From: Promicromonospora soli | GTDB lineage: Bacteria > Actinomycetota > Actinomycetes > Actinomycetales > Cellulomonadaceae | DNA length: 64,000 nt | Reading direction: 5' to 3' | NCBI RefSeq assembly: GCF_014653785.1 | Contig: NZ_BNAS01000001.1 | Location: 791,898 to 855,897, forward strand | In this document: in pieces, positions 1 through 64,000 of the stretch | Layout: each line of letters starts with the position of its first letter | Numbering within the stretch: the first letter of the stretch is position 1 | Made by a program: the position numbers and the translations under genes | Notes under the pieces: generated by a model | The model's database searches: none | What the model saw: the letters and a program-made list of their open reading frames with translations, nothing else | What the model was told of the DNA's origin: nothing

Positions 1-1
1 G

Positions 2-706
2 GAGCCGCTGGCGGACAGGTTCGTCGACCTCGTCGACGCGCGTTCCGGGCAGCGGGCGCTCGACGTCGGGTGCGGTCCGGGCGCGGTGACCGAGCGGCTG
101 TCACGCCGGCTCGGGCCCGACGCCGTTGTCGCAGTCGATCCCTCCGAACCGTTCGTCGAGGCGGCCCGCGGACGGTGCCCCGGCGTCGACGTCCGCCAGG
201 GCGTGGCCGAGGCGCTGCCGTTCGACGACGACACCGTGGATCTGGCACTCGCACAGCTCGTGGTGCACTTCATGACCGACCCCGTGGCGGGGCTGCGGGA
301 GATGGCGCGCGTGGCCCGACCGGGCGGCGTGGTCGCCGCGAGCGTCTGGGACTTCGGCGGCGGGAGAGCGCCGTTGTCCACGTTCTGGCGCGCCGCCCGG
401 GACCTCGAACCGGGCATGGTCGACGAGTCGGCAGTCGCGGGCGCCGGCGACGGGCACCTCGCCGGCCTGTTCCGGCAAGCCGGCCTCCACGACCTGCGAT
501 CCCACGAGCTCACCGTCGTGTCGCGGTACGCCGACTTCACGGAGTGGTGGGAGCCGTACACCCTCGGCGTGGGGCTGGTCGGGGACTACATCGCCGGGCT
601 GGAGCCCGATGCTCGGCGGGCAGTCGAGACACGCTGCCGCGAGCTGCTCCCTGACGGGCCGTTCGAGGTGACCGCAACTGCATGGACGGTCATCGCGCGG
701 GCGTGA
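2..706 (+). CDS. SAM-dependent methyltransferase (5' end outside window)
   Basis: The reading frame is open from base 2, so the start lies upstream of the window; 234 residues are visible. The SAM-binding motif I LDVGCGPG is at visible residues 20-27, followed by the acidic post-I strand (VVAVDPSE) and a motif II/III region around LALAQLVVHF. This is a class I (Methyltransf_11/25-type) small-molecule methyltransferase. The acceptor cannot be read from the sequence. A GTG at 86 lies after motif I and cannot be the true start. The next gene begins about 120 bases downstream on the same strand. Confidence 0.85.
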   Translation, partial: EPLADRFVDLVDARSGQRALDVGCGPGAVTERLSRRLGPDAVVAVDPSEPFVEAARGRCPGVDVRQGVAEALPFDDDTVDLALAQLVVHFMTDPVAGLREMARVARPGGVVAASVWDFGGGRAPLSTFWRAARDLEPGMVDESAVAGAGDGHLAGLFRQAGLHDLRSHELTVVSRYADFTEWWEPYTLGVGLVGDYIAGLEPDARRAVETRCRELLPDGPFEVTATAWTVIARA

Positions 707-829
707 GGCCTCGAATCACCTCGCCCCTGCACGCGTCGCTCGGTAGCGTCTCGAGAGTTCCCACTGCTGGGAGCCATGAGACCGTCCCGGCCACCCCGGC
801 AGCTCCCGACGCCGAGAGCAGGTTTCGTC

Positions 830-1207
830 ATGGCAAGCCGGATCAGCGAGCTCGTGCTCAAGTGCCACGACCCCGAGGTGCTGGCACGGTTCTGGTGCGA
901 CGTCCTGGACTACGTGGTGCTCGGTACCGAGCCGGACGGCCTCGAGATCGGGCCGCGCGAAGGGTTCGGCGGCCCGCAGCCGACGATCATCCTCAGCCGC
1001 AGCGACGAGCCGAGGATCGGGAGACTCCGGCTGCACATCGACGTCAACGCCACCGACCGCGACCAGGACGCCGAGCTCGAACGCCTCCTCGCGGCCGGGG
1101 CCGTGCTCGCCGACGTCGGTCAGACCGGCGAGGAGCCCTGGCACGTGCTCGCCGATCCAGAAGGCAACGAGTTCTGCCTGCTCAGGGCTCGCCTCGACCC
1201 GCTCTGA
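830..1207 (+). CDS. VOC/glyoxalase-superfamily protein
   Basis: 125 residues beginning MASRISELVLKCHDP. The ATG at 830 was chosen because the fold starts there and a gagagcagg ribosome-binding stretch precedes it; an upstream ATG at 776 would add 18 residues that look unrelated. The N-terminal strand followed by DPEVLARFWCDVLDY, and the C-terminal WHVLADPEGNEFCLL, are the two beta-alpha-beta modules of a Glyoxalase_6-type VOC domain. The C-terminal DPEGNEF glutamate is the usual metal ligand. No substrate can be assigned. Confidence 0.8.
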   Translation: MASRISELVLKCHDPEVLARFWCDVLDYVVLGTEPDGLEIGPREGFGGPQPTIILSRSDEPRIGRLRLHIDVNATDRDQDAELERLLAAGAVLADVGQTGEEPWHVLADPEGNEFCLLRARLDPL

Positions 1208-1288
1208 CGATTCACGAACCACCCCGCCGGCTTCCCCCCAAGTTGAATATAGCCAGGCTAGCGAAATCGACCGAGGAGGACAGGGCAC

Positions 1289-1852
1289 ATGACAACCGAA
1301 GACGTCGTCCTGCTGGACGAGGACCACAACCCGATCGGGTCGGAGCGCAAGGACGTCGTGCACTCCAAGAGCACGCCGCTGCACCTGGCGTTCTCGTGCC
1401 ATGTGCTGAACGCGGCGGGCCAGGTGCTGGTCACCCGACGCTCCCTGGGCAAGCGCGCGTGGCCGGGAGTCTGGACCAACTCCTGCTGCGGGCACCCGCA
1501 GCCGGGCGAGCCGATCGAGGACGCCGTGGTCCGTCGCGTCCGGCACGAGCTCGGCCTGTCCGTGCGTGAGCTTCGGTCCGAGCTGCCGGACTTCCGGTAT
1601 CGCGCCACCGATGCCTCGGGGATCGTGGAGAACGAGGTGTGCCCCGTCTTCCTCGCGGTCACCGACGAGGAGCCGCACCTGAACCCGCTCGAGGTCATGG
1701 AGGCCCGGTGGGCCGGCCCCGGCGAGCTGGGCAGCGCACTCCGCTCGGCACCCTGGGCCTTCTCGCCCTGGTTCGTGAGCCAGGCGCGCGAGATGCCCCT
1801 CTACGCGCCACCCGGCTCCGGCAGCCCGTTCGCCGACGAGGCACCCCGATGA
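1289..1852 (+). CDS. idi: type I isopentenyl-diphosphate delta-isomerase
   Basis: 187 residues. It interconverts isopentenyl and dimethylallyl diphosphate in the cytoplasm for terpenoid, quinone and carotenoid synthesis. The Nudix-like fold carries TNSCCGHP with the catalytic Cys at residue 67, and GIVENEVCPVF with the metal/catalytic glutamates at 114 and 116; these positions match the E. coli enzyme. The C-terminal WAFSPWF motif is present. The ATG follows a GAGGAGGA ribosome-binding site. No other isoprenoid gene is adjacent, so it appears to be a stand-alone transcription unit. Confidence 0.96.
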   Translation: MTTEDVVLLDEDHNPIGSERKDVVHSKSTPLHLAFSCHVLNAAGQVLVTRRSLGKRAWPGVWTNSCCGHPQPGEPIEDAVVRRVRHELGLSVRELRSELPDFRYRATDASGIVENEVCPVFLAVTDEEPHLNPLEVMEARWAGPGELGSALRSAPWAFSPWFVSQAREMPLYAPPGSGSPFADEAPR

Positions 1853-1899
1853 CCGCGCGCGGCCCCGCTCGCGGACCGACTTCGCCGAGCCGAGCCGGG

Positions 1900-2805
1900 T
1901 CAGGCCCCAACCAACCGCCGGGTCTGCTCGGCGATCGTCGTCCAGGCCACGGCCGGCAGGTCGTGGCCGATGCCGGAGAGGATCGTCAGCTTCGCACCCG
2001 GGACAGCGCGCGCCGTCGCGCGAGCCGCCGACGTCTTGATGACGGGGTCGTCCTCGCCGTGCAGCACGAGCGTCGGAGCGGTGATGTCGCGCAGCCGCGG
2101 TCCGTGCCACTCGGCACGGAGCTGGCGGCCCAGCGCCGTCATGTCGCGCGGCCCGGCGTCGAGCCCGCGCTCGATCCGCGCGCGCGCCGCGACCTCGTCG
2201 CAGGGGTTCGCCGGCGACGCCATTCCCTTCGCGACGGCTAAGGATGCGGCCAGGTCGCCCTCCCGGCCATCTGGATACTTCTTCGTGGCGAGCCGCGCGA
2301 GCAGGCCGAAGCGCAGGTAGCGCAGGGTGCCCAGCCCGGAGGCGTCGCTCGGCGGAGCATCGAACGAGACGAGACCGAGCACACGCTGCGGATGACGTAG
2401 CGCGACACGTTGCGCGACCACGCCCCCCAGGGAGTGCCCGAACACCACCGCACGCTCCCACCCGACGGCGTCGAGCACGGCAGCGGCGTCGTCGACAACC
2501 TCCTCGGCGGTGTAGGGCGCGGTGCCCGTCCCGAGCAGACCGGTCCACGAGCGGTGCCGCTCGGACCGGCCGAACCGGGTGGACTCCCCTGTGTCGCGCT
2601 GGTCGAAGCGGACCACGTCGAAGCCCTCGTCCGCGAAGGCGTGACACAGCCCGTCCGGCCACCAGAACCGGGACATCGCCATGCCCATCATGAGCAGGAG
2701 AGGAGTGTCCCCGCCGTGCTCGAACCGGTCGTAGGCGAGCTCGACGTCACCGTTGTGCGCGTACGCGGTCGGCTTCCAGGCATCACGGTCCGTCAGCGAA
2801 GTCAT
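1900..2805 (-). CDS. alpha/beta-hydrolase
   Basis: 301 residues starting MTSLTDRDAWKP. The ATG at 2805 was chosen; the frame stays open further upstream but that part is composition noise. The nucleophile elbow GHSLGG places Ser125. The acid is probably in LHGEDDPV (Asp252/253) and the catalytic His is in GIGHDLP (His281), giving a full triad. A substrate-facing cap lies between about residues 150 and 235. The protein resembles the pimeloyl-ester/haloperoxidase-like hydrolases, but the substrate is unknown. It lies divergent from the DeoR regulator about 115 bases away. Confidence 0.85.
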   Translation of the reverse strand: MTSLTDRDAWKPTAYAHNGDVELAYDRFEHGGDTPLLLMMGMAMSRFWWPDGLCHAFADEGFDVVRFDQRDTGESTRFGRSERHRSWTGLLGTGTAPYTAEEVVDDAAAVLDAVGWERAVVFGHSLGGVVAQRVALRHPQRVLGLVSFDAPPSDASGLGTLRYLRFGLLARLATKKYPDGREGDLAASLAVAKGMASPANPCDEVAARARIERGLDAGPRDMTALGRQLRAEWHGPRLRDITAPTLVLHGEDDPVIKTSAARATARAVPGAKLTILSGIGHDLPAVAWTTIAEQTRRLVGA

Positions 2806-2920
2806 CCCTATTCGGTACACCCCGGCAGAGCAGGTCGCCAGTCGAGCGGTGCGGGCAGTTCCGGAATGAGGCGGCACGCGGCAGACTCGGACCAGGTAGC
2901 CGCAGAACAGGAGCGTGACG

Positions 2921-3733
2921 ATGGCGTTCGACGCATCCGCCGGCCCCGGGTCCCCAGCACCCGAGCACGCCGCCCGGCAGGGGTCGCGGACCGAGGAGCT
3001 GCTCGCGCTCGTGCGCCGTCGCGGGCGGATCGAGGTGAGCGAGTCGGCCCGCCTGCTGTCCGTCTCGCAGGAGACCGTGCGCCGCGAGCTGCGCAAGCTG
3101 GAGGCGCAGGGTCTGGTGCGACGGAGCTACGGGCTCGCGTTCCCCGTCGAGACGAGCTCGTTCGAGACGGCGCTGTCGGCACGCCGGCAGAGCTTCCCGG
3201 AGGAGAAGGCGCGGATCGCGGCGGAGGCCGCACGCCACCTGGGCGAGGCGCAGACGATCTTCATCGACGAGGGTTTCCAGCCCCTGCTCGCAGCGCGGGC
3301 CCTGCCGCGGGACCGTGAGCTCACGGTGCTCACCTCCTCGCTCCTGGTCGCGACCGAGCTGTCGGCCAGGTCGAACGTGCAGGTCATCATGATCGGCGGG
3401 CGGGTGCGCGGCAAGACGCTCGGCGTGGTCGACGGCACGGCAGTGGACATGATCCGCACGTTCCGCCTCGACCTTGGGCTGATCGGCTCGAACGGCGTCA
3501 CGATCGAGGACGGCCTGACCACGCCGGACCCGGCGGTCGCGCGCGTCAAGGCCGCCGCGATCGAGGTGAGCAGGCGGCGGATCTTCATCGGGGCGCACCA
3601 CAAGTTCGGCGTCACCAGCTTCGTCCGCTTCGCCGGTCTGGACGACTTCGAGGCGATGATCACCGGCACGCAGCTCGGTTCGGCCCGTGCGCGCGCGTTC
3701 CACGCGGCCGGCGCAAACATCGTTCAGGTCTGA
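2921..3733 (+). CDS. DeoR-family sugar-phosphate-responsive transcriptional regulator
   Basis: 270 residues. The N-terminal DeoR winged helix (about residues 27-80, ELLALVRRRGRIEVSESARL then SQETVRRELRKLEAQG) is followed by the isomerase-like DeoRC sensor domain. That domain includes FIDEG, LTSSLLVATEL, MIGGRV and the conserved HHKFG near the C-terminus. The family usually represses carbohydrate genes until a phosphorylated sugar binds. ATG 2921 is preferred over GTG 2915 because the AGGAG at 2909-2913 is better spaced. It sits immediately before the polyol transport operon and is its likely regulator. Confidence 0.9.
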   Translation: MAFDASAGPGSPAPEHAARQGSRTEELLALVRRRGRIEVSESARLLSVSQETVRRELRKLEAQGLVRRSYGLAFPVETSSFETALSARRQSFPEEKARIAAEAARHLGEAQTIFIDEGFQPLLAARALPRDRELTVLTSSLLVATELSARSNVQVIMIGGRVRGKTLGVVDGTAVDMIRTFRLDLGLIGSNGVTIEDGLTTPDPAVARVKAAAIEVSRRRIFIGAHHKFGVTSFVRFAGLDDFEAMITGTQLGSARARAFHAAGANIVQV

Positions 3734-3936
3734 GGCGAGCGTTCCCTCGCATGACCGATTGGCCCGTCAGGGGCACCAGTTCGTGCCCGGTTGTGGACCG
3801 ATTCAGCGCGCGCCCCGTCCGGGCTTTCAGGGTCGCCCGGCCCGGTGTGCGACGTCGGACGTGTGCGTTCCCACCATCCCCCTGACCGTTTCAAAAATAC
3901 CGTCATTGACCCCTTCTCCCGCGCAGGCGAAGCATG

Positions 3937-3948
3937 TGCGAATTCGCA
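3937..3948. promoter_or_regulatory. 12-bp palindrome upstream of polyol operon
   Basis: TGCGAATTCGCA is a perfect palindrome about 52 bases upstream of the binding-protein start codon. It lies within the 266-base gap that must hold the operon promoter, next to an AT-richer stretch (TTTCAAAAATACC near 3889). It is a plausible operator for the neighbouring DeoR protein, but no family consensus was matched. Confidence 0.35.
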
Positions 3949-3999
3949 TCCCACGAACGGGACGCATCTCACGACGCTGTGACGAGAAGGGTCGAAGCA

Positions 4000-5376
4000 A
4001 TGAAGCTCACGAGGATTGCGCGCAGGAAGGCCGCGCCCGCCGGGCTCGCGGCCACCGCGCTTGCCCTGGCGCTGACCGCTTGTGCCGGCGCTGGTGGCGG
4101 AGGTGGTGGTGGCGGCGCGGCGGGAGACGGCGAGCCGGTCGAGCTCACGCTCGCGACCGTCAACAACCCGCAGATGAAGGACATGGAGGAGCTGAAGGGT
4201 GAGTTCGAGAAGGACCACCCCGACATCAAGGTCAACTTCATCCAGATGGAGGAGAACGACCTGCGCGACGCCGTCACGAAGGACGTCGCCACGGACGGCG
4301 GGCAGTACGACATCGTCACGGTCGGCGCCTACGAGGTGCCGATCTGGGCGGAGAACGGCTGGCTCACCGACCTCACCGGAGACCTCGAGGGCGACGCCGA
4401 CTACGACGTCGACGATCTGTTCGAGCCTGTGAAGGACGCCCTCGCCGTCGACGGTTCGCTCTACGCGGTCCCGTTCTACGGCGAGTCGTCGATGCTGATG
4501 TACAACAAGGAGCTGTTCGACGAGGCCGGCCTGACGATGCCGGAGCACCCGACGTGGCAGCAGGTCGCGGACTTCGCGCGCCAGCTCGACTCGGACGCCG
4601 TCGACGGCATCTGCCTGCGTGGCAAGCCCGGCTGGGGCGAGCTGTTCGCCCCGCTGACGACGGTCGTGCAGACGTTCGGCGGCAGCTGGTACGACGAGGA
4701 CTGGAACGCCCAGGTCGACTCCCCCGAGTTCGCCGAGGCCACGCAGTTCTACGTGGACCTGGTGCGCGACGCCGGCGAGGACGACCCCGTGTCCACGGGG
4801 TTCACCGAGTGCCTGAACACCGTCAGCCAGGGCCGGTCCGCCATGTGGGTGGACGCCACCGTGGCCGCCGGCCTGCTCGAGGACCCCGAGTCGTCGGAGG
4901 TCGCCGGGAAGATGGGCTACGTGCACGCCCCGGTCGTCAAGACCGAGGAGTCAGGGTGGCTGTGGTCCTGGAACCTCGCGATCCCCGAGACGACGCAGAA
5001 CCGCGAGGCGGCCGTCGAGTTCGTGAAGTGGGCGACGAGCAAGGAGTACCACCAGCTCGTCGGCACGGAGCTCGGCTGGAGCCGGGTGCCCCCGGGCGCG
5101 CGGAACTCGACCTACGAGATCCCCGAGTACCAGGAGGCCGCCGCGGCCTTCGCGCCGATCACGCGCGACATCATGCTCGCGGTGAACCCGGAGCAGCCGG
5201 GCCTGGCGCCGCAGCCGTGGACCGGCATCCAGTACGTCACGATCCCGGAGTTCCCGGACCTCGGGAACCAGGTCTCGCAGGATCTGGCCGACGTCTTCGC
5301 CGGACGTAGTGAGCTCGCGCCCGTGCTCGAACGTGCCCAGCAGCTCGCCCAGGAGGCGGGCGACGCCCAGAAGTAA
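4000..5376 (+). CDS. polyol/sugar ABC transporter substrate-binding lipoprotein
   Basis: 458 residues. A basic N-terminus and hydrophobic stretch end in the lipobox LTAC, with the lipidated Cys at about residue 28, followed by a glycine-rich linker. The mature part is a family 1 extracellular solute-binding protein of the kind used for mannitol and sorbitol. It feeds the two permeases encoded next. The ATG at 4000 is the start that places the signal peptide at the N-terminus. The binding protein, two permeases and a polyol dehydrogenase in order indicate a sugar-alcohol importer. No ATPase gene is present, so a shared MsiK-type ATPase elsewhere is expected. Confidence 0.9.
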   Translation: MKLTRIARRKAAPAGLAATALALALTACAGAGGGGGGGGAAGDGEPVELTLATVNNPQMKDMEELKGEFEKDHPDIKVNFIQMEENDLRDAVTKDVATDGGQYDIVTVGAYEVPIWAENGWLTDLTGDLEGDADYDVDDLFEPVKDALAVDGSLYAVPFYGESSMLMYNKELFDEAGLTMPEHPTWQQVADFARQLDSDAVDGICLRGKPGWGELFAPLTTVVQTFGGSWYDEDWNAQVDSPEFAEATQFYVDLVRDAGEDDPVSTGFTECLNTVSQGRSAMWVDATVAAGLLEDPESSEVAGKMGYVHAPVVKTEESGWLWSWNLAIPETTQNREAAVEFVKWATSKEYHQLVGTELGWSRVPPGARNSTYEIPEYQEAAAAFAPITRDIMLAVNPEQPGLAPQPWTGIQYVTIPEFPDLGNQVSQDLADVFAGRSELAPVLERAQQLAQEAGDAQK

Positions 5377-5384
5377 GCCGGACC

Positions 5385-5410
5385 GGGGCGCGGGGGTCAC
5401 CCCGCGCCCC
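5385..5410 (+). promoter_or_regulatory. strong intercistronic hairpin after binding-protein gene
   Basis: GGGGCGCGGGG, loop GTCA, CCCCGCGCCCC: an 11-bp all-GC stem starting nine bases after the binding-protein stop codon and ending 46 bases before the first permease. There is no T tract. Such stem-loops commonly stabilise the upstream message or partly terminate, making binding protein more abundant than permeases; that role is inferred here. Confidence 0.6.
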
Positions 5411-5455
5411 GCCCCGCCGTCGCGCGGGGACGTCCCGAGCCCCAGGAAGGGCGAC

Positions 5456-6403
5456 ATGACCGTTCTGATGAGTGCCCCGACGACGAGGCGCCGCGCCCGT
5501 TCGGCGGGCTCTGCCGCGAAGCAGTCCCGGCGCAGCAGCCTCGCCGTATCACGCGCCATGCTCTGGCCGGCGCTGGCCACCTCGATCGTCCTCACCCAGA
5601 TCCCGTTCGTGGTGACGATCTTCTACTCCCTGCAGAACTGGAACCTGCTGCGCCCGGGTGACCGGGGGTTCGCCGGCCTCGACAACTACGTCAGCGTGCT
5701 GCGCGACGGCTCGTTCCTGTCGTCGCTCGGGGCGACCGTCGCGGTGACCGGAAGCTCGGTGGTCCTCTCGACCGTGCTCGGCCTGCTGTTCGCGGTGCTC
5801 CTCGACCGGAACTTCCGCGGGCGGGGCCTGGCCCGGACGCTGATGATCACGCCGTTCCTCGTCATGCCCGCCGCGGCGGCCCTCGTGTGGAAGTGGTCGA
5901 TCCTCGACGCGACCACCGGGATGGCCAACTGGGCTCTGGGGCTCGTCGGCATCCCGCCCGTCGCCTGGAACACCGACGTGCCGATCGTCACGATCATCGC
6001 GGTGCTCACCTGGCAGTACACGCCGTTCGCGATGCTGATCCTGCTGGCCGGCCTGCAGGCCCAGAACAAGGACGTGCTCGAGGCGGCCGCCGTGGACGGC
6101 GCCGGTCCGCTGCGCACGTTCGGCTGGATCACGCTGCCGCACCTGCGGCAGTACGTCGAGATCGCGGTGCTGCTGGCCTCGATCATGCTGCTCCAGGTGT
6201 TCGACCCCATCGCGATCATGACGCGCGGCACCGGCGGCACCAAGACGCTCTCCTACCTGCTCTACGAGCGGGCGTTCGTCGGGCTGGAGGTCGGCGAGGC
6301 CGCGGCGTACGGCGTGATGACCGTGCTCGTGACGATCGTCGTCGCCACGGTCGCGCTGCGGACGCTCTTCAAGGTCTTCTCGACGGAAGGACTCGGACGA
6401 TGA
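5456..6403 (+). CDS. ABC sugar/polyol transporter permease (MalF type)
   Basis: 315 residues with about six membrane spans after a basic cytoplasmic N-terminus. The EAA loop that docks the ATPase is visible as EAAAVDGAGPLRTFGWITLP. The ATG at 5456 follows AGGAAGG by five bases; the frame is open further upstream but without protein-like sequence. The stop overlaps the next start as ATGA, so the two permeases are translationally coupled. It forms the membrane channel with the following gene product. Confidence 0.92.
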   Translation: MTVLMSAPTTRRRARSAGSAAKQSRRSSLAVSRAMLWPALATSIVLTQIPFVVTIFYSLQNWNLLRPGDRGFAGLDNYVSVLRDGSFLSSLGATVAVTGSSVVLSTVLGLLFAVLLDRNFRGRGLARTLMITPFLVMPAAAALVWKWSILDATTGMANWALGLVGIPPVAWNTDVPIVTIIAVLTWQYTPFAMLILLAGLQAQNKDVLEAAAVDGAGPLRTFGWITLPHLRQYVEIAVLLASIMLLQVFDPIAIMTRGTGGTKTLSYLLYERAFVGLEVGEAAAYGVMTVLVTIVVATVALRTLFKVFSTEGLGR

Positions 6404-7218
6404 CCACCTCGCGCCTCCGCGGGTCCCTGGTGACGGCGGTCACCTGGGTGCTCGTGCTCGCCTTCTTCTTCCCCGTGGCGTGGATGGTGTTCACGGCCTT
6501 CAAGCCCGAGCGCCAGGCCGCCACGATGCCGCCCACGTTCGCGCCCGACCTCACACTGTCCGGCTTTCAGGCGGTCTTCGACCGGGACATGCTGCCGTAC
6601 CTGATCAACTCCCTCAGTGCGAGTGTCGGGTCGACGCTCCTGGTCCTCGTGCTGGCGGTGCCCGCCGCATACGCGCTGAGCATCCGGCCGATCGTCAAGG
6701 TGCGCGACGCCCTGTTCTTCTTCATCTCGACCCGCTTCATGCCGGTGGCCGCCTCGATCATCCCGGTGTACCTGCTCCTGCAGTCCGTGGGCGGCCTGGA
6801 CAACATCACCTGGCTGACCATCCTCTACATCGGCGTGAACCTGCCGATCGCGGTGTGGATGATGCGGTCGTTCCTCGCGGAGGTGCCGCGCGAGCTCATC
6901 GAGGCGGCGCAGCTTGACGGCGCCCGCCTGGGCACCGAGATCTTCCGCGTCGTGCTGCCGATCGTCATGCCGGGCATCGCAGCGGCCGGCCTCATCTGCT
7001 TCATCTTCGCGTGGAACGAGTTCTTCCTCGCGAACCTCCTGACCGCCCAGGTGGCACGTACGACGCCGCCGTTCCTCACGAGCTTCGTCGACGGCCGCGG
7101 CCAGTTCCTCGCGGTGCTGTCCGCGGCGGCGACCGTCGCGATCGTCCCGGTCGTGATCGCCGGGTGGATCGCGCAGAAGCAGCTCGTCCGTGGCCTCGCG
7201 ATGGGAGCTATCAAGTGA
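6400..7218 (+). CDS. ABC sugar/polyol transporter permease (MalG type)
   Basis: 272 residues with six predicted spans. The EAA motif reads EAAQLDGARLGTEIFRVVLP, and the protein ends in the LVRGLAMGAIK tail usual for MalG-type permeases. It starts in a 4-nt ATGA overlap with the first permease. Its own stop overlaps the GTG start of the dehydrogenase, so the transporter and enzyme form one translationally coupled unit. Confidence 0.92.
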   Translation: MTTSRLRGSLVTAVTWVLVLAFFFPVAWMVFTAFKPERQAATMPPTFAPDLTLSGFQAVFDRDMLPYLINSLSASVGSTLLVLVLAVPAAYALSIRPIVKVRDALFFFISTRFMPVAASIIPVYLLLQSVGGLDNITWLTILYIGVNLPIAVWMMRSFLAEVPRELIEAAQLDGARLGTEIFRVVLPIVMPGIAAAGLICFIFAWNEFFLANLLTAQVARTTPPFLTSFVDGRGQFLAVLSAAATVAIVPVVIAGWIAQKQLVRGLAMGAIK

Positions 7219-8717
7219 CCCTGGACCTCGGCACCGCGCTCGTGGGCGCTCCGTTCGTGGGCACCCCGCTCGACGTCGAGCTGCCCCCGTACGACCGCTC
7301 CGGAATCGGGGTGGGCATCGTCCACCTCGGCGTCGGCGGCTTCCACCGCGCGCACCAGGCGCTGGCGGTCGACGAGCTGCTGCGCCGCGGCGAGGCCCGC
7401 GAGTGGGGCATCTGCGGCGTCGGCCTGCTGCCGGGCGACGCCGCGATGCGCGACGCGCTGCAGGCGCAGGACGGTCTGTACACCCTCGTGACCAAGCATC
7501 CGGACGGACGGCTGGACGCCCGCGTCGTCGGCAGCCTCGTGGAGTACCTGTTCGCGCCGGACGACCCGGAGGTCGTGCTGGAGCGCCTCGCCGACCCGGC
7601 GACCCGGATCGTCTCCCTGACGATCACGGAGGGCGGCTACAACTTCGACCAGGTCACCGGCGAGTTCGATGTGACGGCGCCCGCCGTCGTCGCCGACGCC
7701 CGTCCGGGCGCGGTCCCGGCCACGGTGTTCGGCTACGTCGTGGAGGCCCTGGCCCGACGCCGGTCGCGCGACCTGCCGCCCTTCACCGTGATGTCTTGCG
7801 ACAACGTGCAGGGCAACGGCGAGAAGGCCCGGACCGTCTTCTCGACCTTCGCGGCCCTGCGTGACCCGGAGCTCGGCGCGTGGGTGCACGACGCCGTCGC
7901 GTTCCCCAGCTCGATGGTGGACCGCATCACCCCCGTGACGACCGACGAGGACCGTGACCTGGTCCGCGAGCGCCTCGGCGTCGAGGACCGCTGGCCCGTG
8001 GTGGCCGAGCCGTTCTTCCAGTGGGTGCTGGAGGACCGGTTCCCGCTGGGCCGGCCGCGGTTCGAGGACGCGGGTGTGCAGCTCGTCGAGGACGTCGAGC
8101 CCTATGAGCTGATGAAGCTGCGGCTGCTCAACGCGAGCCACCAGGCGATCGCGTACTTCGGGTGGCTGAGCGGCTACCGGTACGCGCACGAGGCGGTGGC
8201 GGATCCGGTGGTGGCGGCGTTCGTACGCGACTTCATGGACCGTGAGGCGACGCCGACGCTGCGGCCGGTGCCGGGCGTCGACCTGGACGCGTACAAGACG
8301 ACGCTGGTGGAGCGGTTCGGGAACCCGGCCGTGCGCGACACGCTGGCGAGGCTGTGCGCGGAGACGTCGGACCGCATCCCGAAGTGGCTGGTGCCGGTGG
8401 TGCGCGAGCAGCTCCGCTCGGGGGGCGAGATCGCCCGGTCGGCCGCGATCATCGCGAGCTGGGCGCGCTACGCCGAAGGGGTGGACGAGCAGGGCGAGCC
8501 GATCCAGGTGGTGGACCGGCTCGCGGACGAGCTCGTCCCGCTTGCCCGGTCGCAGCGGGACGACCCGGTGGCCTTCCTGCGTAACCCGGCGCTGTTCGGG
8601 TCACTGGTGGACGAGCCGCGCTTCGTCGAGGCGTACCTCGACACGCTCGGCTCGCTGCACCGGGTCGGGGCACACGCGACGCTGGAGGCGCTGGTCGGTG
8701 CGTCACCCGGCAAGTAG
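7215..8717 (+). CDS. mannitol dehydrogenase-family polyol:NAD oxidoreductase
   Basis: 500 residues. It oxidises a polyol such as mannitol (to fructose) or an arabinitol/sorbitol-type substrate in the cytoplasm. The Rossmann start is GIVHLGVGGFHRAHQA. The catalytic set KLRLLNASHQAIAY gives Lys301, Asn306 and His309, with the same spacing as Lys295, Asn300 and His303 of Pseudomonas mannitol 2-dehydrogenase. The start is the GTG at 7215, in a GTGA overlap with the permease stop. The length is typical of the long-chain polyol dehydrogenases. The family is certain; mannitol as substrate is inferred from the transporter neighbours. Confidence 0.9.
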   Translation: MTLDLGTALVGAPFVGTPLDVELPPYDRSGIGVGIVHLGVGGFHRAHQALAVDELLRRGEAREWGICGVGLLPGDAAMRDALQAQDGLYTLVTKHPDGRLDARVVGSLVEYLFAPDDPEVVLERLADPATRIVSLTITEGGYNFDQVTGEFDVTAPAVVADARPGAVPATVFGYVVEALARRRSRDLPPFTVMSCDNVQGNGEKARTVFSTFAALRDPELGAWVHDAVAFPSSMVDRITPVTTDEDRDLVRERLGVEDRWPVVAEPFFQWVLEDRFPLGRPRFEDAGVQLVEDVEPYELMKLRLLNASHQAIAYFGWLSGYRYAHEAVADPVVAAFVRDFMDREATPTLRPVPGVDLDAYKTTLVERFGNPAVRDTLARLCAETSDRIPKWLVPVVREQLRSGGEIARSAAIIASWARYAEGVDEQGEPIQVVDRLADELVPLARSQRDDPVAFLRNPALFGSLVDEPRFVEAYLDTLGSLHRVGAHATLEALVGASPGK

Positions 8718-8757
8718 GTCCCGGTGACGGGGGCGTCCGTGCGCGAGCAGGCCGCGG

Positions 8758-8973
8758 GTGGTTTTCGCGGGGCACCTGCGCTGCGATGGCCTCCGTGGCG
8801 TGCGCGTGATCTCGTTCCTTCGCTCGGCTGTCGCCGATCCCGGGCGACGCCTGAACGGCGCTGATGATCCTGACGGTGATCATCGGCGTGGTCACGATGC
8901 GTTGGCGCAGACCATCGTCGAGACGCAGAATGCAGAGATCGAAGCGATGGAGAACCTGCTCACCTCGATGTGA
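8758..8973 (+). pseudogene. decayed DUF305 gene, C-terminal end only
   Basis: The last two dozen codons read LAQTIVETQNAEIEAMENLL, the final helix of DUF305 proteins (consensus like LAxxIIxxQxxEIxxM). The His-rich core expected before it is missing. A short membrane-helix-like piece, MILTVIIGVVTMRW, lies just upstream in another frame (ATG 8864), which suggests deletion plus frameshift. The remnant precedes a copper gene, a common DUF305 neighbourhood. The rest of 8718-9033 holds only this remnant and the hairpin that follows it. Confidence 0.5.
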
Positions 8974-8978
8974 CCGAT

Positions 8979-9013
8979 GGGTGGTGCGCCGGCGACGAGC
9001 CGGCGCACCACCC
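8979..9013 (+). terminator. 15-bp perfect hairpin after DUF305 remnant
   Basis: GGGTGGTGCGCCGGC, loop GACGA, then the exact reverse complement. It begins six bases after the remnant's stop codon and ends about 20 bases before the CopC-CopD start codon. It has no T tract, as is common in actinobacteria. It looks like the surviving terminator of the lost gene, or a leader hairpin for copCD. Confidence 0.6.
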
Positions 9014-9033
9014 CGGCTGTAAAGGGGTCTGAC

Positions 9034-10512
9034 ATGCACCGAACCTCCAGGATCGCGCGCGTCTCGACCCGGACGGTGGTCGGCATGCTCGCGGCGCTCG
9101 TGGTCGCGACGTGGTGCGCGCCGTTCGCAACCGCACACACCCGGCTCGAGTCGTCGACACCCGCAGCCGGCTCGACGTCCGCCGGCCCGGTCGGCGAGAT
9201 CACGCTGAGGTTCACTCTCCCGGTGACCTCGCTCGGCGACGGGATCGTCATCGACGGCCCAGCGGGCGCCGTCGCGGCCGACGTCGCCCCGGCCAAGGTC
9301 GGCCTCGTCCTCGTCGCGACGCCGGCCGACCCACTGACCGCCGGCGTATACACAGTGAGCTGGACCGTCGCCGCGCGGGACGGTCATCCGCTGGAGGGCA
9401 CCTTCACCTTCAAGGTCACCGGGGCGGGCCCCGCCCCGCCCGAACCCGCCGAGGGTGCCGCCGCGCCGTCGGCCGGTAGTGGGGAGACGACGGGACCGGG
9501 AAGGACCGGCGACGGCGAATCGCACTCGGGGGCGGACCCCGGCGACAACATGGATGACATGGATGGCATAGACGGCGGCATGGACCATGACGCGGCCGCG
9601 ATGAACAGCACCGTGACCACCGTCGCGGCGGCGGTCACGCGGCTTGGCAGCGCGATGTCCCTCTGGGGCGGGCTGGTCGCCGGCGGCGCTCTGGTATTCG
9701 CAGGCCTCGTGCTTCGCGGCCGGGACCAGGAGGACGTCCCGGTCGTGCTCCGGGCCGTCCGCTGGACGGGCGCGCTGATCCTGGCCGGCCTCGTCGTGCA
9801 CGTCGCGGCCGGGTCGGTGCGTATGGCGCACGGAGACGTCGCCGCAGCGGTCTCGCCCTCCTCGATCGCGGACTCGCTCACCAGCACGGCGCGCTGGGCA
9901 CTCGGCCTCCAGGCCGCCGGTGCCATTGCGATCGCGGCGGGGGCAAGGCACACCCTGCGCGGCTCCTGGCTCGCGATCCTCGGGAGCGTGCTCGTCGGTG
10001 CCGGCCACGTTCTCAGCGGCCACAGCAACACCGCCGAACCCCGATGGGTCGTTGTGACCGCCGACGTCGCGCACCTCGCGGCTGCGGCCACGTGGGTGGG
10101 CGGCGTCGTCGCGATGGGGATCCTGCTGCACAGCCGCCGCCGGGACGGACGTGCCCTCGACGCCGCGCTGGTCGGCGCCCGCTTCTCCGTCGTCGCAGCC
10201 GTGTCCGTCGCGGTGGTGGGCGCCGCCGGGATCGTGCTCGCGGTCGAGATCCTCGACCGCCCGGCGCAGCTCTGGGAGAGCAACTGGGGGCTCCTCCTGC
10301 TCGCCAAGGTGGGCGTCGTCGTGGTCGTCGGGGCGATCGGCGCGTACAACCACTTCCGTGTCGTCCCCAGGCTCGCGGCGCGGCCCTCCAGTGTCCGCAG
10401 CGCCCACAAGGCGGGCAACCTGCTACGCCGCAGCGCCGGCCGCGAGATGTCGCTGATGGTCGTGATCGTGCTGATCACGGCCTGGCTTGTCGCCGCATCC
10501 GTCCAGACCTGA
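9034..10512 (+). CDS. CopC-CopD fusion copper resistance/uptake protein (YcnJ-like)
   Basis: 492 residues. A signal peptide ends at ATA just before His35, so the mature protein would begin with the His that ligates Cu(II) in CopC proteins. The CopC domain runs to about residue 130 and includes the ligand motif DGHPLEG. A Met/Asp/His-rich linker (around residue 170, with NMDD, MDD and MDHD) follows, then a CopD domain of about eight membrane spans with the conserved HSNTAEPRW loop. It probably binds and moves copper across the membrane. The ATG at 9034 follows an AAAGGGG site. Confidence 0.88.
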   Translation: MHRTSRIARVSTRTVVGMLAALVVATWCAPFATAHTRLESSTPAAGSTSAGPVGEITLRFTLPVTSLGDGIVIDGPAGAVAADVAPAKVGLVLVATPADPLTAGVYTVSWTVAARDGHPLEGTFTFKVTGAGPAPPEPAEGAAAPSAGSGETTGPGRTGDGESHSGADPGDNMDDMDGIDGGMDHDAAAMNSTVTTVAAAVTRLGSAMSLWGGLVAGGALVFAGLVLRGRDQEDVPVVLRAVRWTGALILAGLVVHVAAGSVRMAHGDVAAAVSPSSIADSLTSTARWALGLQAAGAIAIAAGARHTLRGSWLAILGSVLVGAGHVLSGHSNTAEPRWVVVTADVAHLAAAATWVGGVVAMGILLHSRRRDGRALDAALVGARFSVVAAVSVAVVGAAGIVLAVEILDRPAQLWESNWGLLLLAKVGVVVVVGAIGAYNHFRVVPRLAARPSSVRSAHKAGNLLRRSAGREMSLMVVIVLITAWLVAASVQT

Positions 10513-10677
10513 GCGCGAGGTGCCCGACGGCTCCTCGATCGGCCTTGACCGGGGTGCTTCACCTGGTAACTCACCGCTGCTCACCTTCGACAACAAGGTC
10601 GCCGCCGCCGCACGCAAGAAGAAGCTCGACGTCCACACCCACGAGTAGCAGTAGCGACGTCCTGGTTGACTGGGTGC

Positions 10678-11328
10678 ATGACGGGGTTGCAGCGAGTGAG
10701 CAGGGTGCTGGACACCCCGCACGGCGTGCGGATCGGAGTAGCCCTGCTCGTCGGTCTGCTACTGGGCTGGCTGCTGCCGTGGGGCTCCGCGGCGGCGGCC
10801 GTGCTGGGCGGCTGGGCCGGCGCCGGGCTCGTGTTCGTGGTCTGGACCGCGCTGGTGATCGTGCCCATGGGGTCCCGGACGACCAGCGAGCACGCCGTCC
10901 GCGAGGAACCCACCCGTGGCGTCGCGAACCTCATCGTGCTGCTCGCCGCCCTCGCGAGCCTGGCTGGCGTCGCAGTTGTGCTCGCGGGAGGCGTGCTCGG
11001 CAGCGGTGACATCACGATGGCCGCCGTCCTTGCCGCGGTGGTGGTCTCGTGGGCCTGTGTGCACACGGTGTTCGCGCTCCACTACGCCCGCGCCTACTAC
11101 ACAGCGCCGGCGGGCGGGATCGACTTCCACCAGATGGAGCCGCCCCGGTACACCGACTTCACCTACCTGGCCATCACTGTCGGGATGAGCTTCGCGGTCT
11201 CCGACACGGACCTGGCTTCCTCGAGCATGCGTCGCGTCGCGCAGGTCCACGCGCTGCTCGCCTATCTGTTCGGCACGGTTGTCGTGGCGCTGCTGATCAA
11301 CCTGGTGGCAGGGCTGGCGAACGGCTGA
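10678..11328 (+). CDS. DUF1345 family membrane protein
   Basis: 216 residues with about five membrane spans. The motif HYARAYY followed by GIDFHQ and DFTYLAITVGMSFAVSDTD is the DUF1345 signature. The function is unknown. ATG 10678 was chosen over TTG 10666. The 3' end overlaps the convergent flavin monooxygenase by about 67 bases. The gap before it (10513-10677) contains no gene I can defend. Confidence 0.85.
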   Translation: MTGLQRVSRVLDTPHGVRIGVALLVGLLLGWLLPWGSAAAAVLGGWAGAGLVFVVWTALVIVPMGSRTTSEHAVREEPTRGVANLIVLLAALASLAGVAVVLAGGVLGSGDITMAAVLAAVVVSWACVHTVFALHYARAYYTAPAGGIDFHQMEPPRYTDFTYLAITVGMSFAVSDTDLASSSMRRVAQVHALLAYLFGTVVVALLINLVAGLANG

Positions 11329-12413
11329 GCGCGCCGCACCACCGCCGCCGCTGCCTCCCGGCCGGCCCGGTTGGCGCCGACCGTCGACTGCGACGGTCCG
11401 AAACCGATGAGGTGGACCCGCGGCTCGGTGGCCGTCTGGGTGCCCTGCATGGCGATGCCACCCAGCTTGTTGCGGAGATGCAGCGGGTCCAGGTGCGCCA
11501 GGTCGGCCTTGAAGCCGGTGGCCCACAGGATCGTGTCGACGGGCGTGAAGGTGCCGTCCGCCTCGCGCACGCCCATGGGCTCGACGGCCTTGAACATCGG
11601 CCGCCGCTCGAGCGCGCCGCGCTCCTTCGCCGCCAGCGCGTACGACGTCCAGGCGAGCCCCGTGTACGACACGACGCTGCCGCTGGGCCGGCCCGCTTCG
11701 ACGTCGGCCATGACCTTGGCGATGGTCTCGCGGCCGGCGGTCTCTGGCTGGAACCCGTCCTCGCGGAAGACCGGCTCCCTACGGGTGTACCAGCGGGTCT
11801 TCGCGACGCGGGAGATCTCCTCCAGGAGCTGGAGCGCGGAGATCCCGCCCCCGACGATCGCCACGCGCTGCCCCGCGAAGTCCTCCGCCCGGACGTAGTC
11901 GCGCGTGTGGAGCTGGCGGCCGACGAACGTCTCCTGCCCCGGGTAGCGCGGCAGCACCGGGTTGGTCCACGTCCCCGTGGCGTTGATGACCGCGCGGGCG
12001 GTCCACGACCCTCGGTCGCTCGTCACGACGAGGTCGCCGTCCGGGTCGTCGTCGGCGCGGCGCACCGCTACCACCCGGACCGGGCGCAGGATCGGGAGCG
12101 CGAACGTCCGCTCGTAGCCGGCGAAGTAGCGCGGCACGGCGGCGCGGCTGGCCTCCGTCGTGTCGACGGCGGGCTGGGCCAGGCCCGGCAGGTCGAAGAT
12201 CCCGTTGACCGTCGCCATCCGCAGCGACTCCCAGCGGTGCTGCCAGGCGCCGCCCGGTGCCGGGTTCGCGTCGAGGACGACGAAGGTGCGCTCGGCGTCC
12301 GGCTGGTCGACGGCGCTCACGAATCCCCTGTGCTGCAGGTGGTACGCCGCCGACAGGCCCGCCTGTCCGGCCCCGATCACGACCACCGTCGCCCGGTTCA
12401 GTCCCTCGCTCAC
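11262..12413 (-). CDS. flavin-containing NAD(P)H monooxygenase (CzcO/FMO-like)
   Basis: 383 residues. The FAD site VVVIGAGQAGLSAAYHL is at the N-terminus, a second Rossmann motif VAIVGGGISALQLLEE binds NADPH mid-protein, and LWATGFKADL is the conserved C-terminal ATG motif of the class B flavin monooxygenase-like proteins. It probably hydroxylates or oxygenates a small substrate. The start is uncertain: GTG 12413 begins right before the FAD strand, while GTG 12440 would add nine residues. It is divergent from the chromate operon and close to its palindrome. Confidence 0.82.
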   Translation of the reverse strand: MSEGLNRATVVVIGAGQAGLSAAYHLQHRGFVSAVDQPDAERTFVVLDANPAPGGAWQHRWESLRMATVNGIFDLPGLAQPAVDTTEASRAAVPRYFAGYERTFALPILRPVRVVAVRRADDDPDGDLVVTSDRGSWTARAVINATGTWTNPVLPRYPGQETFVGRQLHTRDYVRAEDFAGQRVAIVGGGISALQLLEEISRVAKTRWYTRREPVFREDGFQPETAGRETIAKVMADVEAGRPSGSVVSYTGLAWTSYALAAKERGALERRPMFKAVEPMGVREADGTFTPVDTILWATGFKADLAHLDPLHLRNKLGGIAMQGTQTATEPRVHLIGFGPSQSTVGANRAGREAAAAVVRRAQPFASPATRLISSATTTVPNR

Positions 12414-12511
12414 ACCGGGGACAACACCATGCCTGTGCACATGTTCCCGTCGCGGCGATCGGACCGAGTGGCGTTCAGCACGTCAGGCCCACGGTGGCCG
12501 AGAAGCGCAGC

Positions 12512-12548
12512 TTGCCTGCCTGGATGTAACCATGGTTACATCCAGGGG
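12512..12548 (+). promoter_or_regulatory. chromate operon promoter with 28-bp operator palindrome
   Basis: A perfect 28-bp palindrome occupies 12519-12546; its left half is CCTGGATGTAACCA. A TTGCCT (12512-12517) and TTACAT (12536-12541) with an 18-base spacer could be the -35 and -10. This would place transcription start at the GTG start codon (12548), giving a leaderless message with the operator covering the -10. ChrB itself is a chromate-responsive regulator in characterised operons, so autoregulation is likely. Confidence 0.65.
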
Positions 12549-13033
12549 TGACGGGTGAATGGGTGCTGCTGAGCTACCGGCTGCCGAGGGAGCCGTCCGC
12601 CCCGCGCGTCGCGCTCTGGCGGCGGCTCAAGCGGCTCGGGGTCGCCCAGGTCTCCGACGGGCTGGTCGCCCTGCCCGCGGACGCCCGGACCCGTGAGCAG
12701 CTGGAATGGGCCGCCGACGACGTCGTCGAGCGCGGCGGTGCGGCGAGCGTCTGGCTGGCTCGGCCCGCGAGCGTCGCGCAGGAGCGGGGTCTCGCGACGG
12801 CCATGGCGGCGGCCCGGGCGGTGGAGTACGCCGAGCTGGTGACGGCCGCCCAGCGGGCGATGGACGGCACGCCGGGCGAACGGCCTCGGCTGCTGGCCGG
12901 CCTGCGCCGGAAGCTTCGCGAGATCAGCCGCCGGGACTTCTTTCCGCCGGCCGAACGGGACGGTGCCCAGGCGGCGCTCCGTGCACTCGCCGAGCGGATG
13001 GAGCCGGCCGCAGCAGAGAGAATTGAGCGATGA
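12548..13033 (+). CDS. chrB1: ChrB N-terminal-domain chromate-resistance regulator
   Basis: 161 residues, matching the N-terminal domain of ChrB (WVLLSYRLPREPSAPRVALWRRLKRLG and a helix-rich C-terminal half). In characterised chromate operons ChrB senses chromate and controls chrA. Here ChrB is split into two genes: this one and the next, joined by an ATGA overlap at 13030. The GTG start has no ribosome-binding site and lies one base after the palindrome, which fits leaderless translation. Confidence 0.85.
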   Translation: MTGEWVLLSYRLPREPSAPRVALWRRLKRLGVAQVSDGLVALPADARTREQLEWAADDVVERGGAASVWLARPASVAQERGLATAMAAARAVEYAELVTAAQRAMDGTPGERPRLLAGLRRKLREISRRDFFPPAERDGAQAALRALAERMEPAAAERIER

Positions 13034-13461
13034 GGTGGGCTACCCGTGCGGGGGTGCACATCGATCGCGCGGCCTGCGCCTGGCTGATCGGCCGGTTCAT
13101 CGATCCCGACGGCGACTTCGTGTTCGTGAGCGATCCCGCGGAGGTCCCGGCCGACGCCACGCCGTTCGACATGCGGGGCGTCGAGCTGGGGCACCACGGT
13201 GACCGGTGCAGCTTCGAGACGTTCCTGGTCCGGTACGAGCTGGCCGACCCGGTCCTCGCCCGGATCGGGCAGATCGTGCACGAGGCGGACCTGGACGACG
13301 GCCGGTACGACGCGCCTGAGGCGCCGGGCCTGGACGTCGCCCTCCGCGGGCTGTCCATGACGGGCGACGACGAGCGCACCCTCGCGGTCACCGGACCGTT
13401 GTTCGACGGCCTGTACGAGTTCATCCGGCGCTCCTACCTGCTGGGCCGCGAACCAGCCTGA
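13030..13461 (+). CDS. chrB2: ChrB C-terminal-domain chromate-resistance protein
   Basis: 143 residues carrying the ChrB C-domain signature: TRAGVHIDRAACAWLIGRFI, then PFDMRGVELGHHGDRCSFE and IVHEADLDD. The conserved His, Cys and Glu residues suggest metal or oxyanion binding. It is translationally coupled to the N-domain gene, and together they equal one full-length ChrB. ChrA follows 61 bases downstream. Confidence 0.88.
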   Translation: MRWATRAGVHIDRAACAWLIGRFIDPDGDFVFVSDPAEVPADATPFDMRGVELGHHGDRCSFETFLVRYELADPVLARIGQIVHEADLDDGRYDAPEAPGLDVALRGLSMTGDDERTLAVTGPLFDGLYEFIRRSYLLGREPA

Positions 13462-13522
13462 GCCACCGACCCGACCGACCACAGACGTCCGACCGAAGAC
13501 GACGTTCTACCGCAGGAGAGAC

Positions 13523-14911
13523 ATGAGCACCGACAACCCCGGCGCATCCTCGACCGCCACACCACCGCGGGACCTGATCCCGTTCCGCACCGCCGTCCGC
13601 GCCTGGTTCGCGATCTCCTGGCAGACCTTCGGCGGCCCCGCCGGGCAGATCGCCGTCATGCAGCGCACGCTCGTCGACGAGAAGCGGTGGATCGGGCAGG
13701 GCCGGTTCCTGCATGCGCTGAACTACTGCATGCTGCTGCCCGGGCCCGAGGCGCAGCAGCTGGCCGTCTACACCGGCTGGCTGCTCAACGGGTGGCGCGG
13801 CGGTCTGGTCGCCGGCGGCCTGTTCGTGCTGCCGGGCATGCTCGTGCTGCTCGTCCTGTCCGCGGTGTACGTCGCGTTCGGCGACACCACGGTCGTCTCC
13901 GGGCTGTTCGCCGGCCTTGCGCCCGCGGTGCTGGCCATCGTGCTCCAGGCCGTGCTGCGCGTGGGCAAGCGCGCGCTGACCAGCCCGGCGCTCATCGCTC
14001 TGGCGGTGGGCGCGTTCCTGGCGCTGACGTTGTTCGCGGTCCCGTTCCCGCTGGTCGTCCTCGGGGCCGGGGTGATCGGGTGGCTCGTGCACCGCTTTGC
14101 GCCCGACTGGATAGCGGTGTCCCCAGGCCGGGACCAGGCGGACGGCCCGGCGCCGCTCATTCCCGACGATGCCCTGCACGCCGAGCAGCCGTCGGGCCGC
14201 CGGGCGGTGCGTGTCCTCGTCGTCGGGCTGCTGGTGTGGTCGCTGCCCGTCGTGGTGGTGGCGCTGCTGACCGGCATCGGAAGCACCCTCACCCAGCAGG
14301 GCCTCTTCTTCTCCGGCAGCGCCCTCGTGACGTTCGGAGGCGCCTACGCCGTCCTGGCCTACGTCGCCCAGCAGGCGGTGCAGACCTACGCGTGGGTCAC
14401 GCCCGGCGAGATGACCCGCGGGCTGGCGCTGGCCGAGACCACACCCGGGCCGCTGATCATGGTCGTCCAGTTCGTCGCGTTCCTCGGCGCCTACCGCAAC
14501 CCCGGCGACCTCGACCCGTGGGTCGCCGCGCTGCTCGGCGCGCTACTGACGACCTGGGTCACCTTCGTGCCGTCGTTCCTGTTCATCTTCCTGGGCGCCC
14601 CCCACGTCGAGCGGCTCCGGGGCAACCGGACCCTGAGCGCGTCGCTCGCCGCGATCACCGCCGCGGTGGTGGGCGTCATCGCGAACCTCGCCCTCTACTT
14701 CACCACGCACGTCCTGTTCGCCACCTCGAACACCTGGACGGCCGGGCCGCTGCGACTCGACGTCCCGGACCTCACGACCGTCCAGCCGGCCGCGCTGGGC
14801 ATCGCCGTCGTCGCCGCTCTCCTGCTGTTCGCCGTGCGCTGGTCGGTGCTGCGGACCCTGGGCGTGTGCGCGGTGATCGGCCTCGTGCTGGGCCTGGTCG
14901 GCTGGCTCTGA
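13523..14911 (+). CDS. chrA: ChrA chromate efflux transporter
   Basis: 462 residues, the usual length of a two-domain (long-chain) ChrA of the CHR superfamily, which exports chromate from the cytoplasm. Two homologous halves are visible, each starting with a short amphipathic helix and a glycine-rich segment: TFGGPAGQIAVMQ in the first and TFGGAYAVLAYVAQQ in the second. LPGPEAQQLAVYTGW is a typical CHR motif. The ATG follows AGGAGAG. It ends 10 bases from the convergent DUF6098-like gene. Confidence 0.93.
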   Translation: MSTDNPGASSTATPPRDLIPFRTAVRAWFAISWQTFGGPAGQIAVMQRTLVDEKRWIGQGRFLHALNYCMLLPGPEAQQLAVYTGWLLNGWRGGLVAGGLFVLPGMLVLLVLSAVYVAFGDTTVVSGLFAGLAPAVLAIVLQAVLRVGKRALTSPALIALAVGAFLALTLFAVPFPLVVLGAGVIGWLVHRFAPDWIAVSPGRDQADGPAPLIPDDALHAEQPSGRRAVRVLVVGLLVWSLPVVVVALLTGIGSTLTQQGLFFSGSALVTFGGAYAVLAYVAQQAVQTYAWVTPGEMTRGLALAETTPGPLIMVVQFVAFLGAYRNPGDLDPWVAALLGALLTTWVTFVPSFLFIFLGAPHVERLRGNRTLSASLAAITAAVVGVIANLALYFTTHVLFATSNTWTAGPLRLDVPDLTTVQPAALGIAVVAALLLFAVRWSVLRTLGVCAVIGLVLGLVGWL

Positions 14912-14920
14912 CCTCCGGGG

Positions 14921-15352
14921 TCACCGTCCGTCGTCCCCCGGACGGAAGACGCGCGCGTAGGTCTCCGCGGCCTCGTCGACCACTGACCGGTCGATCGAGG
15001 CGATGACGGTGGTGTCGACCAGGAGCGGCTCGCAGTCGGGTCCGCGCCCGACGATCTCGCCCGTGAGGACCCAGGGGAATCGCTCCGGCGACTGCAGGTG
15101 GGCGTACTGGCACAGCTGCCGCGCGAGCCAGTGCTCGAGCCGCCTGTCCCACCACGGCTCCGGTGTCAGCGGGTTGACGCTGAGCCCGGGCAGCAGGCAC
15201 CCGCTCTCGTGGTCCCGGCTCGCGGTGGCGGCGTCGGCCACCGGCCCAGCGCTGAACCGCACGTAGACCGGAGACACGACCTCGACGAGCTGCGCCAGGT
15301 CCGCGAGCGAACGCAGGTGCGGCACGCCCGGCAGGATCCCGGTCTCGTCCAT
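14921..15352 (-). CDS. DUF6098-like protein paired with P450
   Basis: 143 residues with no signal peptide or membrane span. The central LPGLSVNPLTPEPWW followed by WLARQLCQYAHL and WVLTGEIVGRGPDCEPLL resembles the actinobacterial family DUF6098, of unknown function. It lies 25 bases downstream of the cytochrome P450 gene on the same strand, so the two are probably co-transcribed. The family name is from memory; the pairing is seen directly. Confidence 0.7.
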   Translation of the reverse strand: MDETGILPGVPHLRSLADLAQLVEVVSPVYVRFSAGPVADAATASRDHESGCLLPGLSVNPLTPEPWWDRRLEHWLARQLCQYAHLQSPERFPWVLTGEIVGRGPDCEPLLVDTTVIASIDRSVVDEAAETYARVFRPGDDGR

Positions 15353-15377
15353 GGCGCAGCGCTCGGTCCTGAGCGGT

Positions 15378-16718
15378 TCAGCGGGCGGGTCCGACGCCGG
15401 TCCCGGCGCTGCCGGCGATGCGGAAGCGCAGGCCCAGGTAGTCCACGGTGGCGGGCAGCGGGTCGTGGGCCAGGTAGCGGCCGCGCGCGACGCGCAGGTC
15501 GCGGGCGGCGGCCAGCCGGGTCAGCATGTGCGACGTGACGAGCAGCACTAGGTTCCGCCCCGGGCACGAGACCGGCCCGCCGCTGAACGGGACCAGGCCC
15601 CAGTCGGCGTTGTTGCGGCCGTCCAGCCATGCCTCGGGCGCGAACCCGTCGGCGTGCTCGAGCCGGGCCGGGTCGCGGTGGAAGAACGAGCTCACGACGA
15701 TGAAGTCGGTACCGACCGGCAGGGTGCGCTTGCCCCAGGCCGTGGGGCCGGTCGAGTCCCGCAGCACGACGAACGTCGTCGGCCACAGGCGCACGGACTC
15801 CAGGATGCAGGCCCGCGCGTAGGGCAGCAGCGCCGGACCCGGCCCGGCCGACGCCGCCTCGGCGAGCAGCCGCTCCCGAACGTCCGGGCGGGCGGCGACG
15901 ATCGCGAGCGCCCGCAGGGTCGCCGCCCCGGCGGCGTCGAACGCGAAGAGCCAGTGCGGGATCTGGCCCGCCGCCGTGGCCGGCCCTTCCGCGTGGGCGG
16001 CGGCGGCGAGCGAGCCGGGCTCCGGGTTGGGCAGGTACGACCCGATGCGGCCGTCCAGCTCGGCGCGGAGCCCCTTTCGTCGGGGACGCAGCCACGACCA
16101 GTTGGCGTCGCGGCGCAACTCGTTGAGGGCGTCCAGCAGCTCGCGGTCCCCGCGCGCCCTGGCGCCGAGCACCACCTCCAGGACGACGCCCCACCAGGCT
16201 TCGGCGAAGTCGTCGGCGTCGAACCGCGCGGTTCGGTCCAGCAGGCCTGTCAGGTCTGCGACGCCGCGCTGCGCGGCGTCGACGAAGGCCGCCCCGTCGT
16301 CGTGCACGGGCTGATCCGTCTGCAGCACCGCCTCGTTGAACGGACGGCGGTGCCAGCGCTCGGCGGTCGAGGAGATCAGCACGCCGTCGGGCTGGAAGTG
16401 CGCGAGGGCGCCGCGCTTCTCCCGGGTGGCGGGGGTGAACGGTTCGGGTGAGTGCTCCAGGAGCCGCCGGACGTCTTCGGGCTCCGTGACCAGGACGAGG
16501 CGGCGCGGCCCGAGCCGCAGGACGAGCGGGGCACCGCCGTGGCGTTCGCGCAGGCCGGTCAGCACGGCACGTGCCGTGCGGTCGGTCTGGCGCCGCTCGG
16601 CCCAGGCGGTGGCGCGCGGACGACGGATGATCGCCCCCTGGGCGACCAGCGGGGCGAGCACCATGGAGGCGACGCGGAGCGTCTCGGCGGCCGTCAGGTC
16701 GACGGGCGTTGGGGTCAT
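15378..16718 (-). CDS. cytochrome P450
   Basis: 446 residues. The heme ligand loop FSGGPVSCPGRN places the thiolate at Cys385. The K-helix ExxR is ESVR within ACILESVRLWP. The I-helix has AGAAT in FDAAGAATLRAL, with Thr as the oxygen-activating residue. It is soluble and needs separate redox partners; no ferredoxin or reductase is adjacent. It is the first gene of a pair with the DUF6098-like protein. The substrate is unknown. Confidence 0.93.
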   Translation of the reverse strand: MTPTPVDLTAAETLRVASMVLAPLVAQGAIIRRPRATAWAERRQTDRTARAVLTGLRERHGGAPLVLRLGPRRLVLVTEPEDVRRLLEHSPEPFTPATREKRGALAHFQPDGVLISSTAERWHRRPFNEAVLQTDQPVHDDGAAFVDAAQRGVADLTGLLDRTARFDADDFAEAWWGVVLEVVLGARARGDRELLDALNELRRDANWSWLRPRRKGLRAELDGRIGSYLPNPEPGSLAAAAHAEGPATAAGQIPHWLFAFDAAGAATLRALAIVAARPDVRERLLAEAASAGPGPALLPYARACILESVRLWPTTFVVLRDSTGPTAWGKRTLPVGTDFIVVSSFFHRDPARLEHADGFAPEAWLDGRNNADWGLVPFSGGPVSCPGRNLVLLVTSHMLTRLAAARDLRVARGRYLAHDPLPATVDYLGLRFRIAGSAGTGVGPAR

Positions 16719-16834
16719 GGCGTCTCCTCACCGGGTCTCGGTGCGAGGCCGCGCCCGAGGTCGTCTCTTGCCCCCTTCCGATGCTGGGCCCGCTCGTCGG
16801 GGACTATGACGAACGAGCCCAGCCGGCCTTCGCC

Positions 16835-17251
16835 TCAGCGGTTCGGCTCTGCCTCGGAGATGTCCGCGAGCGCCGACGACGGGTCCCGCTCGACGGCGAG
16901 GTCACCGATCGAGACGATGCCCACCGCCACGTCGCCGTCCATGACGGGGACTCGTCGGACGGCGGCTGCGCGCATCACCTCGACGGCGGTCTCGACCGGG
17001 TCGCTGGGCGCGACGGTGATGATGTCCTCGCTCGCTACCTCTCTGATGGTCGCGTCACCGCCGAGGCCCTTGGCCAGGCCACGCACCACCAGGTCCCGGT
17101 CGGTGACGATCCCGACCGTCTTGGAGTGGGACTTGACGACCAGGGCACCCACGTTCTCCTCGGCCATCGCCCGGGCAGCGACCTGGATCGGATCGGATGC
17201 GTCGACGGCGGTCGGCGCTGGTGTCATCACTTCGGCGACGGTTTGCACCAT
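16835..17251 (-). CDS. two-CBS-domain protein
   Basis: 138 residues consisting of almost nothing but two CBS motifs (VAEVMTPAPTAVDASDP to VGIVTDRDLV, and REVASEDIITVAPSDP to VGIVSIGDLA). Such stand-alone pairs bind adenine nucleotides and often act in stress or energy sensing. The ATG has a strong GGGAGGAG site. The Cys-rich small protein gene precedes it on the same strand, with 105 bases between. Confidence 0.92.
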   Translation of the reverse strand: MVQTVAEVMTPAPTAVDASDPIQVAARAMAEENVGALVVKSHSKTVGIVTDRDLVVRGLAKGLGGDATIREVASEDIITVAPSDPVETAVEVMRAAAVRRVPVMDGDVAVGIVSIGDLAVERDPSSALADISEAEPNR

Positions 17252-17356
17252 GTCGCACTCCTCCCTCGGTAGGGCCGACGGCGGGCTGCTTCACCGGCAT
17301 GTCAACCATGCCTCGACGGCCCACCGTTCGCATGCGGTGCAGACGGGTCAGACGAG

Positions 17357-17599
17357 TCAGACGCTGACGCTGTCGTGGATCTGCGCACCGGTCGTGACGC
17401 GTGCGCAGTGGCTGCAGCAGTAGGTCCTGCTGCCGGCGTCGACGCCGTGCCCGAGCACCGTGACGCCGCAGTGTGCGCACCGCGGGGCCATGGCCTCGGC
17501 GGCGCACTCGAACGAGTCGAAGGTCCCCTTCGTCCCGTCGTCCTTCGTGATCGTGAACGTGTGGGCGTAGTCGTTGCCACACTTGTCACATCTGGCCAT
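17357..17599 (-). CDS. Cys-rich zinc-ribbon / metallothionein-like small protein
   Basis: 80 residues with Cys pairs CDKC near the N-terminus, a lone FEC, CAHC mid-protein and CCSHC near the end, plus His ligand candidates. Homologues in actinobacteria are often labelled prokaryotic metallothionein. It probably binds zinc or another soft metal and acts in the cytoplasm. The GGAGGACAAC before the ATG is a good ribosome-binding site. Neighbouring chromate and copper genes make a metal role plausible. Confidence 0.75.
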   Translation of the reverse strand: MARCDKCGNDYAHTFTITKDDGTKGTFDSFECAAEAMAPRCAHCGVTVLGHGVDAGSRTYCCSHCARVTTGAQIHDSVSV

Positions 17600-17725
17600 G
17601 TTGTCCTCCGTGTCATCGCTCGGTCATGAGTACCGCGCTGCTGGACCCGGCAATTTCACCGTCGCACAGGTGGCGCGCCCTCGCATGCGGCCGGTACGGC
17701 TGACCGGGGGGAGGACCGCAGCGGG

Positions 17726-18604
17726 TCAGCCCAGGGTCTTCTCGAAGAACGCGTCCGCGTAGGGGTTGTCCTGGCTGTACGGCTCGATCTCCCGGTAGCC
17801 GGCCCGCCCGTACATGGCGATCGCCTCGGTCAGCACCCGGTTGGTGTCCAGCACGGCACGCGTGTAGCCGAGCCGGCGCGCCTCGTCCTCCAGGCGCCGC
17901 AGGAGCCGTGCGCCCAGCCCGGCGCCCCGCCAGCCCGTCGCCACCCACATGCGCTTGATCTCGCCCGTCGAGTCGTCGAACCGGCGCACTCCGCCGCACG
18001 CGACGGGGGCGCCGTCGCTGGTCGCCACCACGAACGCGCCGTCCGGCGCGCGGAGCGCGTCCGCGCCTTGGTCCGGTGGGTCGGGCACGAACCCGCCGGG
18101 GAAGCGCCGGTCGAGCTCGGCGTAATACTCCCCCAGCGCCGTGGTGGCCGCGTCGCTCACCGGGTGCACGACCCGCAGGTGCACTGTCGCCGCGCGGATC
18201 AGCAGGTCCGCGGTGCCGAGCGCCTCGTCCAGGCGCGCGCGCTGCCGCTCGGTGAGCGGTTCCAGCAGGCTGCGGGCCTTGCGTTCGGAGCGCGCGTCCA
18301 GCTCGCGGTACGCGGTCAGTCCGACGGCGGTGAGCGTCACCGCCCGACGACGCCGGTCGGCCGGGTCGGGCCGCACCTCGACGAGCCCCTCGTCGGCGAG
18401 CCGGGCCAGGAGCCGGGTCAGGTAGCCCGAGTCGAGGTCCAGCCGCTCGCGCAGCTCGCGGACCGCCGCGCCGTCGGGCCCCACCTCGAAGAGGAGGCGC
18501 GACGCGCCGAGCGGCCGCCCCGTCCCGAGGTAGGACTGCTCCAGGACGCCGATGCGCTGGGTGTAGCTGCGGTTGAAGCGGCGGACGGTTTCGACGGCAC
18601 CCAT
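17726..18604 (-). CDS. MarR regulator fused to GNAT acetyltransferase
   Basis: 292 residues. Residues 1 to about 145 are a MarR winged-helix domain (LDSGYLTRLLARLADEGLVE then the DPADRRRR wing). Residues from about 150 on are a GNAT acetyltransferase with the acetyl-CoA loop GWRGAGLGARLLRRLE. The fusion is a recognised architecture in which the substrate of acetylation is unknown. ATG 18604 was chosen over GTG 18631 because a palindrome sits directly upstream of the ATG. Confidence 0.88.
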   Translation of the reverse strand: MGAVETVRRFNRSYTQRIGVLEQSYLGTGRPLGASRLLFEVGPDGAAVRELRERLDLDSGYLTRLLARLADEGLVEVRPDPADRRRRAVTLTAVGLTAYRELDARSERKARSLLEPLTERQRARLDEALGTADLLIRAATVHLRVVHPVSDAATTALGEYYAELDRRFPGGFVPDPPDQGADALRAPDGAFVVATSDGAPVACGGVRRFDDSTGEIKRMWVATGWRGAGLGARLLRRLEDEARRLGYTRAVLDTNRVLTEAIAMYGRAGYREIEPYSQDNPYADAFFEKTLG

Positions 18605-18605
18605 A

Positions 18606-18625
18606 TCTCTGACTTTAGTCAGAGA
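18606..18625. promoter_or_regulatory. operator palindrome at MarR-GNAT start
   Basis: TCTCTGACT, two-base centre, AGTCAGAGA: nine paired bases on each side, one base upstream of the MarR-GNAT start codon. Placement at the start codon fits autorepression by the MarR domain. Confidence 0.55.
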
Positions 18626-18630
18626 ATCCA

Positions 18631-18657
18631 CCCGACGGAAGGGTGATGCCTCACCCG
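18631..18657 (+). repeat. left copy of inverted repeat flanking LuxR-MFS cassette
   Basis: Begins CCCGACG and ends GGTGATGCCTCACCCG. The reverse complement of 23075-23100 matches it at both ends (7 and 16 bases identical), differing only in a 3-4 base segment between. The core can also fold as a small hairpin (GGGTGA, loop TGCC, TCACCC). Confidence 0.7.
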
Positions 18658-18723
18658 AAACCGGCGAGCCACGTCGAGCGGCCTCGGCCTATCTTGCTGG
18701 GAGGTAAACCCTGGGAGCAGCAC

Positions 18724-21396
18724 ATGACGCACGCACTCGGCGGGGACCTGCTGAAAGACCGCACGACCGCACCCAGCCACGGTCTCCTGGCGACGGTCTA
18801 CCAGGCGAAGCTGCGTCCCGCCGTCAATCCCGAGTACCTCGTCCGGCGCCCCCGGCTCATCGAGCTGCTGGACACGGCGGTGAAGGCGCCGCTCACGCTC
18901 GTCGTCGCTCCGGCCGGCTCGGGCAAGACCGCCCTGCTCAGGGACTGGGTGGGGTGGACCGACCTGCCCCACGCATGGCTGGCCGTCGACGAGTCGGACC
19001 GTGACCCCGCACAGCTCTGGCTGAGCATCCTCGCCGCGCTCGACGGAATCGCTCCGGGGTGCGCGGAACCCGCCGGCAACCTGATCCGCCGCCGGCAGAC
19101 TCTTGTCGACGCCTTGGGGTCCCTGCTCGACGACCTCGAGTCGCGACCGTACGGCCCGCGCGTCCTCGTGATCGACGACCTCGAGCTGGTCGACGAGGTC
19201 GCGGTGACCGCGCAGCTGAGCATGTTTGTCCAGCACCTCCCGCGCTGGCTGCACGTCGTCATGGCGGGCCGGCACGTCCCGCAGCTCCCGGTCGACCGGC
19301 TGCGGGCCCGCGGAGTGCTCGGCGAGGTCCGCTTTTCCGAGCTGCGGTTCTCGTTCGACGAAGCGACCGAGATGCTTGCCCGCCTGGCTCCGGCGCTGCC
19401 ACCGCAGCAGGTCGCCGAGGCCGCTCGGCACGCCGGTGGCTGGGCCGCCAGCATCCAGCTGGCCGCGCTGGCGGCCCGGTCCGCCGACGCCCGGGCAACC
19501 CTCGACGCCCCGAGGCCCGACGAGGCACGACGGTACCTCGGCGACTATGTCTGGCACGAGGTGCTGAGCGGCGAACCCGCCGACGTCGTCGACGTCCTGG
19601 CCTCGGTATCCGTCGTCGACCGGGTCGAGCCCGGCCTCGCTCGCGTTCTCGCCGGCCGGCCCGACGCCCCCGAGCTGCTGGAGCAGGCCGAGGAACGCGG
19701 GCTGTTCGCCGCCCGCATCGAGCCGTCCGGGGCCTACGAGACGCACGCCCTGGTCCGGGATGCCCTCCTGGCCGAGCTGCGCCGCCGGGATCCGGAGCAC
19801 GTGGCAGAGCTCCACCGGCGCGCCGCGCGCTGGTACGAGAACGCGGGGCGGCCCGTCGCAGCGCTCGAGCACCTGCTGCGCGCCGGCCAGGACCGTGCTG
19901 CGCTGCGGCTGCTGGCCTCGTGCGTCCCGCAGCTCTACGACAGCGGGCGCGAGGCAACCGTCCGGCGCATTCTCCGGGCGATCCCCGCGAGCGCCGCCGA
20001 GGTCGACACCGCCGCGACGGTCGATCTCGCGTGGTGTCAGCTCTTCTCCGACCGGAACGCCTTCGTGCGGACCGTGGATACCCTCGCGGACCGAGACGAC
20101 GACGGGGTCGAGCCGGAGCCGTGGCTGCTCGCGCGGCTCGAGATGCTCCGCGGGGTCTCGGCGACGGTCTCCGGCGACTGGAGCGCCGGGGCGCGGTCCG
20201 CCCGGTCCGCTCTCACCAAGATCGGCGACCGGTGGCCGGTCGATCCCCTGTGCAGGTTCGGCTGGAACGTGCTGGCCCGCGACATCGCGCTCACCGAGCG
20301 GTGGGACGATGCCGGCCCCGAAGTACGCGAGGTGGCCCGCACGCTCAGCACCGTGCCGGAACGGCGGATCGCTTTCGAGGCCACCCGGGCCCTGGGGGTA
20401 GCACTGGCGGGGCGACCGGTCGAAGCCCTGCGTCTGGTGTACGGCACTCGCCGGGCGTCCGAGGCGGCGAACATGACGATGGCGCGGACCGAGCTCATGG
20501 CCGCCGAGGCGCTCGCGAACCGCGAGATCGGTGAGCAGTCGGCCGCGCTTCCCGTCCTGTCTCGCCTGGTCGAGACATCGTGCGACCCTGTTCCGCACTG
20601 TCGGCTGCTCGCGTGCCTCGAGCTGGCCCGGTCGTCGGTCGACGCCGGAGACACCAAGGCTGCGGAGCGCGCGTTCGGTGATGCTGCCGAGATCGCGGAA
20701 ACGGAGCTCAGCGGTCCTGGCAGCCGTGCCTTGCTGGCCCGCGCCGGCACCCTCCTGGCCCTGGCCGACAGCCGGCCGGACGAAGCTCGGCAGTGGGCCG
20801 CCGAGATCGACGACCCGTTCTGGGGCGCTGTCGAGACCGCGCGGGTGCTCGTCGCCGATGGTGACGTCGGGGCGGCGCGCGCCCTGCTGCACGAGGCCAC
20901 CCCGCGATGCGTGCGGCACCACGTGCTCCTCGATCTGCTGCTGAGCCGTACGGCCCACGATGCGGACGAGGCCGAGGCGGCCCTCCTGCGCGCCGTGCGG
21001 CTCGCCGCCGCGCACGGCCTTGTGCAGACCGTCGCGTCCGAGGGGACCGAGATCGTCGAGTCGATCGAGAGGCTCGCCTCGCAGGTGTCGAAGCCCTGGC
21101 TGGACCGGCTCCGCCGCCTCCCGCTCTCCGGAGCGACCCCGTCCCGGACTCCCCCGGTCGAGCTCGTCGAGGCCCTCACCGACCGGCAGCTGGGGATCCT
21201 GCGGATGCTGCCGAGCCGGCTCACCCTGCGGGAGATCGCCGACGAGCTGTTCATCTCGGTGAACACGCTCAAGTTCCACCTCAAGGTGATCTACCGCAAG
21301 CTGGGCTGCGGATCGCGGGCGGAGGCGGCTGAGATGGCGCGGGCCCTGATGAGCCGGCGCCGCAACGGTCGGCCGTCGAGCGGCTGGAGCCGCTGA
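18724..21396 (+). CDS. large ATP-binding LuxR-family regulator (MalT-like, STAND)
   Basis: 890 residues. The Walker A motif APAGSGKTALL is at 62-72 and a Walker B-like VLVIDDLELVD follows. A long helical repeat (TPR-like) middle comes next, then a C-terminal LuxR helix-turn-helix (LTDRQLGILRML to TLREIADELFISVNTLKFHL). Proteins of this type switch on transcription when an inducer permits ATP-bound oligomerisation. The ATG at 18724 follows GGGAGC. It precedes an exporter by 31 bases and probably controls it. Both genes lie between the inverted repeats. Confidence 0.9.
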   Translation: MTHALGGDLLKDRTTAPSHGLLATVYQAKLRPAVNPEYLVRRPRLIELLDTAVKAPLTLVVAPAGSGKTALLRDWVGWTDLPHAWLAVDESDRDPAQLWLSILAALDGIAPGCAEPAGNLIRRRQTLVDALGSLLDDLESRPYGPRVLVIDDLELVDEVAVTAQLSMFVQHLPRWLHVVMAGRHVPQLPVDRLRARGVLGEVRFSELRFSFDEATEMLARLAPALPPQQVAEAARHAGGWAASIQLAALAARSADARATLDAPRPDEARRYLGDYVWHEVLSGEPADVVDVLASVSVVDRVEPGLARVLAGRPDAPELLEQAEERGLFAARIEPSGAYETHALVRDALLAELRRRDPEHVAELHRRAARWYENAGRPVAALEHLLRAGQDRAALRLLASCVPQLYDSGREATVRRILRAIPASAAEVDTAATVDLAWCQLFSDRNAFVRTVDTLADRDDDGVEPEPWLLARLEMLRGVSATVSGDWSAGARSARSALTKIGDRWPVDPLCRFGWNVLARDIALTERWDDAGPEVREVARTLSTVPERRIAFEATRALGVALAGRPVEALRLVYGTRRASEAANMTMARTELMAAEALANREIGEQSAALPVLSRLVETSCDPVPHCRLLACLELARSSVDAGDTKAAERAFGDAAEIAETELSGPGSRALLARAGTLLALADSRPDEARQWAAEIDDPFWGAVETARVLVADGDVGAARALLHEATPRCVRHHVLLDLLLSRTAHDADEAEAALLRAVRLAAAHGLVQTVASEGTEIVESIERLASQVSKPWLDRLRRLPLSGATPSRTPPVELVEALTDRQLGILRMLPSRLTLREIADELFISVNTLKFHLKVIYRKLGCGSRAEAAEMARALMSRRRNGRPSSGWSR

Positions 21397-21427
21397 GCCG
21401 GCGTCGAGCGCGGGAAGGACGGACACG

Positions 21428-23065
21428 ATGACATCGGACACCGTCGGCCGCACGGCCGGCACGCCGAAGATCGTCCTGCCCACACTTGCCGCCGGTCAGT
21501 TCCTCATGACCCTCGACAGCTCGGTCATGAACGTCTCGATCGCCCAGGTCGCCGAGGACGTCGGCACCACCGTCACAGGGGTGCAGACGGCGATCACCCT
21601 CTACACGCTCGTGATGGCGACGACGATGATCACCGGCGGGAAGATCGGCACGATGATCGGCCGCCGCAGGGCGTTCTCGATCGGCTGCGTGATCTACGGG
21701 GCGGGCTCGCTGACCACGGCGCTCGCCCCCAACCTGGGGGTGCTCATCCTCGGGTGGTCGGTGCTGGAAGGACTCGGCGCCGCGCTCATCATGCCGGCGA
21801 TCGTCGCCCTGGTCGCGACGAACTTCGAGCCGTCCGGCCGGCCGCGCGCCTACGGCCTGGTGGCCTCTGCGGGAGCGATCGCCGTGGCAGCCGGACCACT
21901 GATCGGCGGCGCGGTGACGACCTACTGGACCTGGCGCCTGGTCTTTGCCGGCGAGGTGGTGGTCGTGCTGGTGATCCTCGTGCTGGCACGGCGGATCAAG
22001 GACACAGCCCCGGGCGGGCGCACGCCGTTCGACTTCGTGGGGGCCGTGCTGGCGGCGCTCGGCCTCGGCCTGGCGGTGTTCGGCGTGCTCCGCTCGAGCG
22101 AGTGGGGGTGGATCCTGGCCAAGCCCGGCGCGCCCGCCGTCGGCGGCATCTCGGCGACGCTGTGGCTGATCGTCGTCGGCCTGCTGGTGGTCCGGGCATT
22201 CTTCTGGTGGCAGGCGCGCAGGACGGAGCGCGGTCTTGAGCCGCTCGTCGACGTCACGCTGCTGCGCAATGCCCAGCTCACGGGTGGCCTGACGATGTTC
22301 CTGTTCCAGTTCCTTCTCCAGGCGGGAATGTTCTTCACCATCCCCCTCTACCTCTCGGTGGCGCTCGGGCTGAGCGCGTTCGAGACCGGCGTCCGCCTGC
22401 TGCCGCTGTCAGTGGCGCTGCTCGTGGCGGCGGTCGCCATCCCGAAGCTCCTGCCGAACGCGTCGCCACGCCGGGTGGTCGCCGCCGGCCTGGCCACCCT
22501 CCTCGGTGGGATCATCGCGCTGATCCTTGCGCTCGACCTGGGGGCCGGTCCGGAGATCGTGACCGTGCCCCTGCTGCTCGCCGGCCTCGGTGTGGGCGCC
22601 CTGTCCTCCCAGCTCGGCGCGGTCACCGTCTCCGCCGTCCCCGACCGGCTCAGCGGCGACGTCGGCGGGCTGCAGAACACGGCGACCAACCTCGGGGCGT
22701 CGCTAGGCACGGCCATCGCGGGCTCGGTACTGATCGGCGCCCTCACCACGACCTTCCTCGTCGGGATCGAGGGCAATCCCGCCGTACCGGAAGACCTCTC
22801 GTCGGCTGCCTCGGTCCAGCTCGTCGGGGGAGTGCCCTTCCTCTCCGACGACCAGGTGCGCAGCGGACTGACCGAGGCCGGGCTGCCCGAGGACCAGGTC
22901 ACCGCCATCGTCGACGAGAACGCGTCGGCACGCATCGACGGCCTGCGCACCAGCCTCGGGGTGCTCGCCGTCCTGGCGGCCGTCGCGATCTTCCTCACCC
23001 GGCTGCTGCCGACCCGCCCGGCGGGGAGCCGAAAGACCGCCGACGACCGCGAGAACACAGGCTAG
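21428..23065 (+). CDS. MFS multidrug exporter, DHA2 (14-TM) family
   Basis: 545 residues with about 14 membrane spans. LDSSVMNVSIAQVAEDVGTT near the N-terminus is the DHA2 motif D1 region, and GGKIGTMIGRRRAF is the MFS loop 2-3 motif A. The C-terminal extracytoplasmic insertion (about 430-500) is typical of actinobacterial antibiotic exporters. It uses the proton gradient to expel drugs or other hydrophobic compounds. It is probably co-transcribed with the LuxR regulator. Confidence 0.92.
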   Translation: MTSDTVGRTAGTPKIVLPTLAAGQFLMTLDSSVMNVSIAQVAEDVGTTVTGVQTAITLYTLVMATTMITGGKIGTMIGRRRAFSIGCVIYGAGSLTTALAPNLGVLILGWSVLEGLGAALIMPAIVALVATNFEPSGRPRAYGLVASAGAIAVAAGPLIGGAVTTYWTWRLVFAGEVVVVLVILVLARRIKDTAPGGRTPFDFVGAVLAALGLGLAVFGVLRSSEWGWILAKPGAPAVGGISATLWLIVVGLLVVRAFFWWQARRTERGLEPLVDVTLLRNAQLTGGLTMFLFQFLLQAGMFFTIPLYLSVALGLSAFETGVRLLPLSVALLVAAVAIPKLLPNASPRRVVAAGLATLLGGIIALILALDLGAGPEIVTVPLLLAGLGVGALSSQLGAVTVSAVPDRLSGDVGGLQNTATNLGASLGTAIAGSVLIGALTTTFLVGIEGNPAVPEDLSSAASVQLVGGVPFLSDDQVRSGLTEAGLPEDQVTAIVDENASARIDGLRTSLGVLAVLAAVAIFLTRLLPTRPAGSRKTADDRENTG

Positions 23066-23074
23066 CCGCGAGAC

Positions 23075-23100
23075 CGGGTGAGGCATCACCTCTCGTCGGG
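23075..23100 (-). repeat. right copy of inverted repeat flanking LuxR-MFS cassette
   Basis: Inverted relative to the copy at 18631-18657. It contains the stop codon of the CYTH-like gene and its last codons. The left copy therefore looks like a displaced copy of this gene end, or both are copies of a small hairpin element. Confidence 0.7.
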
Positions 23101-23880
23101 CTCACCGTCCCCGGCCGTCCGTTCGCCGTCCGGTGCCGTCAGAGCGGCGAGCACCGCCCGGGTCTTAGTCTCCTGCGGGGCACTCAGGTCGAGCCCTTTC
23201 CCCGCGAGGAGGGCCTTCGTCTCCGCGGCGGCCTGGAACGCCACATCGGGGGGTGCCTTCGTGGACAGCTCGAGGATCCGGGACCCGTCGGGCAGCATCC
23301 ACAGCTCGGCAACCAGGCGTCGCGGGTACCCCTTCGCCCGGAACCGGCACTTGAGCAGGTTGACCGGGCCGAGGACGACGAGGTCGTCGGCTCCGACGCC
23401 GTCCGGGAGGCGCTCGCTCAGCAGTCTCCGCTGGTCGTCGTCGAGCAGGCCGCGGATGCCGCGGGCGCCGGTCATCACCTTGCGCACCCGGCGGTCGGGG
23501 GCCTCGACGGTGAGCGAGCACGAGCAGGTGTAGCCGGCCGGTGACGCGTCCAGCTCGACCTTGAACCCATCGTGGTTCCGGAATCCCGCAGGGACGTCGG
23601 ACGGCACCGCCGGCCGGAGCTTGACCGTCAGGTCGGCGGGTCTGCGCTGGGTCCGCCGGGCGCGCAGCACCACTCCGGCCGACGAGAGCTGCAGGTCGGG
23701 GGTGTCGACGAACGCGACCTGGCGCAGGACCGCGTCCAGCGGGTCGATGCCCAGGAGCCGCACGGCGGAACGCTGGAAGTCGTCGGGGACGGTGAGCTTG
23801 AGCTCCACCGAGTCCACGTCGGGCAGGATCGCGAGCATGCCGGCGAGCTGCTCGGCGTCGTAGGTCGGGATGACGGACAT
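23086..23880 (-). CDS. CYTH-like domain protein
   Basis: 264 residues. VELKLTVPD near the N-terminus, then FVDTPDLQLSSAGVVLRARR and LTVKLRP, follow the strand pattern of the CYTH tunnel fold, which binds triphosphates or polyphosphate through Glu/Lys/Arg side chains. The classic ExExK is reduced to VELKLTV. An enzymatic role (adenylate cyclase, thiamine-triphosphatase, polyphosphate binding) cannot be chosen. ATG 23880 was chosen as the first start adjoining the domain. It is divergent from the DUF6325-like gene. Confidence 0.65.
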   Translation of the reverse strand: MSVIPTYDAEQLAGMLAILPDVDSVELKLTVPDDFQRSAVRLLGIDPLDAVLRQVAFVDTPDLQLSSAGVVLRARRTQRRPADLTVKLRPAVPSDVPAGFRNHDGFKVELDASPAGYTCSCSLTVEAPDRRVRKVMTGARGIRGLLDDDQRRLLSERLPDGVGADDLVVLGPVNLLKCRFRAKGYPRRLVAELWMLPDGSRILELSTKAPPDVAFQAAAETKALLAGKGLDLSAPQETKTRAVLAALTAPDGERTAGDGEPDER

Positions 23881-24023
23881 GGTGGCCTCCAGGTGTCTCT
23901 CACGATCGTGGACCCGGTGCGGGTTGCCGAGGACCACCCCCGCGCGGGTGGGCCTGGGCTACCCGCCCGGATGCCATGGTCGGCGGGAGAGCAGCACCCG
24001 ACAGCCACCCGAGGAGACCACTG

Positions 24024-24515
24024 ATGACCACGCAGGACGTGGGGCCCGAGCTCGAGGTCGGACCCATCGACTACCTTGCCCTCGAGTTCCCGGGCAGCAG
24101 GCTGCAGGGCAAGGGCCTGGCGGCGCTGCTCGACCTCGTCGAACGCGGGATCATCCGCATCCTCGACCTCAGGGTCGCGATGCGGACCGAGGCCGGCGAC
24201 ATCATGGCCGTCGCGCTCACCGATCTCGATCACGACGGCGAGCTGGACCTCGCCGTGTTCGAGGGCGCCAGCTCCGGGCTGCTCGGCGACGACGACCTCG
24301 GCGAGACCGCCGCCTTGATCGCCCCCGGTAACGCGGTCGGTCTCATCGTGTACGAGAACACCTGGGCCGGCCCGTTCGTGACGGCGATGCGGGAGGCCGG
24401 AGCGCAGGTGATCGCCAGCGGTCGCATCCCGGTCACGGACGTGATCGCGGCGCTCGACGCCCTCGAGGCGGAGCAGCCGCCCGAGGACACGACACAGACG
24501 GAAAGGACGACGTGA
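24024..24515 (+). CDS. DUF6325-like small acidic protein
   Basis: 163 residues. GPIDYLALEFPG at the N-terminus, LLDLVERGIIRILDLR and VIVYENTWA-type sequence (LIVYENTWAGPFVTAM) resemble the DUF6325/DUF1269-type stress-associated proteins. It is soluble and acidic. The ATG follows GAGGAGA. Its stop overlaps the start of the SHOCT gene (TGATG at 24513-24517), so both are translated together. Function unknown. Confidence 0.7.
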   Translation: MTTQDVGPELEVGPIDYLALEFPGSRLQGKGLAALLDLVERGIIRILDLRVAMRTEAGDIMAVALTDLDHDGELDLAVFEGASSGLLGDDDLGETAALIAPGNAVGLIVYENTWAGPFVTAMREAGAQVIASGRIPVTDVIAALDALEAEQPPEDTTQTERTT

Positions 24516-24793
24516 TGGGACTTCTCCGAGGCGTGGCACGCACCGCCGTCGTCGCCGGCACCGCCACTGCGGTGTCCAACCGGGTCTCGCGGCGCCAGGC
24601 CAACCGCTGGGCCGCGCAGGACCCTTATCAGCAGGCCTATGCAGAGCCCGCGCCGCAACCAGTCGCGGCCCCTGCCCCGCCGGCGGCCGACGACGTGTTC
24701 GCTCAGCTCGAGCGGCTCGGTCGCCTGCGTGACGACGGTGTGCTCACCGACGCCGAGTTCAGCGCGCAGAAAGCCAAGCTCCTTGCCGGATGA
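24515..24793 (+). CDS. SHOCT-domain small protein
   Basis: 92 residues. A short N-terminal hydrophobic/basic segment is followed by a Pro/Ala linker and a C-terminal SHOCT motif (FAQLERLGRLRDDGVLTDAEF then KAKLL). SHOCT modules mediate oligomerisation or membrane tethering. It is coupled to the DUF6325-like gene, a pairing common in actinobacteria. Confidence 0.85.
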   Translation: MGLLRGVARTAVVAGTATAVSNRVSRRQANRWAAQDPYQQAYAEPAPQPVAAPAPPAADDVFAQLERLGRLRDDGVLTDAEFSAQKAKLLAG

Positions 24794-24809
24794 GGCGTAG
24801 GAACTGACC

Positions 24810-24829
24810 ACCAGGCCTGCCGACCTGGT
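24810..24829 (+). promoter_or_regulatory. small hairpin before APC transporter gene
   Basis: ACCAGG, eight-base loop, CCTGGT in the 90-base gap between the SHOCT gene and the APC transporter. It is weak (6 bp) and could modulate readthrough. No T tract follows. Confidence 0.25.
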
Positions 24830-24883
24830 ATTGGAGCCGCGTCCGACGCGTCGCGGTGGAACTGTCCGAGACGGAGGCAGGTC

Positions 24884-26341
24884 ATGAATGCGATGGACGC
24901 TTCTCGACCGCCCGCGGCCGCGGCGCGGGCAAAGGTACCGGCGACAGCGTGGATCTCCTGGATCGCGCTCGCCATGATGACCACGAGCTCGGTGGCGAGC
25001 CTGCGGGCCGCGCCGACCATGGCGGTCTACGGGCTGGCGTGCGTGTTCCTCTACCTCGTGCCGGCCGTCGTGTTCCTGCTGCCCACGTCGCTCGTCTCGG
25101 CCGAGCTCGCCTCGGGCTGGAAGGGCGGCGTGTACAACTGGGTCGCGCGCGGCGTCTCCAAGCCGATGGGCTTTCTCGCCGTGTGGTGCCAGTTCGCGAT
25201 GACGATCTTCTACTACCCGAGCCTGCTCGGCTTCGTCGCGAGCACGCTCGCCTACGTCATCAACCCGGAGCTGGCGAGCAGCGGCGTGTGGACCGCGTGC
25301 GTCATCATCGTCGTCTACTGGAGCGGCGTCTGGGTCTCCTCGCGCGGGACCAAGGGTGTCGCCGGCCTCGCGAGCGGGGGCCTGATCATCGGCACCCTGA
25401 TCCCCGGCGTCGTGCTCGTGCTGCTCGGCACCTTGTTCCTCGGCCAGGGCAACGAGTCGGCGGCACCGATGACGGCCGAGAACATCTTCCCGGTGTGGGC
25501 AGGGCTCGCCAGCCTCGTACTCATCGTGAACAACTTCCTTTCCTACTCCGGCATGGAGATGAACGCGGTGCACGTCTCGTCGCTGAAGAACCCGGCGAAG
25601 GAGTTCCCGAAGGCGATGTTCCTGGCCATGGGAATGGTGCTGCTGATCTTCATCCTGCCCGCGCTGGCGATCAGCTGGGTGGTACCCGCGGAGGAGCTGT
25701 CGCTCACCGCGGGCGTGATGCAGGCCTTCGACGCGGTCTTCGCCAACTTCGGAGCGCAGTGGCTCACCCCGATCGTCGGGGTCATGCTGGTGGCCGCCTC
25801 GCTCGGCGGCATGCTCACCTGGCTGGCCGGCCCGTCGAAGGGCCTGCTGCTGATCTCCCGTCAGGAGGGCTACCTGCCACCGTTCCTGCAGCGGCTCAAC
25901 AAGAACGGCGTGCAGCAGAACATCCTGGTCGTCCAGGGCATCATCACGACAGTGATCGGCCTGATGTACGCGTTGATCCCCGACGTCTCGAGCGCCTACT
26001 GGATCTTCTCGGTCATCACGACGCAGGTGTACCTGATCATGTACCTGCTCATGTTCGTCGCAGCCATCGGGCTGCGGCGCAAGTACCCTGACCATCCGCG
26101 CGGCTTCCACGCACCGCTCCTGGGCACGCTCTGTGTCGTCGGCTTCGTCGCATCGCTCGCGGCCCTGCTCGTCGGATTCGTCCCGCCGTCCCAGTTCGGC
26201 GGTGGCAACGCCGGCATCTACTTCGTCATCGTCGGTGGCGGCGCTCTGGGCCTGGGGCTCCTGGTCCCGTACCTCTTCTATCGCCTGCGCAAGCCCTCGT
26301 GGAGGCAAGAAGCGACAACCGAGGGGGTGAGCCCGTCATGA
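24884..26341 (+). CDS. APC-superfamily amino acid antiporter (glutamate:GABA-antiporter-like)
   Basis: 485 residues with about 12 membrane spans. ATAWISWIALAMMTTSSVASLR in TM1, SAELASGWKGGVYNWV between TM2 and TM3, and YSGMEMNAVHVSSLKNP in the TM6 region fit the glutamate:GABA antiporter branch of the APC superfamily. Such proteins exchange an amino acid for its decarboxylated or related product. No decarboxylase is adjacent. Its stop overlaps the next ATG by 4 nt, opening a three-step coupled operon. Confidence 0.85.
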   Translation: MNAMDASRPPAAAARAKVPATAWISWIALAMMTTSSVASLRAAPTMAVYGLACVFLYLVPAVVFLLPTSLVSAELASGWKGGVYNWVARGVSKPMGFLAVWCQFAMTIFYYPSLLGFVASTLAYVINPELASSGVWTACVIIVVYWSGVWVSSRGTKGVAGLASGGLIIGTLIPGVVLVLLGTLFLGQGNESAAPMTAENIFPVWAGLASLVLIVNNFLSYSGMEMNAVHVSSLKNPAKEFPKAMFLAMGMVLLIFILPALAISWVVPAEELSLTAGVMQAFDAVFANFGAQWLTPIVGVMLVAASLGGMLTWLAGPSKGLLLISRQEGYLPPFLQRLNKNGVQQNILVVQGIITTVIGLMYALIPDVSSAYWIFSVITTQVYLIMYLLMFVAAIGLRRKYPDHPRGFHAPLLGTLCVVGFVASLAALLVGFVPPSQFGGGNAGIYFVIVGGGALGLGLLVPYLFYRLRKPSWRQEATTEGVSPS

Positions 26342-26787
26342 GCACCGTCGACGAGACGCAGCCCCGAAGCGAGCGCTGGATCCTGTACCTGGTGGTGGGC
26401 ATAGCAATCGGCGCCATGATCGTGCTCGCCCTGGTCTTCCACCGTGCAGCCGACCAGACCCGGGAGGCCGAGGCGAAGGCTGACGAGCTGATCCAGGCGC
26501 TCGTCGACGCGGGCGCCACAGCCACACTGTCGCAGGAACAGATCGTCGCAGTGCTCGGCGAGGACGGCGGAGCGACGTGCGCCAACCCGAACGACGCCCT
26601 GAGCAGGTCGACGCTGAATGCGCAGCTCACCAACGGCGCCGCCGGGCCCGGCGCGCGCCCCGTCATCTCGGACCGTGACATCCTGCGGGGGCAGCTCCTG
26701 ATCATCGAGATCTACTGCCCGGACGAGCTGCCGGAGTTCGAGGAGTTCGTGGCAGGCCTTGAGACGGACGAGGTGGCCGGCTCATGA
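26338..26787 (+). CDS. unknown single-pass membrane protein in antiporter operon
   Basis: 149 residues. A short cytoplasmic N-terminus, one membrane helix (about 15-36, ILYLVVGIAIGAMIVLALVF) and a soluble outer domain with two cysteines (TCANPNDAL and EIYCPDEL) that could form a disulfide. I do not recognise the family. It overlaps the antiporter and the M20 peptidase genes by 4 nt each, so it is made together with both and may be an accessory subunit. Confidence 0.75.
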   Translation: MSTVDETQPRSERWILYLVVGIAIGAMIVLALVFHRAADQTREAEAKADELIQALVDAGATATLSQEQIVAVLGEDGGATCANPNDALSRSTLNAQLTNGAAGPGARPVISDRDILRGQLLIIEIYCPDELPEFEEFVAGLETDEVAGS

Positions 26788-28151
26788 CGACGCAGCTCCG
26801 CGCCCTTGTCGAGAAGGAGATGCCGCGGGTGCGGGACGAGCTGGCCGAGCTCGTCGCCTTCCGCTCGGTCGCGGACCCCCGGCAGTTCCCGCCCGAGGAG
26901 TGCGAACGCGCCGCACGCTGGGTGCTGACCCGTTTCGCCGACGTCGGCTTCGAGGACGCGCACCTCGAGCGTACGGCGGACGGCAGCATGGCGGTCGTCG
27001 GGTCGAGGTCATCCCCCCACCCTGCCTCGCCGACCGTGCTGCTCTACGCGCACTACGACGTACAGCCACCGCTGGACGAGTCGGCCTGGCGCACACCGCC
27101 GTTCGAGCTGACGGAGGCTGACGGCAGGTGGTACGGCCGCGGCAGCGCGGACTGCAAGGGCAACATCGTCATGCTCCTGGCCGCTCTTCGGGCGCTCGCC
27201 GAGGTGCCGGTACACCTGAAGCTGGTCGTGGAGGGCTCGGAGGAGCAGGGCACCGGCGGCCTCGAGGCGTTCGTGCCGGAGCACGCCGACCTCCTGCGCG
27301 CCGACGCCGTCCTCGTGTGCGACACGGGGAACGCCGCCGTCGGGCACCCCGCCGCAACTGTCAGCCTGCGCGGGATGGTCAACGCGGTGCTGACGCTCCA
27401 GGCCCTCGGCTCGGAAGTCCACTCCGGCATGTTCGGGGGCCCCGCCCCTGACGCGCTTGCCGCACTGGTGGCGGTGCTGGCGACTCTGCGGGACGAGCAT
27501 GGGAACACCACGATCGCGGGGCTCGACAACAGCGGGACCTGGTCAGGCGAGGCCTATCCACCCGACCAGTTCCGCTGGGACGCCACCGTGATCGAGGGTG
27601 TCTCGCTGCTCGGCGACGGCAGCGTCGCGGACATGCTCTGGGCACGGCCCGCTCTCACGATACTGGGCATCGACTGCCCGCCGGTGGTGGGCTCGGCATC
27701 CGCGGTCACCCCGCGCGCCTCGGCCCGGCTGAACCTGAGGGTCCCGCCGGGCACGACCGCCCACAAGGCCCGGCAGGCGTTGGAGAGCCACCTGCGCGCC
27801 GCAGCCCCCTGGGGCGTCGCCGTCCAGGTCACGCTCGAGGCCGAGGGCGAGCCCTTCCGCGCCTCGGTCGACGGACCCGCGTTCCAGGCCCTTGCCGCGG
27901 CCCTCGAGGAGGCCTACAGAAGACCGATGACGAAGCTCGGCCAAGGTGGGTCGATCCCGCTGTGCAACGTCTTCGCCGACACCTACCCCGGCGCCGAGAT
28001 CATCCTCGTCGGCGTGGAGGAACCGCTCGCGGCGATCCACGCCCCCAACGAAAGTGTCGACCCCGGCGAGATCGCGAACATGGCAATCGGCACGGCCCGG
28101 TTCCTGCAGCGCTACGGCGAGGCCGCCGAAACCAGGACGGCACCGGCGTGA
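26784..28151 (+). CDS. M20-family metallopeptidase (dipeptidase-like)
   Basis: 455 residues. The dinuclear-zinc signatures of the family are intact: YAHYDVQPP (His and catalytic Asp), GRGSADCKGN (bridging Asp), EGSEEQGTGGL (catalytic Glu plus ligand) and CDTGN. HSGMFGG is the dimerisation-domain His motif. It cleaves a dipeptide or N-acyl amino acid in the cytoplasm. The start and stop both lie in 4-nt overlaps, tying it to the membrane protein and the P-type ATPase. Confidence 0.9.
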   Translation: MTTQLRALVEKEMPRVRDELAELVAFRSVADPRQFPPEECERAARWVLTRFADVGFEDAHLERTADGSMAVVGSRSSPHPASPTVLLYAHYDVQPPLDESAWRTPPFELTEADGRWYGRGSADCKGNIVMLLAALRALAEVPVHLKLVVEGSEEQGTGGLEAFVPEHADLLRADAVLVCDTGNAAVGHPAATVSLRGMVNAVLTLQALGSEVHSGMFGGPAPDALAALVAVLATLRDEHGNTTIAGLDNSGTWSGEAYPPDQFRWDATVIEGVSLLGDGSVADMLWARPALTILGIDCPPVVGSASAVTPRASARLNLRVPPGTTAHKARQALESHLRAAAPWGVAVQVTLEAEGEPFRASVDGPAFQALAAALEEAYRRPMTKLGQGGSIPLCNVFADTYPGAEIILVGVEEPLAAIHAPNESVDPGEIANMAIGTARFLQRYGEAAETRTAPA

Positions 28152-30922
28152 CGAAGGCAAGCGTCCCGCGGACGGCCGAGGCGGCCGCGGCCAACCCGGC
28201 GTCCGAACCCGCACGCGAGGTCGCGGAGCGGCTCTACGTCGACGTGGCCCAGGGGCTGCCGGCCGCCGAGGCGCGCCGCCGGCTGGAGTCCTACGGGGCG
28301 AACCGGCTGGTCGCGGCCAAGAAGGAGGCGCCGCTGCAGGCGTTCCTGCGGCAGTACCGCGACTTCATGCAGATCGTCCTGCTCGTCGCGGCAGTGGTGA
28401 ACCTCCTGATCACCGGCGACGTCGGCACCTCGCTGGTGCTCGCCGGCCTGACCCTGTTCAACGCGGTCATCGGCCTGCGCCAGGAGGCCAAGGCCGAGGA
28501 GAGCGTCGCCGCGCTGGCAAAGATGATGCAGACGGTCGCCCGGGTACGCCGCGACGGCCAGGCGATCGAGGTCGACGCCGAAGAGCTGGTGCCGGGCGAC
28601 GTCGTGCTCGTCGAGGCAGGCAACCGCGTACCGGCCGACTGCCGGATCACGCTGGCCGCCGCCCTGGAGATCGAGGAGGCTGCCCTCACCGGCGAGAGCC
28701 TCCCGGTGGGGAAGTCGACCGACCCGGTCCCGGGCCACGACGTGCCGCTGGGCGACCGGACCTGCATGGCCTACATGAACACCTCGGTCACCCGAGGACG
28801 GGGCGAGATGGTGGTCACCGCGACAGGCATGGGCACCGAGATCGGCCACATCGCCGGCCTGCTGGCCAGCACCGAGGCGGACAAGACACCGTTGCAGAAG
28901 CAGCTGGACGGCCTGTCGAAGATCATCGCGTCCATCGCGGCCGTAGCGCTGGTCGTCGTGGTGGCCCTCGGCCTTGCGCGGGGCGAAGCTTTCGAAACCT
29001 TGTTCATCACCGGCGTGGCGCTCGCGGTAGCCGCGATCCCGACCGGCCTGCCCGCCGTCGTCACCGCCCTGCTGTCCATGGGGACCCGCGACATCGCGCG
29101 CCGCAACGCGATAGTCAAGCGGCTGCCGGCCGTGGAGACGCTCGGCTCGACGTCGGCGATCTGCTCCGACAAGACCGGCACCCTGACGCTGAACAAGATG
29201 ACCGCCCGGGAGCTGGCGATTCCCGGCCACGGCGTGTTCACCGTCTCGGGCGAGGGCTACGGCACCGCCGGCGAGATCAAGCACGTCGGCGGTTCACGCG
29301 TCGACCTGGACCCGTACCTGTTGCCGATGGTCCTGTGCGCGGACGCCGTCCTCGACGGGGAGAGCCTGGTCGGCGACCCCACCGAGGGGGCGCTGATCGT
29401 GCTCGGAGCCAAGGGCGGGCTGGACGTCGACGTCACGCGAGGCAGCTTCCCGCGCATCGCAGAGGTGCCGTTCGACTCCGAGTACAAGTTCATGGCGACC
29501 TTCCACGAGATGACCGACCGCGACGGGCGCGCCGTGGTGCGGTGCTACGTCAAGGGCGCACCTGACGTGCTGATCTCGCGCGGCGCAAGCTATCGGGCGC
29601 CGGACGGCGGGCTCGTACCCGTCACCGAGGAGAACCGGCACCTGGCGCTCGAGGCGAACGACCGGATGGCGAAGTCCGGTGAGCGCGTCATGGTCCTCGC
29701 CCAGCGCGACGTCGACCACGCGACCTTCGCCGCTGTGCGATCGCGTGGCGGCGAAGACCTGATCGGCCTGGTCACCGACCTGACGCTGCTCGCGATGGTC
29801 GGCATCGTGGACCCGCCGCGCCCGGAGGCCAAGGCAGCGATCGCCGAGTGCCACTCAGCCGGGATCCGGGTGCGGATGATCACCGGTGACCACGCGACGA
29901 CAGCGGCCGCGATCGCCGGCGAGCTCGGCATCGAGGGCGCGGCGCTGACAGGGGCACAGTTCGCGGCCATGGGCGACGATGCCGTGCTGGCACAGCTCGA
30001 TCACATCGGGGTGATCGCGCGGGTTGCGCCCGAGGACAAGATCCGGCTCGTGCAGCTGCTCAAGCGCTCGGGCAACGTGGTGGCGATGACCGGCGACGGC
30101 GTGAACGACGCGCCCGCTCTCAAGGCCGCCGACATCGGGGTCGCGATGGGCATCACCGGCACCGAGGTCTCCAAGGAGGCCGCGGTGATGATCCTGACCG
30201 ACGACAACTTCGCGACCATCGTCAACGCCGTCTCCTACGGCCGCACCCTCTACGACAACCTGGTGAAGTACCTCCGCTTCCAGATGTCGACCCTCGTCGC
30301 GTACATCGCCATCTTCCTGGCCGCGGGCACGCTGGGGATCGCCGGGGGTGTACCGCTGAACCCGCTGCAGATCCTGTGGCTCAACATGGTGATCGACATC
30401 CCCATCGCGATCGCCCTCGGCTTCGACCGGGCCACCAAGGGCCTGATGGAGCGGCCGCCGCGGCCGGTCGGGGCGCCCGTGCTGTCTCGGACCGACTGGA
30501 TCCGGCTCTGCGTCCAGGGCGCGGTCATGACGGTGGGCGCCCTGGTGGCGTACCAGGTAGGCGCCGACCTGGGCGGGCCGGTGGTCGCGGCGACCATGCT
30601 GCTCACCACGTTGTCGATCTTCCACGTGGTCGCCGGCCTGCTGTCCCGCGACCAGCTCGGCACCATCTTCGACCGCGACGCAATACCCGGCAGGGCCCAG
30701 CTGCGCCGCTACGGCCTGGCTGTCCTGGCGATCGTCGCGGTCACCACCATCGACGTGCTCGAACGGATCTTCGCCACCACGGAGCTCGACGGCCGTCAGT
30801 GGGGTATCTGTATCGCGCTCGCGACGAGCCTCCTGGTGGTCGAGGAGCTCATCAAGCTCTTCCTCCGACGCCGCCGGACTGCTGCCCCCGAGTCGGACAT
30901 CGGCTCTGCGAGGCGCGCATAA
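28148..30922 (+). CDS. cation-transporting P-type ATPase, altered ion-site residues
   Basis: 924 residues with the P-type core: TGES at 181-184, DKTGTLT with the phosphorylated Asp at 341, and GDGVNDAP around 649-656. Ten membrane helices and a cation_ATPase_N domain place it near P2 Ca2+ pumps. However the M4 motif reads PTGLPAV (298-304) where Ca2+ pumps have PEGLP, and the M5 stretch YLRFQMSTLVAYIAIF lacks the Asn and Glu ligands; M6 keeps N and D (NMVID). The ion is therefore unlikely to be calcium and could be H+, Na+ or another. The GTG start lies in a GTGA overlap. Confidence 0.9.
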   Translation: MTKASVPRTAEAAAANPASEPAREVAERLYVDVAQGLPAAEARRRLESYGANRLVAAKKEAPLQAFLRQYRDFMQIVLLVAAVVNLLITGDVGTSLVLAGLTLFNAVIGLRQEAKAEESVAALAKMMQTVARVRRDGQAIEVDAEELVPGDVVLVEAGNRVPADCRITLAAALEIEEAALTGESLPVGKSTDPVPGHDVPLGDRTCMAYMNTSVTRGRGEMVVTATGMGTEIGHIAGLLASTEADKTPLQKQLDGLSKIIASIAAVALVVVVALGLARGEAFETLFITGVALAVAAIPTGLPAVVTALLSMGTRDIARRNAIVKRLPAVETLGSTSAICSDKTGTLTLNKMTARELAIPGHGVFTVSGEGYGTAGEIKHVGGSRVDLDPYLLPMVLCADAVLDGESLVGDPTEGALIVLGAKGGLDVDVTRGSFPRIAEVPFDSEYKFMATFHEMTDRDGRAVVRCYVKGAPDVLISRGASYRAPDGGLVPVTEENRHLALEANDRMAKSGERVMVLAQRDVDHATFAAVRSRGGEDLIGLVTDLTLLAMVGIVDPPRPEAKAAIAECHSAGIRVRMITGDHATTAAAIAGELGIEGAALTGAQFAAMGDDAVLAQLDHIGVIARVAPEDKIRLVQLLKRSGNVVAMTGDGVNDAPALKAADIGVAMGITGTEVSKEAAVMILTDDNFATIVNAVSYGRTLYDNLVKYLRFQMSTLVAYIAIFLAAGTLGIAGGVPLNPLQILWLNMVIDIPIAIALGFDRATKGLMERPPRPVGAPVLSRTDWIRLCVQGAVMTVGALVAYQVGADLGGPVVAATMLLTTLSIFHVVAGLLSRDQLGTIFDRDAIPGRAQLRRYGLAVLAIVAVTTIDVLERIFATTELDGRQWGICIALATSLLVVEELIKLFLRRRRTAAPESDIGSARRA

Positions 30923-30929
30923 TGGCTCG

Positions 30930-31796
30930 ATGGATGGACGAGTGGCGCTCGTGACCGGCGCGACGGGTGGCCTCGGAAGGGCGGTCGCGACCGCCCTGGC
31001 GCGCGAAGGCGCGACCGTCGTCGTGGTCGGACGCTCAAGCTCGCGGGCGGAAGACGCGATGCGCGACATCCGCGCGGCTGCCCCGGCCGCGAGGCTCGAG
31101 CCGCTTGCGTGCGACCTCTCCGTCCAGGCATCGATCCGCTCGGCGGCGCGCGAGTTCCTCTCCCGCCACGACAAGCTCGACGTGCTCGTCAACGCCGCGG
31201 GCGTGTTCCGCAAGGAACGCCACGTGACCCCCGATGGGCTCGAGCTCACGTTCGCCACCAACGTGCTGGGGTACTTCCTGCTCACGAACCTGCTCCTGGA
31301 CGCTCTCAAGCGGGCCGCGACCGACACGTCGAGGACCTCGCGGATCGTGAACATCGCGTCCAGGTACTCGTATGGCTGGTCGGTCACCAAGCTCGACTTC
31401 GACGACCTCCAGACCGCTCAGGGCAAGTACAGCTTCACGCGCTCGACGCCCCCGACGATGCTGGGCCGCGTTCTCTTCACGCAGGAGCTCGCGGAGCGAC
31501 TCCGGGGGACGGGCGTGGTCGTGAACGCCGTGCACCCGGGCCTCGTCAAGCACACGGCCCTTCTCAACGACGTCGGCGGACCGTTCCGCTGGATGACGAA
31601 CACGTTCGGCAGGTCCGCCGAGAAGGCCGCCGACACCGCGGTCTGGCTCGCGACCTCACCTGAGGCGGAGGCGGTCTCCGGCAAGCTGTGGGCCAACCGC
31701 AAGGAGCTGCCGACGCCCGGCATGGGCTCGGACCCGGACGCACGGAGACGGTTGTGGGACGAGTGCGCGCGCCTGTCCGGGCTCATGGGGTCATAG
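30930..31796 (+). CDS. short-chain dehydrogenase/reductase-like protein, catalytic Tyr/Lys missing
   Basis: 288 residues. TGATGGLG binds the nucleotide and VNAAGV (NAG region) and NIAS are present, resembling retinol-dehydrogenase-type SDRs. At the expected YxxxK position (about 173-177) the sequence is TPPTM, so both catalytic residues appear to be lost. It could be a non-catalytic NAD(P)-binding sensor or use other residues. It starts seven bases after the ATPase stop and ends overlapping the convergent ribokinase by six bases. Confidence 0.8.
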   Translation: MDGRVALVTGATGGLGRAVATALAREGATVVVVGRSSSRAEDAMRDIRAAAPAARLEPLACDLSVQASIRSAAREFLSRHDKLDVLVNAAGVFRKERHVTPDGLELTFATNVLGYFLLTNLLLDALKRAATDTSRTSRIVNIASRYSYGWSVTKLDFDDLQTAQGKYSFTRSTPPTMLGRVLFTQELAERLRGTGVVVNAVHPGLVKHTALLNDVGGPFRWMTNTFGRSAEKAADTAVWLATSPEAEAVSGKLWANRKELPTPGMGSDPDARRRLWDECARLSGLMGS

Positions 31797-32828
31797 CGCC
31801 TCACTATGTTTCTCGGCCGGCACAGCCCCGGCCGGCACAGCCCTGGCCAGCGCGACGACGTCGGCAGCGGCCGGCACGGAGTCCTGCGCCCCAGGCCGGG
31901 TCACGGCGAGCGCCCCGGCGGCCCCCGCCAGCCGGGCGGAGTCGGAAAGGCCTGCACCGCCGGCGAGGGCCGCGGCCAGGACCCCGCAGTACGTGTCGCC
32001 CGCGCCGGTGGTGTCGACCACCGTGACCTGGGCGGCGGGCACGCGCACCGCCGGGACGCCGCGCCGAGCCACGAGGCTCCCCTTGCCGCCGAGCGTGACG
32101 ACCACGGCGGGCACGCGCCCGAGCAGTGCGTCGGCGAGCCCCTGGGGCGTGACGGCGCCGGCCGCGGCGGCGGCCAGGATGGGCCAGCCCGCTCCCGGCG
32201 TCAGCTTGTCGGCCAGGCCCGTGACCAGGTCCGCGGCCTCGTGCTCGTTGACGACGAGTACGTCGACCTGATCCCACAGGTCGTCGGGCAGCTCGCAGGA
32301 CGGCGCGGCGTTGAGCACGAAGAGCGCGCCCTCCCTACGCGCCCGGGCGGCGGCGACCACGACGTCGAGCGGGATCTCGAGCTGCGCCAGGACGACGTCG
32401 GCGGCGGCGATCCGTCCGGCCTGCGCCGCGCCGATCCGCACGCGCGAGTTGGCCCCGGGCGCGACGACTATCGTGTTCTCGCCGTCGGGCGACACGGTGA
32501 TCAGCGCGGTGCCGCTGGGGGCGTCGACCCGCTCCACGACGTCGGTCCGGACCCCCGCCCCAGACAGGGACGCGAGCAGCAGCTGGGCGGACTCGTCCCG
32601 GCCGAGCGCGCCGACGAACGTGGTGTCGGCTCCCCCGGCGCGCGCCGCGCCGACCGCCTGGTTGGCGCCCTTTCCGCCCGGCGTCCGACGCAGGTCGCCG
32701 CCGAGGATCGTCTCGCCGCCCGCTGGATGACGTGGGACGTCGACGACGAGATCGACGTTGGCCGACCCGACGACCACCACCCGCCCGCCGTCGGTCAAGG
32801 TTCCATCGTTCTGGTGTCCGGCGCTCAT
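31791..32828 (-). CDS. rbsK: ribokinase (PfkB family)
   Basis: 345 residues. VVGSANVDLVVDVPRHPAGG and GGKGANQAVGAARAG form the PfkB N-terminal sugar-binding signature. DTTGAGDTYCGVLAAAL is the C-terminal signature with the catalytic Asp. It phosphorylates ribose or a related pentose in the cytoplasm. It lies three bases downstream of the ADP-ribosylglycohydrolase gene, suggesting that the ribose-containing product of that enzyme, or a nucleoside, feeds the kinase. Confidence 0.93.
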   Translation of the reverse strand: MSAGHQNDGTLTDGGRVVVVGSANVDLVVDVPRHPAGGETILGGDLRRTPGGKGANQAVGAARAGGADTTFVGALGRDESAQLLLASLSGAGVRTDVVERVDAPSGTALITVSPDGENTIVVAPGANSRVRIGAAQAGRIAAADVVLAQLEIPLDVVVAAARARREGALFVLNAAPSCELPDDLWDQVDVLVVNEHEAADLVTGLADKLTPGAGWPILAAAAAGAVTPQGLADALLGRVPAVVVTLGGKGSLVARRGVPAVRVPAAQVTVVDTTGAGDTYCGVLAAALAGGAGLSDSARLAGAAGALAVTRPGAQDSVPAAADVVALARAVPAGAVPAEKHSEAL

Positions 32829-32831
32829 GCC

Positions 32832-34220
32832 TCAGCCTCCCGTGACCGGCGCGGCCAGCGCCACTGTCCGCGCCGCGAGGTCATCGATGTGCTGCTCCCC
32901 GCCCGGAAGCGAGGTCGCGATCCGCCCGTCCAGCGGAGCGGTCCACTGCTCCCCGATGCCGTCGGCGCCGCGCAGCGCACCCACCACCGCACCGACGGTC
33001 GCGGCCGCCGAGTCGGTGTCCCACCCGGCCGTGACGGCGACCGAGACGCTGGGCCCGAACTCTCCCCGGCCCACGGTGAGCGCGAACGCGATGACCGCCG
33101 CGTTGTTCAGCACGTGCACCCAGTGCAGGTGCCCGTACTCGGCGTGGATCCGGTCCAGCCCGGCCCGCACGCCCGCCTCGCTGCCGTCGTTGTCCCGGCC
33201 CAGCGAGCGGCCGAGCCGCACGGCTGCGGCCAGCCGGCTCCCCGGCGGCACGACGGCGTCCGCGGCGTCGAGCACCTCCTCCACGCCGTCGCACACCGTC
33301 GCCGCCGCGCCGAGCGCCGCCGCCCACAGCGCGCCGTAGGTGCCGTTGCGGGTATGGCTGAGCCGGGCGTCGGACCAGGCCAGCCGGGCCGCCCCGCGGA
33401 CGTCGCCGGGCGACACCCAGCCGAGCAGGTCGGTCCGGATGAGCGCGCCGATCCACTCGCGGAACGGGTTGTGGTGCGTCGCGGTCTCGGGCACCGGCCG
33501 ACCGTCCAGGATGTTGCGGTACGCCACGCGCTCGGCCGTGAAGGTGCGGCCGGCGGGCAGGTCGTCCAGCCAGAGCTGCGCCACGTCGTCGGTGGTGAAG
33601 CCGCGGCCGTGCCGTTCGAGGAGTGCGAGCGCGAGGATCGGGTAGTTCAGGTCGTCGTCCTCCGGCATCCCGCTGATGTTCTCCTCCAGCGACGTCGGCG
33701 CCGACCGGCCGTTCCATGGCCAGCGCGCGGCGACGTCGTCGGGCAAGCCCACCGCGGTGAAGTACCGCCTCGGCGGCCACCGGCCGGTCGACCGGAGGAT
33801 CTCCTCGATGCCCGCCCGCGGGATCATCTCCACGGGCTTGCCGAGCAGGCAGCCGGCCGCGCGCCCGGTCCAGGCGCCGTGCACGCGCGCGGCGTAGGCG
33901 GCGTCGGGGCCGCCGGGTCCGGAGGGCCGCCGGGGCAGGGTCGGGGCCGGCGGCAGCAGGGCGGCGATCTCGCCCCAGTCGTCCGGCTCCCTGGGGGCCG
34001 ACGGCGCCGGCCGGGCGTCGAGCTCGTCCAGCAGCACCCGCGCCAGGGCGCGGAGCTCGGGCGACTCGGGGGCGGATCCGGCGCCGCTCACGGCGGGCGT
34101 CGGGTAGCCGCCTGCCGCTACCCAGCGGTCGCGGACGTCCGCTACGTCCTTGCCCTCGTCCGTCGCCTGCACGAGCTCGTGCGCGAGCAGGTCCTCCGGC
34201 TCCGCCCAGGCCAGCCTCAC
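32832..34220 (-). CDS. ADP-ribosylglycohydrolase family protein
   Basis: 462 residues. The first 105 form a variable N-terminal segment. The ADP-ribosylglycohydrolase fold then begins at AARVHGAWTGRAAGCLLGKPVE. Metal-binding acidic motifs are PEDDDLNYP and GWDTDSAAATVGAVVGAL. It hydrolyses N- or O-glycosidic ADP-ribose or ribosyl bonds. The start is a GTG in a GTGA overlap with a broken upstream homologue, so its translation may depend on that remnant. Confidence 0.88.
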   Translation of the reverse strand: MRLAWAEPEDLLAHELVQATDEGKDVADVRDRWVAAGGYPTPAVSGAGSAPESPELRALARVLLDELDARPAPSAPREPDDWGEIAALLPPAPTLPRRPSGPGGPDAAYAARVHGAWTGRAAGCLLGKPVEMIPRAGIEEILRSTGRWPPRRYFTAVGLPDDVAARWPWNGRSAPTSLEENISGMPEDDDLNYPILALALLERHGRGFTTDDVAQLWLDDLPAGRTFTAERVAYRNILDGRPVPETATHHNPFREWIGALIRTDLLGWVSPGDVRGAARLAWSDARLSHTRNGTYGALWAAALGAAATVCDGVEEVLDAADAVVPPGSRLAAAVRLGRSLGRDNDGSEAGVRAGLDRIHAEYGHLHWVHVLNNAAVIAFALTVGRGEFGPSVSVAVTAGWDTDSAAATVGAVVGALRGADGIGEQWTAPLDGRIATSLPGGEQHIDDLAARTVALAAPVTGG

Positions 34221-34420
34221 GTGCGCTCACCCGCCGTCGCCGCGCGCATCGCGGCACCGCAGCTGACGACATTGCCGACGCCGGCCTCGTGTGGTTCCAC
34301 GTGTCCATAGTGCAGCGGGGCGACCAGCCATTTCTCGGCGAGGAACGCAGCAGCAGCGCCGTCGACCGGAGCTGGGGGCCGCGGGTCGCCCACAGGGGGC
34401 CGTCGGCAGGAGCAGCGCAC
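34217..34420 (-). pseudogene. remnant of a second ADP-ribosylglycohydrolase
   Basis: The frame ending at 34217 reads LAEKWLVAPLHYGHVEPHEA followed by GVGNVVSCGAAMRAA, which matches the conserved GVGNxxxCGAAM region in the middle of ADP-ribosylglycohydrolases. It stops right after, inside what should be the catalytic domain. The N-terminal part cannot be followed upstream of about 34420 in any frame. This is a truncated and frameshifted copy that still overlaps the intact gene's start. Confidence 0.5.
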
Positions 34421-34616
34421 AGTCGGCGAAGCCGAACAGCGACACCCCGACCAGCGCTCGCATCCCGGGTACGCGCATGATGGGCGGGTCCTGGTCGGGC
34501 GACGTCCGCCTCACACGAACTCACCCTACGGGCCGTCCGGGGCGGGGCGGCTTGTCGCCCACGGCCTGACCGTGTAGACCAGGCCACAGAGCGGCCGGCT
34601 ACGACAGGAGATCGGG

Positions 34617-35588
34617 ATGCGGGCAGTCGTCTACGACGAGTACGGGCCGCCGGACGTGCTGCGGGTCGAGGAGGTGCCGGTGCCGACACCCGGCCGGGAC
34701 CAGGTGCTGGTCGAAGTGGTGGCGACGTCGGTCAACCTCTCCGACTGGGAGGGCCTGCACGGGTCGCCGGCCTACGCGCGGTTCGGCGGGCTGCGCAGGC
34801 CGGGCCGCAGGGTGCTGGGGTCAGACATCGCCGGCCGGGTCAAGGCTGTGGGGTCCGGAGTCACGCGGTTACGCCCGGGCGACGCGGTGTACGGCGACAA
34901 TCTCTCGCTCATGGGCGGTTTCGCGCAGTACGCGGTGGCGCCCGAAGCCGCCCTCGCGCACAAGCCGGCGGCCCTGACGTTCGCCGAGGCGTCGACACTG
35001 CCGCAGGCCGGGCCGATCGCGATCCAGGGCACCGCGGCCGCAGGCCCAGGACGCAGGGTGCTGATCAACGGCGCGGGCGGCGGTTCGGGATCCTTCGCGA
35101 TCCAGCTGGCCAAGCGGGCGGGGGCCCACGTGACGGGTGTGGACAACGCCGGCAAGCTCGACCACATGCGCCTCCTCGGCGCCGACCGTGTGCTCGACTA
35201 TCGCACCGAGGACTTCACCAGGACCGGGCCCTACGACCTGATCCTCGACCTCGTCGCCCACCGCTCCGTCTTCGCCTACCGCCGCGCACTGGCCCGCGGC
35301 GGCCGGTACCTCTGCGTCGGCGGGCCCGTGCGGACCCTGCTGCAGATCCTTACCCTTGGCACCGTCGCCGGCCTGCTGACCGGTCGCCGGATCCAGGTCC
35401 TGCCCGTGCGCCTGGGCCCCAAGCACTTCGAGCCGCTGGCCGAGCTGTGCCTGGCCGGAACGGTCGACATCCACATCGACCGCACCTTCCCGCTCGACGA
35501 GGTGCCGCGTGCCCTGGCCTTCCACGGCGAGGGCCAGGCGCTCGGCAAGGTGGTCATCGACGTCGCGGGCCACGCGGGCGAGGCCTGA
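34617..35588 (+). CDS. zinc-independent MDR-family NAD(P)H:quinone-type oxidoreductase
   Basis: 323 residues. GroES-like N-terminal domain (MRAVVYDEYGPPDVLRVEEV), then a Rossmann domain starting VLINGAGGGSGSFAIQLAKR. No structural or catalytic zinc cysteines are present, placing it with quinone-reductase/enoyl-reductase-like MDRs. Asn in SVNLSDWE is the usual position for this group. It reduces an activated double bond or quinone with NADPH. It is monocistronic; a methyltransferase converges on it. Confidence 0.88.
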   Translation: MRAVVYDEYGPPDVLRVEEVPVPTPGRDQVLVEVVATSVNLSDWEGLHGSPAYARFGGLRRPGRRVLGSDIAGRVKAVGSGVTRLRPGDAVYGDNLSLMGGFAQYAVAPEAALAHKPAALTFAEASTLPQAGPIAIQGTAAAGPGRRVLINGAGGGSGSFAIQLAKRAGAHVTGVDNAGKLDHMRLLGADRVLDYRTEDFTRTGPYDLILDLVAHRSVFAYRRALARGGRYLCVGGPVRTLLQILTLGTVAGLLTGRRIQVLPVRLGPKHFEPLAELCLAGTVDIHIDRTFPLDEVPRALAFHGEGQALGKVVIDVAGHAGEA

Positions 35589-35609
35589 GCGGTCAGCCGC
35601 GGTCGGGGA

Positions 35610-36371
35610 TCAGCGCTCGGGACGGCGCGCCACGGCCCAGCGGAAGGCGTTCATGAGCCGGTAGCTGCCGTCCGGCCTGCGGAACGGCGCGGCGGCCTGG
35701 CGCACGACGGGCGCGAGGTCCGCGATCGTCGAGGCGTCCTCGCCGAAGAGGATCCCGCGCACCAGGTCCGTGTCGCGACGGGCGGTCCACGGCACAGGCA
35801 CGACTCCGTCGTCGAGCACGTCCCAGCCGGCGCCGCGCAGCGCGTCCGCGAGCCCGCCCTCGACGCGCAGCGGACCGTCCTCGGGCGGCTGCTCGTCGTC
35901 CACCGCCGCGAGTGCGCTGTTGATCACGTCCAGGTCGTTCCGCGCCCGCTCGGCCCACCCGGCGAGGCCGACGACGCCGCCCGGCGCCAGCACGCGGCCG
36001 GCCTCGGCCAGCGCGCGCTCCTGGTCCTCGGCGAACTGGAACGCGTTCACAGCGAGCAGCGCGTCGAAGGCGCCGTCGTCGAACGGCAGGTGCTCGAAGT
36101 CGCCTGCCCGCACATCGGCGCCGACGGCGCGCGCCCGGGCGAGCTCGACCATCCGGGACGCGGGGTCGACGCCGCTGGGCCAGGCGCCCAGCGCCTGGAG
36201 GTGTTCGAGCAGCTCCCCGGTGCCGCAGCCGACGTCGAGCACGCGCGCCCCGGTCCCGATCCGCGCGGCGCGCAGCAGAGGCTCCCACACGGGCCGGGCG
36301 AAGGCGCCCCAGTACCGGCCCCAGTCGTCGGCGACGCTGGACCAAGTGTCGTCCGGGGTCGGCGTCGGCAT
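35610..36371 (-). CDS. class I SAM-dependent methyltransferase
   Basis: 253 residues. Motif I is VLDVGCGTGELLEHL (about residues 44-58), with acidic SGVDPAS after it and a Methyltransf_11-type LAEAGRVLAPGGVVGLAGW further on. The acceptor is unknown. It is divergent from the GH16-like gene, with 45 bases between the start codons. Confidence 0.87.
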   Translation of the reverse strand: MPTPTPDDTWSSVADDWGRYWGAFARPVWEPLLRAARIGTGARVLDVGCGTGELLEHLQALGAWPSGVDPASRMVELARARAVGADVRAGDFEHLPFDDGAFDALLAVNAFQFAEDQERALAEAGRVLAPGGVVGLAGWAERARNDLDVINSALAAVDDEQPPEDGPLRVEGGLADALRGAGWDVLDDGVVPVPWTARRDTDLVRGILFGEDASTIADLAPVVRQAAAPFRRPDGSYRLMNAFRWAVARRPER

Positions 36372-36416
36372 GCTGGGAGATTATCGGAACGGCCGTCCCG
36401 CCGTGAGACTTGCCAC

Positions 36417-37208
36417 ATGCACGACACTCAGGACAGCGGCTCGGCGCGCCGCAGCAAAGAGCTCGCCGACACGTTCGACGAGTCCACGCTCGATACCGAG
36501 CGGTGGGTGGCTCACTATCTGCCGCACTGGACCACGCCCGACCGGTCCGCGGCGAGGTACGACGTCGTTCGCAACGGCCTCCGGCTGCGGATAGACCACG
36601 ACCAGCCGCCCTGGCGGCCCGAGGACGGCGAGATGCGGGTCTCGAACATCCAGACGGGTAGCTGGACCGGCCCCGTCGGCAGCGCGCGCGGCCAGCACCG
36701 GCACCGGCCGGACGGCCTGGTCGTCCGCACCGCGACACCGACCCGGCGGCTGTGGACGCCGTCGTCCGGCGAGGTGGAGGTGGTGGTGAGCGCCTCGCCT
36801 GACCCCACCTGCATGGTCGGGATCTGGCTCGTCGGTTTCGAGGAGAGCTCGCCGGAGGACTCCGGCGAGATCTGCCTGGCCGAGCTCTTCGGCGACAGGC
36901 TGGGGCCGGACGGCTCCACTGTCCGGCTCGGGATCAAGGCACACCATGACCCGCGCCTGGAGACCGACCTGGCCGACGTCCGGCTGCCGATCGACGCCAC
37001 CACCCCGCACTCCTATGCGGCTCGGTGGGACGCGAGCGGCGTCCGCCTGTTCGTCGACGGCGCCGTCGTCCGGACGTCGGCCCAGGTCCTTGCCTATCCC
37101 TTGCAGCTCATGATCGACCTGTTCGAGTTCCCGGCGGGCCCGCGCAGCCTCAGCGACTACCCCAAGACCGCGGTGGTCCACTCCGTGGCGGGAACCACCG
37201 GCCCGTGA
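36417..37208 (+). CDS. GH16-like concanavalin-fold protein with altered active site
   Basis: 263 residues, no signal peptide, so it is probably cytoplasmic. It has the beta-sandwich layout of family 16 glycoside hydrolases (FDESTLDTERW at the N-terminus; SYAARWDASGVRLFVDG near the C-terminus). The catalytic stretch reads GEICLAELFG: the two glutamates fall at 151 and 156, but the Asp of the usual ExDxxE is Cys153. Activity may be reduced or changed. The ATG at 36417 is the first start near the domain. Confidence 0.65.
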   Translation: MHDTQDSGSARRSKELADTFDESTLDTERWVAHYLPHWTTPDRSAARYDVVRNGLRLRIDHDQPPWRPEDGEMRVSNIQTGSWTGPVGSARGQHRHRPDGLVVRTATPTRRLWTPSSGEVEVVVSASPDPTCMVGIWLVGFEESSPEDSGEICLAELFGDRLGPDGSTVRLGIKAHHDPRLETDLADVRLPIDATTPHSYAARWDASGVRLFVDGAVVRTSAQVLAYPLQLMIDLFEFPAGPRSLSDYPKTAVVHSVAGTTGP

Positions 37209-37214
37209 GCTGTC

Positions 37215-37859
37215 TCAGCCGATGACGCGCGGCGCCCGGGCCAGGTTCGCCCGGAGCTCCTCGGCGTTCTGGCGGGTCACGTAGGCGGGCCGGTCACGCT
37301 CGACGCGCCAGGACTCGCTGAGCGGGCCGGCGCTGACGGTGTCGAAGCCTGCCGCGTCGTAGAAACTGGTGACGAAGTCGATGGCCTCCGGGTAGTCGCT
37401 CGCCGTGGCCAGGGCGCGGCGGTTCTCCGTTCCCGCCGGCGAACCGTCGGTCGTGATGTGGGAGGCCACGATGTGGTTGAAGGCCTTGGCGACCTTCGAG
37501 GTGGGCAGGTGCTTCTGCAGCAGGCCGGAGGAGGTCTCCTCGCCGCGGTCCAGCGCCTCGATGTGGCCGTCGCGCTCCCAGTAGTAGTTGTTCGCGTCGA
37601 GCACGATCTTCCCGTCCAGCGGCTCGACCGGGATGTCGCGGTACGCCCGCAGCGGCACGGCCACCTGGACCACGTCCGCTGCCGCGGCGGCCTCCTCCGC
37701 CGTCGCCGCCCGGGCCTGCGGCCCCAGCTCCGCGATGAGGTCCGCGAGGGTCTCGGGACCGCGCGAGTTGGCGATCACGACCTCATAGCCCTGCGCGATC
37801 GCCGCGCGGGCGACGTGGCTGCCGATGTTTCCTGCTCCGATGATGCCGAGTGTGGTCAT
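37215..37859 (-). CDS. NADP/F420-type reductase (NAD-binding, NPD family)
   Basis: 214 residues. GIIGAGNIGSHVARAAI is the dinucleotide fold, followed by VVIANSRGPETLADLI and LDANNYYWERDG, typical of the coenzyme F420-dependent NADP oxidoreductase / predicted dinucleotide-binding family. It may carry out hydride transfer between NADPH and another cofactor or substrate. ATG 37859 was chosen as the start right before the Rossmann strand. It is divergent from the TetR regulator 80 bases away. Confidence 0.85.
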   Translation of the reverse strand: MTTLGIIGAGNIGSHVARAAIAQGYEVVIANSRGPETLADLIAELGPQARAATAEEAAAAADVVQVAVPLRAYRDIPVEPLDGKIVLDANNYYWERDGHIEALDRGEETSSGLLQKHLPTSKVAKAFNHIVASHITTDGSPAGTENRRALATASDYPEAIDFVTSFYDAAGFDTVSAGPLSESWRVERDRPAYVTRQNAEELRANLARAPRVIG

Positions 37860-37907
37860 ATGCGCGCCAACCCCCAAAACGGGCGCCGCATTCCGGCCGC
37901 ACTCAGG

Positions 37908-37932
37908 TCGTACGTCACAGGCGTTCGTACGA
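37908..37932. promoter_or_regulatory. paired CGTACG sites between reductase and TetR genes
   Basis: Two CGTACG hexamers (37909-37914 and 37926-37931), each within a TCGTACG context, centred 17 bases apart in the divergent promoter region. This is a plausible TetR operator that would control both genes. Confidence 0.45.
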
Positions 37933-37939
37933 TGCGTCC

Positions 37940-38557
37940 ATGACGAACGGCGATGCGGGACCCCACGAGCGGTCGTACCGGAAGGGCCCGGAGCGGCGCG
38001 CGCAGATCCTCCTCAGCGCCATGGAGCTGTTCGCCGAGCGTGGGGTCGGCGCCTCGCTACGCGCGATCGGCGAGGCGATCGGCGTCTCGCATGCCGCCCT
38101 GCGCTACTACTTCGCCAACCGCGACGAGCTCCTCGTAGAGGTCTACCGGACGCACGAGGCCAGGGTGCACAAGGCGCAGGCGCACGAGGGTTCGGCGGGC
38201 AGCGAGGTGTCGGCCGTGGCGATGATGGAGAACAGCGCCGAGCGGAACCGCTCGATCCCCGGCCTCGTCGAGCTGTACGCCACGCTGACGACCGACGCCC
38301 TGCAGGAGCAGCAGCACCCGGCGACGCGCGAGTTCGTGCAGGCGCGGTACCGGCGCGTGCGGGCGGACCTCGCGGAGCGGGTCCGGGCCGGGCAGCGCTC
38401 CGGCGCGATAGCGGCCGACGTCGACCCGGACGACGCCGCCGCGCTCGTCGTGGCCGCCTCCGACGGTCTGCAGCTGCAATGGCTGCTCGACCCCGACGCC
38501 GTCGACGTCCGCCGTTCGCTGGAGGTGCTGGAGCGGCTCCTGCCCGGCGCACGCTGA
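37940..38557 (+). CDS. TetR-family transcriptional regulator
   Basis: 205 residues. The N-terminal HTH runs from RRAQILLSAMELFAERGVGA to VSHAALRYYFANRDEL. The C-terminal ligand domain ends with a helix rich in Leu/Arg. The ATG at 37940 is eight bases after the paired CGTACG sites. It probably represses itself and the divergent NADP reductase. Its stop is directly adjacent to the convergent oxidoreductase stop. Confidence 0.9.
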   Translation: MTNGDAGPHERSYRKGPERRAQILLSAMELFAERGVGASLRAIGEAIGVSHAALRYYFANRDELLVEVYRTHEARVHKAQAHEGSAGSEVSAVAMMENSAERNRSIPGLVELYATLTTDALQEQQHPATREFVQARYRRVRADLAERVRAGQRSGAIAADVDPDDAAALVVAASDGLQLQWLLDPDAVDVRRSLEVLERLLPGAR

Positions 38558-39706
38558 CTACTCCACGGTCGCGACGGTCGGGTCCCACTCCTCCGGCAGC
38601 GGCTCGATCGGCCCCAGTGCGGAGGCGATCTCGACCGGCCGGCCGCCTGCGGCTGCGTCCCGGACTGCAAGCAGGATGTCCAGCACGTGCGCGGCGACCG
38701 CACCCGACGCGCGCTCGGTGCCGCCGTCGCGGATCGAACGCACGAGGTCGACCACGCCGGCGCCGCGACCGAAGTCGGGGCCTAGACCAGGGCCGACGGC
38801 AGGAAGCCTCGTCGGCTCGTCGAGCCCGTACCGCCACACGGTCGAGGCCCCTTCGAAGTCGTTCGGGTCGGGCAGGACGATGGTGCCCTCGGTGCCGTTG
38901 ATCTCAACGAACCCGTTCCGGGGCAGCGCGTGCTGGAACGAGAACGTCGACTGCGCCGAGCGCCCCTCGCCGAACTCGATCAGCGCGGCGTGGTGCGTCG
39001 GCACCTGCACGTCGAACACCTCGCCGGCCCTCGGGCCGCTCCCGATCGTGCGGGTCGGGCGGGAGGTGGAGGCCACCGCCTGGACCCGGGTCGCGGAACC
39101 GAAGACGTGCACGAGCGTGGTCACGTAGTACGGGCCCATGTCGAACAGCGGGCCCGCGCCGAGCGCGAACAGGAAGTCGGGGCTCGGGTGCCACGACTCC
39201 GGGCCGGGCACGTGGAACATCGTGGTCGCGGTGAGCGGCTCCCCGATGTCGCCGCGCGTGATCGCCCGGAGCGCGGTCTGGATGCCCGAGCCCAGCACCG
39301 TGTCCGGGGCGCACGCGACGCGCAGGCCGCGCGCCTCGGCGTCCGCCAGCAGCGCTACCGCCGCCTCCCGGTCGAGGGCGAGGGGCTTTTCGCTCCACAC
39401 GTGCTTGCCAGCGGCCAGGATCCGGTGCCCGACCTCGGCGTGCACCGCCGGGACGGTGAGGTTCACGACCACCTCGATGTCCTCGCGGGCCAACAGCTCG
39501 TCCACGCTGCCCGAGGCCGGCACCCCGTATGCCTCCGCCTGGGCGGCGGCGCGGGCCAGGTCGAGGTCCGCGACGAACCGGACGTCGACGTCGGGGAACC
39601 TGGTCAGGTTCTCCAGGTACTGGGTCGAGATGTTGCCGGCGCCGATGATGCCGACGCCGGCCGCCGCTGCTCGGTCCGTTGCGGCTCGGTTCGTCGCGGC
39701 CGTCAT
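38558..39706 (-). CDS. Gfo/Idh/MocA-family sugar oxidoreductase
   Basis: 382 residues. VGIIGAGNISTQYLENLTRF is the Rossmann motif. The hallmark EKPLALD provides the catalytic Lys, and a C-terminal alpha/beta domain has the MGPYYVTTLVHVFG helix of the family. It oxidises a sugar, inositol or derivative with NAD(P). It overlaps the upstream isomerase gene by 4 nt, so the two enzymes act on linked substrates. Confidence 0.92.
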   Translation of the reverse strand: MTAATNRAATDRAAAAGVGIIGAGNISTQYLENLTRFPDVDVRFVADLDLARAAAQAEAYGVPASGSVDELLAREDIEVVVNLTVPAVHAEVGHRILAAGKHVWSEKPLALDREAAVALLADAEARGLRVACAPDTVLGSGIQTALRAITRGDIGEPLTATTMFHVPGPESWHPSPDFLFALGAGPLFDMGPYYVTTLVHVFGSATRVQAVASTSRPTRTIGSGPRAGEVFDVQVPTHHAALIEFGEGRSAQSTFSFQHALPRNGFVEINGTEGTIVLPDPNDFEGASTVWRYGLDEPTRLPAVGPGLGPDFGRGAGVVDLVRSIRDGGTERASGAVAAHVLDILLAVRDAAAGGRPVEIASALGPIEPLPEEWDPTVATVE

Positions 39707-40440
39707 CGGTCGTTCTCCTTCAGCCAGGCCAGCGACTGCGCGATCCCCGCGAACACGTCCCCGGCGTACGCGTCGAACTCGATCACGCGGGTCGCCTGCG
39801 GTGCGGCGGCCAGGACCGCGCCCACGCCCACCTCACCCGATCCGGCCGGCTGCTGCTTGCTCACGTCGCCGTCGAGCGTGCCGTCCTTGACGTGGACGAG
39901 GCGCACGCGCTCGCCCAGCGCGGCGAGCAGCGCCGGGGTGTCGGCGCCGCCGACGCCGGTCCAGTAGGTGTCGACCTCCAGCACGACCTCGGGCGCCAGG
40001 TGCCCGACGAACACCTCCAGTGCGTGCTTGCCCTCGATGCGGGTGCTCAGCTCCCAGCTGTGGTTGTGGTACCCGAACTCGAGGCCGCGCTCGGTGGCCA
40101 GGGTCGCGAGCTTGTTCACGCGCTCGGCGAGCTCCGCCACCTGCTCCGCCGTCTGCCACTGCTCGGCGGCGACGAACGGGTCGATCACGATGGCCATCCC
40201 CAGAGCGGCGGCCGCGTCGAAGATCGCCTGGGGGTTGTCCGACGCCAGGACGGGCGCGTGGCCCGACGGCGCCGTCACGCCTGCCGCGGCGAACGCCCGC
40301 TCGTACTCCTCGGTGCGTTCGTGAAAGGCGTACGGCTCAACATGCTCGAGCCCGATCTGGGCCAGGCGCGCGATGGCGCCGTGCAGGTCTTCGGCAACCG
40401 CGTCTCGAACCGAGTAGAGCTGTACGGATGTCGTCGGCAT
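39703..40440 (-). CDS. sugar phosphate isomerase/epimerase (AP endonuclease 2 fold)
   Basis: 245 residues. A TIM-barrel of the xylose-isomerase-like/IolE family, with metal-ligand motifs YHNHSWEL, LEVDTYWTG and LVHVKDG. It isomerises or epimerises a keto-sugar. The ATG at 40440 follows an AAGGGG site. It is the first gene of the pair with the Gfo/Idh/MocA dehydrogenase, a common arrangement in inositol and rare-sugar catabolism. Confidence 0.9.
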   Translation of the reverse strand: MPTTSVQLYSVRDAVAEDLHGAIARLAQIGLEHVEPYAFHERTEEYERAFAAAGVTAPSGHAPVLASDNPQAIFDAAAALGMAIVIDPFVAAEQWQTAEQVAELAERVNKLATLATERGLEFGYHNHSWELSTRIEGKHALEVFVGHLAPEVVLEVDTYWTGVGGADTPALLAALGERVRLVHVKDGTLDGDVSKQQPAGSGEVGVGAVLAAAPQATRVIEFDAYAGDVFAGIAQSLAWLKENDR

Positions 40441-40645
40441 GGGAACCCCTTCGTTCGGTACGTGTACGACGCGGCGTCCTGCACGGCTGCCACGTCGCAG
40501 CCACGCCCCCAGCGCCGCGCGACGATCGTACCCAGAAATTCTTACAGTGGAAGGTTTTGGGGTTCTCCAGGGCTCGATCCAGGACACGTGGTCGCTCCGC
40601 GGCGTTCTGAGCGTGCTGCTGGCTCGATGGGTGCGTGACCGCGAA

Positions 40646-41362
40646 CTACGTCTGGCCGCCCATCGTCCTCGAGCCCGTGGAGGCGCTCGACCCCCTGATC
40701 AGCCGCACGCAGACGGTGATGACCCACACCCAGAACAGCCCGTAGGGCACGAACCAGAGTCCCTCGACGAACCAGAAGTAACGCGCGAGCACCAGGCCGA
40801 TCCCGATGCCTATCGCGCTCCAGCCGGTCCAGCGTGGCTGGGCGCCCGTGCTGACGATGACCGATCCGGCCGTCAGGCTGAGGCTGGCCAAGGCGAGCCA
40901 GGAGTTGGCGAACCCGATGTTGCCGACGTCGAAGGCGTACGCGGCGAGCGTCTCGTCGATCTCGGTGCCCCGGTGGAACGCAGCGTCCCAGCTGGCGTCC
41001 AGCACACCGTACGCAGCAAGGAGGACGCCCGAGACGAGAGCGATGGTCGAACGCCACGCCGGCTGCCCCTCGGCGCGCTGTAGCAACAGCGCGAGTCCGA
41101 CGACGAACCAGAGGAAGGCCAGGATGCCCAGGCTCGCGGTCGCCTCCGCCGCATCCACCCAGCCCGCGTCAGCGGCACGGAAGAACGTGGCGATGTCGGC
41201 GCCGGCCGCGTCGAGCGGCGGCTCGCCCAGCGAGCTGATCGCGATGATCGGGGTGAAGAGCACGACCACCGATACCAGGCCCGTGATTCCCGTCGCGCGT
41301 TCGAGGCGAGACCATCGCACAGCCTCGGCAGTCGTGTTGAGGCGTTCTCCGACAGGTTCCAT
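40646..41362 (-). CDS. six-span membrane protein of unknown function
   Basis: 238 residues with about six hydrophobic helices, starting with ITGLVSVVVLFTPIIAISSL and ending VWVITVCVRLIRG. The loop after TM1 is acidic. I see no catalytic motif; the composition resembles DUF4386-like or general actinobacterial membrane proteins. ATG 41362 was chosen; GTG 41371 is possible. It is divergent from the HNH gene. The 205-base gap on its 3' side (40441-40645) holds only the isomerase promoter region. Confidence 0.7.
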   Translation of the reverse strand: MEPVGERLNTTAEAVRWSRLERATGITGLVSVVVLFTPIIAISSLGEPPLDAAGADIATFFRAADAGWVDAAEATASLGILAFLWFVVGLALLLQRAEGQPAWRSTIALVSGVLLAAYGVLDASWDAAFHRGTEIDETLAAYAFDVGNIGFANSWLALASLSLTAGSVIVSTGAQPRWTGWSAIGIGIGLVLARYFWFVEGLWFVPYGLFWVWVITVCVRLIRGSSASTGSRTMGGQT

Positions 41363-41557
41363 CTGCACCACCCGCTTCCGTGCCTGACTCGATGCTCACG
41401 CCTCGCACAGGAAAGCGCCATGCATTCGGTAGGTGAATCTCTACGTGACCGTCCTTGCGTGCATCAGCTGGACACGGATCTGGGAGACGCGCCCTAACAC
41501 ACCGGGCACTTCGCGGATGGCAGAAAGACGCGCGGGGTTACGCTCGAGCGCATAGAA

Positions 41558-41573
41558 TCGAACACACGTCCGC
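41558..41573. promoter_or_regulatory. degenerate SOS-box-like palindrome before HNH gene
   Basis: TCGAAC-ACAC-GTCCGC resembles the actinobacterial LexA box TCGAAC-N4-GTTCGA with two mismatches in the right half, five bases before the start codon. DUF222/HNH genes in actinobacteria often carry such boxes. Confidence 0.35.
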
Positions 41574-41577
41574 AGTT

Positions 41578-43398
41578 ATGGCCCGATTGAGTAGTCTTAT
41601 ATCGAGTGAGGAGCTTGCTCATATGTGTGAAGCGCTGTCCGACGAAATCCCGGGCGAACGCGGCGTGCGCAACGGGCCTCTGCTGCGTCTCGTACCTGAC
41701 GACCTGATGCCCTACGACGTCATGCCTGACCGTGCGCCGGACGAGGAGGCGGTGCCGTTCGGGGAGCGGGAACCGTCCGGCGGGCCGGACTGGCCGCCAG
41801 ATGTTGTACCGGTGGTGCTGTGGCCGGTCGACCTGCTGCGGCAGGCGCTGAGCGGTGCGCCCGGGGCGCAGCTGGCCCGGGTCGTCGCCGACGCCGTTGA
41901 CGTGGACGCCGGCCTGCTGGCCGACCTACCCGATGATGCCTTGGGCGACCTGTCAGTCGCGTGCCGCCGCATGCAGTCGTGGGCCGCGGGCATACAGGCG
42001 CGGGTCGTGGCCGAACGCGCGAGCCGTGAGTCCAGCCCGTTGGCGCACGCTTCGCTGGTGGGGCAAGTCACCGGCGAGCTCGCGGTGACCCAGACGGAGG
42101 GGTCCGAGGTGGTCGTCCGGGCGGAGTCGGGTGCGGACCATCCCACGGTGATCGCTGCGCTGACCCGCGGGCGGATCGACGTGAAGAAGGCACACACCCT
42201 GCTGCGCTCCGCCTCGCAGCTGACCCTGGCCGAACGTGCCGAGGCGATCGGCCGGTTCCTGCCTCAGGCCCCGACACGGACCTGGCGGTGGCTGCGAGCC
42301 CGGATGCTCGCCTTCGCCAAGGCCAGGCACGGGTCGGCCGAGACGGCACGGGCCGAGGCGCAGCGACGATGCGTGCAGCTGGACCGAGCGGAGAACGACA
42401 TGGGGTGGGTCTCGGCCTACCTGCCGGCAGTCGACGCGGCAGCAGTATGGGGTGTCGTGGACGACATGGCTCACCAGCTACGCCGCACCGCGGGTGAGGA
42501 CCGCGACCTGGGACAGCTACGCGCGGACTGCCTGACCGGAATCGTCACCGGCCGTCTGCTGCCGGCCGACCGGTTCACCGAGTCGGACGCCACGGGAGGC
42601 ACGGACCCCGACGGCGATCCCGATGGCAGCGCCGACTGCGGCGCGAGCAGCGCCGGCGGCATCGCGAGCGACGACGCGGACGGCCCCGTCTGCACGTGTG
42701 GTGGCCGGGCTCCCGTCCAGGAGGTGACGGTCCGGGTGACGCCGACCCGGCCGGTCGTGCGGGTCACGGTCCCGGCCACTGCGCTCCTGGGTCTGGACGA
42801 CGCTCCCGGTGAGCTGGCCGGGTTCGGGCCCATACCAGCCGACACCGCCCGGTTGATCGCTCAGGACGCGACCTGGCAGCGACTGGTCACCGACCCGGTC
42901 ACCGGGGTGTTGGTCGACCACTCGACAACTACCTACAAGCCCGGCCGGGTGCTACGCGCGGCGGTCGAGGCCAGGGACGGCACCTGCATGTTCCTCACCT
43001 GCGACACCCCGGCCGAACGGTGCGACCTGGACCACGTCGAACCCTTCGACCACGAGAGCACGGGCACAGCCCAGACCCGCGCGCAGAATCTTCAACCCTT
43101 GTGCCGCCGTCACCACTTGCTCAAGACACACGCCGGCTGGGGCGTCGTCCGCGACCCCGTCACCGGTGTGACGACCTGGACCACCCCCACCGGCAGGAAC
43201 CACATCCGGCCACCGACCGTCCTGGACACGCATGTCGGGATCGACCACATCGACCCCGACACGAGCCACCGCCTCACCCTCCGGGCTCTCACCGGCCAAC
43301 GCCCGCCGCGCGGCCACCGGACAACCGAACGGGGCACAGCACCGGCCGGACCCACCGACCCGACCGACTCCGGCCACCACGATCAGCCGCCCTTCTGA
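41578..43398 (+). CDS. DUF222 (13E12 repeat family) HNH endonuclease-like protein
   Basis: 606 residues. DUF222 covers about 90-420. A C-terminal HNH nuclease domain has CDLDHVEPFDH (DH pair) and NLQPLCRRHHLLKTH. A Cys pair CTCGG and acidic spacer lie mid-protein. These proteins occur in many copies in actinobacterial genomes and behave like dispersed or mobile elements. ATG 41578 was chosen; ATG 41623 is possible. The first codons are AT-richer than neighbours. Function is unproven. Confidence 0.88.
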   Translation: MARLSSLISSEELAHMCEALSDEIPGERGVRNGPLLRLVPDDLMPYDVMPDRAPDEEAVPFGEREPSGGPDWPPDVVPVVLWPVDLLRQALSGAPGAQLARVVADAVDVDAGLLADLPDDALGDLSVACRRMQSWAAGIQARVVAERASRESSPLAHASLVGQVTGELAVTQTEGSEVVVRAESGADHPTVIAALTRGRIDVKKAHTLLRSASQLTLAERAEAIGRFLPQAPTRTWRWLRARMLAFAKARHGSAETARAEAQRRCVQLDRAENDMGWVSAYLPAVDAAAVWGVVDDMAHQLRRTAGEDRDLGQLRADCLTGIVTGRLLPADRFTESDATGGTDPDGDPDGSADCGASSAGGIASDDADGPVCTCGGRAPVQEVTVRVTPTRPVVRVTVPATALLGLDDAPGELAGFGPIPADTARLIAQDATWQRLVTDPVTGVLVDHSTTTYKPGRVLRAAVEARDGTCMFLTCDTPAERCDLDHVEPFDHESTGTAQTRAQNLQPLCRRHHLLKTHAGWGVVRDPVTGVTTWTTPTGRNHIRPPTVLDTHVGIDHIDPDTSHRLTLRALTGQRPPRGHRTTERGTAPAGPTDPTDSGHHDQPPF

Positions 43399-43719
43399 CC
43401 TGGGGCGCCCTTGCCGGCGTCAGCGCGACGCCCGGGCCTCCAACCACCAAGCCATCCGGCCGCCACCGTACCTGGCCCGACGGCAGGGGCGTGCGCCTCG
43501 ACGTCCTCGGCCCCGACGATGGCACCGCCCGCTGCGCCGTTGTCGACGACCGACCGGGTCGACGTCGTGGACGGTGCCGACCGGCTCTCGCTCAGCTGGG
43601 GTGTCGAACCCGGACATGCTCGGGCGTGGCGAGCGAGGTCCATCGCCCGCCGTGCGCCAGGTCGGCGCGGACTGCCAGGGGCTGTCCGGCCCGACCGGGT
43701 CCAGGAGCTCCCGAGCCAG
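43399..43719. other. 321-base interval with no recognised gene
   Basis: This lies between the HNH gene and the alpha-galactosidase stop. Two frames contain fragments with a protein-like flavour (GVRLDVLGPDDGTARCAVVD and then VDGADRLSLSWGVEPG in another frame). They may be a frameshifted remnant, but I cannot assign a family. Confidence 0.3.
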
Positions 43720-45813
43720 TCACACCCGGTCCAGGATCACGACGTCGCAGTCCCGCCAGGTCCACGCAACACCAAGCCCGTCGGTGCTCAGCTCCTTGCC
43801 GGTGAACGTGCTGGTCGGCACGTCGTCGTCACCGCGCACCCGGTACCTGGCCTCGGGGTCCAGGTCGCGCAGGTGCACTGTGAAGTCGCCGGCCGCGAAC
43901 CCGTCCGCAGAGGGCCGCCGCCAGGCCAGCACGACCACCGTGCCTGCCCCGCCGCCCGAGTCCGGCCCTGTGTACTGCACGGCGCACGCCGCGTCTCCCG
44001 GCGCCCCGTGCCGCCGCATCCGCCCCGTGTGCACCACCGACCTGATCGAGCGGTACAGGTCCACAAAGGAACCCACCCGCTCCCGCGTCGCCGCGTCCCA
44101 CGCCAGAAGATCGGCGCCGATGCCCAGCACCCCCGCCATCGCGACCACGAACCGGAACTCGAGGCTCGCCGGTTCGGTGTCGAGCCGGTCGGGCAGGTCG
44201 GTGACCCACGAGCTCATGGTCCACGCGGGCAGCACGCCCAGGAACCCGTGCTGGATCGCCAGACGGTCGCGCGGCCCGGTCTCGTCGCTGGGCCAGACGA
44301 CGTCGGTCCGCGCGAGCACCGCGTGGTCGATCCGCCCGCCGCCGCCCGCGCACGCCTCGACCGTGACCCGTGGGAACTCGGCGCGCAGGGCGTCCAGGAT
44401 CCGGTAGTAGGCCTGCGTGTGCCGCCAGGACCAGTCGTCGCCGCCGAGCACGCTCTGGCCGCCGTCGGCGATCGAGCGGTTCATGTCCCACTTGAGGTAC
44501 GTGATGTCGGTGTCGCCCAACAGCCGGCGCAGCGTGCCGAGCACCCACTCCTCGACCTCCGGCCGGCCCAGGTTCAGCACGTACTGGTTGCGCAGGGTCT
44601 CCAGCGGACGGCCCGTCACCTGGTGCGCCCACTCGGGGTGCGCGCGGTACAGGTCGCTGTCGGGGCTCACGGCCTCCGGCTCGACCCACAGGCCGAACCG
44701 CATGCCGAGCTTGCGGACGCCGTCGGCGAGCGGCCCGAGCCCGCCCGGGATCCGGTTGAGGTCCGCCTCCCAGTCGCCCAGCGCAGCGCTGTCGCTCGTG
44801 CGCCCGCGGAACCAGCCGTCGTCGACGACGAAGACCTCGGCGCCCACCTCGGCGGCGACCTCCGCGAGCTTCAGCTGGTGCTCCACGCGGACGTCGAAGG
44901 TCGTGGCGAACCACGAGTTGTAGACCACCGGGCGGTGCGCGGGGCCGCGCGTGCGGGCCAGCGTCGCCTGGTACTGGTGCCAGGCCTGCGCCAGGTCGTC
45001 GGCGTCGCCGTCGACGCGCACTCCGGCCAGCGCCGGGGTGGTCAGCCCGGCGCCGGGCTGCAGGGTGAGGATGCCCGACTCGTCGTCGGGCCCGCCGGAG
45101 ATCCGGACGTGGTCGGCGAACGGCGCGGCGTCCAGCGCCATCCGCCAGGAGCCGCTCCAGCCGAGCGCGACGCCGTACCGGGCACCGCCCCCCTCGCCCC
45201 GCGGCACCACCGTCACCACGGGCGCGTACGTGTGCGAGGTGATGCCCTGCCGGCTGCCGAGGCTCAGCGTCCCGGCGCTCAGCTCGGCGTCGAACCGCGT
45301 GAACTCGCGCGACCACGCGCCGCCGAGCAGCTCGACCGACGCCCCGTCCGACACGGGGACCGTGAACGCCCCGCCCCAGGCCCGGAGCAGCTCGATCGGC
45401 TGCGCCGAGCCGTTGTGCAGGTCGGCCCACTTCTCCACGACGTCGTGGGCCGGGTGGGTGCGCACGTGCAGGCGCACGCCCAGGCCGAGCACGTCGTCGG
45501 CCAGCGGGCAGACGAGGTGCGTCTCGCCGTCGTCGTCCCGGCTGACCGTGACCTCGCCGGACAGCACCAGGCGCGCGCCCCGCAGGCCGTCCGCGCGCCG
45601 GACCACCAGCTCGGCGCCGTGCACGTTGCGCGTACCGAGCGCCGTCGCCTCCAGCGGCAGCAGGTCAAGGTCGGCCTCGAACGACGACGTCGCCGCCGCC
45701 GACGGGCGCACCTGCTCGGCGTCGGGCCCCCAGCCGATCGCGACCAGCCCCGCCCCGCGCGGCGCCGGGCCCACGACGTACCGGCCCGAGCGGGTCGGCA
45801 GGATCCAGGTCAC
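43720..45813 (-). CDS. GH36 alpha-galactosidase
   Basis: 697 residues, no signal peptide, so intracellular. It removes terminal alpha-galactose from imported melibiose/raffinose-type sugars or galactosylated glycans. The nucleophile is in YLKWDMNRS (Asp443) and the acid/base Asp is in WPSDETGPRDRLAIQHGF. EACAGGGGRIDHAVLARTD is the GH36 substrate motif. The GTG start overlaps the stop codon of the permease remnant (GTGA), showing it once formed a coupled operon with an ABC importer. Confidence 0.93.
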   Translation of the reverse strand: MTWILPTRSGRYVVGPAPRGAGLVAIGWGPDAEQVRPSAAATSSFEADLDLLPLEATALGTRNVHGAELVVRRADGLRGARLVLSGEVTVSRDDDGETHLVCPLADDVLGLGVRLHVRTHPAHDVVEKWADLHNGSAQPIELLRAWGGAFTVPVSDGASVELLGGAWSREFTRFDAELSAGTLSLGSRQGITSHTYAPVVTVVPRGEGGGARYGVALGWSGSWRMALDAAPFADHVRISGGPDDESGILTLQPGAGLTTPALAGVRVDGDADDLAQAWHQYQATLARTRGPAHRPVVYNSWFATTFDVRVEHQLKLAEVAAEVGAEVFVVDDGWFRGRTSDSAALGDWEADLNRIPGGLGPLADGVRKLGMRFGLWVEPEAVSPDSDLYRAHPEWAHQVTGRPLETLRNQYVLNLGRPEVEEWVLGTLRRLLGDTDITYLKWDMNRSIADGGQSVLGGDDWSWRHTQAYYRILDALRAEFPRVTVEACAGGGGRIDHAVLARTDVVWPSDETGPRDRLAIQHGFLGVLPAWTMSSWVTDLPDRLDTEPASLEFRFVVAMAGVLGIGADLLAWDAATRERVGSFVDLYRSIRSVVHTGRMRRHGAPGDAACAVQYTGPDSGGGAGTVVVLAWRRPSADGFAAGDFTVHLRDLDPEARYRVRGDDDVPTSTFTGKELSTDGLGVAWTWRDCDVVILDRV

Positions 45814-45953
45814 TTGTTGGCCCCCACGAGAAGTCCGGACACGAACTGCTTCTGGAACATGAAGAACACGATCGCCGTCGGGACGGCCGCAATCAACGAT
45901 CTTGCCGCGACCACGCTCCAGGCGCTCGCGTAACCGCCCTGGAGGTTGAGCTG
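45810..45953 (-). pseudogene. C-terminal remnant of a MalG-type ABC permease
   Basis: The frame ending at 45810 reads QLNLQGGYASAWSVVAARSL, then VPTAIVFFMFQKQFVSGLL and the GANK tail. This is the last membrane helix and tail of a carbohydrate ABC permease (MalG type). Everything before about 45953 is replaced by the cellulase-like gene in another frame. Only about 47 codons remain of the transporter that must have preceded the alpha-galactosidase. Confidence 0.75.
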
Positions 45954-47248
45954 GGCGGCGGGAAGAGGGGTGCGGGTAGGTCCGCGCCCGTCAGGATCGC
46001 CGCGCACTCCCGCTGCAGAGCGACGTCGGCCCACATGGGGTGCTGCGGTGCGGCGTTGGAGCAGACGACGGCGCCCCAGGCGCCGAGCCGGCGCGCCTCA
46101 CGCATCGCGTGCCGGCACAGCTCCGCCCCGACCGGCCCCTCCTCGAACCGGCCGTGCAGCGGGGTGTAGCCGACGTAGCCCTCGCCGAGGATCAGCGGGA
46201 TGCCGCGGCTGGCGGCGGCGTCCGCCGCGGCGTCGAGCCACATGGTCAGCTTCTGGTACATGGCCGCGCGGTGCGTGCCCCAGTGGTCGTAGAGCCAGCG
46301 GTCCCACGCGTCGGGGTCGCACCAGTCGTGCACGTACACCTCGGGGACCGACATGATCGTGGCCCGCATGCGCCACTCCTGGCCCGGCGGCACCGACCAC
46401 TTCTCGATCCCTGGGGCGTCGGGGCGCAGCAGCTCGCGCGCTCGCTCCTCGTCGAACTGGTCGACGGTGCCGCGCAGCTGGAATGTGTCGATCAGCTCCT
46501 GCAGCACCCCGTACACGTACGGGTGCACCACCAGGGCGTCGAGGTCCGCCGGCAGGGCGCTCAGCGCCCCGACCGGCACGCCGCCGTAGTTCACGGTGAC
46601 CGGCCGGTCCGGGTGCCGCTGCCGGAACCGCGTGATCCCGCGCTCCAGCCGGGGCGTGAGCGCGCGCACTGCGTCGTCCCCGCGGCCGACGCCGAGCCCG
46701 TCGGTGAGGTACCCGATCTGCACCTCGTTGTGGAGCTCGGTCAGCAGGAGCCGGTGACCTAGCCCCTCCGCCTCCAGCAGGTCGACGAGGTCCGCGTGGG
46801 CGTCCGCGAGCACCTCGGCGCGCTCCTCCGGGTCCACGGCGTGCAGCGCCTCGTACCAGTGCGGCGTCGCGGCGAACGACGGCGACTGCTGGTACTCCCA
46901 GGACGACGCGATGATCCCGACGTCGTGCCGGTCGGCCGCGCGGAACAGCTCCAGCAGGTGGGCGCGCGCGTCGATGGTGGTCTCGTGCCGTACGTCGTAC
47001 CACCGCACCCGCTGCCCGTACTCGCCCCCGAGCGGGCCGAGGCCCAGCGCCGAGGTGTTGATGCCGGACCGGAACAGCAGGAACGGCATGGCGCAGATGC
47101 GGATGGTGTCGTAGCCGCGTTCGCGGGCCTGCGCGAAGGCGCGGTCCAGGTCCTCGAACGGCTCGCCGGGGCCGGTGCGGGTGTACCAGGTGAAGTCCCA
47201 CAGGGACACCACACGGGGGCGGTCCGGGGCTGCGAGCAGGTTGCTCAT
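45893..47248 (-). CDS. cellulase-like family protein (GH TIM-barrel), 3' end displaced
   Basis: 451 residues. A TIM-barrel of the cellulase-like type (VVSLWDFTWYTRTGPGEP; TELHNEVQIG with the acid/base Glu; ILGEGYVGYTPL with a second Glu). It probably acts on a glycan together with its neighbours. No signal peptide. The last ~20 residues (after about Pro431, PSSTSRAVTRAPGAW) are the permease remnant read out of frame, so the original C-terminus was lost or altered by a deletion. The ATG overlaps the stop of the DUF5107 gene. Confidence 0.8.
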   Translation of the reverse strand: MSNLLAAPDRPRVVSLWDFTWYTRTGPGEPFEDLDRAFAQARERGYDTIRICAMPFLLFRSGINTSALGLGPLGGEYGQRVRWYDVRHETTIDARAHLLELFRAADRHDVGIIASSWEYQQSPSFAATPHWYEALHAVDPEERAEVLADAHADLVDLLEAEGLGHRLLLTELHNEVQIGYLTDGLGVGRGDDAVRALTPRLERGITRFRQRHPDRPVTVNYGGVPVGALSALPADLDALVVHPYVYGVLQELIDTFQLRGTVDQFDEERARELLRPDAPGIEKWSVPPGQEWRMRATIMSVPEVYVHDWCDPDAWDRWLYDHWGTHRAAMYQKLTMWLDAAADAAASRGIPLILGEGYVGYTPLHGRFEEGPVGAELCRHAMREARRLGAWGAVVCSNAAPQHPMWADVALQRECAAILTGADLPAPLFPPPSSTSRAVTRAPGAWSRQDR

Positions 47249-50200
47249 GCTGAGAACTCCTTCGGGTCAGCGGGTTTCTGGTCGGGTCCGTGCAGCAGCT
47301 CCGCGCCCCGCCGCGCCACGGCGTGGCGCAGGTCGGCCGCGTGCCGGGACGCCGCGAGCGCCGGCCGCAGCAGGAGGGTCTCGGCCGCCGCGGTGTTGTC
47401 GGCGAGGAGGGCGAGCTGGGCGTCGAGGACGAGCACACGCCGGTCGCGTACGCGCAGCGGGTCCTCCTCGAACAGGAGCAGGTCGGGCAGGGACGTGGCG
47501 AAGTAGTCGACGCGCGGCACCTCGGCGGCATACCGGTCGCGGTAGGCACGCAGCGACGCCGTCAGCTCGTCCGCGGCGTCGTGCTGCCCGGTGCGGCGCA
47601 GGGCGAGGACCGTCCAGAAGGTCTGCTCGCTGTGCTCCTGCGTACTCATCTCGACGAAGTCGCCGCGCTGCGCAGCGGCGGTGTGCCAGGCGTCGTCGGC
47701 ATCGGCATCGGCGTCAGCCGCGAGCGCGTCCCCGAGCAGCAGGTGCAGGTGCGCGGTGCTGGCCAGGGGGTGGCGCGCCTCGCCCAGGCTGCGCGGAGGC
47801 GCCAGGGCCGCCCGCACGTGCCCGACGGCGTCCGCCGCCCGGCCGTCCGCGAGCGCGTCCAGTGCCTGGTGGGTGTGCGCGCGGTCCCAGGCGAGCAGCG
47901 CCTGTCCCTCGCCGCCCTCCCAGGGGTGCAGCCGGCGTCGGCCGAGGACCGTCAGGGCCTGGTCCGCCCGGCCTTCCGTGATCATCAGGTGCAGCGTCTC
48001 GACCGCGAGGTCGTCGCGGTCGAGTGCGGAGCCCTCCGCGAGCAGCGCGGCGAGGCGGTCCGCGGGGCTGGTCCCCGTCAGCGCGGCGAGCTGGTCGCTC
48101 TCGTACAGCAGCCGTGCGTCGCCCGGGGCGACGGCGCACGCCCTGTCGTACGCGTCGCGCGCGGCCGCCAGGTCACGTTCGTGGTTGACGGCGGCCAGGC
48201 CGATGTTGCGCCAGGCGACGGCGTCGGCCGGGTCGAGGGCGACCGCCGCCCGCCACGACGACAGGGCGTCCCCCCGGCGTCCGGCGGCGTAGGTCCAGTG
48301 GCCCAGCAGCGACCGCGCGCGGGCGTCGCCCGGATCGGCGTCGGCCGCCTCCCGCAGCACCGCCGCGTCCGCGAGCCGGCCGGGGAAGCACCAGGTGGGG
48401 TCGATGGTGCGGGCCCGCGCCCGCTCCGCGGCGGCCTCGGCGGTACGGCCCGCGAGCCCCAGCAAGTGGGCGCGGTGGTAGGCGAGCAGCGGCCTGACGG
48501 CGGTCTGGCCCCCGGCCCGGTGGTCCTCGCGCGCCTCTGCCTCCTCCAGGCAGGCCAGCGCGGCGTCGTGCTCCCCCACCCCCGCGAGCTCGATCGCGAC
48601 GTCGAGCAGGGTCTGGGCGTCGCCGCTCGCGGGCCGGCCGTCCAGGTGCCGCAGCCAGGCGTCGAGCGGGTCGAGCGCACGGGCGGCGGCCAGCACCGAT
48701 GCGGCGGCGTCGTGCTGCCGCAGCCGCCGGTGGCACACCACCGTCAGCGCGAGCGCCTGCAGGTGCTCGGGCTCGGTCCGGCGCACGTCGGTGAGCCGCG
48801 CCAGGGCTTGTTCGTGGCGGCCGGCGCGCGCGTCGACGCGCGCCATTCGGTAGCCGGCAGGCGCCCGCCACGCCCGCGACCACGCGGCCTGCGCGTAGGC
48901 CTCGTAGGCGCCGACGTCGTCGCCGAGCGCCTCCCGCACCAGGCCCAGCAGGTGGATCGCCGTGGTGTCGCGGGAGCTGCGGTGCAGCCTGGTCAGCCGG
49001 CCGACGGCGCGTTCGAGGTGCTCGACGGCCCGCTCGTGGCTGCCCGCGGTGTACGCGTGCCGCGCGAGGCCGACCAGGCTGTCCACGTATCCCGGGTCCC
49101 GGCGCAGCGCCTCGTGCCAGTACGGCTCGGGCGCTCGCGCCGCGTGGCGGTACAGCTCGAGGTGCGCGGCGATCAGCGCCAGCTCCTCGACGGTGCCGAC
49201 CTGCTCGGGTGCGGGCGGCTCCTCGGCGGTGTCGGGCTCCGGGTCGCTGGCAGAGCCGGTCGAAGCTTGCTCGTCCCATGTCACCAGGACGCGCCGCCCA
49301 TGGGTCACCGTCACCGTGAGCGGCCCGGTCCCTGCTGGGAGGTCGTGCGCCAGCTGGGCGGGGTGCGTCGGGTCCGCGTCCACGACGTCGGTCGCGATCA
49401 CGCGGCCCCCGGCCGACAGCGTCACCTCGATCCCGGCCAAGGGACGCGGCACCACAACGCCGGTCCGCGCCGTCGTGCCCGAACGGGTACTCAACCGCTC
49501 CAGACGGACCGCAGCGTCGAGCGTTGCCCGGTCCACCGGGCCGACGTCGCGGAACGGGTACCAGAACTGGGAGAAGACCTTGGTCTCACCCGGGGCGAGG
49601 TAGGCGAAGTCGGGCTGGTTGTCCGTGAACACGCCGGCCATCAGCTCGACGTAGTGCGAGCCGTCGTCGGCCAGGTTGGCGTCCCAGGCGTGGCCGAACG
49701 GGGCGTTGCCCCAGGTCCACTGCTTCTTGCCGGGCGAGAGCGCGCGGTCCGCGACGTGCACGAACCCGAGCCGCGCCGCGTGGTCGTAGCCGCCGAAGAA
49801 CTCCTCGTCGCTGCGCAGGCACATGTACGACGTCGGCACCGGGATGTTGCGGTACCAGTCGAGCCGGTCGCGTGTGAGCTCCACGCCGTCGCGCGCGGTG
49901 CGGACCTCGCCCGCACGCGCCGGGTAGTCGACGCCGTAGTAGGGGCGGTCCGCGTGCGGGAACGCGGTGACCGCGCGCCGCGCGTGGTCGGCCACGAACT
50001 TCACGTCGTGCGGGAAGAACGACTGGTAGTCGTCGTCCACCCGGGCCGCCACGTTGGCCCACCACAGGAACGACTGCGGCAGCTCGCTGCGGTTGTACAG
50101 CCGCACCGTCAGCTCGAGCACCGCGCTGTCCGGTCGCAGCCGCACCCCGTGCATGCCCTTCATCCGGGTGAACGGGTCGTGGTCCGAGCACCACACGACG

Positions 50201-50682
50201 ACGGCGCCGTCGGGCTCCTCCTCGATCTCGACGTCCACCGGCAGGTAGGTCGCCGGGCGGTGGTGCTGCGGCCAGTTGAGCTCCACGCCGCCCGCGACCC
50301 ACGGGCCTGCCAGGCCCACCAGCGCCGGCTTGATCACCGGGTTGGTCCAGAAGAAGTCCCGGCCGATCCCGCGCTCGCGCGCCACGTGGATGCGCCCGCC
50401 CAGCTCCGGCAGCACGACGATGCGCAGCCACTCGTTCTCCAGGTGCGCCGCGCGCCATGCCCGCTGGTGGGGCTCGTCGGCGATCTGGTGGTGGAACGGG
50501 AGCGGGTACACGCGGCCGGACGACCCCTGGTACACCCGCCGGTCCAGGTACGCGGGGAACCGGTCGGGCGGCAGGGGCTCGTAGGTGGTCAGGGTGAGCG
50601 GCGCCTCCCAGGCGGCCGCGGCCCGTCCGGCCAGGTGGCCGGGCCGGTCGGGGAGGTCGAGCATGGACTCCACATCGAGCAT
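47245..50682 (-). CDS. DUF5107-TPR protein of glycan locus
   Basis: 1145 residues. The N-terminal half is DUF5107 (GGRIHVARERGIGRDFFWTN; FLWWANVAARVDDDYQSFFP; SYMCLRSDEEFFGGYDH), a beta-sandwich resembling galactose mutarotase-like folds. From about 520 to the end are tandem tetratricopeptide-like repeats (e.g. HERAVEHLERAVGRL, DPADAVAWRNIGLAAV). No signal peptide. Members are found beside glycosidases and may bind or process a sugar. It heads the operon with the cellulase-like and alpha-galactosidase genes. ATG 50682 was chosen; ATG 50664 is possible. Confidence 0.85.
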   Translation of the reverse strand: MLDVESMLDLPDRPGHLAGRAAAAWEAPLTLTTYEPLPPDRFPAYLDRRVYQGSSGRVYPLPFHHQIADEPHQRAWRAAHLENEWLRIVVLPELGGRIHVARERGIGRDFFWTNPVIKPALVGLAGPWVAGGVELNWPQHHRPATYLPVDVEIEEEPDGAVVVWCSDHDPFTRMKGMHGVRLRPDSAVLELTVRLYNRSELPQSFLWWANVAARVDDDYQSFFPHDVKFVADHARRAVTAFPHADRPYYGVDYPARAGEVRTARDGVELTRDRLDWYRNIPVPTSYMCLRSDEEFFGGYDHAARLGFVHVADRALSPGKKQWTWGNAPFGHAWDANLADDGSHYVELMAGVFTDNQPDFAYLAPGETKVFSQFWYPFRDVGPVDRATLDAAVRLERLSTRSGTTARTGVVVPRPLAGIEVTLSAGGRVIATDVVDADPTHPAQLAHDLPAGTGPLTVTVTHGRRVLVTWDEQASTGSASDPEPDTAEEPPAPEQVGTVEELALIAAHLELYRHAARAPEPYWHEALRRDPGYVDSLVGLARHAYTAGSHERAVEHLERAVGRLTRLHRSSRDTTAIHLLGLVREALGDDVGAYEAYAQAAWSRAWRAPAGYRMARVDARAGRHEQALARLTDVRRTEPEHLQALALTVVCHRRLRQHDAAASVLAAARALDPLDAWLRHLDGRPASGDAQTLLDVAIELAGVGEHDAALACLEEAEAREDHRAGGQTAVRPLLAYHRAHLLGLAGRTAEAAAERARARTIDPTWCFPGRLADAAVLREAADADPGDARARSLLGHWTYAAGRRGDALSSWRAAVALDPADAVAWRNIGLAAVNHERDLAAARDAYDRACAVAPGDARLLYESDQLAALTGTSPADRLAALLAEGSALDRDDLAVETLHLMITEGRADQALTVLGRRRLHPWEGGEGQALLAWDRAHTHQALDALADGRAADAVGHVRAALAPPRSLGEARHPLASTAHLHLLLGDALAADADADADDAWHTAAAQRGDFVEMSTQEHSEQTFWTVLALRRTGQHDAADELTASLRAYRDRYAAEVPRVDYFATSLPDLLLFEEDPLRVRDRRVLVLDAQLALLADNTAAAETLLLRPALAASRHAADLRHAVARRGAELLHGPDQKPADPKEFSA

Positions 50683-50801
50683 GGGCCCGACGCTACGAAT
50701 CCCCGGGGTGTCCCGGGAAGCGACGTATCGATGCACTTGCCTGGACGATCCGACGATTCCCGCCGGGAGCTCCGACTGCTGACGACGACGGGCCGTGACG
50801 C

Positions 50802-50816
50802 TACCCTTCTGGGGTG
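50802..50816 (+). promoter_or_regulatory. leaderless promoter of AraC regulator
   Basis: TACCCT (50802-50807) as a -10 element is six bases before the GTG start (50814), so transcription would begin at the start codon. No ribosome-binding site is present. Confidence 0.45.
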
Positions 50817-51701
50817 CGAATCCGTGACGGCTTCCCCGGACAGCGCCTCCGGGTGCTGCCGACCACCGTGGTCCGCGCGGCGTCGAAGAACGGCCCCACC
50901 TCGCGACTGCTGGTCACGGACGCAGGCTATTTCCCGCACGCCGCGAACCACGGGCGCGTGCGCAGGCACGGCGCCATCGGGACCATCGTCATCGTGTCCG
51001 CGGCCGGGCGCGGCTGGTGCCGCACGCCGGGCGGTCTGCACCGCATCGGGGCTGCTCAGGCCCTGGTCATCCCCGCCGGAGTGCCCCACGAGTACTGGGC
51101 CGACGACGATGACCCATGGACGATCTGGTGGATGCACGCCAGAGGCCCCGACGCGGACGAGTTCGAGCGTGACCTGGCGGCACACGCCGGGCCGGACGAC
51201 GTAGCGGTGGTCGAGGCGCACGACCTGGTGCGCGTCGTCGCCGACCTCGAACGCGTCGTCCAGGCGCTCGAGACGGACGAGACCTACCCCAGCCTCCTGC
51301 GCTGCGCCGGTGCCGCCTGGTCGGTGCTCGCCCAGATCGGGGCCGACGCCGCCGCGGGCAGCCCGGTCCGGGGCGAGCCGGTACGCGCCGCGCAGGAGTA
51401 CCTGCGCACGCACCTGGACGCCGTCGTCGAGGTGGCGGCGCTAGCCCGCCGGTTCGGCCTGAGCACGTCGCACTTCTCCGCCCGCTTCCGGGCCGCCACC
51501 GGCGGCGGCGTGGTCGAGTACGTCAAGCGGCTCCGGATGGCCCGGGCGTGCGAGCTGCTGATCACCACCCAGCTGCCCGTCGCCGACATCGCCCGCTCGG
51601 TCGGCTACCCCGACCCGTTCTACTTCTCGCGCCAGTTCCGCAGCGTGCACTCCTGCAGCCCGACGGACTTCCGCCGCGGCATCCACGACCGCGAGCGCTG
51701 A
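50814..51701 (+). CDS. AraC-family transcriptional regulator of glycan locus
   Basis: 295 residues. The N-terminal cupin sensor includes the histidines of AGVPHEYW and the WWMHARG strand, like arabinose/raffinose regulators (AraC_binding). The C-terminal double HTH runs from VVEVAALARRFGLSTSHFSA to PVADIARSVGYPDPFYFSRQF. It is divergent from the DUF5107-cellulase-galactosidase operon, 131 bases away, and is its likely activator. Confidence 0.9.
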   Translation: MRIRDGFPGQRLRVLPTTVVRAASKNGPTSRLLVTDAGYFPHAANHGRVRRHGAIGTIVIVSAAGRGWCRTPGGLHRIGAAQALVIPAGVPHEYWADDDDPWTIWWMHARGPDADEFERDLAAHAGPDDVAVVEAHDLVRVVADLERVVQALETDETYPSLLRCAGAAWSVLAQIGADAAAGSPVRGEPVRAAQEYLRTHLDAVVEVAALARRFGLSTSHFSARFRAATGGGVVEYVKRLRMARACELLITTQLPVADIARSVGYPDPFYFSRQFRSVHSCSPTDFRRGIHDRER

Positions 51702-51714
51702 GAACCGCCCGAGC

Positions 51715-52605
51715 TCAGCTCGCGCACGCCGGGGCGTCGGCCAGGAGCTCCATCAGGTGCGGCGCAGGCGAGTCCTGGCGCTCCGAGCCGGTCACCACCG
51801 AGACCACCCAGTCCGACGCACCGTCCGGCGCGACCGGGACCGCGACCAGCCGGGCCGCCTGCGGCTTGGCCGCCACGTGGCGCGGCACGAGCGCGACGCC
51901 GAGGCCGCGGTCGACCAGGTCGAGGAGCGTGTGCACGTCGTTGACGGTGAACCGAACGCGCCGGTGCACGCCCCGCGCGCCGAAGGCGTCGTCGTTCATC
52001 CGGCGGACCGCCCAGGACGGGTGGAAGTCGATGAAGCTCTCGTCGCCGAGGTCGACCCGGTCGACGGCCGCGCGGGACGCCAGCGGATGCTCCGGCGGGC
52101 ACAGCATGACCACCGGCTCCTGCCCCAGGACCGTGCGCGGCAGCACGCCCACGTGGTCGGTGGTGGCGACGAACGCGGCGTCGAGCTCGCCGTCGCGCAC
52201 GCCGGCCAGGAGCTCGTGCGAGCCCGCCTGGGTGAACGCGATCTCCACCCGCGGGTACCGACGGTGGAAGCGTTCCAGCAGAGTGGCGACGTCGACGACG
52301 CCGAGGCACTGCTCCGCGCCAACCCGCAGGGTCCCGGCGAGCTCGCGCGAGACCTGGACCACCGCATCGCGAGCCTCCGTCGCGGAGGAGAGCATGGAAC
52401 GGGCGAAGGGCAGCAGCGCGAGGCCTGCCTCGGTCGGCTCGACCTTGCGCGTGGTCCGCGTGAACAGCTTGGTGCCCAGCTCTACCTCGAGGTTGCGGAT
52501 TGCGGCGGACAGCCCGGACTGGGAGACGCCGGTGACGTCGGCCGCACGTGTGAACTGCCGCTCGTCCGCGAGCGCGACGAGGTATTCCATCTGACGCAGT
52601 TCCAT
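51715..52605 (-). CDS. LysR-family transcriptional regulator
   Basis: 296 residues. MELRQMEYLVALADERQFTR opens the classic LysR winged helix (to about residue 60: SQSGLSAAIRNLEVELGTKL), followed by the periplasmic-binding-like effector domain. It is divergent from two aldo-keto reductase genes, which it probably controls in response to their substrate or to oxidative/electrophile stress. Confidence 0.93.
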   Translation of the reverse strand: MELRQMEYLVALADERQFTRAADVTGVSQSGLSAAIRNLEVELGTKLFTRTTRKVEPTEAGLALLPFARSMLSSATEARDAVVQVSRELAGTLRVGAEQCLGVVDVATLLERFHRRYPRVEIAFTQAGSHELLAGVRDGELDAAFVATTDHVGVLPRTVLGQEPVVMLCPPEHPLASRAAVDRVDLGDESFIDFHPSWAVRRMNDDAFGARGVHRRVRFTVNDVHTLLDLVDRGLGVALVPRHVAAKPQAARLVAVPVAPDGASDWVVSVVTGSERQDSPAPHLMELLADAPACAS

Positions 52606-52620
52606 TAAGCAGTACCAGTT

Positions 52621-52670
52621 CTAGGAATGATGATGAGGAGTTGTTGGACTTCTAGGTTATCGCTTCCTAG
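52621..52670. promoter_or_regulatory. LysR binding-site-like repeats
   Basis: CTAGGAA (52621-52627), TTCTAGG (52650-52656) and TTCCTAG (52664-52670) lie in an AT-rich block between the divergent LysR and aldo-keto reductase starts. The first and last are exact inverted copies. Multiple dyads here fit LysR recognition and activation sites. Confidence 0.5.
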
Positions 52671-52708
52671 TCTCGGTTCCGAACCCGTTGCGACACGAGG
52701 AGCAGCTC

Positions 52709-53569
52709 ATGCACCAGCGCACCATCGGCGGCCGCGCCGTCTCCGCGATCGGCCTCGGCGGCATGCCGATGTCCATCGAGGGCCGGCCCGACCGCGACCG
52801 CTCGATCGCCACGATCCACGCCGCCCTGGACGCCGGCGTCACCCTCATCGACACCGCCGACGCCTACCACCTGCACGCCGACGACGTGGGCCACAACGAG
52901 GAACTCATCGCCGAGGGTCTGCGTTCCTACGGCGGCGACACCTCCGGCGTCCTCGTCGCGACCAAGGGCGGCCACCTGCGCCCCGGCGACGGGTCCTGGA
53001 CCAAGGACGGGCGGCCCGAGTACCTCCAGGAGGCGGCCAAGGCCTCGGCCAAGCGGCTCGGGGTCGACGCCATCGGCCTGTACCAGTTCCACCGGCCCGA
53101 CCCGCACGTGCCCTACGGCGACTCGGTGGGCGCGATCCGCGACCTGCTCGACGAGGGCGTCATCGAGATGGCCGGCATCTCCAACGCGAACCCCGACCAG
53201 ATCCGGCTGGCGCAGGACATCCTGGGCGGCCGCCTGGTCTCCGTCCAGAACCAGTTCTCGCCGCGCTTCCGCTCCTCGGAGCCCGAGCTCCACCTGTGCG
53301 CCGAGCTCGGCATCGCGTTCCTGCCGTGGAGCCCGCTGGGCGGCATCTCGAACGCGCGCGAGCTCGCGACCCGGCACGCCGCGTTCGCCGAGGTCGCCGC
53401 CGACCACGGCGTCAGCCCGTACCAGGTGGTGCTGGCCTGGCAGCTGGCGCTCGCACCCGTCGTCGTGCCGATCCCCGGGGCATCGCGGCCCGCGAGCATC
53501 ACCGACTCCGCCGCGGCGGCGGAGCTCGAGCTCACGGCCGACGAGGTAGCCCGGCTCTCCGCGGCCTGA
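52709..53569 (+). CDS. aldo-keto reductase
   Basis: 286 residues. The catalytic tetrad is visible: Asp and Tyr in LIDTADAYHL, Lys in LVATKGG, His in YQFHRPDP. GISNANPDQIR and VPIPGASRPASI are family motifs. It reduces a carbonyl with NADPH in the cytoplasm. The ATG at 52709 follows GAGGAG. It is the first gene downstream of the LysR sites, with a second reductase 47 bases later. Confidence 0.92.
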   Translation: MHQRTIGGRAVSAIGLGGMPMSIEGRPDRDRSIATIHAALDAGVTLIDTADAYHLHADDVGHNEELIAEGLRSYGGDTSGVLVATKGGHLRPGDGSWTKDGRPEYLQEAAKASAKRLGVDAIGLYQFHRPDPHVPYGDSVGAIRDLLDEGVIEMAGISNANPDQIRLAQDILGGRLVSVQNQFSPRFRSSEPELHLCAELGIAFLPWSPLGGISNARELATRHAAFAEVAADHGVSPYQVVLAWQLALAPVVVPIPGASRPASITDSAAAAELELTADEVARLSAA

Positions 53570-53616
53570 CCCACGCCGTCGACATACCGATCACCCACCC
53601 ACAGGAGAAAACCCCC

Positions 53617-54549
53617 GTGAAGACCTTCACCCTGCCCGGGACGCAGCTCACCGTCCCTAACGTCGTCCTTGGCCTCATGCGCATCCAGGAGAAGACCGAC
53701 GAGGAGGTGCGCACCCTGGTCAAGACCGCCCGGGACGCAGGCATCTCGTTCTTCGACCACGCCGACGTGTACGGCTCCGAGACGCACGGCTGCGAGAAGC
53801 GGTTCGCCGACGCGATGCAGCTGACGTCGTCCGAGCGCGAGCAGATCGTGCTGCAGACGAAGGCCGGCATCGTGCGCGAGGGGCCGTACTTCGACTTCTC
53901 GTACGACCACATCGTCGAGTCGGTCGACGGCTCGCTGGCCGCGCTCGGCACCGACTACATCGACATCCTGCTGCTGCACCGCCCGGACGCCCTCGTGGAG
54001 CCCGACGAGGTGGCGCGCGCGTTCGACGACCTGTCGGCGGCGGGCAAGGTGCGCTCGTTCGGCGTCTCCAACCACACGCCGGGGCAGATGGAGCTGCTGC
54101 GCAAGTCCGTGTCGCAGCCGATCGTCGCCAACCAGGTCCAGCTCTCGCTGACGCATGCGCCCCTCGTGGCGCAGGGCGTCGCCGCGAACATGCAGGCGCT
54201 GGACCAGTCGGTCAGCCGCGACTCCGGCACCCTCGACTACTGCCGCCTGAACGACGTCACCGTGCAGGCCTGGTCGCCGTTCCAGGCCGGGTTCTTCACC
54301 GGCGTGTTCCTCGGCTCGCCGGAGTACCCAGAGCTGAACGCCGTGATCGACCGCCTGGCGAAGCAGTACGACGTGCCGGCCATCGCTGTCGCGACCGCCT
54401 GGATCACCCGCCACCCGGCGCAGATGCAGGTGGTGCTGGGGACCACCAACCCGGAGCGCGTCGCGGCCGCCGCGCTCGGTTCCGACGTGCCGCTGACGCG
54501 CGCGGAGTGGTACGAGCTGTTCCGCGCGGCGGGCTACGCAGTGCCGTAG
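53617..54549 (+). CDS. aldo-keto reductase (YdhF-like)
   Basis: 310 residues. The tetrad is in FFDHADVYGS (Asp, Tyr), LQTKAGI (Lys) and LLLHRPDAL (His). The C-terminal VVLGTTNPERV binds the cofactor phosphate. It belongs to the YdhF-type oxidoreductases rather than being a close paralogue of the upstream reductase. The GTG at 53617 follows AGGAGAA. It is likely co-transcribed with the first reductase. Confidence 0.92.
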   Translation: MKTFTLPGTQLTVPNVVLGLMRIQEKTDEEVRTLVKTARDAGISFFDHADVYGSETHGCEKRFADAMQLTSSEREQIVLQTKAGIVREGPYFDFSYDHIVESVDGSLAALGTDYIDILLLHRPDALVEPDEVARAFDDLSAAGKVRSFGVSNHTPGQMELLRKSVSQPIVANQVQLSLTHAPLVAQGVAANMQALDQSVSRDSGTLDYCRLNDVTVQAWSPFQAGFFTGVFLGSPEYPELNAVIDRLAKQYDVPAIAVATAWITRHPAQMQVVLGTTNPERVAAAALGSDVPLTRAEWYELFRAAGYAVP

Positions 54550-54573
54550 CCCGCCGACGACAAGGGGCTGCCC

Positions 54574-55983
54574 TCAAGGCGCCACGTTGTGGTTCGCCGC
54601 GAACAGGTTGGTCGGGTCGTACGCCCGCTTCACCTCGCGCAGCCGGGCCAGCGTCGCCTCGGGGTAGGCGTCGCTCACGTCCTGCGGCGTCGCGTTCGCC
54701 ATGAAGTTCACGTACCCGCGCCCGGCGACACCGAGCGTGCCCGACGTCGACGCCACCCACTCGCGCAGCGCCGGGACGCCGTCGAGACCCAGCGCCATGC
54801 CCTGCACGGTCACCATCCAGGCGGCGTCGCGGTGCGCGAAGGCCGTCGCGGCCGGGTCGACACCGGCGATCGCGCCGCCCATGGGCCGCAGGTTCACCAC
54901 GGCGAGCCCGTGTTGCGCACTGGACACGGCCTCGATGGCGGCCGCGGCCCACGCCTCGTCGGGCGCCCAGACACCCTCGCCGAGGAACCCGGGCCGCGCG
55001 TCGGCCGAGGCCCCGCCCTCCGGGCCGCCGGCGACGAACATCTCGGGATAGGGAATCTCGCTGACGCCGTCGAACACCGTGCCGAGCGCGCGCAGCGGCG
55101 CGAACACCGCCTCCGCCTCGGACGCCGGGCCGGCGAAGCACACCAGGGCCATGACGATCGGCTTGCCGTGCACCTCCGCCGGCAGCATGGGCAGCGGCGG
55201 GGCGGTCATCACGTTGACCATGCCCGACAGCTTCTCTGGCGCCTCGGCGAGGGTCGCAAGGACGGTGGCGAGCGTGCCCGGCTCGGCCGGCCACGCGACC
55301 ATGCCGCCCGTGACGACCGGCAGCTCGCGCAGCCGCAGGTCCAGCCGGGTCACGACGCCGAAGTTCCCGCCACCACCCCGCAGCGCCCAGAAGAGGTCCG
55401 GGTTCTCGTCGGCGTTGGCCTGCACCACTCGGCCGTCGGCGAGGACCACCTCGGCGCCCAGCAGGTTGTCGGCGGTGAGGCCGTGGAGCCGGCTGAGGTA
55501 GCCGATGCCGCCGCCGAGCGCGAGGCCCGTGATGCCGACGGTCCCGGTGTCGCCGAACCCGGTGGCCAGGCCGTGCTCGCCCGCCGCCGTGCTGTAGGTG
55601 CCGGCGAGGACGCCGCCCTGCGCGTGCCCGACGCCGGCGTCCGCGTCGATCTCGATGCCGTCCATCAGGCGCATGTCCAGGACGAGCCCGCCGTCGGCCA
55701 GGCCGTGCCGGGCGAAGCTGTGGCCGCCGCTGCGCACCGCGAGCGGCAGGTTTGCGTCGCGCGCGACGGCGACGACCGCCGCTACCTCGTCAGTGGTACG
55801 GACCCGCGCCACCGCGACCGGGATCCGCTCCGGGCCGCCGAGGAACACGGCGGCGGTCTCGGCGAACCCGTCGGCGGGCGGGGTGAGCAGGCGGTCGCCG
55901 AGCGCGGCCGTGAGCGGGGCCAGGGCGCCTTCGAGCGCCTCGGGCGAAAGCTGTGTGCTGGTGCTGGTGTCTTGCGTGGCCAT
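54574..55983 (-). CDS. FAD-linked oxidoreductase (BBE/VAO family)
   Basis: 469 residues. PCMH-type FAD domain with RSGGHSFARHG, where His88 would carry covalent FAD, and GLALGGGIGYLSR as the second FAD loop. A C-terminal berberine-bridge-enzyme segment ends DPTNLFAANHNVAP. The Cys that forms the second FAD link in bicovalent members is absent (GDTGTVG). It oxidises an alcohol or sugar with oxygen. It is divergent from the MarR regulator. Confidence 0.9.
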   Translation of the reverse strand: MATQDTSTSTQLSPEALEGALAPLTAALGDRLLTPPADGFAETAAVFLGGPERIPVAVARVRTTDEVAAVVAVARDANLPLAVRSGGHSFARHGLADGGLVLDMRLMDGIEIDADAGVGHAQGGVLAGTYSTAAGEHGLATGFGDTGTVGITGLALGGGIGYLSRLHGLTADNLLGAEVVLADGRVVQANADENPDLFWALRGGGGNFGVVTRLDLRLRELPVVTGGMVAWPAEPGTLATVLATLAEAPEKLSGMVNVMTAPPLPMLPAEVHGKPIVMALVCFAGPASEAEAVFAPLRALGTVFDGVSEIPYPEMFVAGGPEGGASADARPGFLGEGVWAPDEAWAAAAIEAVSSAQHGLAVVNLRPMGGAIAGVDPAATAFAHRDAAWMVTVQGMALGLDGVPALREWVASTSGTLGVAGRGYVNFMANATPQDVSDAYPEATLARLREVKRAYDPTNLFAANHNVAP

Positions 55984-56019
55984 CGTCGCGCCTCCGAGTA
56001 GATACCGAACTTGCCGTCG

Positions 56020-56029
56020 CTAACGTTAG
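56020..56029. promoter_or_regulatory. CTAACGTTAG palindrome, MarR operator candidate
   Basis: A perfect 10-bp palindrome midway between the divergent flavoprotein and MarR genes, within the only AT-rich block there. It is a reasonable MarR binding site controlling both directions. Confidence 0.45.
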
Positions 56030-56073
56030 ACATCTAAGCATTAGCCGTCAATGCATTTCGGCGTCAGCCGAAC

Positions 56074-56088
56074 TACCCTTCGTCCATG
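56074..56088 (+). promoter_or_regulatory. leaderless promoter of MarR gene
   Basis: TACCCT (56074-56079) followed by six bases and the ATG at 56086, the same spacing and -10 sequence as at the AraC gene (50802). No ribosome-binding site precedes the ATG. Confidence 0.4.
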
Positions 56089-56634
56089 CAACCAAGCGGG
56101 CGGCCCATCGGCGAACCAGGCGGCACGGATCACGAGACCGGGCCGAGCCGTCCCGGGCTGGTGCCCGTCGTGCCCACGATGTGGCAGTCCGTGCAGCGCG
56201 TCATGCGGGCGTTCGACGCACTCCTTTCCGAACATGGCGGCAGCTGGCAGGTCTGGCACATCCTGCTCGCTCTGCATCAGGGCACACCGGCCACCCAGCG
56301 CGAGCTCGCACACGCCGTGGGCATCCGCGAGGCCACGCTGACGCACCACCTGCGCGGCATGGAGGACCGCGGGCTGGTGGTCCGCACCCGCGAGGAGTCG
56401 AACCGCAGGGTCCAGCGCATCGAGGTCACCGACGCCGGTGAGAGGCTCTATCAAGACCTCAAGTCCGCGGCGATCGGGTTCGACCGGACGCTGCGGGACG
56501 CGATCGGCCCGGAGGAGGCAGACGTCAACGGCTTCCTCGACACCATCGGCCGCCTCGCCCGGTCGGTGCCAGACCGCGGGAACGGACCGATCCCGGAGGG
56601 CTGGCCGGGCAACCGCCAGGTGAGCCGGGAATAG
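56086..56634 (+). CDS. MarR-family transcriptional regulator
   Basis: 182 residues. The winged helix is TQRELAHAVGIREATLTHHL to the wing EESNRRVQRIEVT. It lies 55 bases before an exporter gene on the same strand and divergent from an FAD oxidoreductase, so it probably represses all three until a phenolic or drug-like ligand binds. Confidence 0.92.
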   Translation: MQPSGRPIGEPGGTDHETGPSRPGLVPVVPTMWQSVQRVMRAFDALLSEHGGSWQVWHILLALHQGTPATQRELAHAVGIREATLTHHLRGMEDRGLVVRTREESNRRVQRIEVTDAGERLYQDLKSAAIGFDRTLRDAIGPEEADVNGFLDTIGRLARSVPDRGNGPIPEGWPGNRQVSRE

Positions 56635-56689
56635 GCGGTGCCCCAGGCAACTTTGTAAGTCTCGTGCAGCACATCCGGGAGCCCCAGAC

Positions 56690-58129
56690 ATGACCGCACC
56701 ATCGAGCAGCACCACAGACACCCGGCTCGGGCTGCGCGGCGACCGTGGCCCGATCCTCGGCGCGCTGATGCTCTCCACCTCGCTCGTAGCCCTCGACGTC
56801 ACGATCCTTGCGACCGCCTCGACCACCATCGCGCGCGAGCTCGGCGCGTTCGAGCAGGTCCCGTGGCTCTTCTCCGCGTACACGCTGGCGCAGGCCGTGA
56901 CCGTCCCCCTGTACGGGCGCCTGGCGGACGTCTTCGGGCGCAAGCGCGTGATGCTGCTCGGGATCGGGCTGTTCCTGCTCGGCTCGGTGCTGTGCGCCGT
57001 CGCCTGGAGCATGCCCGCGCTCATCTGGTTCCGCGTGCTGCAGGGCCTGGGCGCCGGCGCGATCCTGCCGATGTCGATGACCATCGCGAGCGACATCTAC
57101 ACGCTCGCCGAGCGCGCCAAGACCCAGGGGTACCTCGCGAGCGTGTGGGCCGCGTCGTCCGTGCTCGGCCCGACCCTCGGCGGCGTGTTCAGCCAGTTCG
57201 TGAGCTGGCGCTGGATCTTCTGGGTCAACGTGCCGATCGCCCTGGTGGCGGCGTACGCGCTCTGGCGCCGGTTCCAGGAGAAGAAGCGCGAGGGCGAGCG
57301 CGAGCCCATCGACTACCTCGGCGCCGCCCTGCTCACCGGCGGCAGCACGCTCCTGGTGCTGGGCCTGCTCGAGGGCGGGCACGCGTGGGGCTGGGCGTCG
57401 CCTCAGTCGGTCGGGATCTTCGTCGCCGCGGTGGTGCTGCTCGCGGCGTTCACCGTGTCCGCCCGCAGGAACGCGCACCCGATCTTCGACCTGGGGCTGC
57501 TGCGCCGCCGTGTGGTCGGCGCGTCGACGGCGGCCGGGCTCGCGGTCGGCGTCATCACACTCGGCCTGTCCACGTACGTGCCGATCTACGCGCAGGGCGT
57601 GCTCGGCGTCGGGCCGCTCGTGGCCGGGTTCGCGCTTGCCTCGCTCCTGGTGGGCTGGCCGCTCGCGGCGACCCTTTCGGGCCGGATCTACCTGGCGATC
57701 GGGTTCCGCTGGACCGCCGTCATCGGCGCGGTGATCGTCCTGGCCGGTGCCCTCCTCACGCTCACCCTCGGCACGAGCTCCCCGGTCTGGCACATCTCCG
57801 CTGCCGTGTTCGTGATCGGGCTCGGCATGGGTCTGGTGGCCGTGCCGACGCTGCTCGCCGCGCAGCACAGCGTGGACTGGGGCGAGCGCGGCGCGGTGAC
57901 CGCCACCAACATGTTCGCCCGGTCGATCGGGCAGGCGGTGGGCGTCGCGGTGCTGGGCGCGGTGGTGAACGCGGTGACCACCGTCGGCGCGGACGGCACA
58001 CCGGACGGCCCGGGGCTGGCGTACGCCATGCACCTGGTGTTCTGGTGCGTGGCCGGCGTCGCCGCGCTGATGATCGGGACGGTGCTGCTGCTCCCCCGCG
58101 ACAACCCGAGGCTCACGCGGTCCTCGTGA
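56690..58129 (+). CDS. MFS drug exporter, DHA2 (14-TM) family
   Basis: 479 residues with about 14 spans. VALDVTILATASTTIARELG holds motif D1, GRLADVFGRKRVMLLG is motif A, and ASVWAASSVLGPTLGGVF is the antiporter motif C (GPxLGG). It exports drugs in exchange for protons. It follows MarR and is likely co-transcribed with it. The 3' end overlaps the convergent MerR gene by 17 bases. Confidence 0.93.
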   Translation: MTAPSSSTTDTRLGLRGDRGPILGALMLSTSLVALDVTILATASTTIARELGAFEQVPWLFSAYTLAQAVTVPLYGRLADVFGRKRVMLLGIGLFLLGSVLCAVAWSMPALIWFRVLQGLGAGAILPMSMTIASDIYTLAERAKTQGYLASVWAASSVLGPTLGGVFSQFVSWRWIFWVNVPIALVAAYALWRRFQEKKREGEREPIDYLGAALLTGGSTLLVLGLLEGGHAWGWASPQSVGIFVAAVVLLAAFTVSARRNAHPIFDLGLLRRRVVGASTAAGLAVGVITLGLSTYVPIYAQGVLGVGPLVAGFALASLLVGWPLAATLSGRIYLAIGFRWTAVIGAVIVLAGALLTLTLGTSSPVWHISAAVFVIGLGMGLVAVPTLLAAQHSVDWGERGAVTATNMFARSIGQAVGVAVLGAVVNAVTTVGADGTPDGPGLAYAMHLVFWCVAGVAALMIGTVLLLPRDNPRLTRSS

Positions 58130-58541
58130 CGGCGAACCTGCCGAGCGCACCGTCGAGCACGTCCTGCACGTGCTCCCGGAAGCGGGGGCAGGTCGCGATG
58201 TCGTGCGCCCGGCACTGCAGCGCGTGCAGCGTCATCTCGCGCGACGCCGCCATCTCGGCCATGCGCCGGTCCAGGTCCGCGATGTGTGCCTCGAGCACCT
58301 GGTGCCGGTCGTACGCCTCGGCGTCGAGCATGACGCGCACCTGTTCCAGGGTCATGCCAGCGGCCTTGCTGCGCATGATGACGCCGACCCGCACGACGTC
58401 GTCGCGCCCGTACCGCCTGCGCCCGGCCCCGTCGCGCGCCGGGTGCAGCAGCTTCTCGTCCTCCCAGTAGCGCAGCACGTGGGTCTCCAGCCCGAACCGC
58501 CGGGCCGTCTCGCCGACCGACCAGGTCTCGCTTGACTTCAT
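58113..58541 (-). CDS. MerR-family transcriptional regulator
   Basis: 142 residues. The N-terminal HTH is TWSVGETARRFGLETHVLRYWE, followed by a long coiled-coil helix (ADLDRRMAEMAASREMTL) for dimerisation. Two C-terminal cysteines (LQCRAHDIATCP) could sense metal, thiol or redox change. Its start codon lies inside the dyad that is also the promoter of the divergent flavoprotein. Confidence 0.9.
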   Translation of the reverse strand: MKSSETWSVGETARRFGLETHVLRYWEDEKLLHPARDGAGRRRYGRDDVVRVGVIMRSKAAGMTLEQVRVMLDAEAYDRHQVLEAHIADLDRRMAEMAASREMTLHALQCRAHDIATCPRFREHVQDVLDGALGRFAVTRTA

Positions 58542-58562
58542 GTTGACATGAAGTCACATCCT
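58532..58562 (+). promoter_or_regulatory. MerR-type promoter with dyad in long spacer
   Basis: TTGACT (58532-58537) as -35, a 19-base spacer, then CATCCT (58557-58562) as a weak -10. The dyad TGACTTCATG, TTGA, CATGAAGTCA (58533-58556) is perfect. A dyad centred in an over-long spacer is the hallmark of MerR-activated promoters. It drives the flavoprotein gene and overlaps the MerR start codon. Confidence 0.7.
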
Positions 58563-58603
58563 GAGGTCGTACCGCAAGCCGTACCAGGAGACGGAGCCCC
58601 GCG

Positions 58604-59566
58604 ATGTCCGCAACAGACCCCTCGAACAGCCCCTACGACGCCGTGGTCATCGGCGGCGGCCCCGCCGGGCTGCAGGCCGCGCTCACCCTCGGCCGCATGC
58701 ACCGCCGCGTGCTGCTGCTCGACTCCGGCGAGTACCGCAACGCGCCCGCCGAGCACATGCACAACTTCGTGACGCAGGACGGCACGCCACCGGCCGAGTT
58801 CCGCGCCGCGGCCCGCGCCGACCTCGCCGCCTACGCGACGGTGGCCGTCCGCGAGGCCGCGGCGACCGCCGTCGTGCCCCACGGCGCGGGCTTCCGGGTC
58901 GAGCTGGGCGGCGACGCCGAGGGCGGGGAACCGCTCGCCACCCGCACCGTCGTGCTCGCGACCGGGATGCGAGACACCCTGCCCGCGACCCCCGGCCTGG
59001 AGCCGCTGTTCGGGACCGTCGCCGCGGTCTGCCCGTACTGCCACGGGCACGAGCTCAGCGGCAAGCACGTGGCAGTGCTCGGCAGCGGCCCGCACGTGAC
59101 CCGCGTCGCGTTCCTGCTGGAACGCATCGCGAGCCGGCTCACCGTCCTGGCCGACGGCGAGGAGCTCGACCCGGGCGTCCGCGCCCAGCTTGCCGACGCC
59201 GGGGTCGCCGTCCGGGCCGAGGCCGTCAAGGAGCTGGTCCCCAGCGCGGCCGGCGCCACCGTGTCGTTCACCGACGGCCCGGACGAGGAGGTCGGCGGGG
59301 TGTTCGTCTCGGCCGAGTTCGCTCAGCGCGCCCCGTTCGCGGAGCAGCTCGGCCTGGACCTGCTCTCGTCCGGCGCGGTCGAGGTGGACGCCATGGGGCG
59401 CACGAGCGTGCCCGGCGTGTTCGCCGCCGGCGACATGGCGCACACACCGGCGACGCCGATGCCGCTCGCGTCGGTGCTGGCCGCGGCCTCGTCCGGCCTG
59501 ATGGCCGCGGTGGCCGTGGACGCGGAGCTGCTCGGCCAGGACCACCCGGTACCCCAGCCGGCCTGA
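58604..59566 (+). CDS. thioredoxin-reductase-like NAD(P)H/FAD oxidoreductase
   Basis: 320 residues. FAD motif VVIGGGPAGLQAALTLGR at the N-terminus, redox-active CPYC (Cys143 and Cys146) followed by HGHE, NAD(P) motif VAVLGSGPHV, and GVFAAGDMAH at the C-terminus. It resembles thioredoxin reductase, but CPYCHGHE marks the thioredoxin-reductase-like group whose partner is often unknown. It starts after an AGGAGA site and is controlled by the MerR promoter. Confidence 0.9.
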   Translation: MSATDPSNSPYDAVVIGGGPAGLQAALTLGRMHRRVLLLDSGEYRNAPAEHMHNFVTQDGTPPAEFRAAARADLAAYATVAVREAAATAVVPHGAGFRVELGGDAEGGEPLATRTVVLATGMRDTLPATPGLEPLFGTVAAVCPYCHGHELSGKHVAVLGSGPHVTRVAFLLERIASRLTVLADGEELDPGVRAQLADAGVAVRAEAVKELVPSAAGATVSFTDGPDEEVGGVFVSAEFAQRAPFAEQLGLDLLSSGAVEVDAMGRTSVPGVFAAGDMAHTPATPMPLASVLAAASSGLMAAVAVDAELLGQDHPVPQPA

Positions 59567-59602
59567 CGCCATTGGGCCGGAGTGCGTGCCGCGCCCACCG
59601 GG

Positions 59603-59732
59603 GTCACTTCGGTCGCATGCCTGACCGAACTCAATGACTTCGGTCCCTTGCCCTGAGATCGGTCGATTAAATGACCGATCTCAAGGCAACCGACCGATCT
59701 CATGTGCGTGTGGGTGGCATCGGACCGAACTC
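59603..59732. repeat. cluster of seven GACCGAWSTC repeats
   Basis: Direct copies start at 59623 (GACCGAACTC), 59673 (GACCGATCTC), 59692 (GACCGATCTC) and 59723 (GACCGAACTC). Inverted copies are at 59605-59614 (one mismatch), 59636-59645 and 59655-59664. The pair 59654-59664 / 59673-59683 forms an 11-bp hairpin with an 8-base loop that extends through TTGCC/GGCAA. All lie in the 206-base gap between two convergent genes. Confidence 0.7.
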
Positions 59733-59772
59733 GTCACACCGAGTCCACCGTCACGCACCACGCACTCCGGCC

Positions 59773-61698
59773 CTACGCGTTCGCGCTGTCGCGGAGCGTC
59801 CGGCGTTCGCTCTCGATCGCCAGGAGCTCGGCGAACGCCGCCTGGTAGTTCTCGGTGTCCGCCGGGTCCAGCCGCTGCAGGCGGCTGCGCGCGTCCGCGA
59901 CGCGCCGCGTGAGCCCCAGGTCGACGACGCGGCGCACCACACCCTCGACGAACGCCGCGACGGCCGCCTCCCGGTCCTCCGGGAGGGACGCCACCGAGAG
60001 CTGCGTGACGACGCCCGCCACGGTCTCGGGGGCCTGCTCGAGCACTGCCGCGACCCACTGCGCCGCAGACATCTCGCGCCCGGCCGCGGCTCCCCCGGCC
60101 GCCCGGATCGCCGAGTGCACTGCCCGCCACGCGGGTACCGCGAACGCGTCCTCGTCGAGCGCGTCGAACGTCGGCGGGACGTGCTGCGGGTACTGCAGCA
60201 CGGCCACGAGCGCGAGGCGCTCGTCCCGGGCCACCGGGTCGCGGGGGTCGGGGGCCGGTATCTGCGGCACGCCGCCCGACGCCGGACGGTCGTCCGAGCC
60301 GCCCTGGCCGGTCACCGGCGCCTCCCGGAGGGATGGCGTGCTCGCCGCGCGCGAGATCTCCCGGGCGACCGCGCGCTCGTCGGTGCCGATCCAGCCCGCG
60401 AGCAGTCGGGCGTACTCGGGCCGCAGGGCGGTGTCGCGGATGCCCGCGATGATGGGCGCGGCGGCCCGCAGGGCGCCGACCCGGCCCTCCGCGGTGTTCA
60501 GGTCGAACTCGTCGAGCTTGCTGCGCACCACGAACTCGAACAGGGGCACGCGGCCGTCCACCAGGGCGCGCACCGCCTCGGGGCCGCCCACCATGCGCAG
60601 GTCGCACGGGTCCATGCCGCCGGGCTCGACGGCCACGAACGTCTGCGCGAAGAACCGCTGGTCCTCGCCGAAGGCACGCACCGCCGCCTTCTGGCCGGCC
60701 GCGTCGCCGTCGAACGTGAAGATGATCTCGCCGCCGAGGGACGTGCCGGACTTCAGCTGGAGGCCGCCGCCGGCCGTCGTGTCGCCGAGCAGGCGCCGCA
60801 CCACCTTGGCGTGGTCGGCGCCGAAGGCCGTGCCGCACGTGGCGACCGCCGTCGTCACGTCGGACAGGTGCGCGGCCATGACGTCCGTGTACCCCTCGAC
60901 GACCACCACGCGCTTGCCCTTGGCGATCTCCCGCTTGGCGAGGTCGATCCCGTACAGCACGTGCGACTTCTTGTAGAGGCTGGTCTCGGGGGTGTTGAGG
61001 TACTTGGGCCCCTGGTCGTCCTCGAACAGGCGGCGCGCGCCGAAGCCGATCACGGCCCCCGTCACGTCCCGGATGGGCCACATGACGCGGCCGCGGAACC
61101 GGTCGTAGATGCCGCGCCGGCCCTCGGACATCAGCCCGCTCGCCACCAGCTCCGCCTGCGTGAAGCCGCGGCTCTGCAGGTGGCGCTGCAGCGCGTCCCA
61201 GCCCTTGGGGGCGAACCCGACGCCGAACCGCTCGGCGTCGGTCCGGTCGAAGCTGCGCTCGGCGAGGAATGCGCGCGCGGCGGCGGCGTCGGGCCCCATG
61301 AGCTGCTCGGCGTAGAAGTCGGCGGCCACGCGGTTGGCCTCCAGCAGGCGCTGCCGCTTGCCGGGCTCGTCGCGCGGGCGGGCGGAGCCGCCCTCCTCGT
61401 AGCGCAGCTGCACACCGGTCTTGCCCGCGAGGTACTCGATGGCCTCGGTGAAGCTCAGCCCGTCCATCTTCATGACGAACTCGATGACGTCGCCGCCCTC
61501 GCCGCAGCCGAAGCAGTGGTAGCGCCCGACGCTGGGCCGCACGTTGAAGCTGGGGCTGCGCTCGTCGTGGAAGGGACACAGACCCACCAGCGCGCCCACC
61601 CCGGCGGGCTTGAGGGTCACGTGGGCCGAGACGATCTCGTCGATCCGCGCGCGCTCGCGGACGAGGTCGACATCCTCGCGTCTGATGAGCCCGGCCAC
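59773..61698 (-). CDS. dnaG: DNA primase
   Basis: 641 residues. It makes RNA primers for replication. The CHC2 zinc ribbon has Cys41, His44, Cys62 and Cys65 (CPFH to CFGC). The RNA-polymerase core and TOPRIM domain follow, with VVVEGYTDVMAAH and FTFDGDAAGQKA carrying the catalytic acidic residues. The C-terminal helicase-binding domain runs to the end. GTG 61698 is the start directly before LIRREDVDLVRERA. The frame stays open upstream but without homology. Confidence 0.97.
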   Translation of the reverse strand: MAGLIRREDVDLVRERARIDEIVSAHVTLKPAGVGALVGLCPFHDERSPSFNVRPSVGRYHCFGCGEGGDVIEFVMKMDGLSFTEAIEYLAGKTGVQLRYEEGGSARPRDEPGKRQRLLEANRVAADFYAEQLMGPDAAAARAFLAERSFDRTDAERFGVGFAPKGWDALQRHLQSRGFTQAELVASGLMSEGRRGIYDRFRGRVMWPIRDVTGAVIGFGARRLFEDDQGPKYLNTPETSLYKKSHVLYGIDLAKREIAKGKRVVVVEGYTDVMAAHLSDVTTAVATCGTAFGADHAKVVRRLLGDTTAGGGLQLKSGTSLGGEIIFTFDGDAAGQKAAVRAFGEDQRFFAQTFVAVEPGGMDPCDLRMVGGPEAVRALVDGRVPLFEFVVRSKLDEFDLNTAEGRVGALRAAAPIIAGIRDTALRPEYARLLAGWIGTDERAVAREISRAASTPSLREAPVTGQGGSDDRPASGGVPQIPAPDPRDPVARDERLALVAVLQYPQHVPPTFDALDEDAFAVPAWRAVHSAIRAAGGAAAGREMSAAQWVAAVLEQAPETVAGVVTQLSVASLPEDREAAVAAFVEGVVRRVVDLGLTRRVADARSRLQRLDPADTENYQAAFAELLAIESERRTLRDSANA

Positions 61699-61754
61699 GG
61701 TCCGAAGTCTATGCTCGCGGCCGGCTCCGGGACGCCTCCGTCCACATCCCCGGG

Positions 61755-62639
61755 CTAGCGCCCGGACGCCGTCAGCGCCGCCGCGCAGCGGCGGGCGTAC
61801 TCGCCCGGCGTGACGCCGACCGCGCGCACGAAGTCCCCGGTGAAGTGCGCCTGGTCGTAGTAGCCGACGGCGGCCGCCAGCCCCGCCAGGTCCAGCGCCG
61901 GATCGCGGCCCAGCATCTCGGCGGCCAGGTGCACCCGATGCCGTCGCAGCACCCACTTGGGGCTGACGCCCACCCAGTCCGCGAAGAGGCGCTGCAGCGA
62001 GCGCGGGGTGGTGCCGAGCCGGTCGGCGAGCGCCGCGACGGTGGTGCCCGGCACGGCGTCGGCGATCGTCGCGAACGCCGCGCGGAGCGCGGCCAGCGCG
62101 GCGGTGGAGCGCGGCGTCCGGGACCGTTCGGCGGCGGCTCGGAGCAGTGGGGTGACGGTCCGGACGGCGGCGTCCGGCAGGCCGGCCGCAGCCTGGGCGA
62201 GCGCCTCCGCGCCGGTGACCTCCGCCGTCGGGCCGAGGAACCCGGCCGGTTCGACGGCGCCGCGCTCCCCCGGGTGCGCGAGCCCGAGCAGTGCCCGGTA
62301 GCCGCCCGGGCGCAGCTTGGTGCCGACCACGCCGCCGGAGCCGGCGATCGTGCGCCGGTCGGTGGGCCCCGCGGGCATGGCATAGGCGAGAAAGCCGACG
62401 TCCTCAGCGACGATCTGGCCCACGGGGTGGGGCACCACGGTCTGGGTGAAGGCAGTGCCCGGGGGCAGGTCCCAGGTGATCACCCAGTGCCAGTCCACGA
62501 GGTCGGCGAGGTCCGGGGCGGGTTCGACGCGCGCCAGGGAGAACCGGTCGCGTGCCCTGGCGGGGTTCACGATGCCGAGCGTCGGCCCTGACTCGAGGGC
62601 ATGCGTGACCGTACGGTCGTCGTCGAACACCTGTCGCAC
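61755..62639 (-). CDS. AraC-family transcriptional regulator
   Basis: 294 residues with an N-terminal cupin-like sensor (WHWVITWDLPPGTAF, VVPHPVGQIVAED) and a C-terminal AraC HTH (TTVAALADRLGTTPRSLQRL to LDLAGLAAAVGYYDQAHF). The start is uncertain; GTG 62639 is taken, since an ATG at 62684 would overlap the divergent gene's start codon. It is divergent from the VOC gene, 43 bases apart, and probably regulates it. Confidence 0.82.
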   Translation of the reverse strand: MRQVFDDDRTVTHALESGPTLGIVNPARARDRFSLARVEPAPDLADLVDWHWVITWDLPPGTAFTQTVVPHPVGQIVAEDVGFLAYAMPAGPTDRRTIAGSGGVVGTKLRPGGYRALLGLAHPGERGAVEPAGFLGPTAEVTGAEALAQAAAGLPDAAVRTVTPLLRAAAERSRTPRSTAALAALRAAFATIADAVPGTTVAALADRLGTTPRSLQRLFADWVGVSPKWVLRRHRVHLAAEMLGRDPALDLAGLAAAVGYYDQAHFTGDFVRAVGVTPGEYARRCAAALTASGR

Positions 62640-62682
62640 ATTTCCAAGACTGGCACAGCCTGGCCGCGGCAGCATCGAAACC

Positions 62683-63135
62683 ATGAAGAACTCAGCCCTG
62701 CACCCCAACATCTCCGTGAGCGACGCCCGCGCGGCCATCGCGTTCTACGAGGCGGCGCTCGGCGCCGAGACGCTCGACGTGATCACCGCCGGCGACGCCG
62801 TGATCCACTCCGACCTGGTCCTGCGGTCCGCCGCGGGCGAGTCCACCTTCACGGTTGCCGCCGCGTTCCCCCCGGACTCCGTGGCCCCCGAGCCGGGCGC
62901 GCCCACGCACGCGAGCTTCACCGTCCCGGTGGAGGACGCCGACGCCGCCTACGCCCGCGCGCTCGGCGCCGGGGCGACCAGCCTCGCCGAGCCGGCCGAC
63001 TGGTTCAAGGGATTCCGGCAGGCCGCCGTGCGCTGCCCGTTCGGTCACCGCTGGTACTTCGTGACGGTGGCCGAGTCCGTCACGGCGGACGACGTGCAGC
63101 GCGCGAGCGACGCGTGGATGGCGGACCGCGCCTGA
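62683..63135 (+). CDS. VOC-superfamily (PhnB-like) protein
   Basis: 150 residues. LHPNISVSDARAAIAFYEAALGAE and the C-terminal FRQAAVRCPFGHRWYFVT form the two modules of a PhnB/YdhR-type VOC domain. Enzyme activity is not known for most of this group. The ATG at 62683 was chosen because the frame upstream is shared with the AraC gene. Divergent from the AraC regulator. Confidence 0.82.
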   Translation: MKNSALHPNISVSDARAAIAFYEAALGAETLDVITAGDAVIHSDLVLRSAAGESTFTVAAAFPPDSVAPEPGAPTHASFTVPVEDADAAYARALGAGATSLAEPADWFKGFRQAAVRCPFGHRWYFVTVAESVTADDVQRASDAWMADRA

Positions 63136-63217
63136 CGATCCGTAGGCGTTCTTTTGGTTTGTCGGGGAGGCGAGGTTCGGTACGCTTTGCCCCGACTCGA
63201 GGAGGAAGCGCAGCACC

Positions 63218-63385
63218 ATGGGTATCAAATTCCGTAAGCGTTGGTCGCTCGGCCCGGTGAAGTTCAACTTCACCCAGAGGGGCTTCTCTTCGTGGAGCTT
63301 CAAGGTCGGCCCCTGGTCGTGGAACTCCAAGACGAAGAAGCACAGCGTGGACCTGCCCGGTGCCTTCAGCTGGCGGCAGAGCTGA
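63218..63385 (+). CDS. DUF4236-like 55-aa protein
   Basis: 55 residues starting [20 protein letters not shown], with alternating aromatic/basic strands and [14 protein letters not shown]. The N-terminus FRK..LGP..FN.T..G matches the DUF4236 pattern. A GAGGAGG site precedes the ATG (12-base spacing), and TTGTCG (63159) with TACGCT (63181) could be its promoter. Function unknown. The small size makes it easy to miss. Confidence 0.7.
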
Positions 63386-63502
63386 TTCACCGGCGCTGAC
63401 CCCCGCACGAGCAGGCGGTCCTGCACCCTCCGGTCCGGAGCGGTCAGGGTCGCCTGTTCGCGCGGGAACGGCCCGGATTCCGGGGATGTCACCGCGCGTG
63501 GC

Positions 63503-63518
63503 TAGAGTGGCTCGCGTG
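63503..63518 (+). promoter_or_regulatory. leaderless promoter of dgt
   Basis: TAGAGT (63503-63508), seven bases before the GTG start at 63516, fits a -10 with transcription starting at the first codon. There is no ribosome-binding site. A weak -35 (TTCCGG, 63478) has a 19-base spacer. Confidence 0.5.
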
Positions 63519-64000
63519 GAGCAAGCCCTCGGGAAGAGCATCCCGCCGTCATACAGCGCGCAGGACGTCGAGCGCTGGGTGACGGAACCGCCCAAGTCGC
63601 AGGCCCGAACCCCCTTCGAACGCGACCGCGGCCGCGTGGTGCACTCCTCCGCGCTGCGCCGTCTCGGCGCCAAGACCCAGGTGCTCGGCGCGGGGCACGA
63701 CGACTTCGTGCGCACCCGCCTGACCCACTCCCTCGAGGTGGCCCAGGTGGGCCGCGGTATGGGCCGCTCACTGGGCTGCGACCCCGACGTGGTCGACACC
63801 GCATGCCTCACCCACGACCTCGGGCACCCGCCGTTCGGGCACAACGGCGAGACGGCGCTCGCCGAGATCGCGGAGCCGATCGGCGGCTTCGAGGGCAACG
63901 CGCAGACCCTGCGCCTGCTGACGCGGCTCGAGCCCAAGGTGATCGGCTTCGACGGGGTGCCCGCCGGCCTCAACCTGACCCGCGCGAGCCTCGACGCGAG
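63516..64000 (+). CDS. dgt: deoxyguanosinetriphosphate triphosphohydrolase-like protein (3' end outside window)
   Basis: 161 codons visible, open at the window end. [18 protein letters not shown] and [17 protein letters not shown] give the HD-domain metal ligands (His, then His-Asp) of dNTP triphosphohydrolases. It splits dNTPs to nucleoside and triphosphate, tuning dNTP pools. In many actinobacteria dgt lies directly upstream of dnaG in the same direction; here the two are divergent with three genes between. Confidence 0.92.

Follow-up and report, generated by a model that had tools for sequence, protein, structure and literature searches.

Background

The enzymes glutamate decarboxylase (GAD) and glutaminase make the compound that the antiporter GadC exports. 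Paired with the glutaminase YbaS (GlsA), GadC takes part in glutamine-dependent acid resistance, as a passage on this pair describes (PMC6250119). Among other exchangers of the APC superfamily, LAT and xCT proteins are accompanied by 4F2hc or rBAT, heavy subunits whose first appearance is placed in metazoans by a passage treating their origin (PMC6472337).

Here we describe a locus in which a GadC-like antiporter gene is followed by a gene for a protein matching no family (UNK) and then by an M20 peptidase gene. UNK is the most informative gene of the locus, and its near-constant pairing with the antiporter in relatives points to a transporter made of two parts, a type for which no bacterial case is known. 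We consider it probable that the antiporter and UNK form a two-gene unit, usually joined by an enzyme, in which UNK would be a dedicated outer-face partner, the M20 peptidase would make the exported amino acid, and the P-type ATPase encoded downstream would have no part.

Gene organization of the locus

The window (the whole 64,000-nt stretch of Promicromonospora soli DNA that was analysed) includes the following features, each given with the basis of its assignment.

18724..21396, + strand: MalT-like LuxR-family (LAL) regulator, upstream of the unit (family match, congener comparison)
23086..23880, - strand: conserved protein matching no family, earlier labelled CYTH-like (Pfam, NCBIfam, congener comparison)
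24024..24515, + strand: DUF6325 protein, lineage-specific neighbour (family match)
24515..24793, + strand: SHOCT-domain protein, lineage-specific neighbour (family match)
24884..26341, + strand: GadC-like APC amino-acid antiporter, 485 aa (sequence, translation, Pfam and NCBIfam matches)
26338..26341, + strand: ATGA stop/start overlap of antiporter and UNK (read from sequence)
26338..26787, + strand: UNK, 149 aa, proposed extracytoplasmic antiporter subunit (translation; matches no family)
26784..26787, + strand: ATGA stop/start overlap of UNK and M20 (read from sequence)
26784..28151, + strand: M20 dipeptidase, PRK07907 subfamily, of the type of CNDP2 and DUG1 (family and PDB matches)
28148..28151, + strand: GTGA stop/start overlap of M20 and ATPase (read from sequence)
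28148..30922, + strand: P2-like P-type ATPase, local neighbour (translation, family matches, gene order in relatives)
30930..31796, + strand: SDR dehydrogenase, fifth gene, 7 nt 3' of the ATPase gene (sequence, family match)

A sequence-only reading of the window had described four genes joined by three exact 4-nt overlaps; the sequence and translations confirmed both, and the gene for its unknown membrane protein, with one N-terminal membrane helix, is real (26338-26787). The run extends past these four genes, the SDR dehydrogenase gene following 7 nt behind the ATPase gene; conservation of this fifth gene with the unit is absent.

For comparison, we used the best 80 of 528 stretches encoding antiporter relatives, which come from many actinobacterial genera. 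Genes in these loci were called with our own codon-usage script, not a published caller, and their starts may be wrong; the script missed the antiporter in L047, a locus where tblastn finds it together with UNK and M20, and it also passed over the separate UNK of L194, which we identified by eye. The labels M20, M24, GAD, GLS, ThrE and MFS reflect the best BLAST match to one reference each, and only named examples were scored with family models.

Overlaps of 4 nt are common in such DNA, occurring in 146 of the 769 remaining pairs of adjacent co-directional genes at the loci of the 80 relatives, so that on their own they prove little. The antiporter/UNK overlap is 4 nt long in all 79 relatives with the pair (70 ATGA and 9 GTGA; best 80 of 528), which do not amount to 79 separate events because the 80 loci are mutually related. 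Between UNK and M20, the 4-nt overlap is found in 24 of the 63 relatives that have these genes in succession (best 80 of 528).

The DUF6325 and SHOCT genes upstream are both real by their family matches. As possible stress-sensing parts of the system, the role suggested for them, they find little echo in the best 80 of 528 loci, where they lie within four genes in just 7 and 8 loci, respectively (all counts within four genes are curtailed by contig or locus ends). The CYTH-like label of the 23086-23880 protein was rejected because neither Pfam nor NCBIfam gave a match for the protein at E 0.001; this protein is kept in three Promicromonospora loci at 84-87%, as is the LAL regulator upstream of the unit at 79-81%.

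Conservation of the antiporter-UNK pair

UNK lies directly behind the antiporter in 79 of the best 80 loci of 528, spread over many actinobacterial genera, and an M20 gene comes next in 63 of those 79, being absent behind UNK in the remaining 16. The idea that antiporter, UNK and M20 belong together thus held far beyond close relatives, almost throughout for UNK and mostly for M20.

Scans that were not aimed at the antiporter gave the same association. Among 296 genomes of the class, UNK was found at 10 loci in 9 genomes, and all 10 adjoin one of 12 antiporter loci. With a wider UNK model, 22 of 22 strong loci in genome scans (E <= 4.3e-12) adjoin a GadC-like antiporter; four weak matches (L203, L204, G743 and G744; E 1.6e-4 to 5.3e-4) were set aside, and the surroundings of L203 and L204 contain no antiporter. 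Wider searches round G406 and G497 returned zero additional UNK loci. We judged several pairs of loci to share a contig (L040/L081, L041/L085, L045/L136, L061/L231, L065/L205 and L095/L206), and therefore the counts of the family, relatives' and genome scans cannot be summed.

In a single case, L196, the antiporter and UNK are fused in one 641-aa open reading frame, the antiporter part of which reaches 636.4 bits against NF053662 and narrowly misses that model's cut-off of 640. Not every GadC-type antiporter needs UNK, given that antiporter and M20 occur with UNK absent at L104, a locus from Actinokineospora, and that five GAD-linked antiporters (L052, L055, L056, L169 and L170) also stand without it.

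The M20 dipeptidase and its replacement by other enzymes

The M20 protein matches the M20 family and NF005914/PRK07907 (602.7 vs a cut-off of 300). Its residues 9-426 of 455 can be aligned with CNDP2 (4ruh, also 2zof), and it matches DUG1 (4g1p). Residues H90, D92, D123, E153, E154, D180, H213 and H419 are identical in all 86 M20 proteins collected, that of the window included; we take their metal-binding and catalytic roles from CNDP2, as placed via the alignment. The window protein is predicted to have the activity of a CNDP-type dipeptidase.

UNK is retained when the neighbouring enzyme changes. GAD follows UNK in L154, L156, L194, L198 and L201, all five scoring above the TIGR01788 cut-off, and GAD precedes the antiporter of the UNK-bearing locus L202; other GadC-type antiporters adjoin GAD or glutaminase without UNK. 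Within four genes, GAD occurs in none of the best 80 of 528 loci. A TIGR01788 search (E 0.001) for GAD found no match in the window's 5.4-Mb genome and was positive in 8 of 14 control genomes, and the single PF00282 protein of the window's genome scores best with diaminobutyrate decarboxylase, below the cut-off. The best reading of this pattern is that M20 holds the place taken in relatives by GAD or glutaminase. It had been suggested that the exchanged amino acid comes from the peptidase; this fits with antiporter relatives adjoining GAD or glutaminase, and the supply itself is something we infer.

A different role for M20 is possible, if somewhat short of probable. The enzyme, often together with an M24 Xaa-Pro-type peptidase, might cut peptides taken up by other importers, with antiporter-UNK and ThrE-like exporters venting the surplus amino acids and with no acid resistance involved. 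Such a set for peptide catabolism and amino-acid overflow overlaps with the reading we prefer, the difference being the substrate of M20. It would account for the genes found within four genes in the best 80 of 528 loci (M24 in 42, ThrE-like in 22 and MFS transporters in 39) and agrees with GAD being absent there and undetected in the window's genome; however, M24 and ThrE genes do not adjoin the window's unit, neighbours past the operon may be inherited synteny, and UNK is left unexplained.

Features of UNK

UNK is predicted to consist of one N-terminal membrane helix and then a small helical domain; models built from two alignments, with rows partly shared, agree on short helices behind the membrane segment. 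Cysteines C81 and C127 are both present in 86 of 86 close homologues. Both are missing in L195, L196, L197 and L198, and one is missing in L194, and thus a disulfide is not essential. Arginine and lysine are commoner after the helix than before it in 37 of the 86 and rarer in 16, and the positive-inside rule therefore does not back the proposed outer-face topology. Distant UNKs, several of them encoded between an antiporter and GAD, resemble lipoproteins, with lipobox-like N-termini (judged by eye) that would place the domain outside.

Searches with UNK yielded zero matches to Pfam or NCBIfam at E 0.001. When 64 members were compared with Pfam up to E 0.1, the matches were weak and scattered: no family drew more than 5 of the 64, and E 0.0011 was the best value for the families hit most often. 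The UNK alignment gave one nonsignificant match to PDB sequences (E 1.4), the best Foldseek hit (E 3.4) was unusable, and the best VIA-align Z for the model was 4.3, a score that is uninformative for helical models by the tool's notes and rules out no fold. Among the matches listed in open-licence literature, the titles and abstract openings contain neither UNK, nor a bacterial GadC accessory subunit, nor an antiporter-M20 pair.

On the best reading, actinobacterial GadC-type antiporters would have UNK as a dedicated subunit outside the cytoplasm. UNK could instead be a sensor or signalling protein for outside substrate or pH that is merely co-expressed with the antiporter, which we regard as unlikely. 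A single helix with a small domain, the existence of membrane-helix and lipoprotein-like forms, and the absence of fold matches would all suit a sensor; yet the fusion in L196, and the fact that UNK accompanies the antiporter regardless of the neighbouring enzyme, speak for a role in the transporter itself, and the short, variable stretch before the helix leaves UNK with no visible cytoplasmic output domain.

The P-type ATPase

The ATPase is of the P2 kind, and its best model, TIGR01522, scores 629.8 bits, below the cut-off of 798.3. It falls short of both PMR1- and SERCA-type models (629.8 vs 798.3 and 542.4 vs 703.4, respectively), and in M4 it has "iptgl" opposite "ipeal" of the Ca2+ pump LMCA1, with threonine replacing a glutamate of the Ca2+ site; on both counts it lies outside the curated P2A Ca2+-ATPases. 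The motif PTGLPAVVT is present in all nine M4-spanning ATPase rows of at least 56% identity, window included (L095 and L206 among them are the same contig, and a tenth row, L148, ends before M4).

The sequence-only reading made the ATPase the counter-ion pump of a four-part, amino-acid-fuelled machine for ion or pH homeostasis. We hold this to be improbable. Besides the three overlaps in the window, it can draw on P-type ATPases within four genes in 6 of the best 80 of 528 loci and on the co-directional order antiporter-UNK-GAD-P-type ATPase in L201, but the L201 ATPase is just 35% identical. None of the best 80 of 528 loci has an ATPase gene immediately after UNK or M20 in the same direction, the unit stands without the ATPase in three Promicromonospora loci, and the closest ATPases (84-85%), in four congeners, are encoded elsewhere in the genome, with no antiporter in the 18-19 kb round each. 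The four-gene order is thus not conserved, and the four-gene operon was rejected as a unit; ATPase and antiporter occur mostly apart, the outcome that had been named in advance as telling against the idea. The ATPase looks like a chance local neighbour of the antiporter-UNK unit.

The antiporter

The antiporter, by prediction a GadC-type amino-acid exchanger, matches AA_permease_2 (Pfam) and NF053662 GadC (692.5 bits vs a cut-off of 640). A PDB search at E 0.001 gave GadC (4dji/4djk) as its sole relative, aligned over GadC residues 16-467 of 511. Only 16 residues are left past the end of this alignment, and the antiporter is too short to form a C-terminal plug like that of GadC from E. coli; the likeness stops near 470, which is where a plug-truncated GadC variant ends in a passage describing it (PMC3663535). 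In a tree of 52 hand-chosen rows, made by a quick method and with long branches and unsure deep joins, the antiporters linked to M20 group together on a separate branch (35 rows, SH-aLRT 99).

Classical glutamate/GABA acid resistance, despite the curated model name GadC (NF053662, above cut-off) and the existence of UNK-bearing relatives with GAD, is very improbable and was rejected for the window's genome, as GAD is undetected there by TIGR01788, the sole PF00282 protein scores best, if below the cut-off, with diaminobutyrate decarboxylase, and the M20-linked antiporters branch separately. Because GAD is undetected, "glutamate/GABA antiporter" is probably the wrong functional label for the window's protein.

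Proposed mechanism

In the two-gene unit that we favor, UNK would be anchored by its membrane helix, or by lipid in distant relatives, with its small helical domain, probably disulfide-bonded, on the outer face. There it may stabilise the antiporter, gate it or select its substrate, and the 4-nt overlap would couple UNK synthesis to antiporter synthesis. In the cytoplasm, M20 would cut an imported dipeptide or acyl-amino acid, or internal peptides, and the resulting amino acid would leave in exchange, as with GAD and glutaminase for other GadC-type antiporters. Decarboxylation consumes protons, whereas peptide hydrolysis does not, so the analogy with acid resistance may fail.

More tentatively, and with slightly less than even confidence, we propose that actinobacterial GadC-type antiporters are two-subunit transporters. 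UNK would then found a family of helix- or lipid-anchored extracytoplasmic subunits that serve exchangers of the APC superfamily and match the 4F2hc/rBAT heavy chains as their independent bacterial equivalent, and one branch would run on M20 in place of a decarboxylase or glutaminase, making a third type of enzyme-exchanger couple. Should UNK prove to be a subunit, one class of amino-acid exchangers in bacteria would so far have been known without its partner, and APC transporters of two parts would have originated two or more times. With its M20 variant, the GadC exchanger and its product-making enzyme would emerge as a modular device with interchangeable enzymes, and many proteins of actinobacteria that bear the name "glutamate/GABA antiporter GadC" may transport other substrates (528 stretches encode relatives).

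Comparison with known systems

The locus resembles GadC/GadB in that an antiporter of the GadC family (NF053662, sole PDB relative GadC) is encoded beside a cytoplasmic enzyme and that distant UNK-bearing relatives carry GAD; it differs in that the enzyme is an M20 dipeptidase, UNK is an extra component, and GAD is undetected in the genome. With GadC/YbaS (GlsA), as outlined in a passage of PMC6250119, it shares the logic of an antiporter with another enzyme, and an actinobacterial pair of that kind is present in L053 and, by BLAST label, in L054. The enzyme there is glutaminase rather than M20, UNK is absent, and the L053 antiporter belongs to a separate family (TIGR03813, 808.2 bits vs a cut-off of 650). 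Like CNDP2 and DUG1, which are cytosolic dipeptidases, the window's M20 protein aligns with CNDP2 structures and matches DUG1, but it is genetically linked to the antiporter-UNK pair. The likeness to LAT/xCT with 4F2hc or rBAT, namely a membrane-anchored outer-domain protein serving an APC-superfamily exchanger, is an analogy only: UNK has ~150 aa (149 in the window) and matches no known family (Pfam and NCBIfam, E 0.001), which sets it outside the SLC3-family heavy subunits. A complex of exchanger and anchored outer-domain protein, SLC7/SLC3-like in plan, is nevertheless suggested by genomic evidence, namely the overlap, the linkage and one fusion.

Layout of the four genes

In the window, the GadC-like APC antiporter is encoded together with UNK (the protein of no known family, a name also used for its homologues), M20 (a dipeptidase of the CNDP2/DUG1 kind) and a P2-like P-type ATPase.

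23086-23880, minus strand: conserved protein, 84-87% identity in three Promicromonospora loci
24884-26341, plus strand: GadC-like APC antiporter (family models)
26338-26787, plus strand: UNK, 149 aa (no known family)
26784-28151, plus strand: M20 dipeptidase (family models)
28148-30922, plus strand: P-type ATPase (family models)

The sequence-only reading had described four co-directional genes joined by three overlaps, and this was borne out; the overlaps read, in order, ATGA, ATGA and GTGA. An SDR gene lies 7 nt downstream of the ATPase gene. Upstream of the antiporter are genes for DUF6325 and SHOCT proteins, a minus-strand protein without a family, an MFS transporter and an LAL-type LuxR regulator. 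The minus-strand protein at 23086-23880 had no match in Pfam or NCBIfam.

Conservation of the gene order

We sampled 61 genomes from the same family, counting the window's own, and identified 12 further antiporter loci with 73-87% identity. UNK comes after the antiporter at all 12 and M20 at 7; the stretches surrounding these 12 loci contain no ATPase match above 45 bits, and three congeners in the sample had no antiporter match whatsoever. A scan of named genomes with an antiporter alignment identified 528 stretches encoding relatives, and we analyzed the best 80 of these (L058-L137), which span Promicromonospora, Isoptericola, Nocardioides, Kribbella, Arthrobacter, Rhodococcus, Actinoplanes, Agromyces and other genera. 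In these 80 loci, which are related to one another so that counts do not equal independent events, UNK is the next same-strand gene after the antiporter in 79; the sole exception is Actinokineospora (L104), where M20 directly follows the antiporter. All 79 antiporter/UNK junctions are exact 4-nt overlaps (70 ATGA, 9 GTGA). M20 comes after UNK in 63/79 loci, with a 4-nt overlap in 24/63; as a yardstick, an equal overlap occurs in 146/769 other co-directional neighbor pairs of the 80 loci.

Of the four-gene order whose conservation the sequence-only reading proposed to check, the antiporter, UNK and usually M20 are kept together, but not the ATPase, which lies co-directionally and directly behind UNK or M20 in none of the 80 named loci. 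An ATPase was within four genes in 6/80, and TBLASTN detected some P-type ATPase similarity (>40 bits) within the locus in 14/80. Near ATPase relatives (E 1e-250) were identified in 19 of 121 family genomes, the window's included. The closest ATPases (84-85%) are those of four congeners, where the surrounding 18-19 kb carries unrelated genes and no antiporter, which also argues against the ATPase as a conserved operon member. Three Promicromonospora loci carry the LAL regulator, the minus-strand gene, DUF6325, SHOCT, antiporter, UNK and M20 with no adjoining ATPase, and L058 and L061 each have an ATPase gene, 75% identical, that is divergent from DUF6325-SHOCT-antiporter-UNK. In favor of the ATPase as part of the set is L201 (2604-8709), where antiporter, lipoprotein-like UNK, glutamate decarboxylase and ATPase genes run in one direction; this ATPase, 35% identical to that of the window, is an independent case of an ATPase behind an antiporter-UNK-enzyme set. 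Judged by gene order, the window ATPase is a local neighbor of the unit.

A threonine of the window ATPase aligns, in M4, with a glutamate of the Ca2+ pump LMCA1. The M4 motif PTGLPAVVT is kept in near relatives, some of which adjoin DUF6325 and SHOCT genes. The LAL regulator, DUF6325, SHOCT and ATPase recur together in L058, L061 (= L231) and L230, in differing orders and with the antiporter present or absent.

Linkage of UNK to the antiporter

Of 296 genomes of the class, 9 carry UNK (10 loci) and 11 carry antiporters of the window kind (12 loci at E 1e-100). Every one of the 10 UNK loci lies next to one of these antiporters, and the two remaining antiporters (L169, L170) adjoin a glutamate decarboxylase gene. 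A wider UNK model (A3), run on 396 phylum genomes and 58 relatives of one distant carrier, added six strong UNK loci from each set. UNK is rare, occurring in 10/396 phylum genomes. With all scans combined, each of the 22 strong loci (E at most 4.3e-12) has a GadC-like antiporter beside UNK, L194 and L196 having been read individually, and in L199 UNK precedes it. Four weak matches among the 58 relatives were set aside from this count; no antiporter was found at the two inspected.

In L196 (5936-7861), a single 641-aa ORF, the only such case found, fuses the antiporter to the UNK domain through an Ala/Pro/Glu-rich linker and a membrane helix, with M20 upstream. UNK lies between the antiporter and a glutamate decarboxylase in L154, L156, L194, L198 and L201, and all five decarboxylases score above the TIGR01788 cut-off. 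In L202 a decarboxylase (BLAST label) is upstream of antiporter-UNK, and in L155, L197, L199 and L200 UNK is present with no adjoining enzyme of these kinds. UNK is absent from the decarboxylase-antiporter loci L052, L055, L056, L169 and L170 and from the antiporter-glutaminase loci L053 and L054; among these UNK-less loci, the enzymes of L052 and L053 were scored with family models. A tree of 52 antiporters, built by a quick method, groups 35 rows into an M20-linked branch with a support of 99; on this tree UNK presence requires three changes, with deep joins unsure. Because UNK is retained when the enzyme changes, it most likely serves the antiporter. Near the GadC-UNK-decarboxylase genes of L156, carbamate kinase-, ornithine carbamoyltransferase- and arginine deiminase-like genes were noted by eye (14622-17837).

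The UNK protein

No known family or fold was found for UNK with Pfam, NCBIfam, PDB sequence, Foldseek or VIA-align searches. C81, C127 and their flanking motifs are common to 86/86 close homologues; both cysteines are lost in L195-L198 and one in L194. Structures were predicted for the window UNK (mean pLDDT 77.8) and a distant lipoprotein-like form (79.0), and in both the membrane segment is followed by a matching run of short helices, an agreement that is not independent, as the underlying alignments share rows. By eye, distant UNK forms have lipoprotein-signal-like N-termini, and the domain would thus lie outside; charge counts flanking the helix of the membrane-form UNK did not support outside placement.

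M20, the antiporter and comparison with known systems

The window M20 aligns with CNDP2 and DUG1, and all 86 M20 proteins share the same residues at the eight expected active-site positions. The antiporter scores above the cut-off of the NCBIfam "GadC" model (NF053662). No glutamate decarboxylase was detected in the window's genome, whose PF00282 protein gets its best score from diaminobutyrate decarboxylase. The model name "glutamate/GABA antiporter GadC" may be over-applied, since an M20-linked antiporter from a genome with no detected decarboxylase passes it. The antiporter aligns to GadC 16-467, and a GadC 1-470 variant is described as having its C-plug removed (PMC3663535). As the window antiporter ends 16 residues beyond the aligned part, the C-plug, present in GadC, is therefore missing.

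Where GadC is paired with a decarboxylase or glutaminase, the enzyme converts the imported amino acid into the exported compound (PMC3663535, PMC6250119). By analogy, M20 would cleave a dipeptide, either imported or internal, to yield the amino acid that is exported; we infer this whole mechanism from genomes. Recurrent neighbors within four genes of antiporter-UNK-M20 in L058-L137 encode an M24 Xaa-Pro-type peptidase (42/80), MFS transporters (39/80) and ThrE-like exporters (22/80), and the frequent M24 and ThrE-like neighbors favor a role in using peptides and releasing amino acids rather than in acid resistance.

L053 and L054 resemble the glutamine-dependent acid resistance pair in that the antiporter (of the TIGR03813 family in L053) adjoins a glutaminase. 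Amino-acid exchangers are reported to have first acquired heavy subunits in metazoans (PMC6472337), and our literature searches, judged by titles and abstract openings of the records listed, found no description of UNK or a bacterial equivalent. We therefore place the system among the GadC-type enzyme-exchanger couples, with UNK as a new, unproven candidate subunit.
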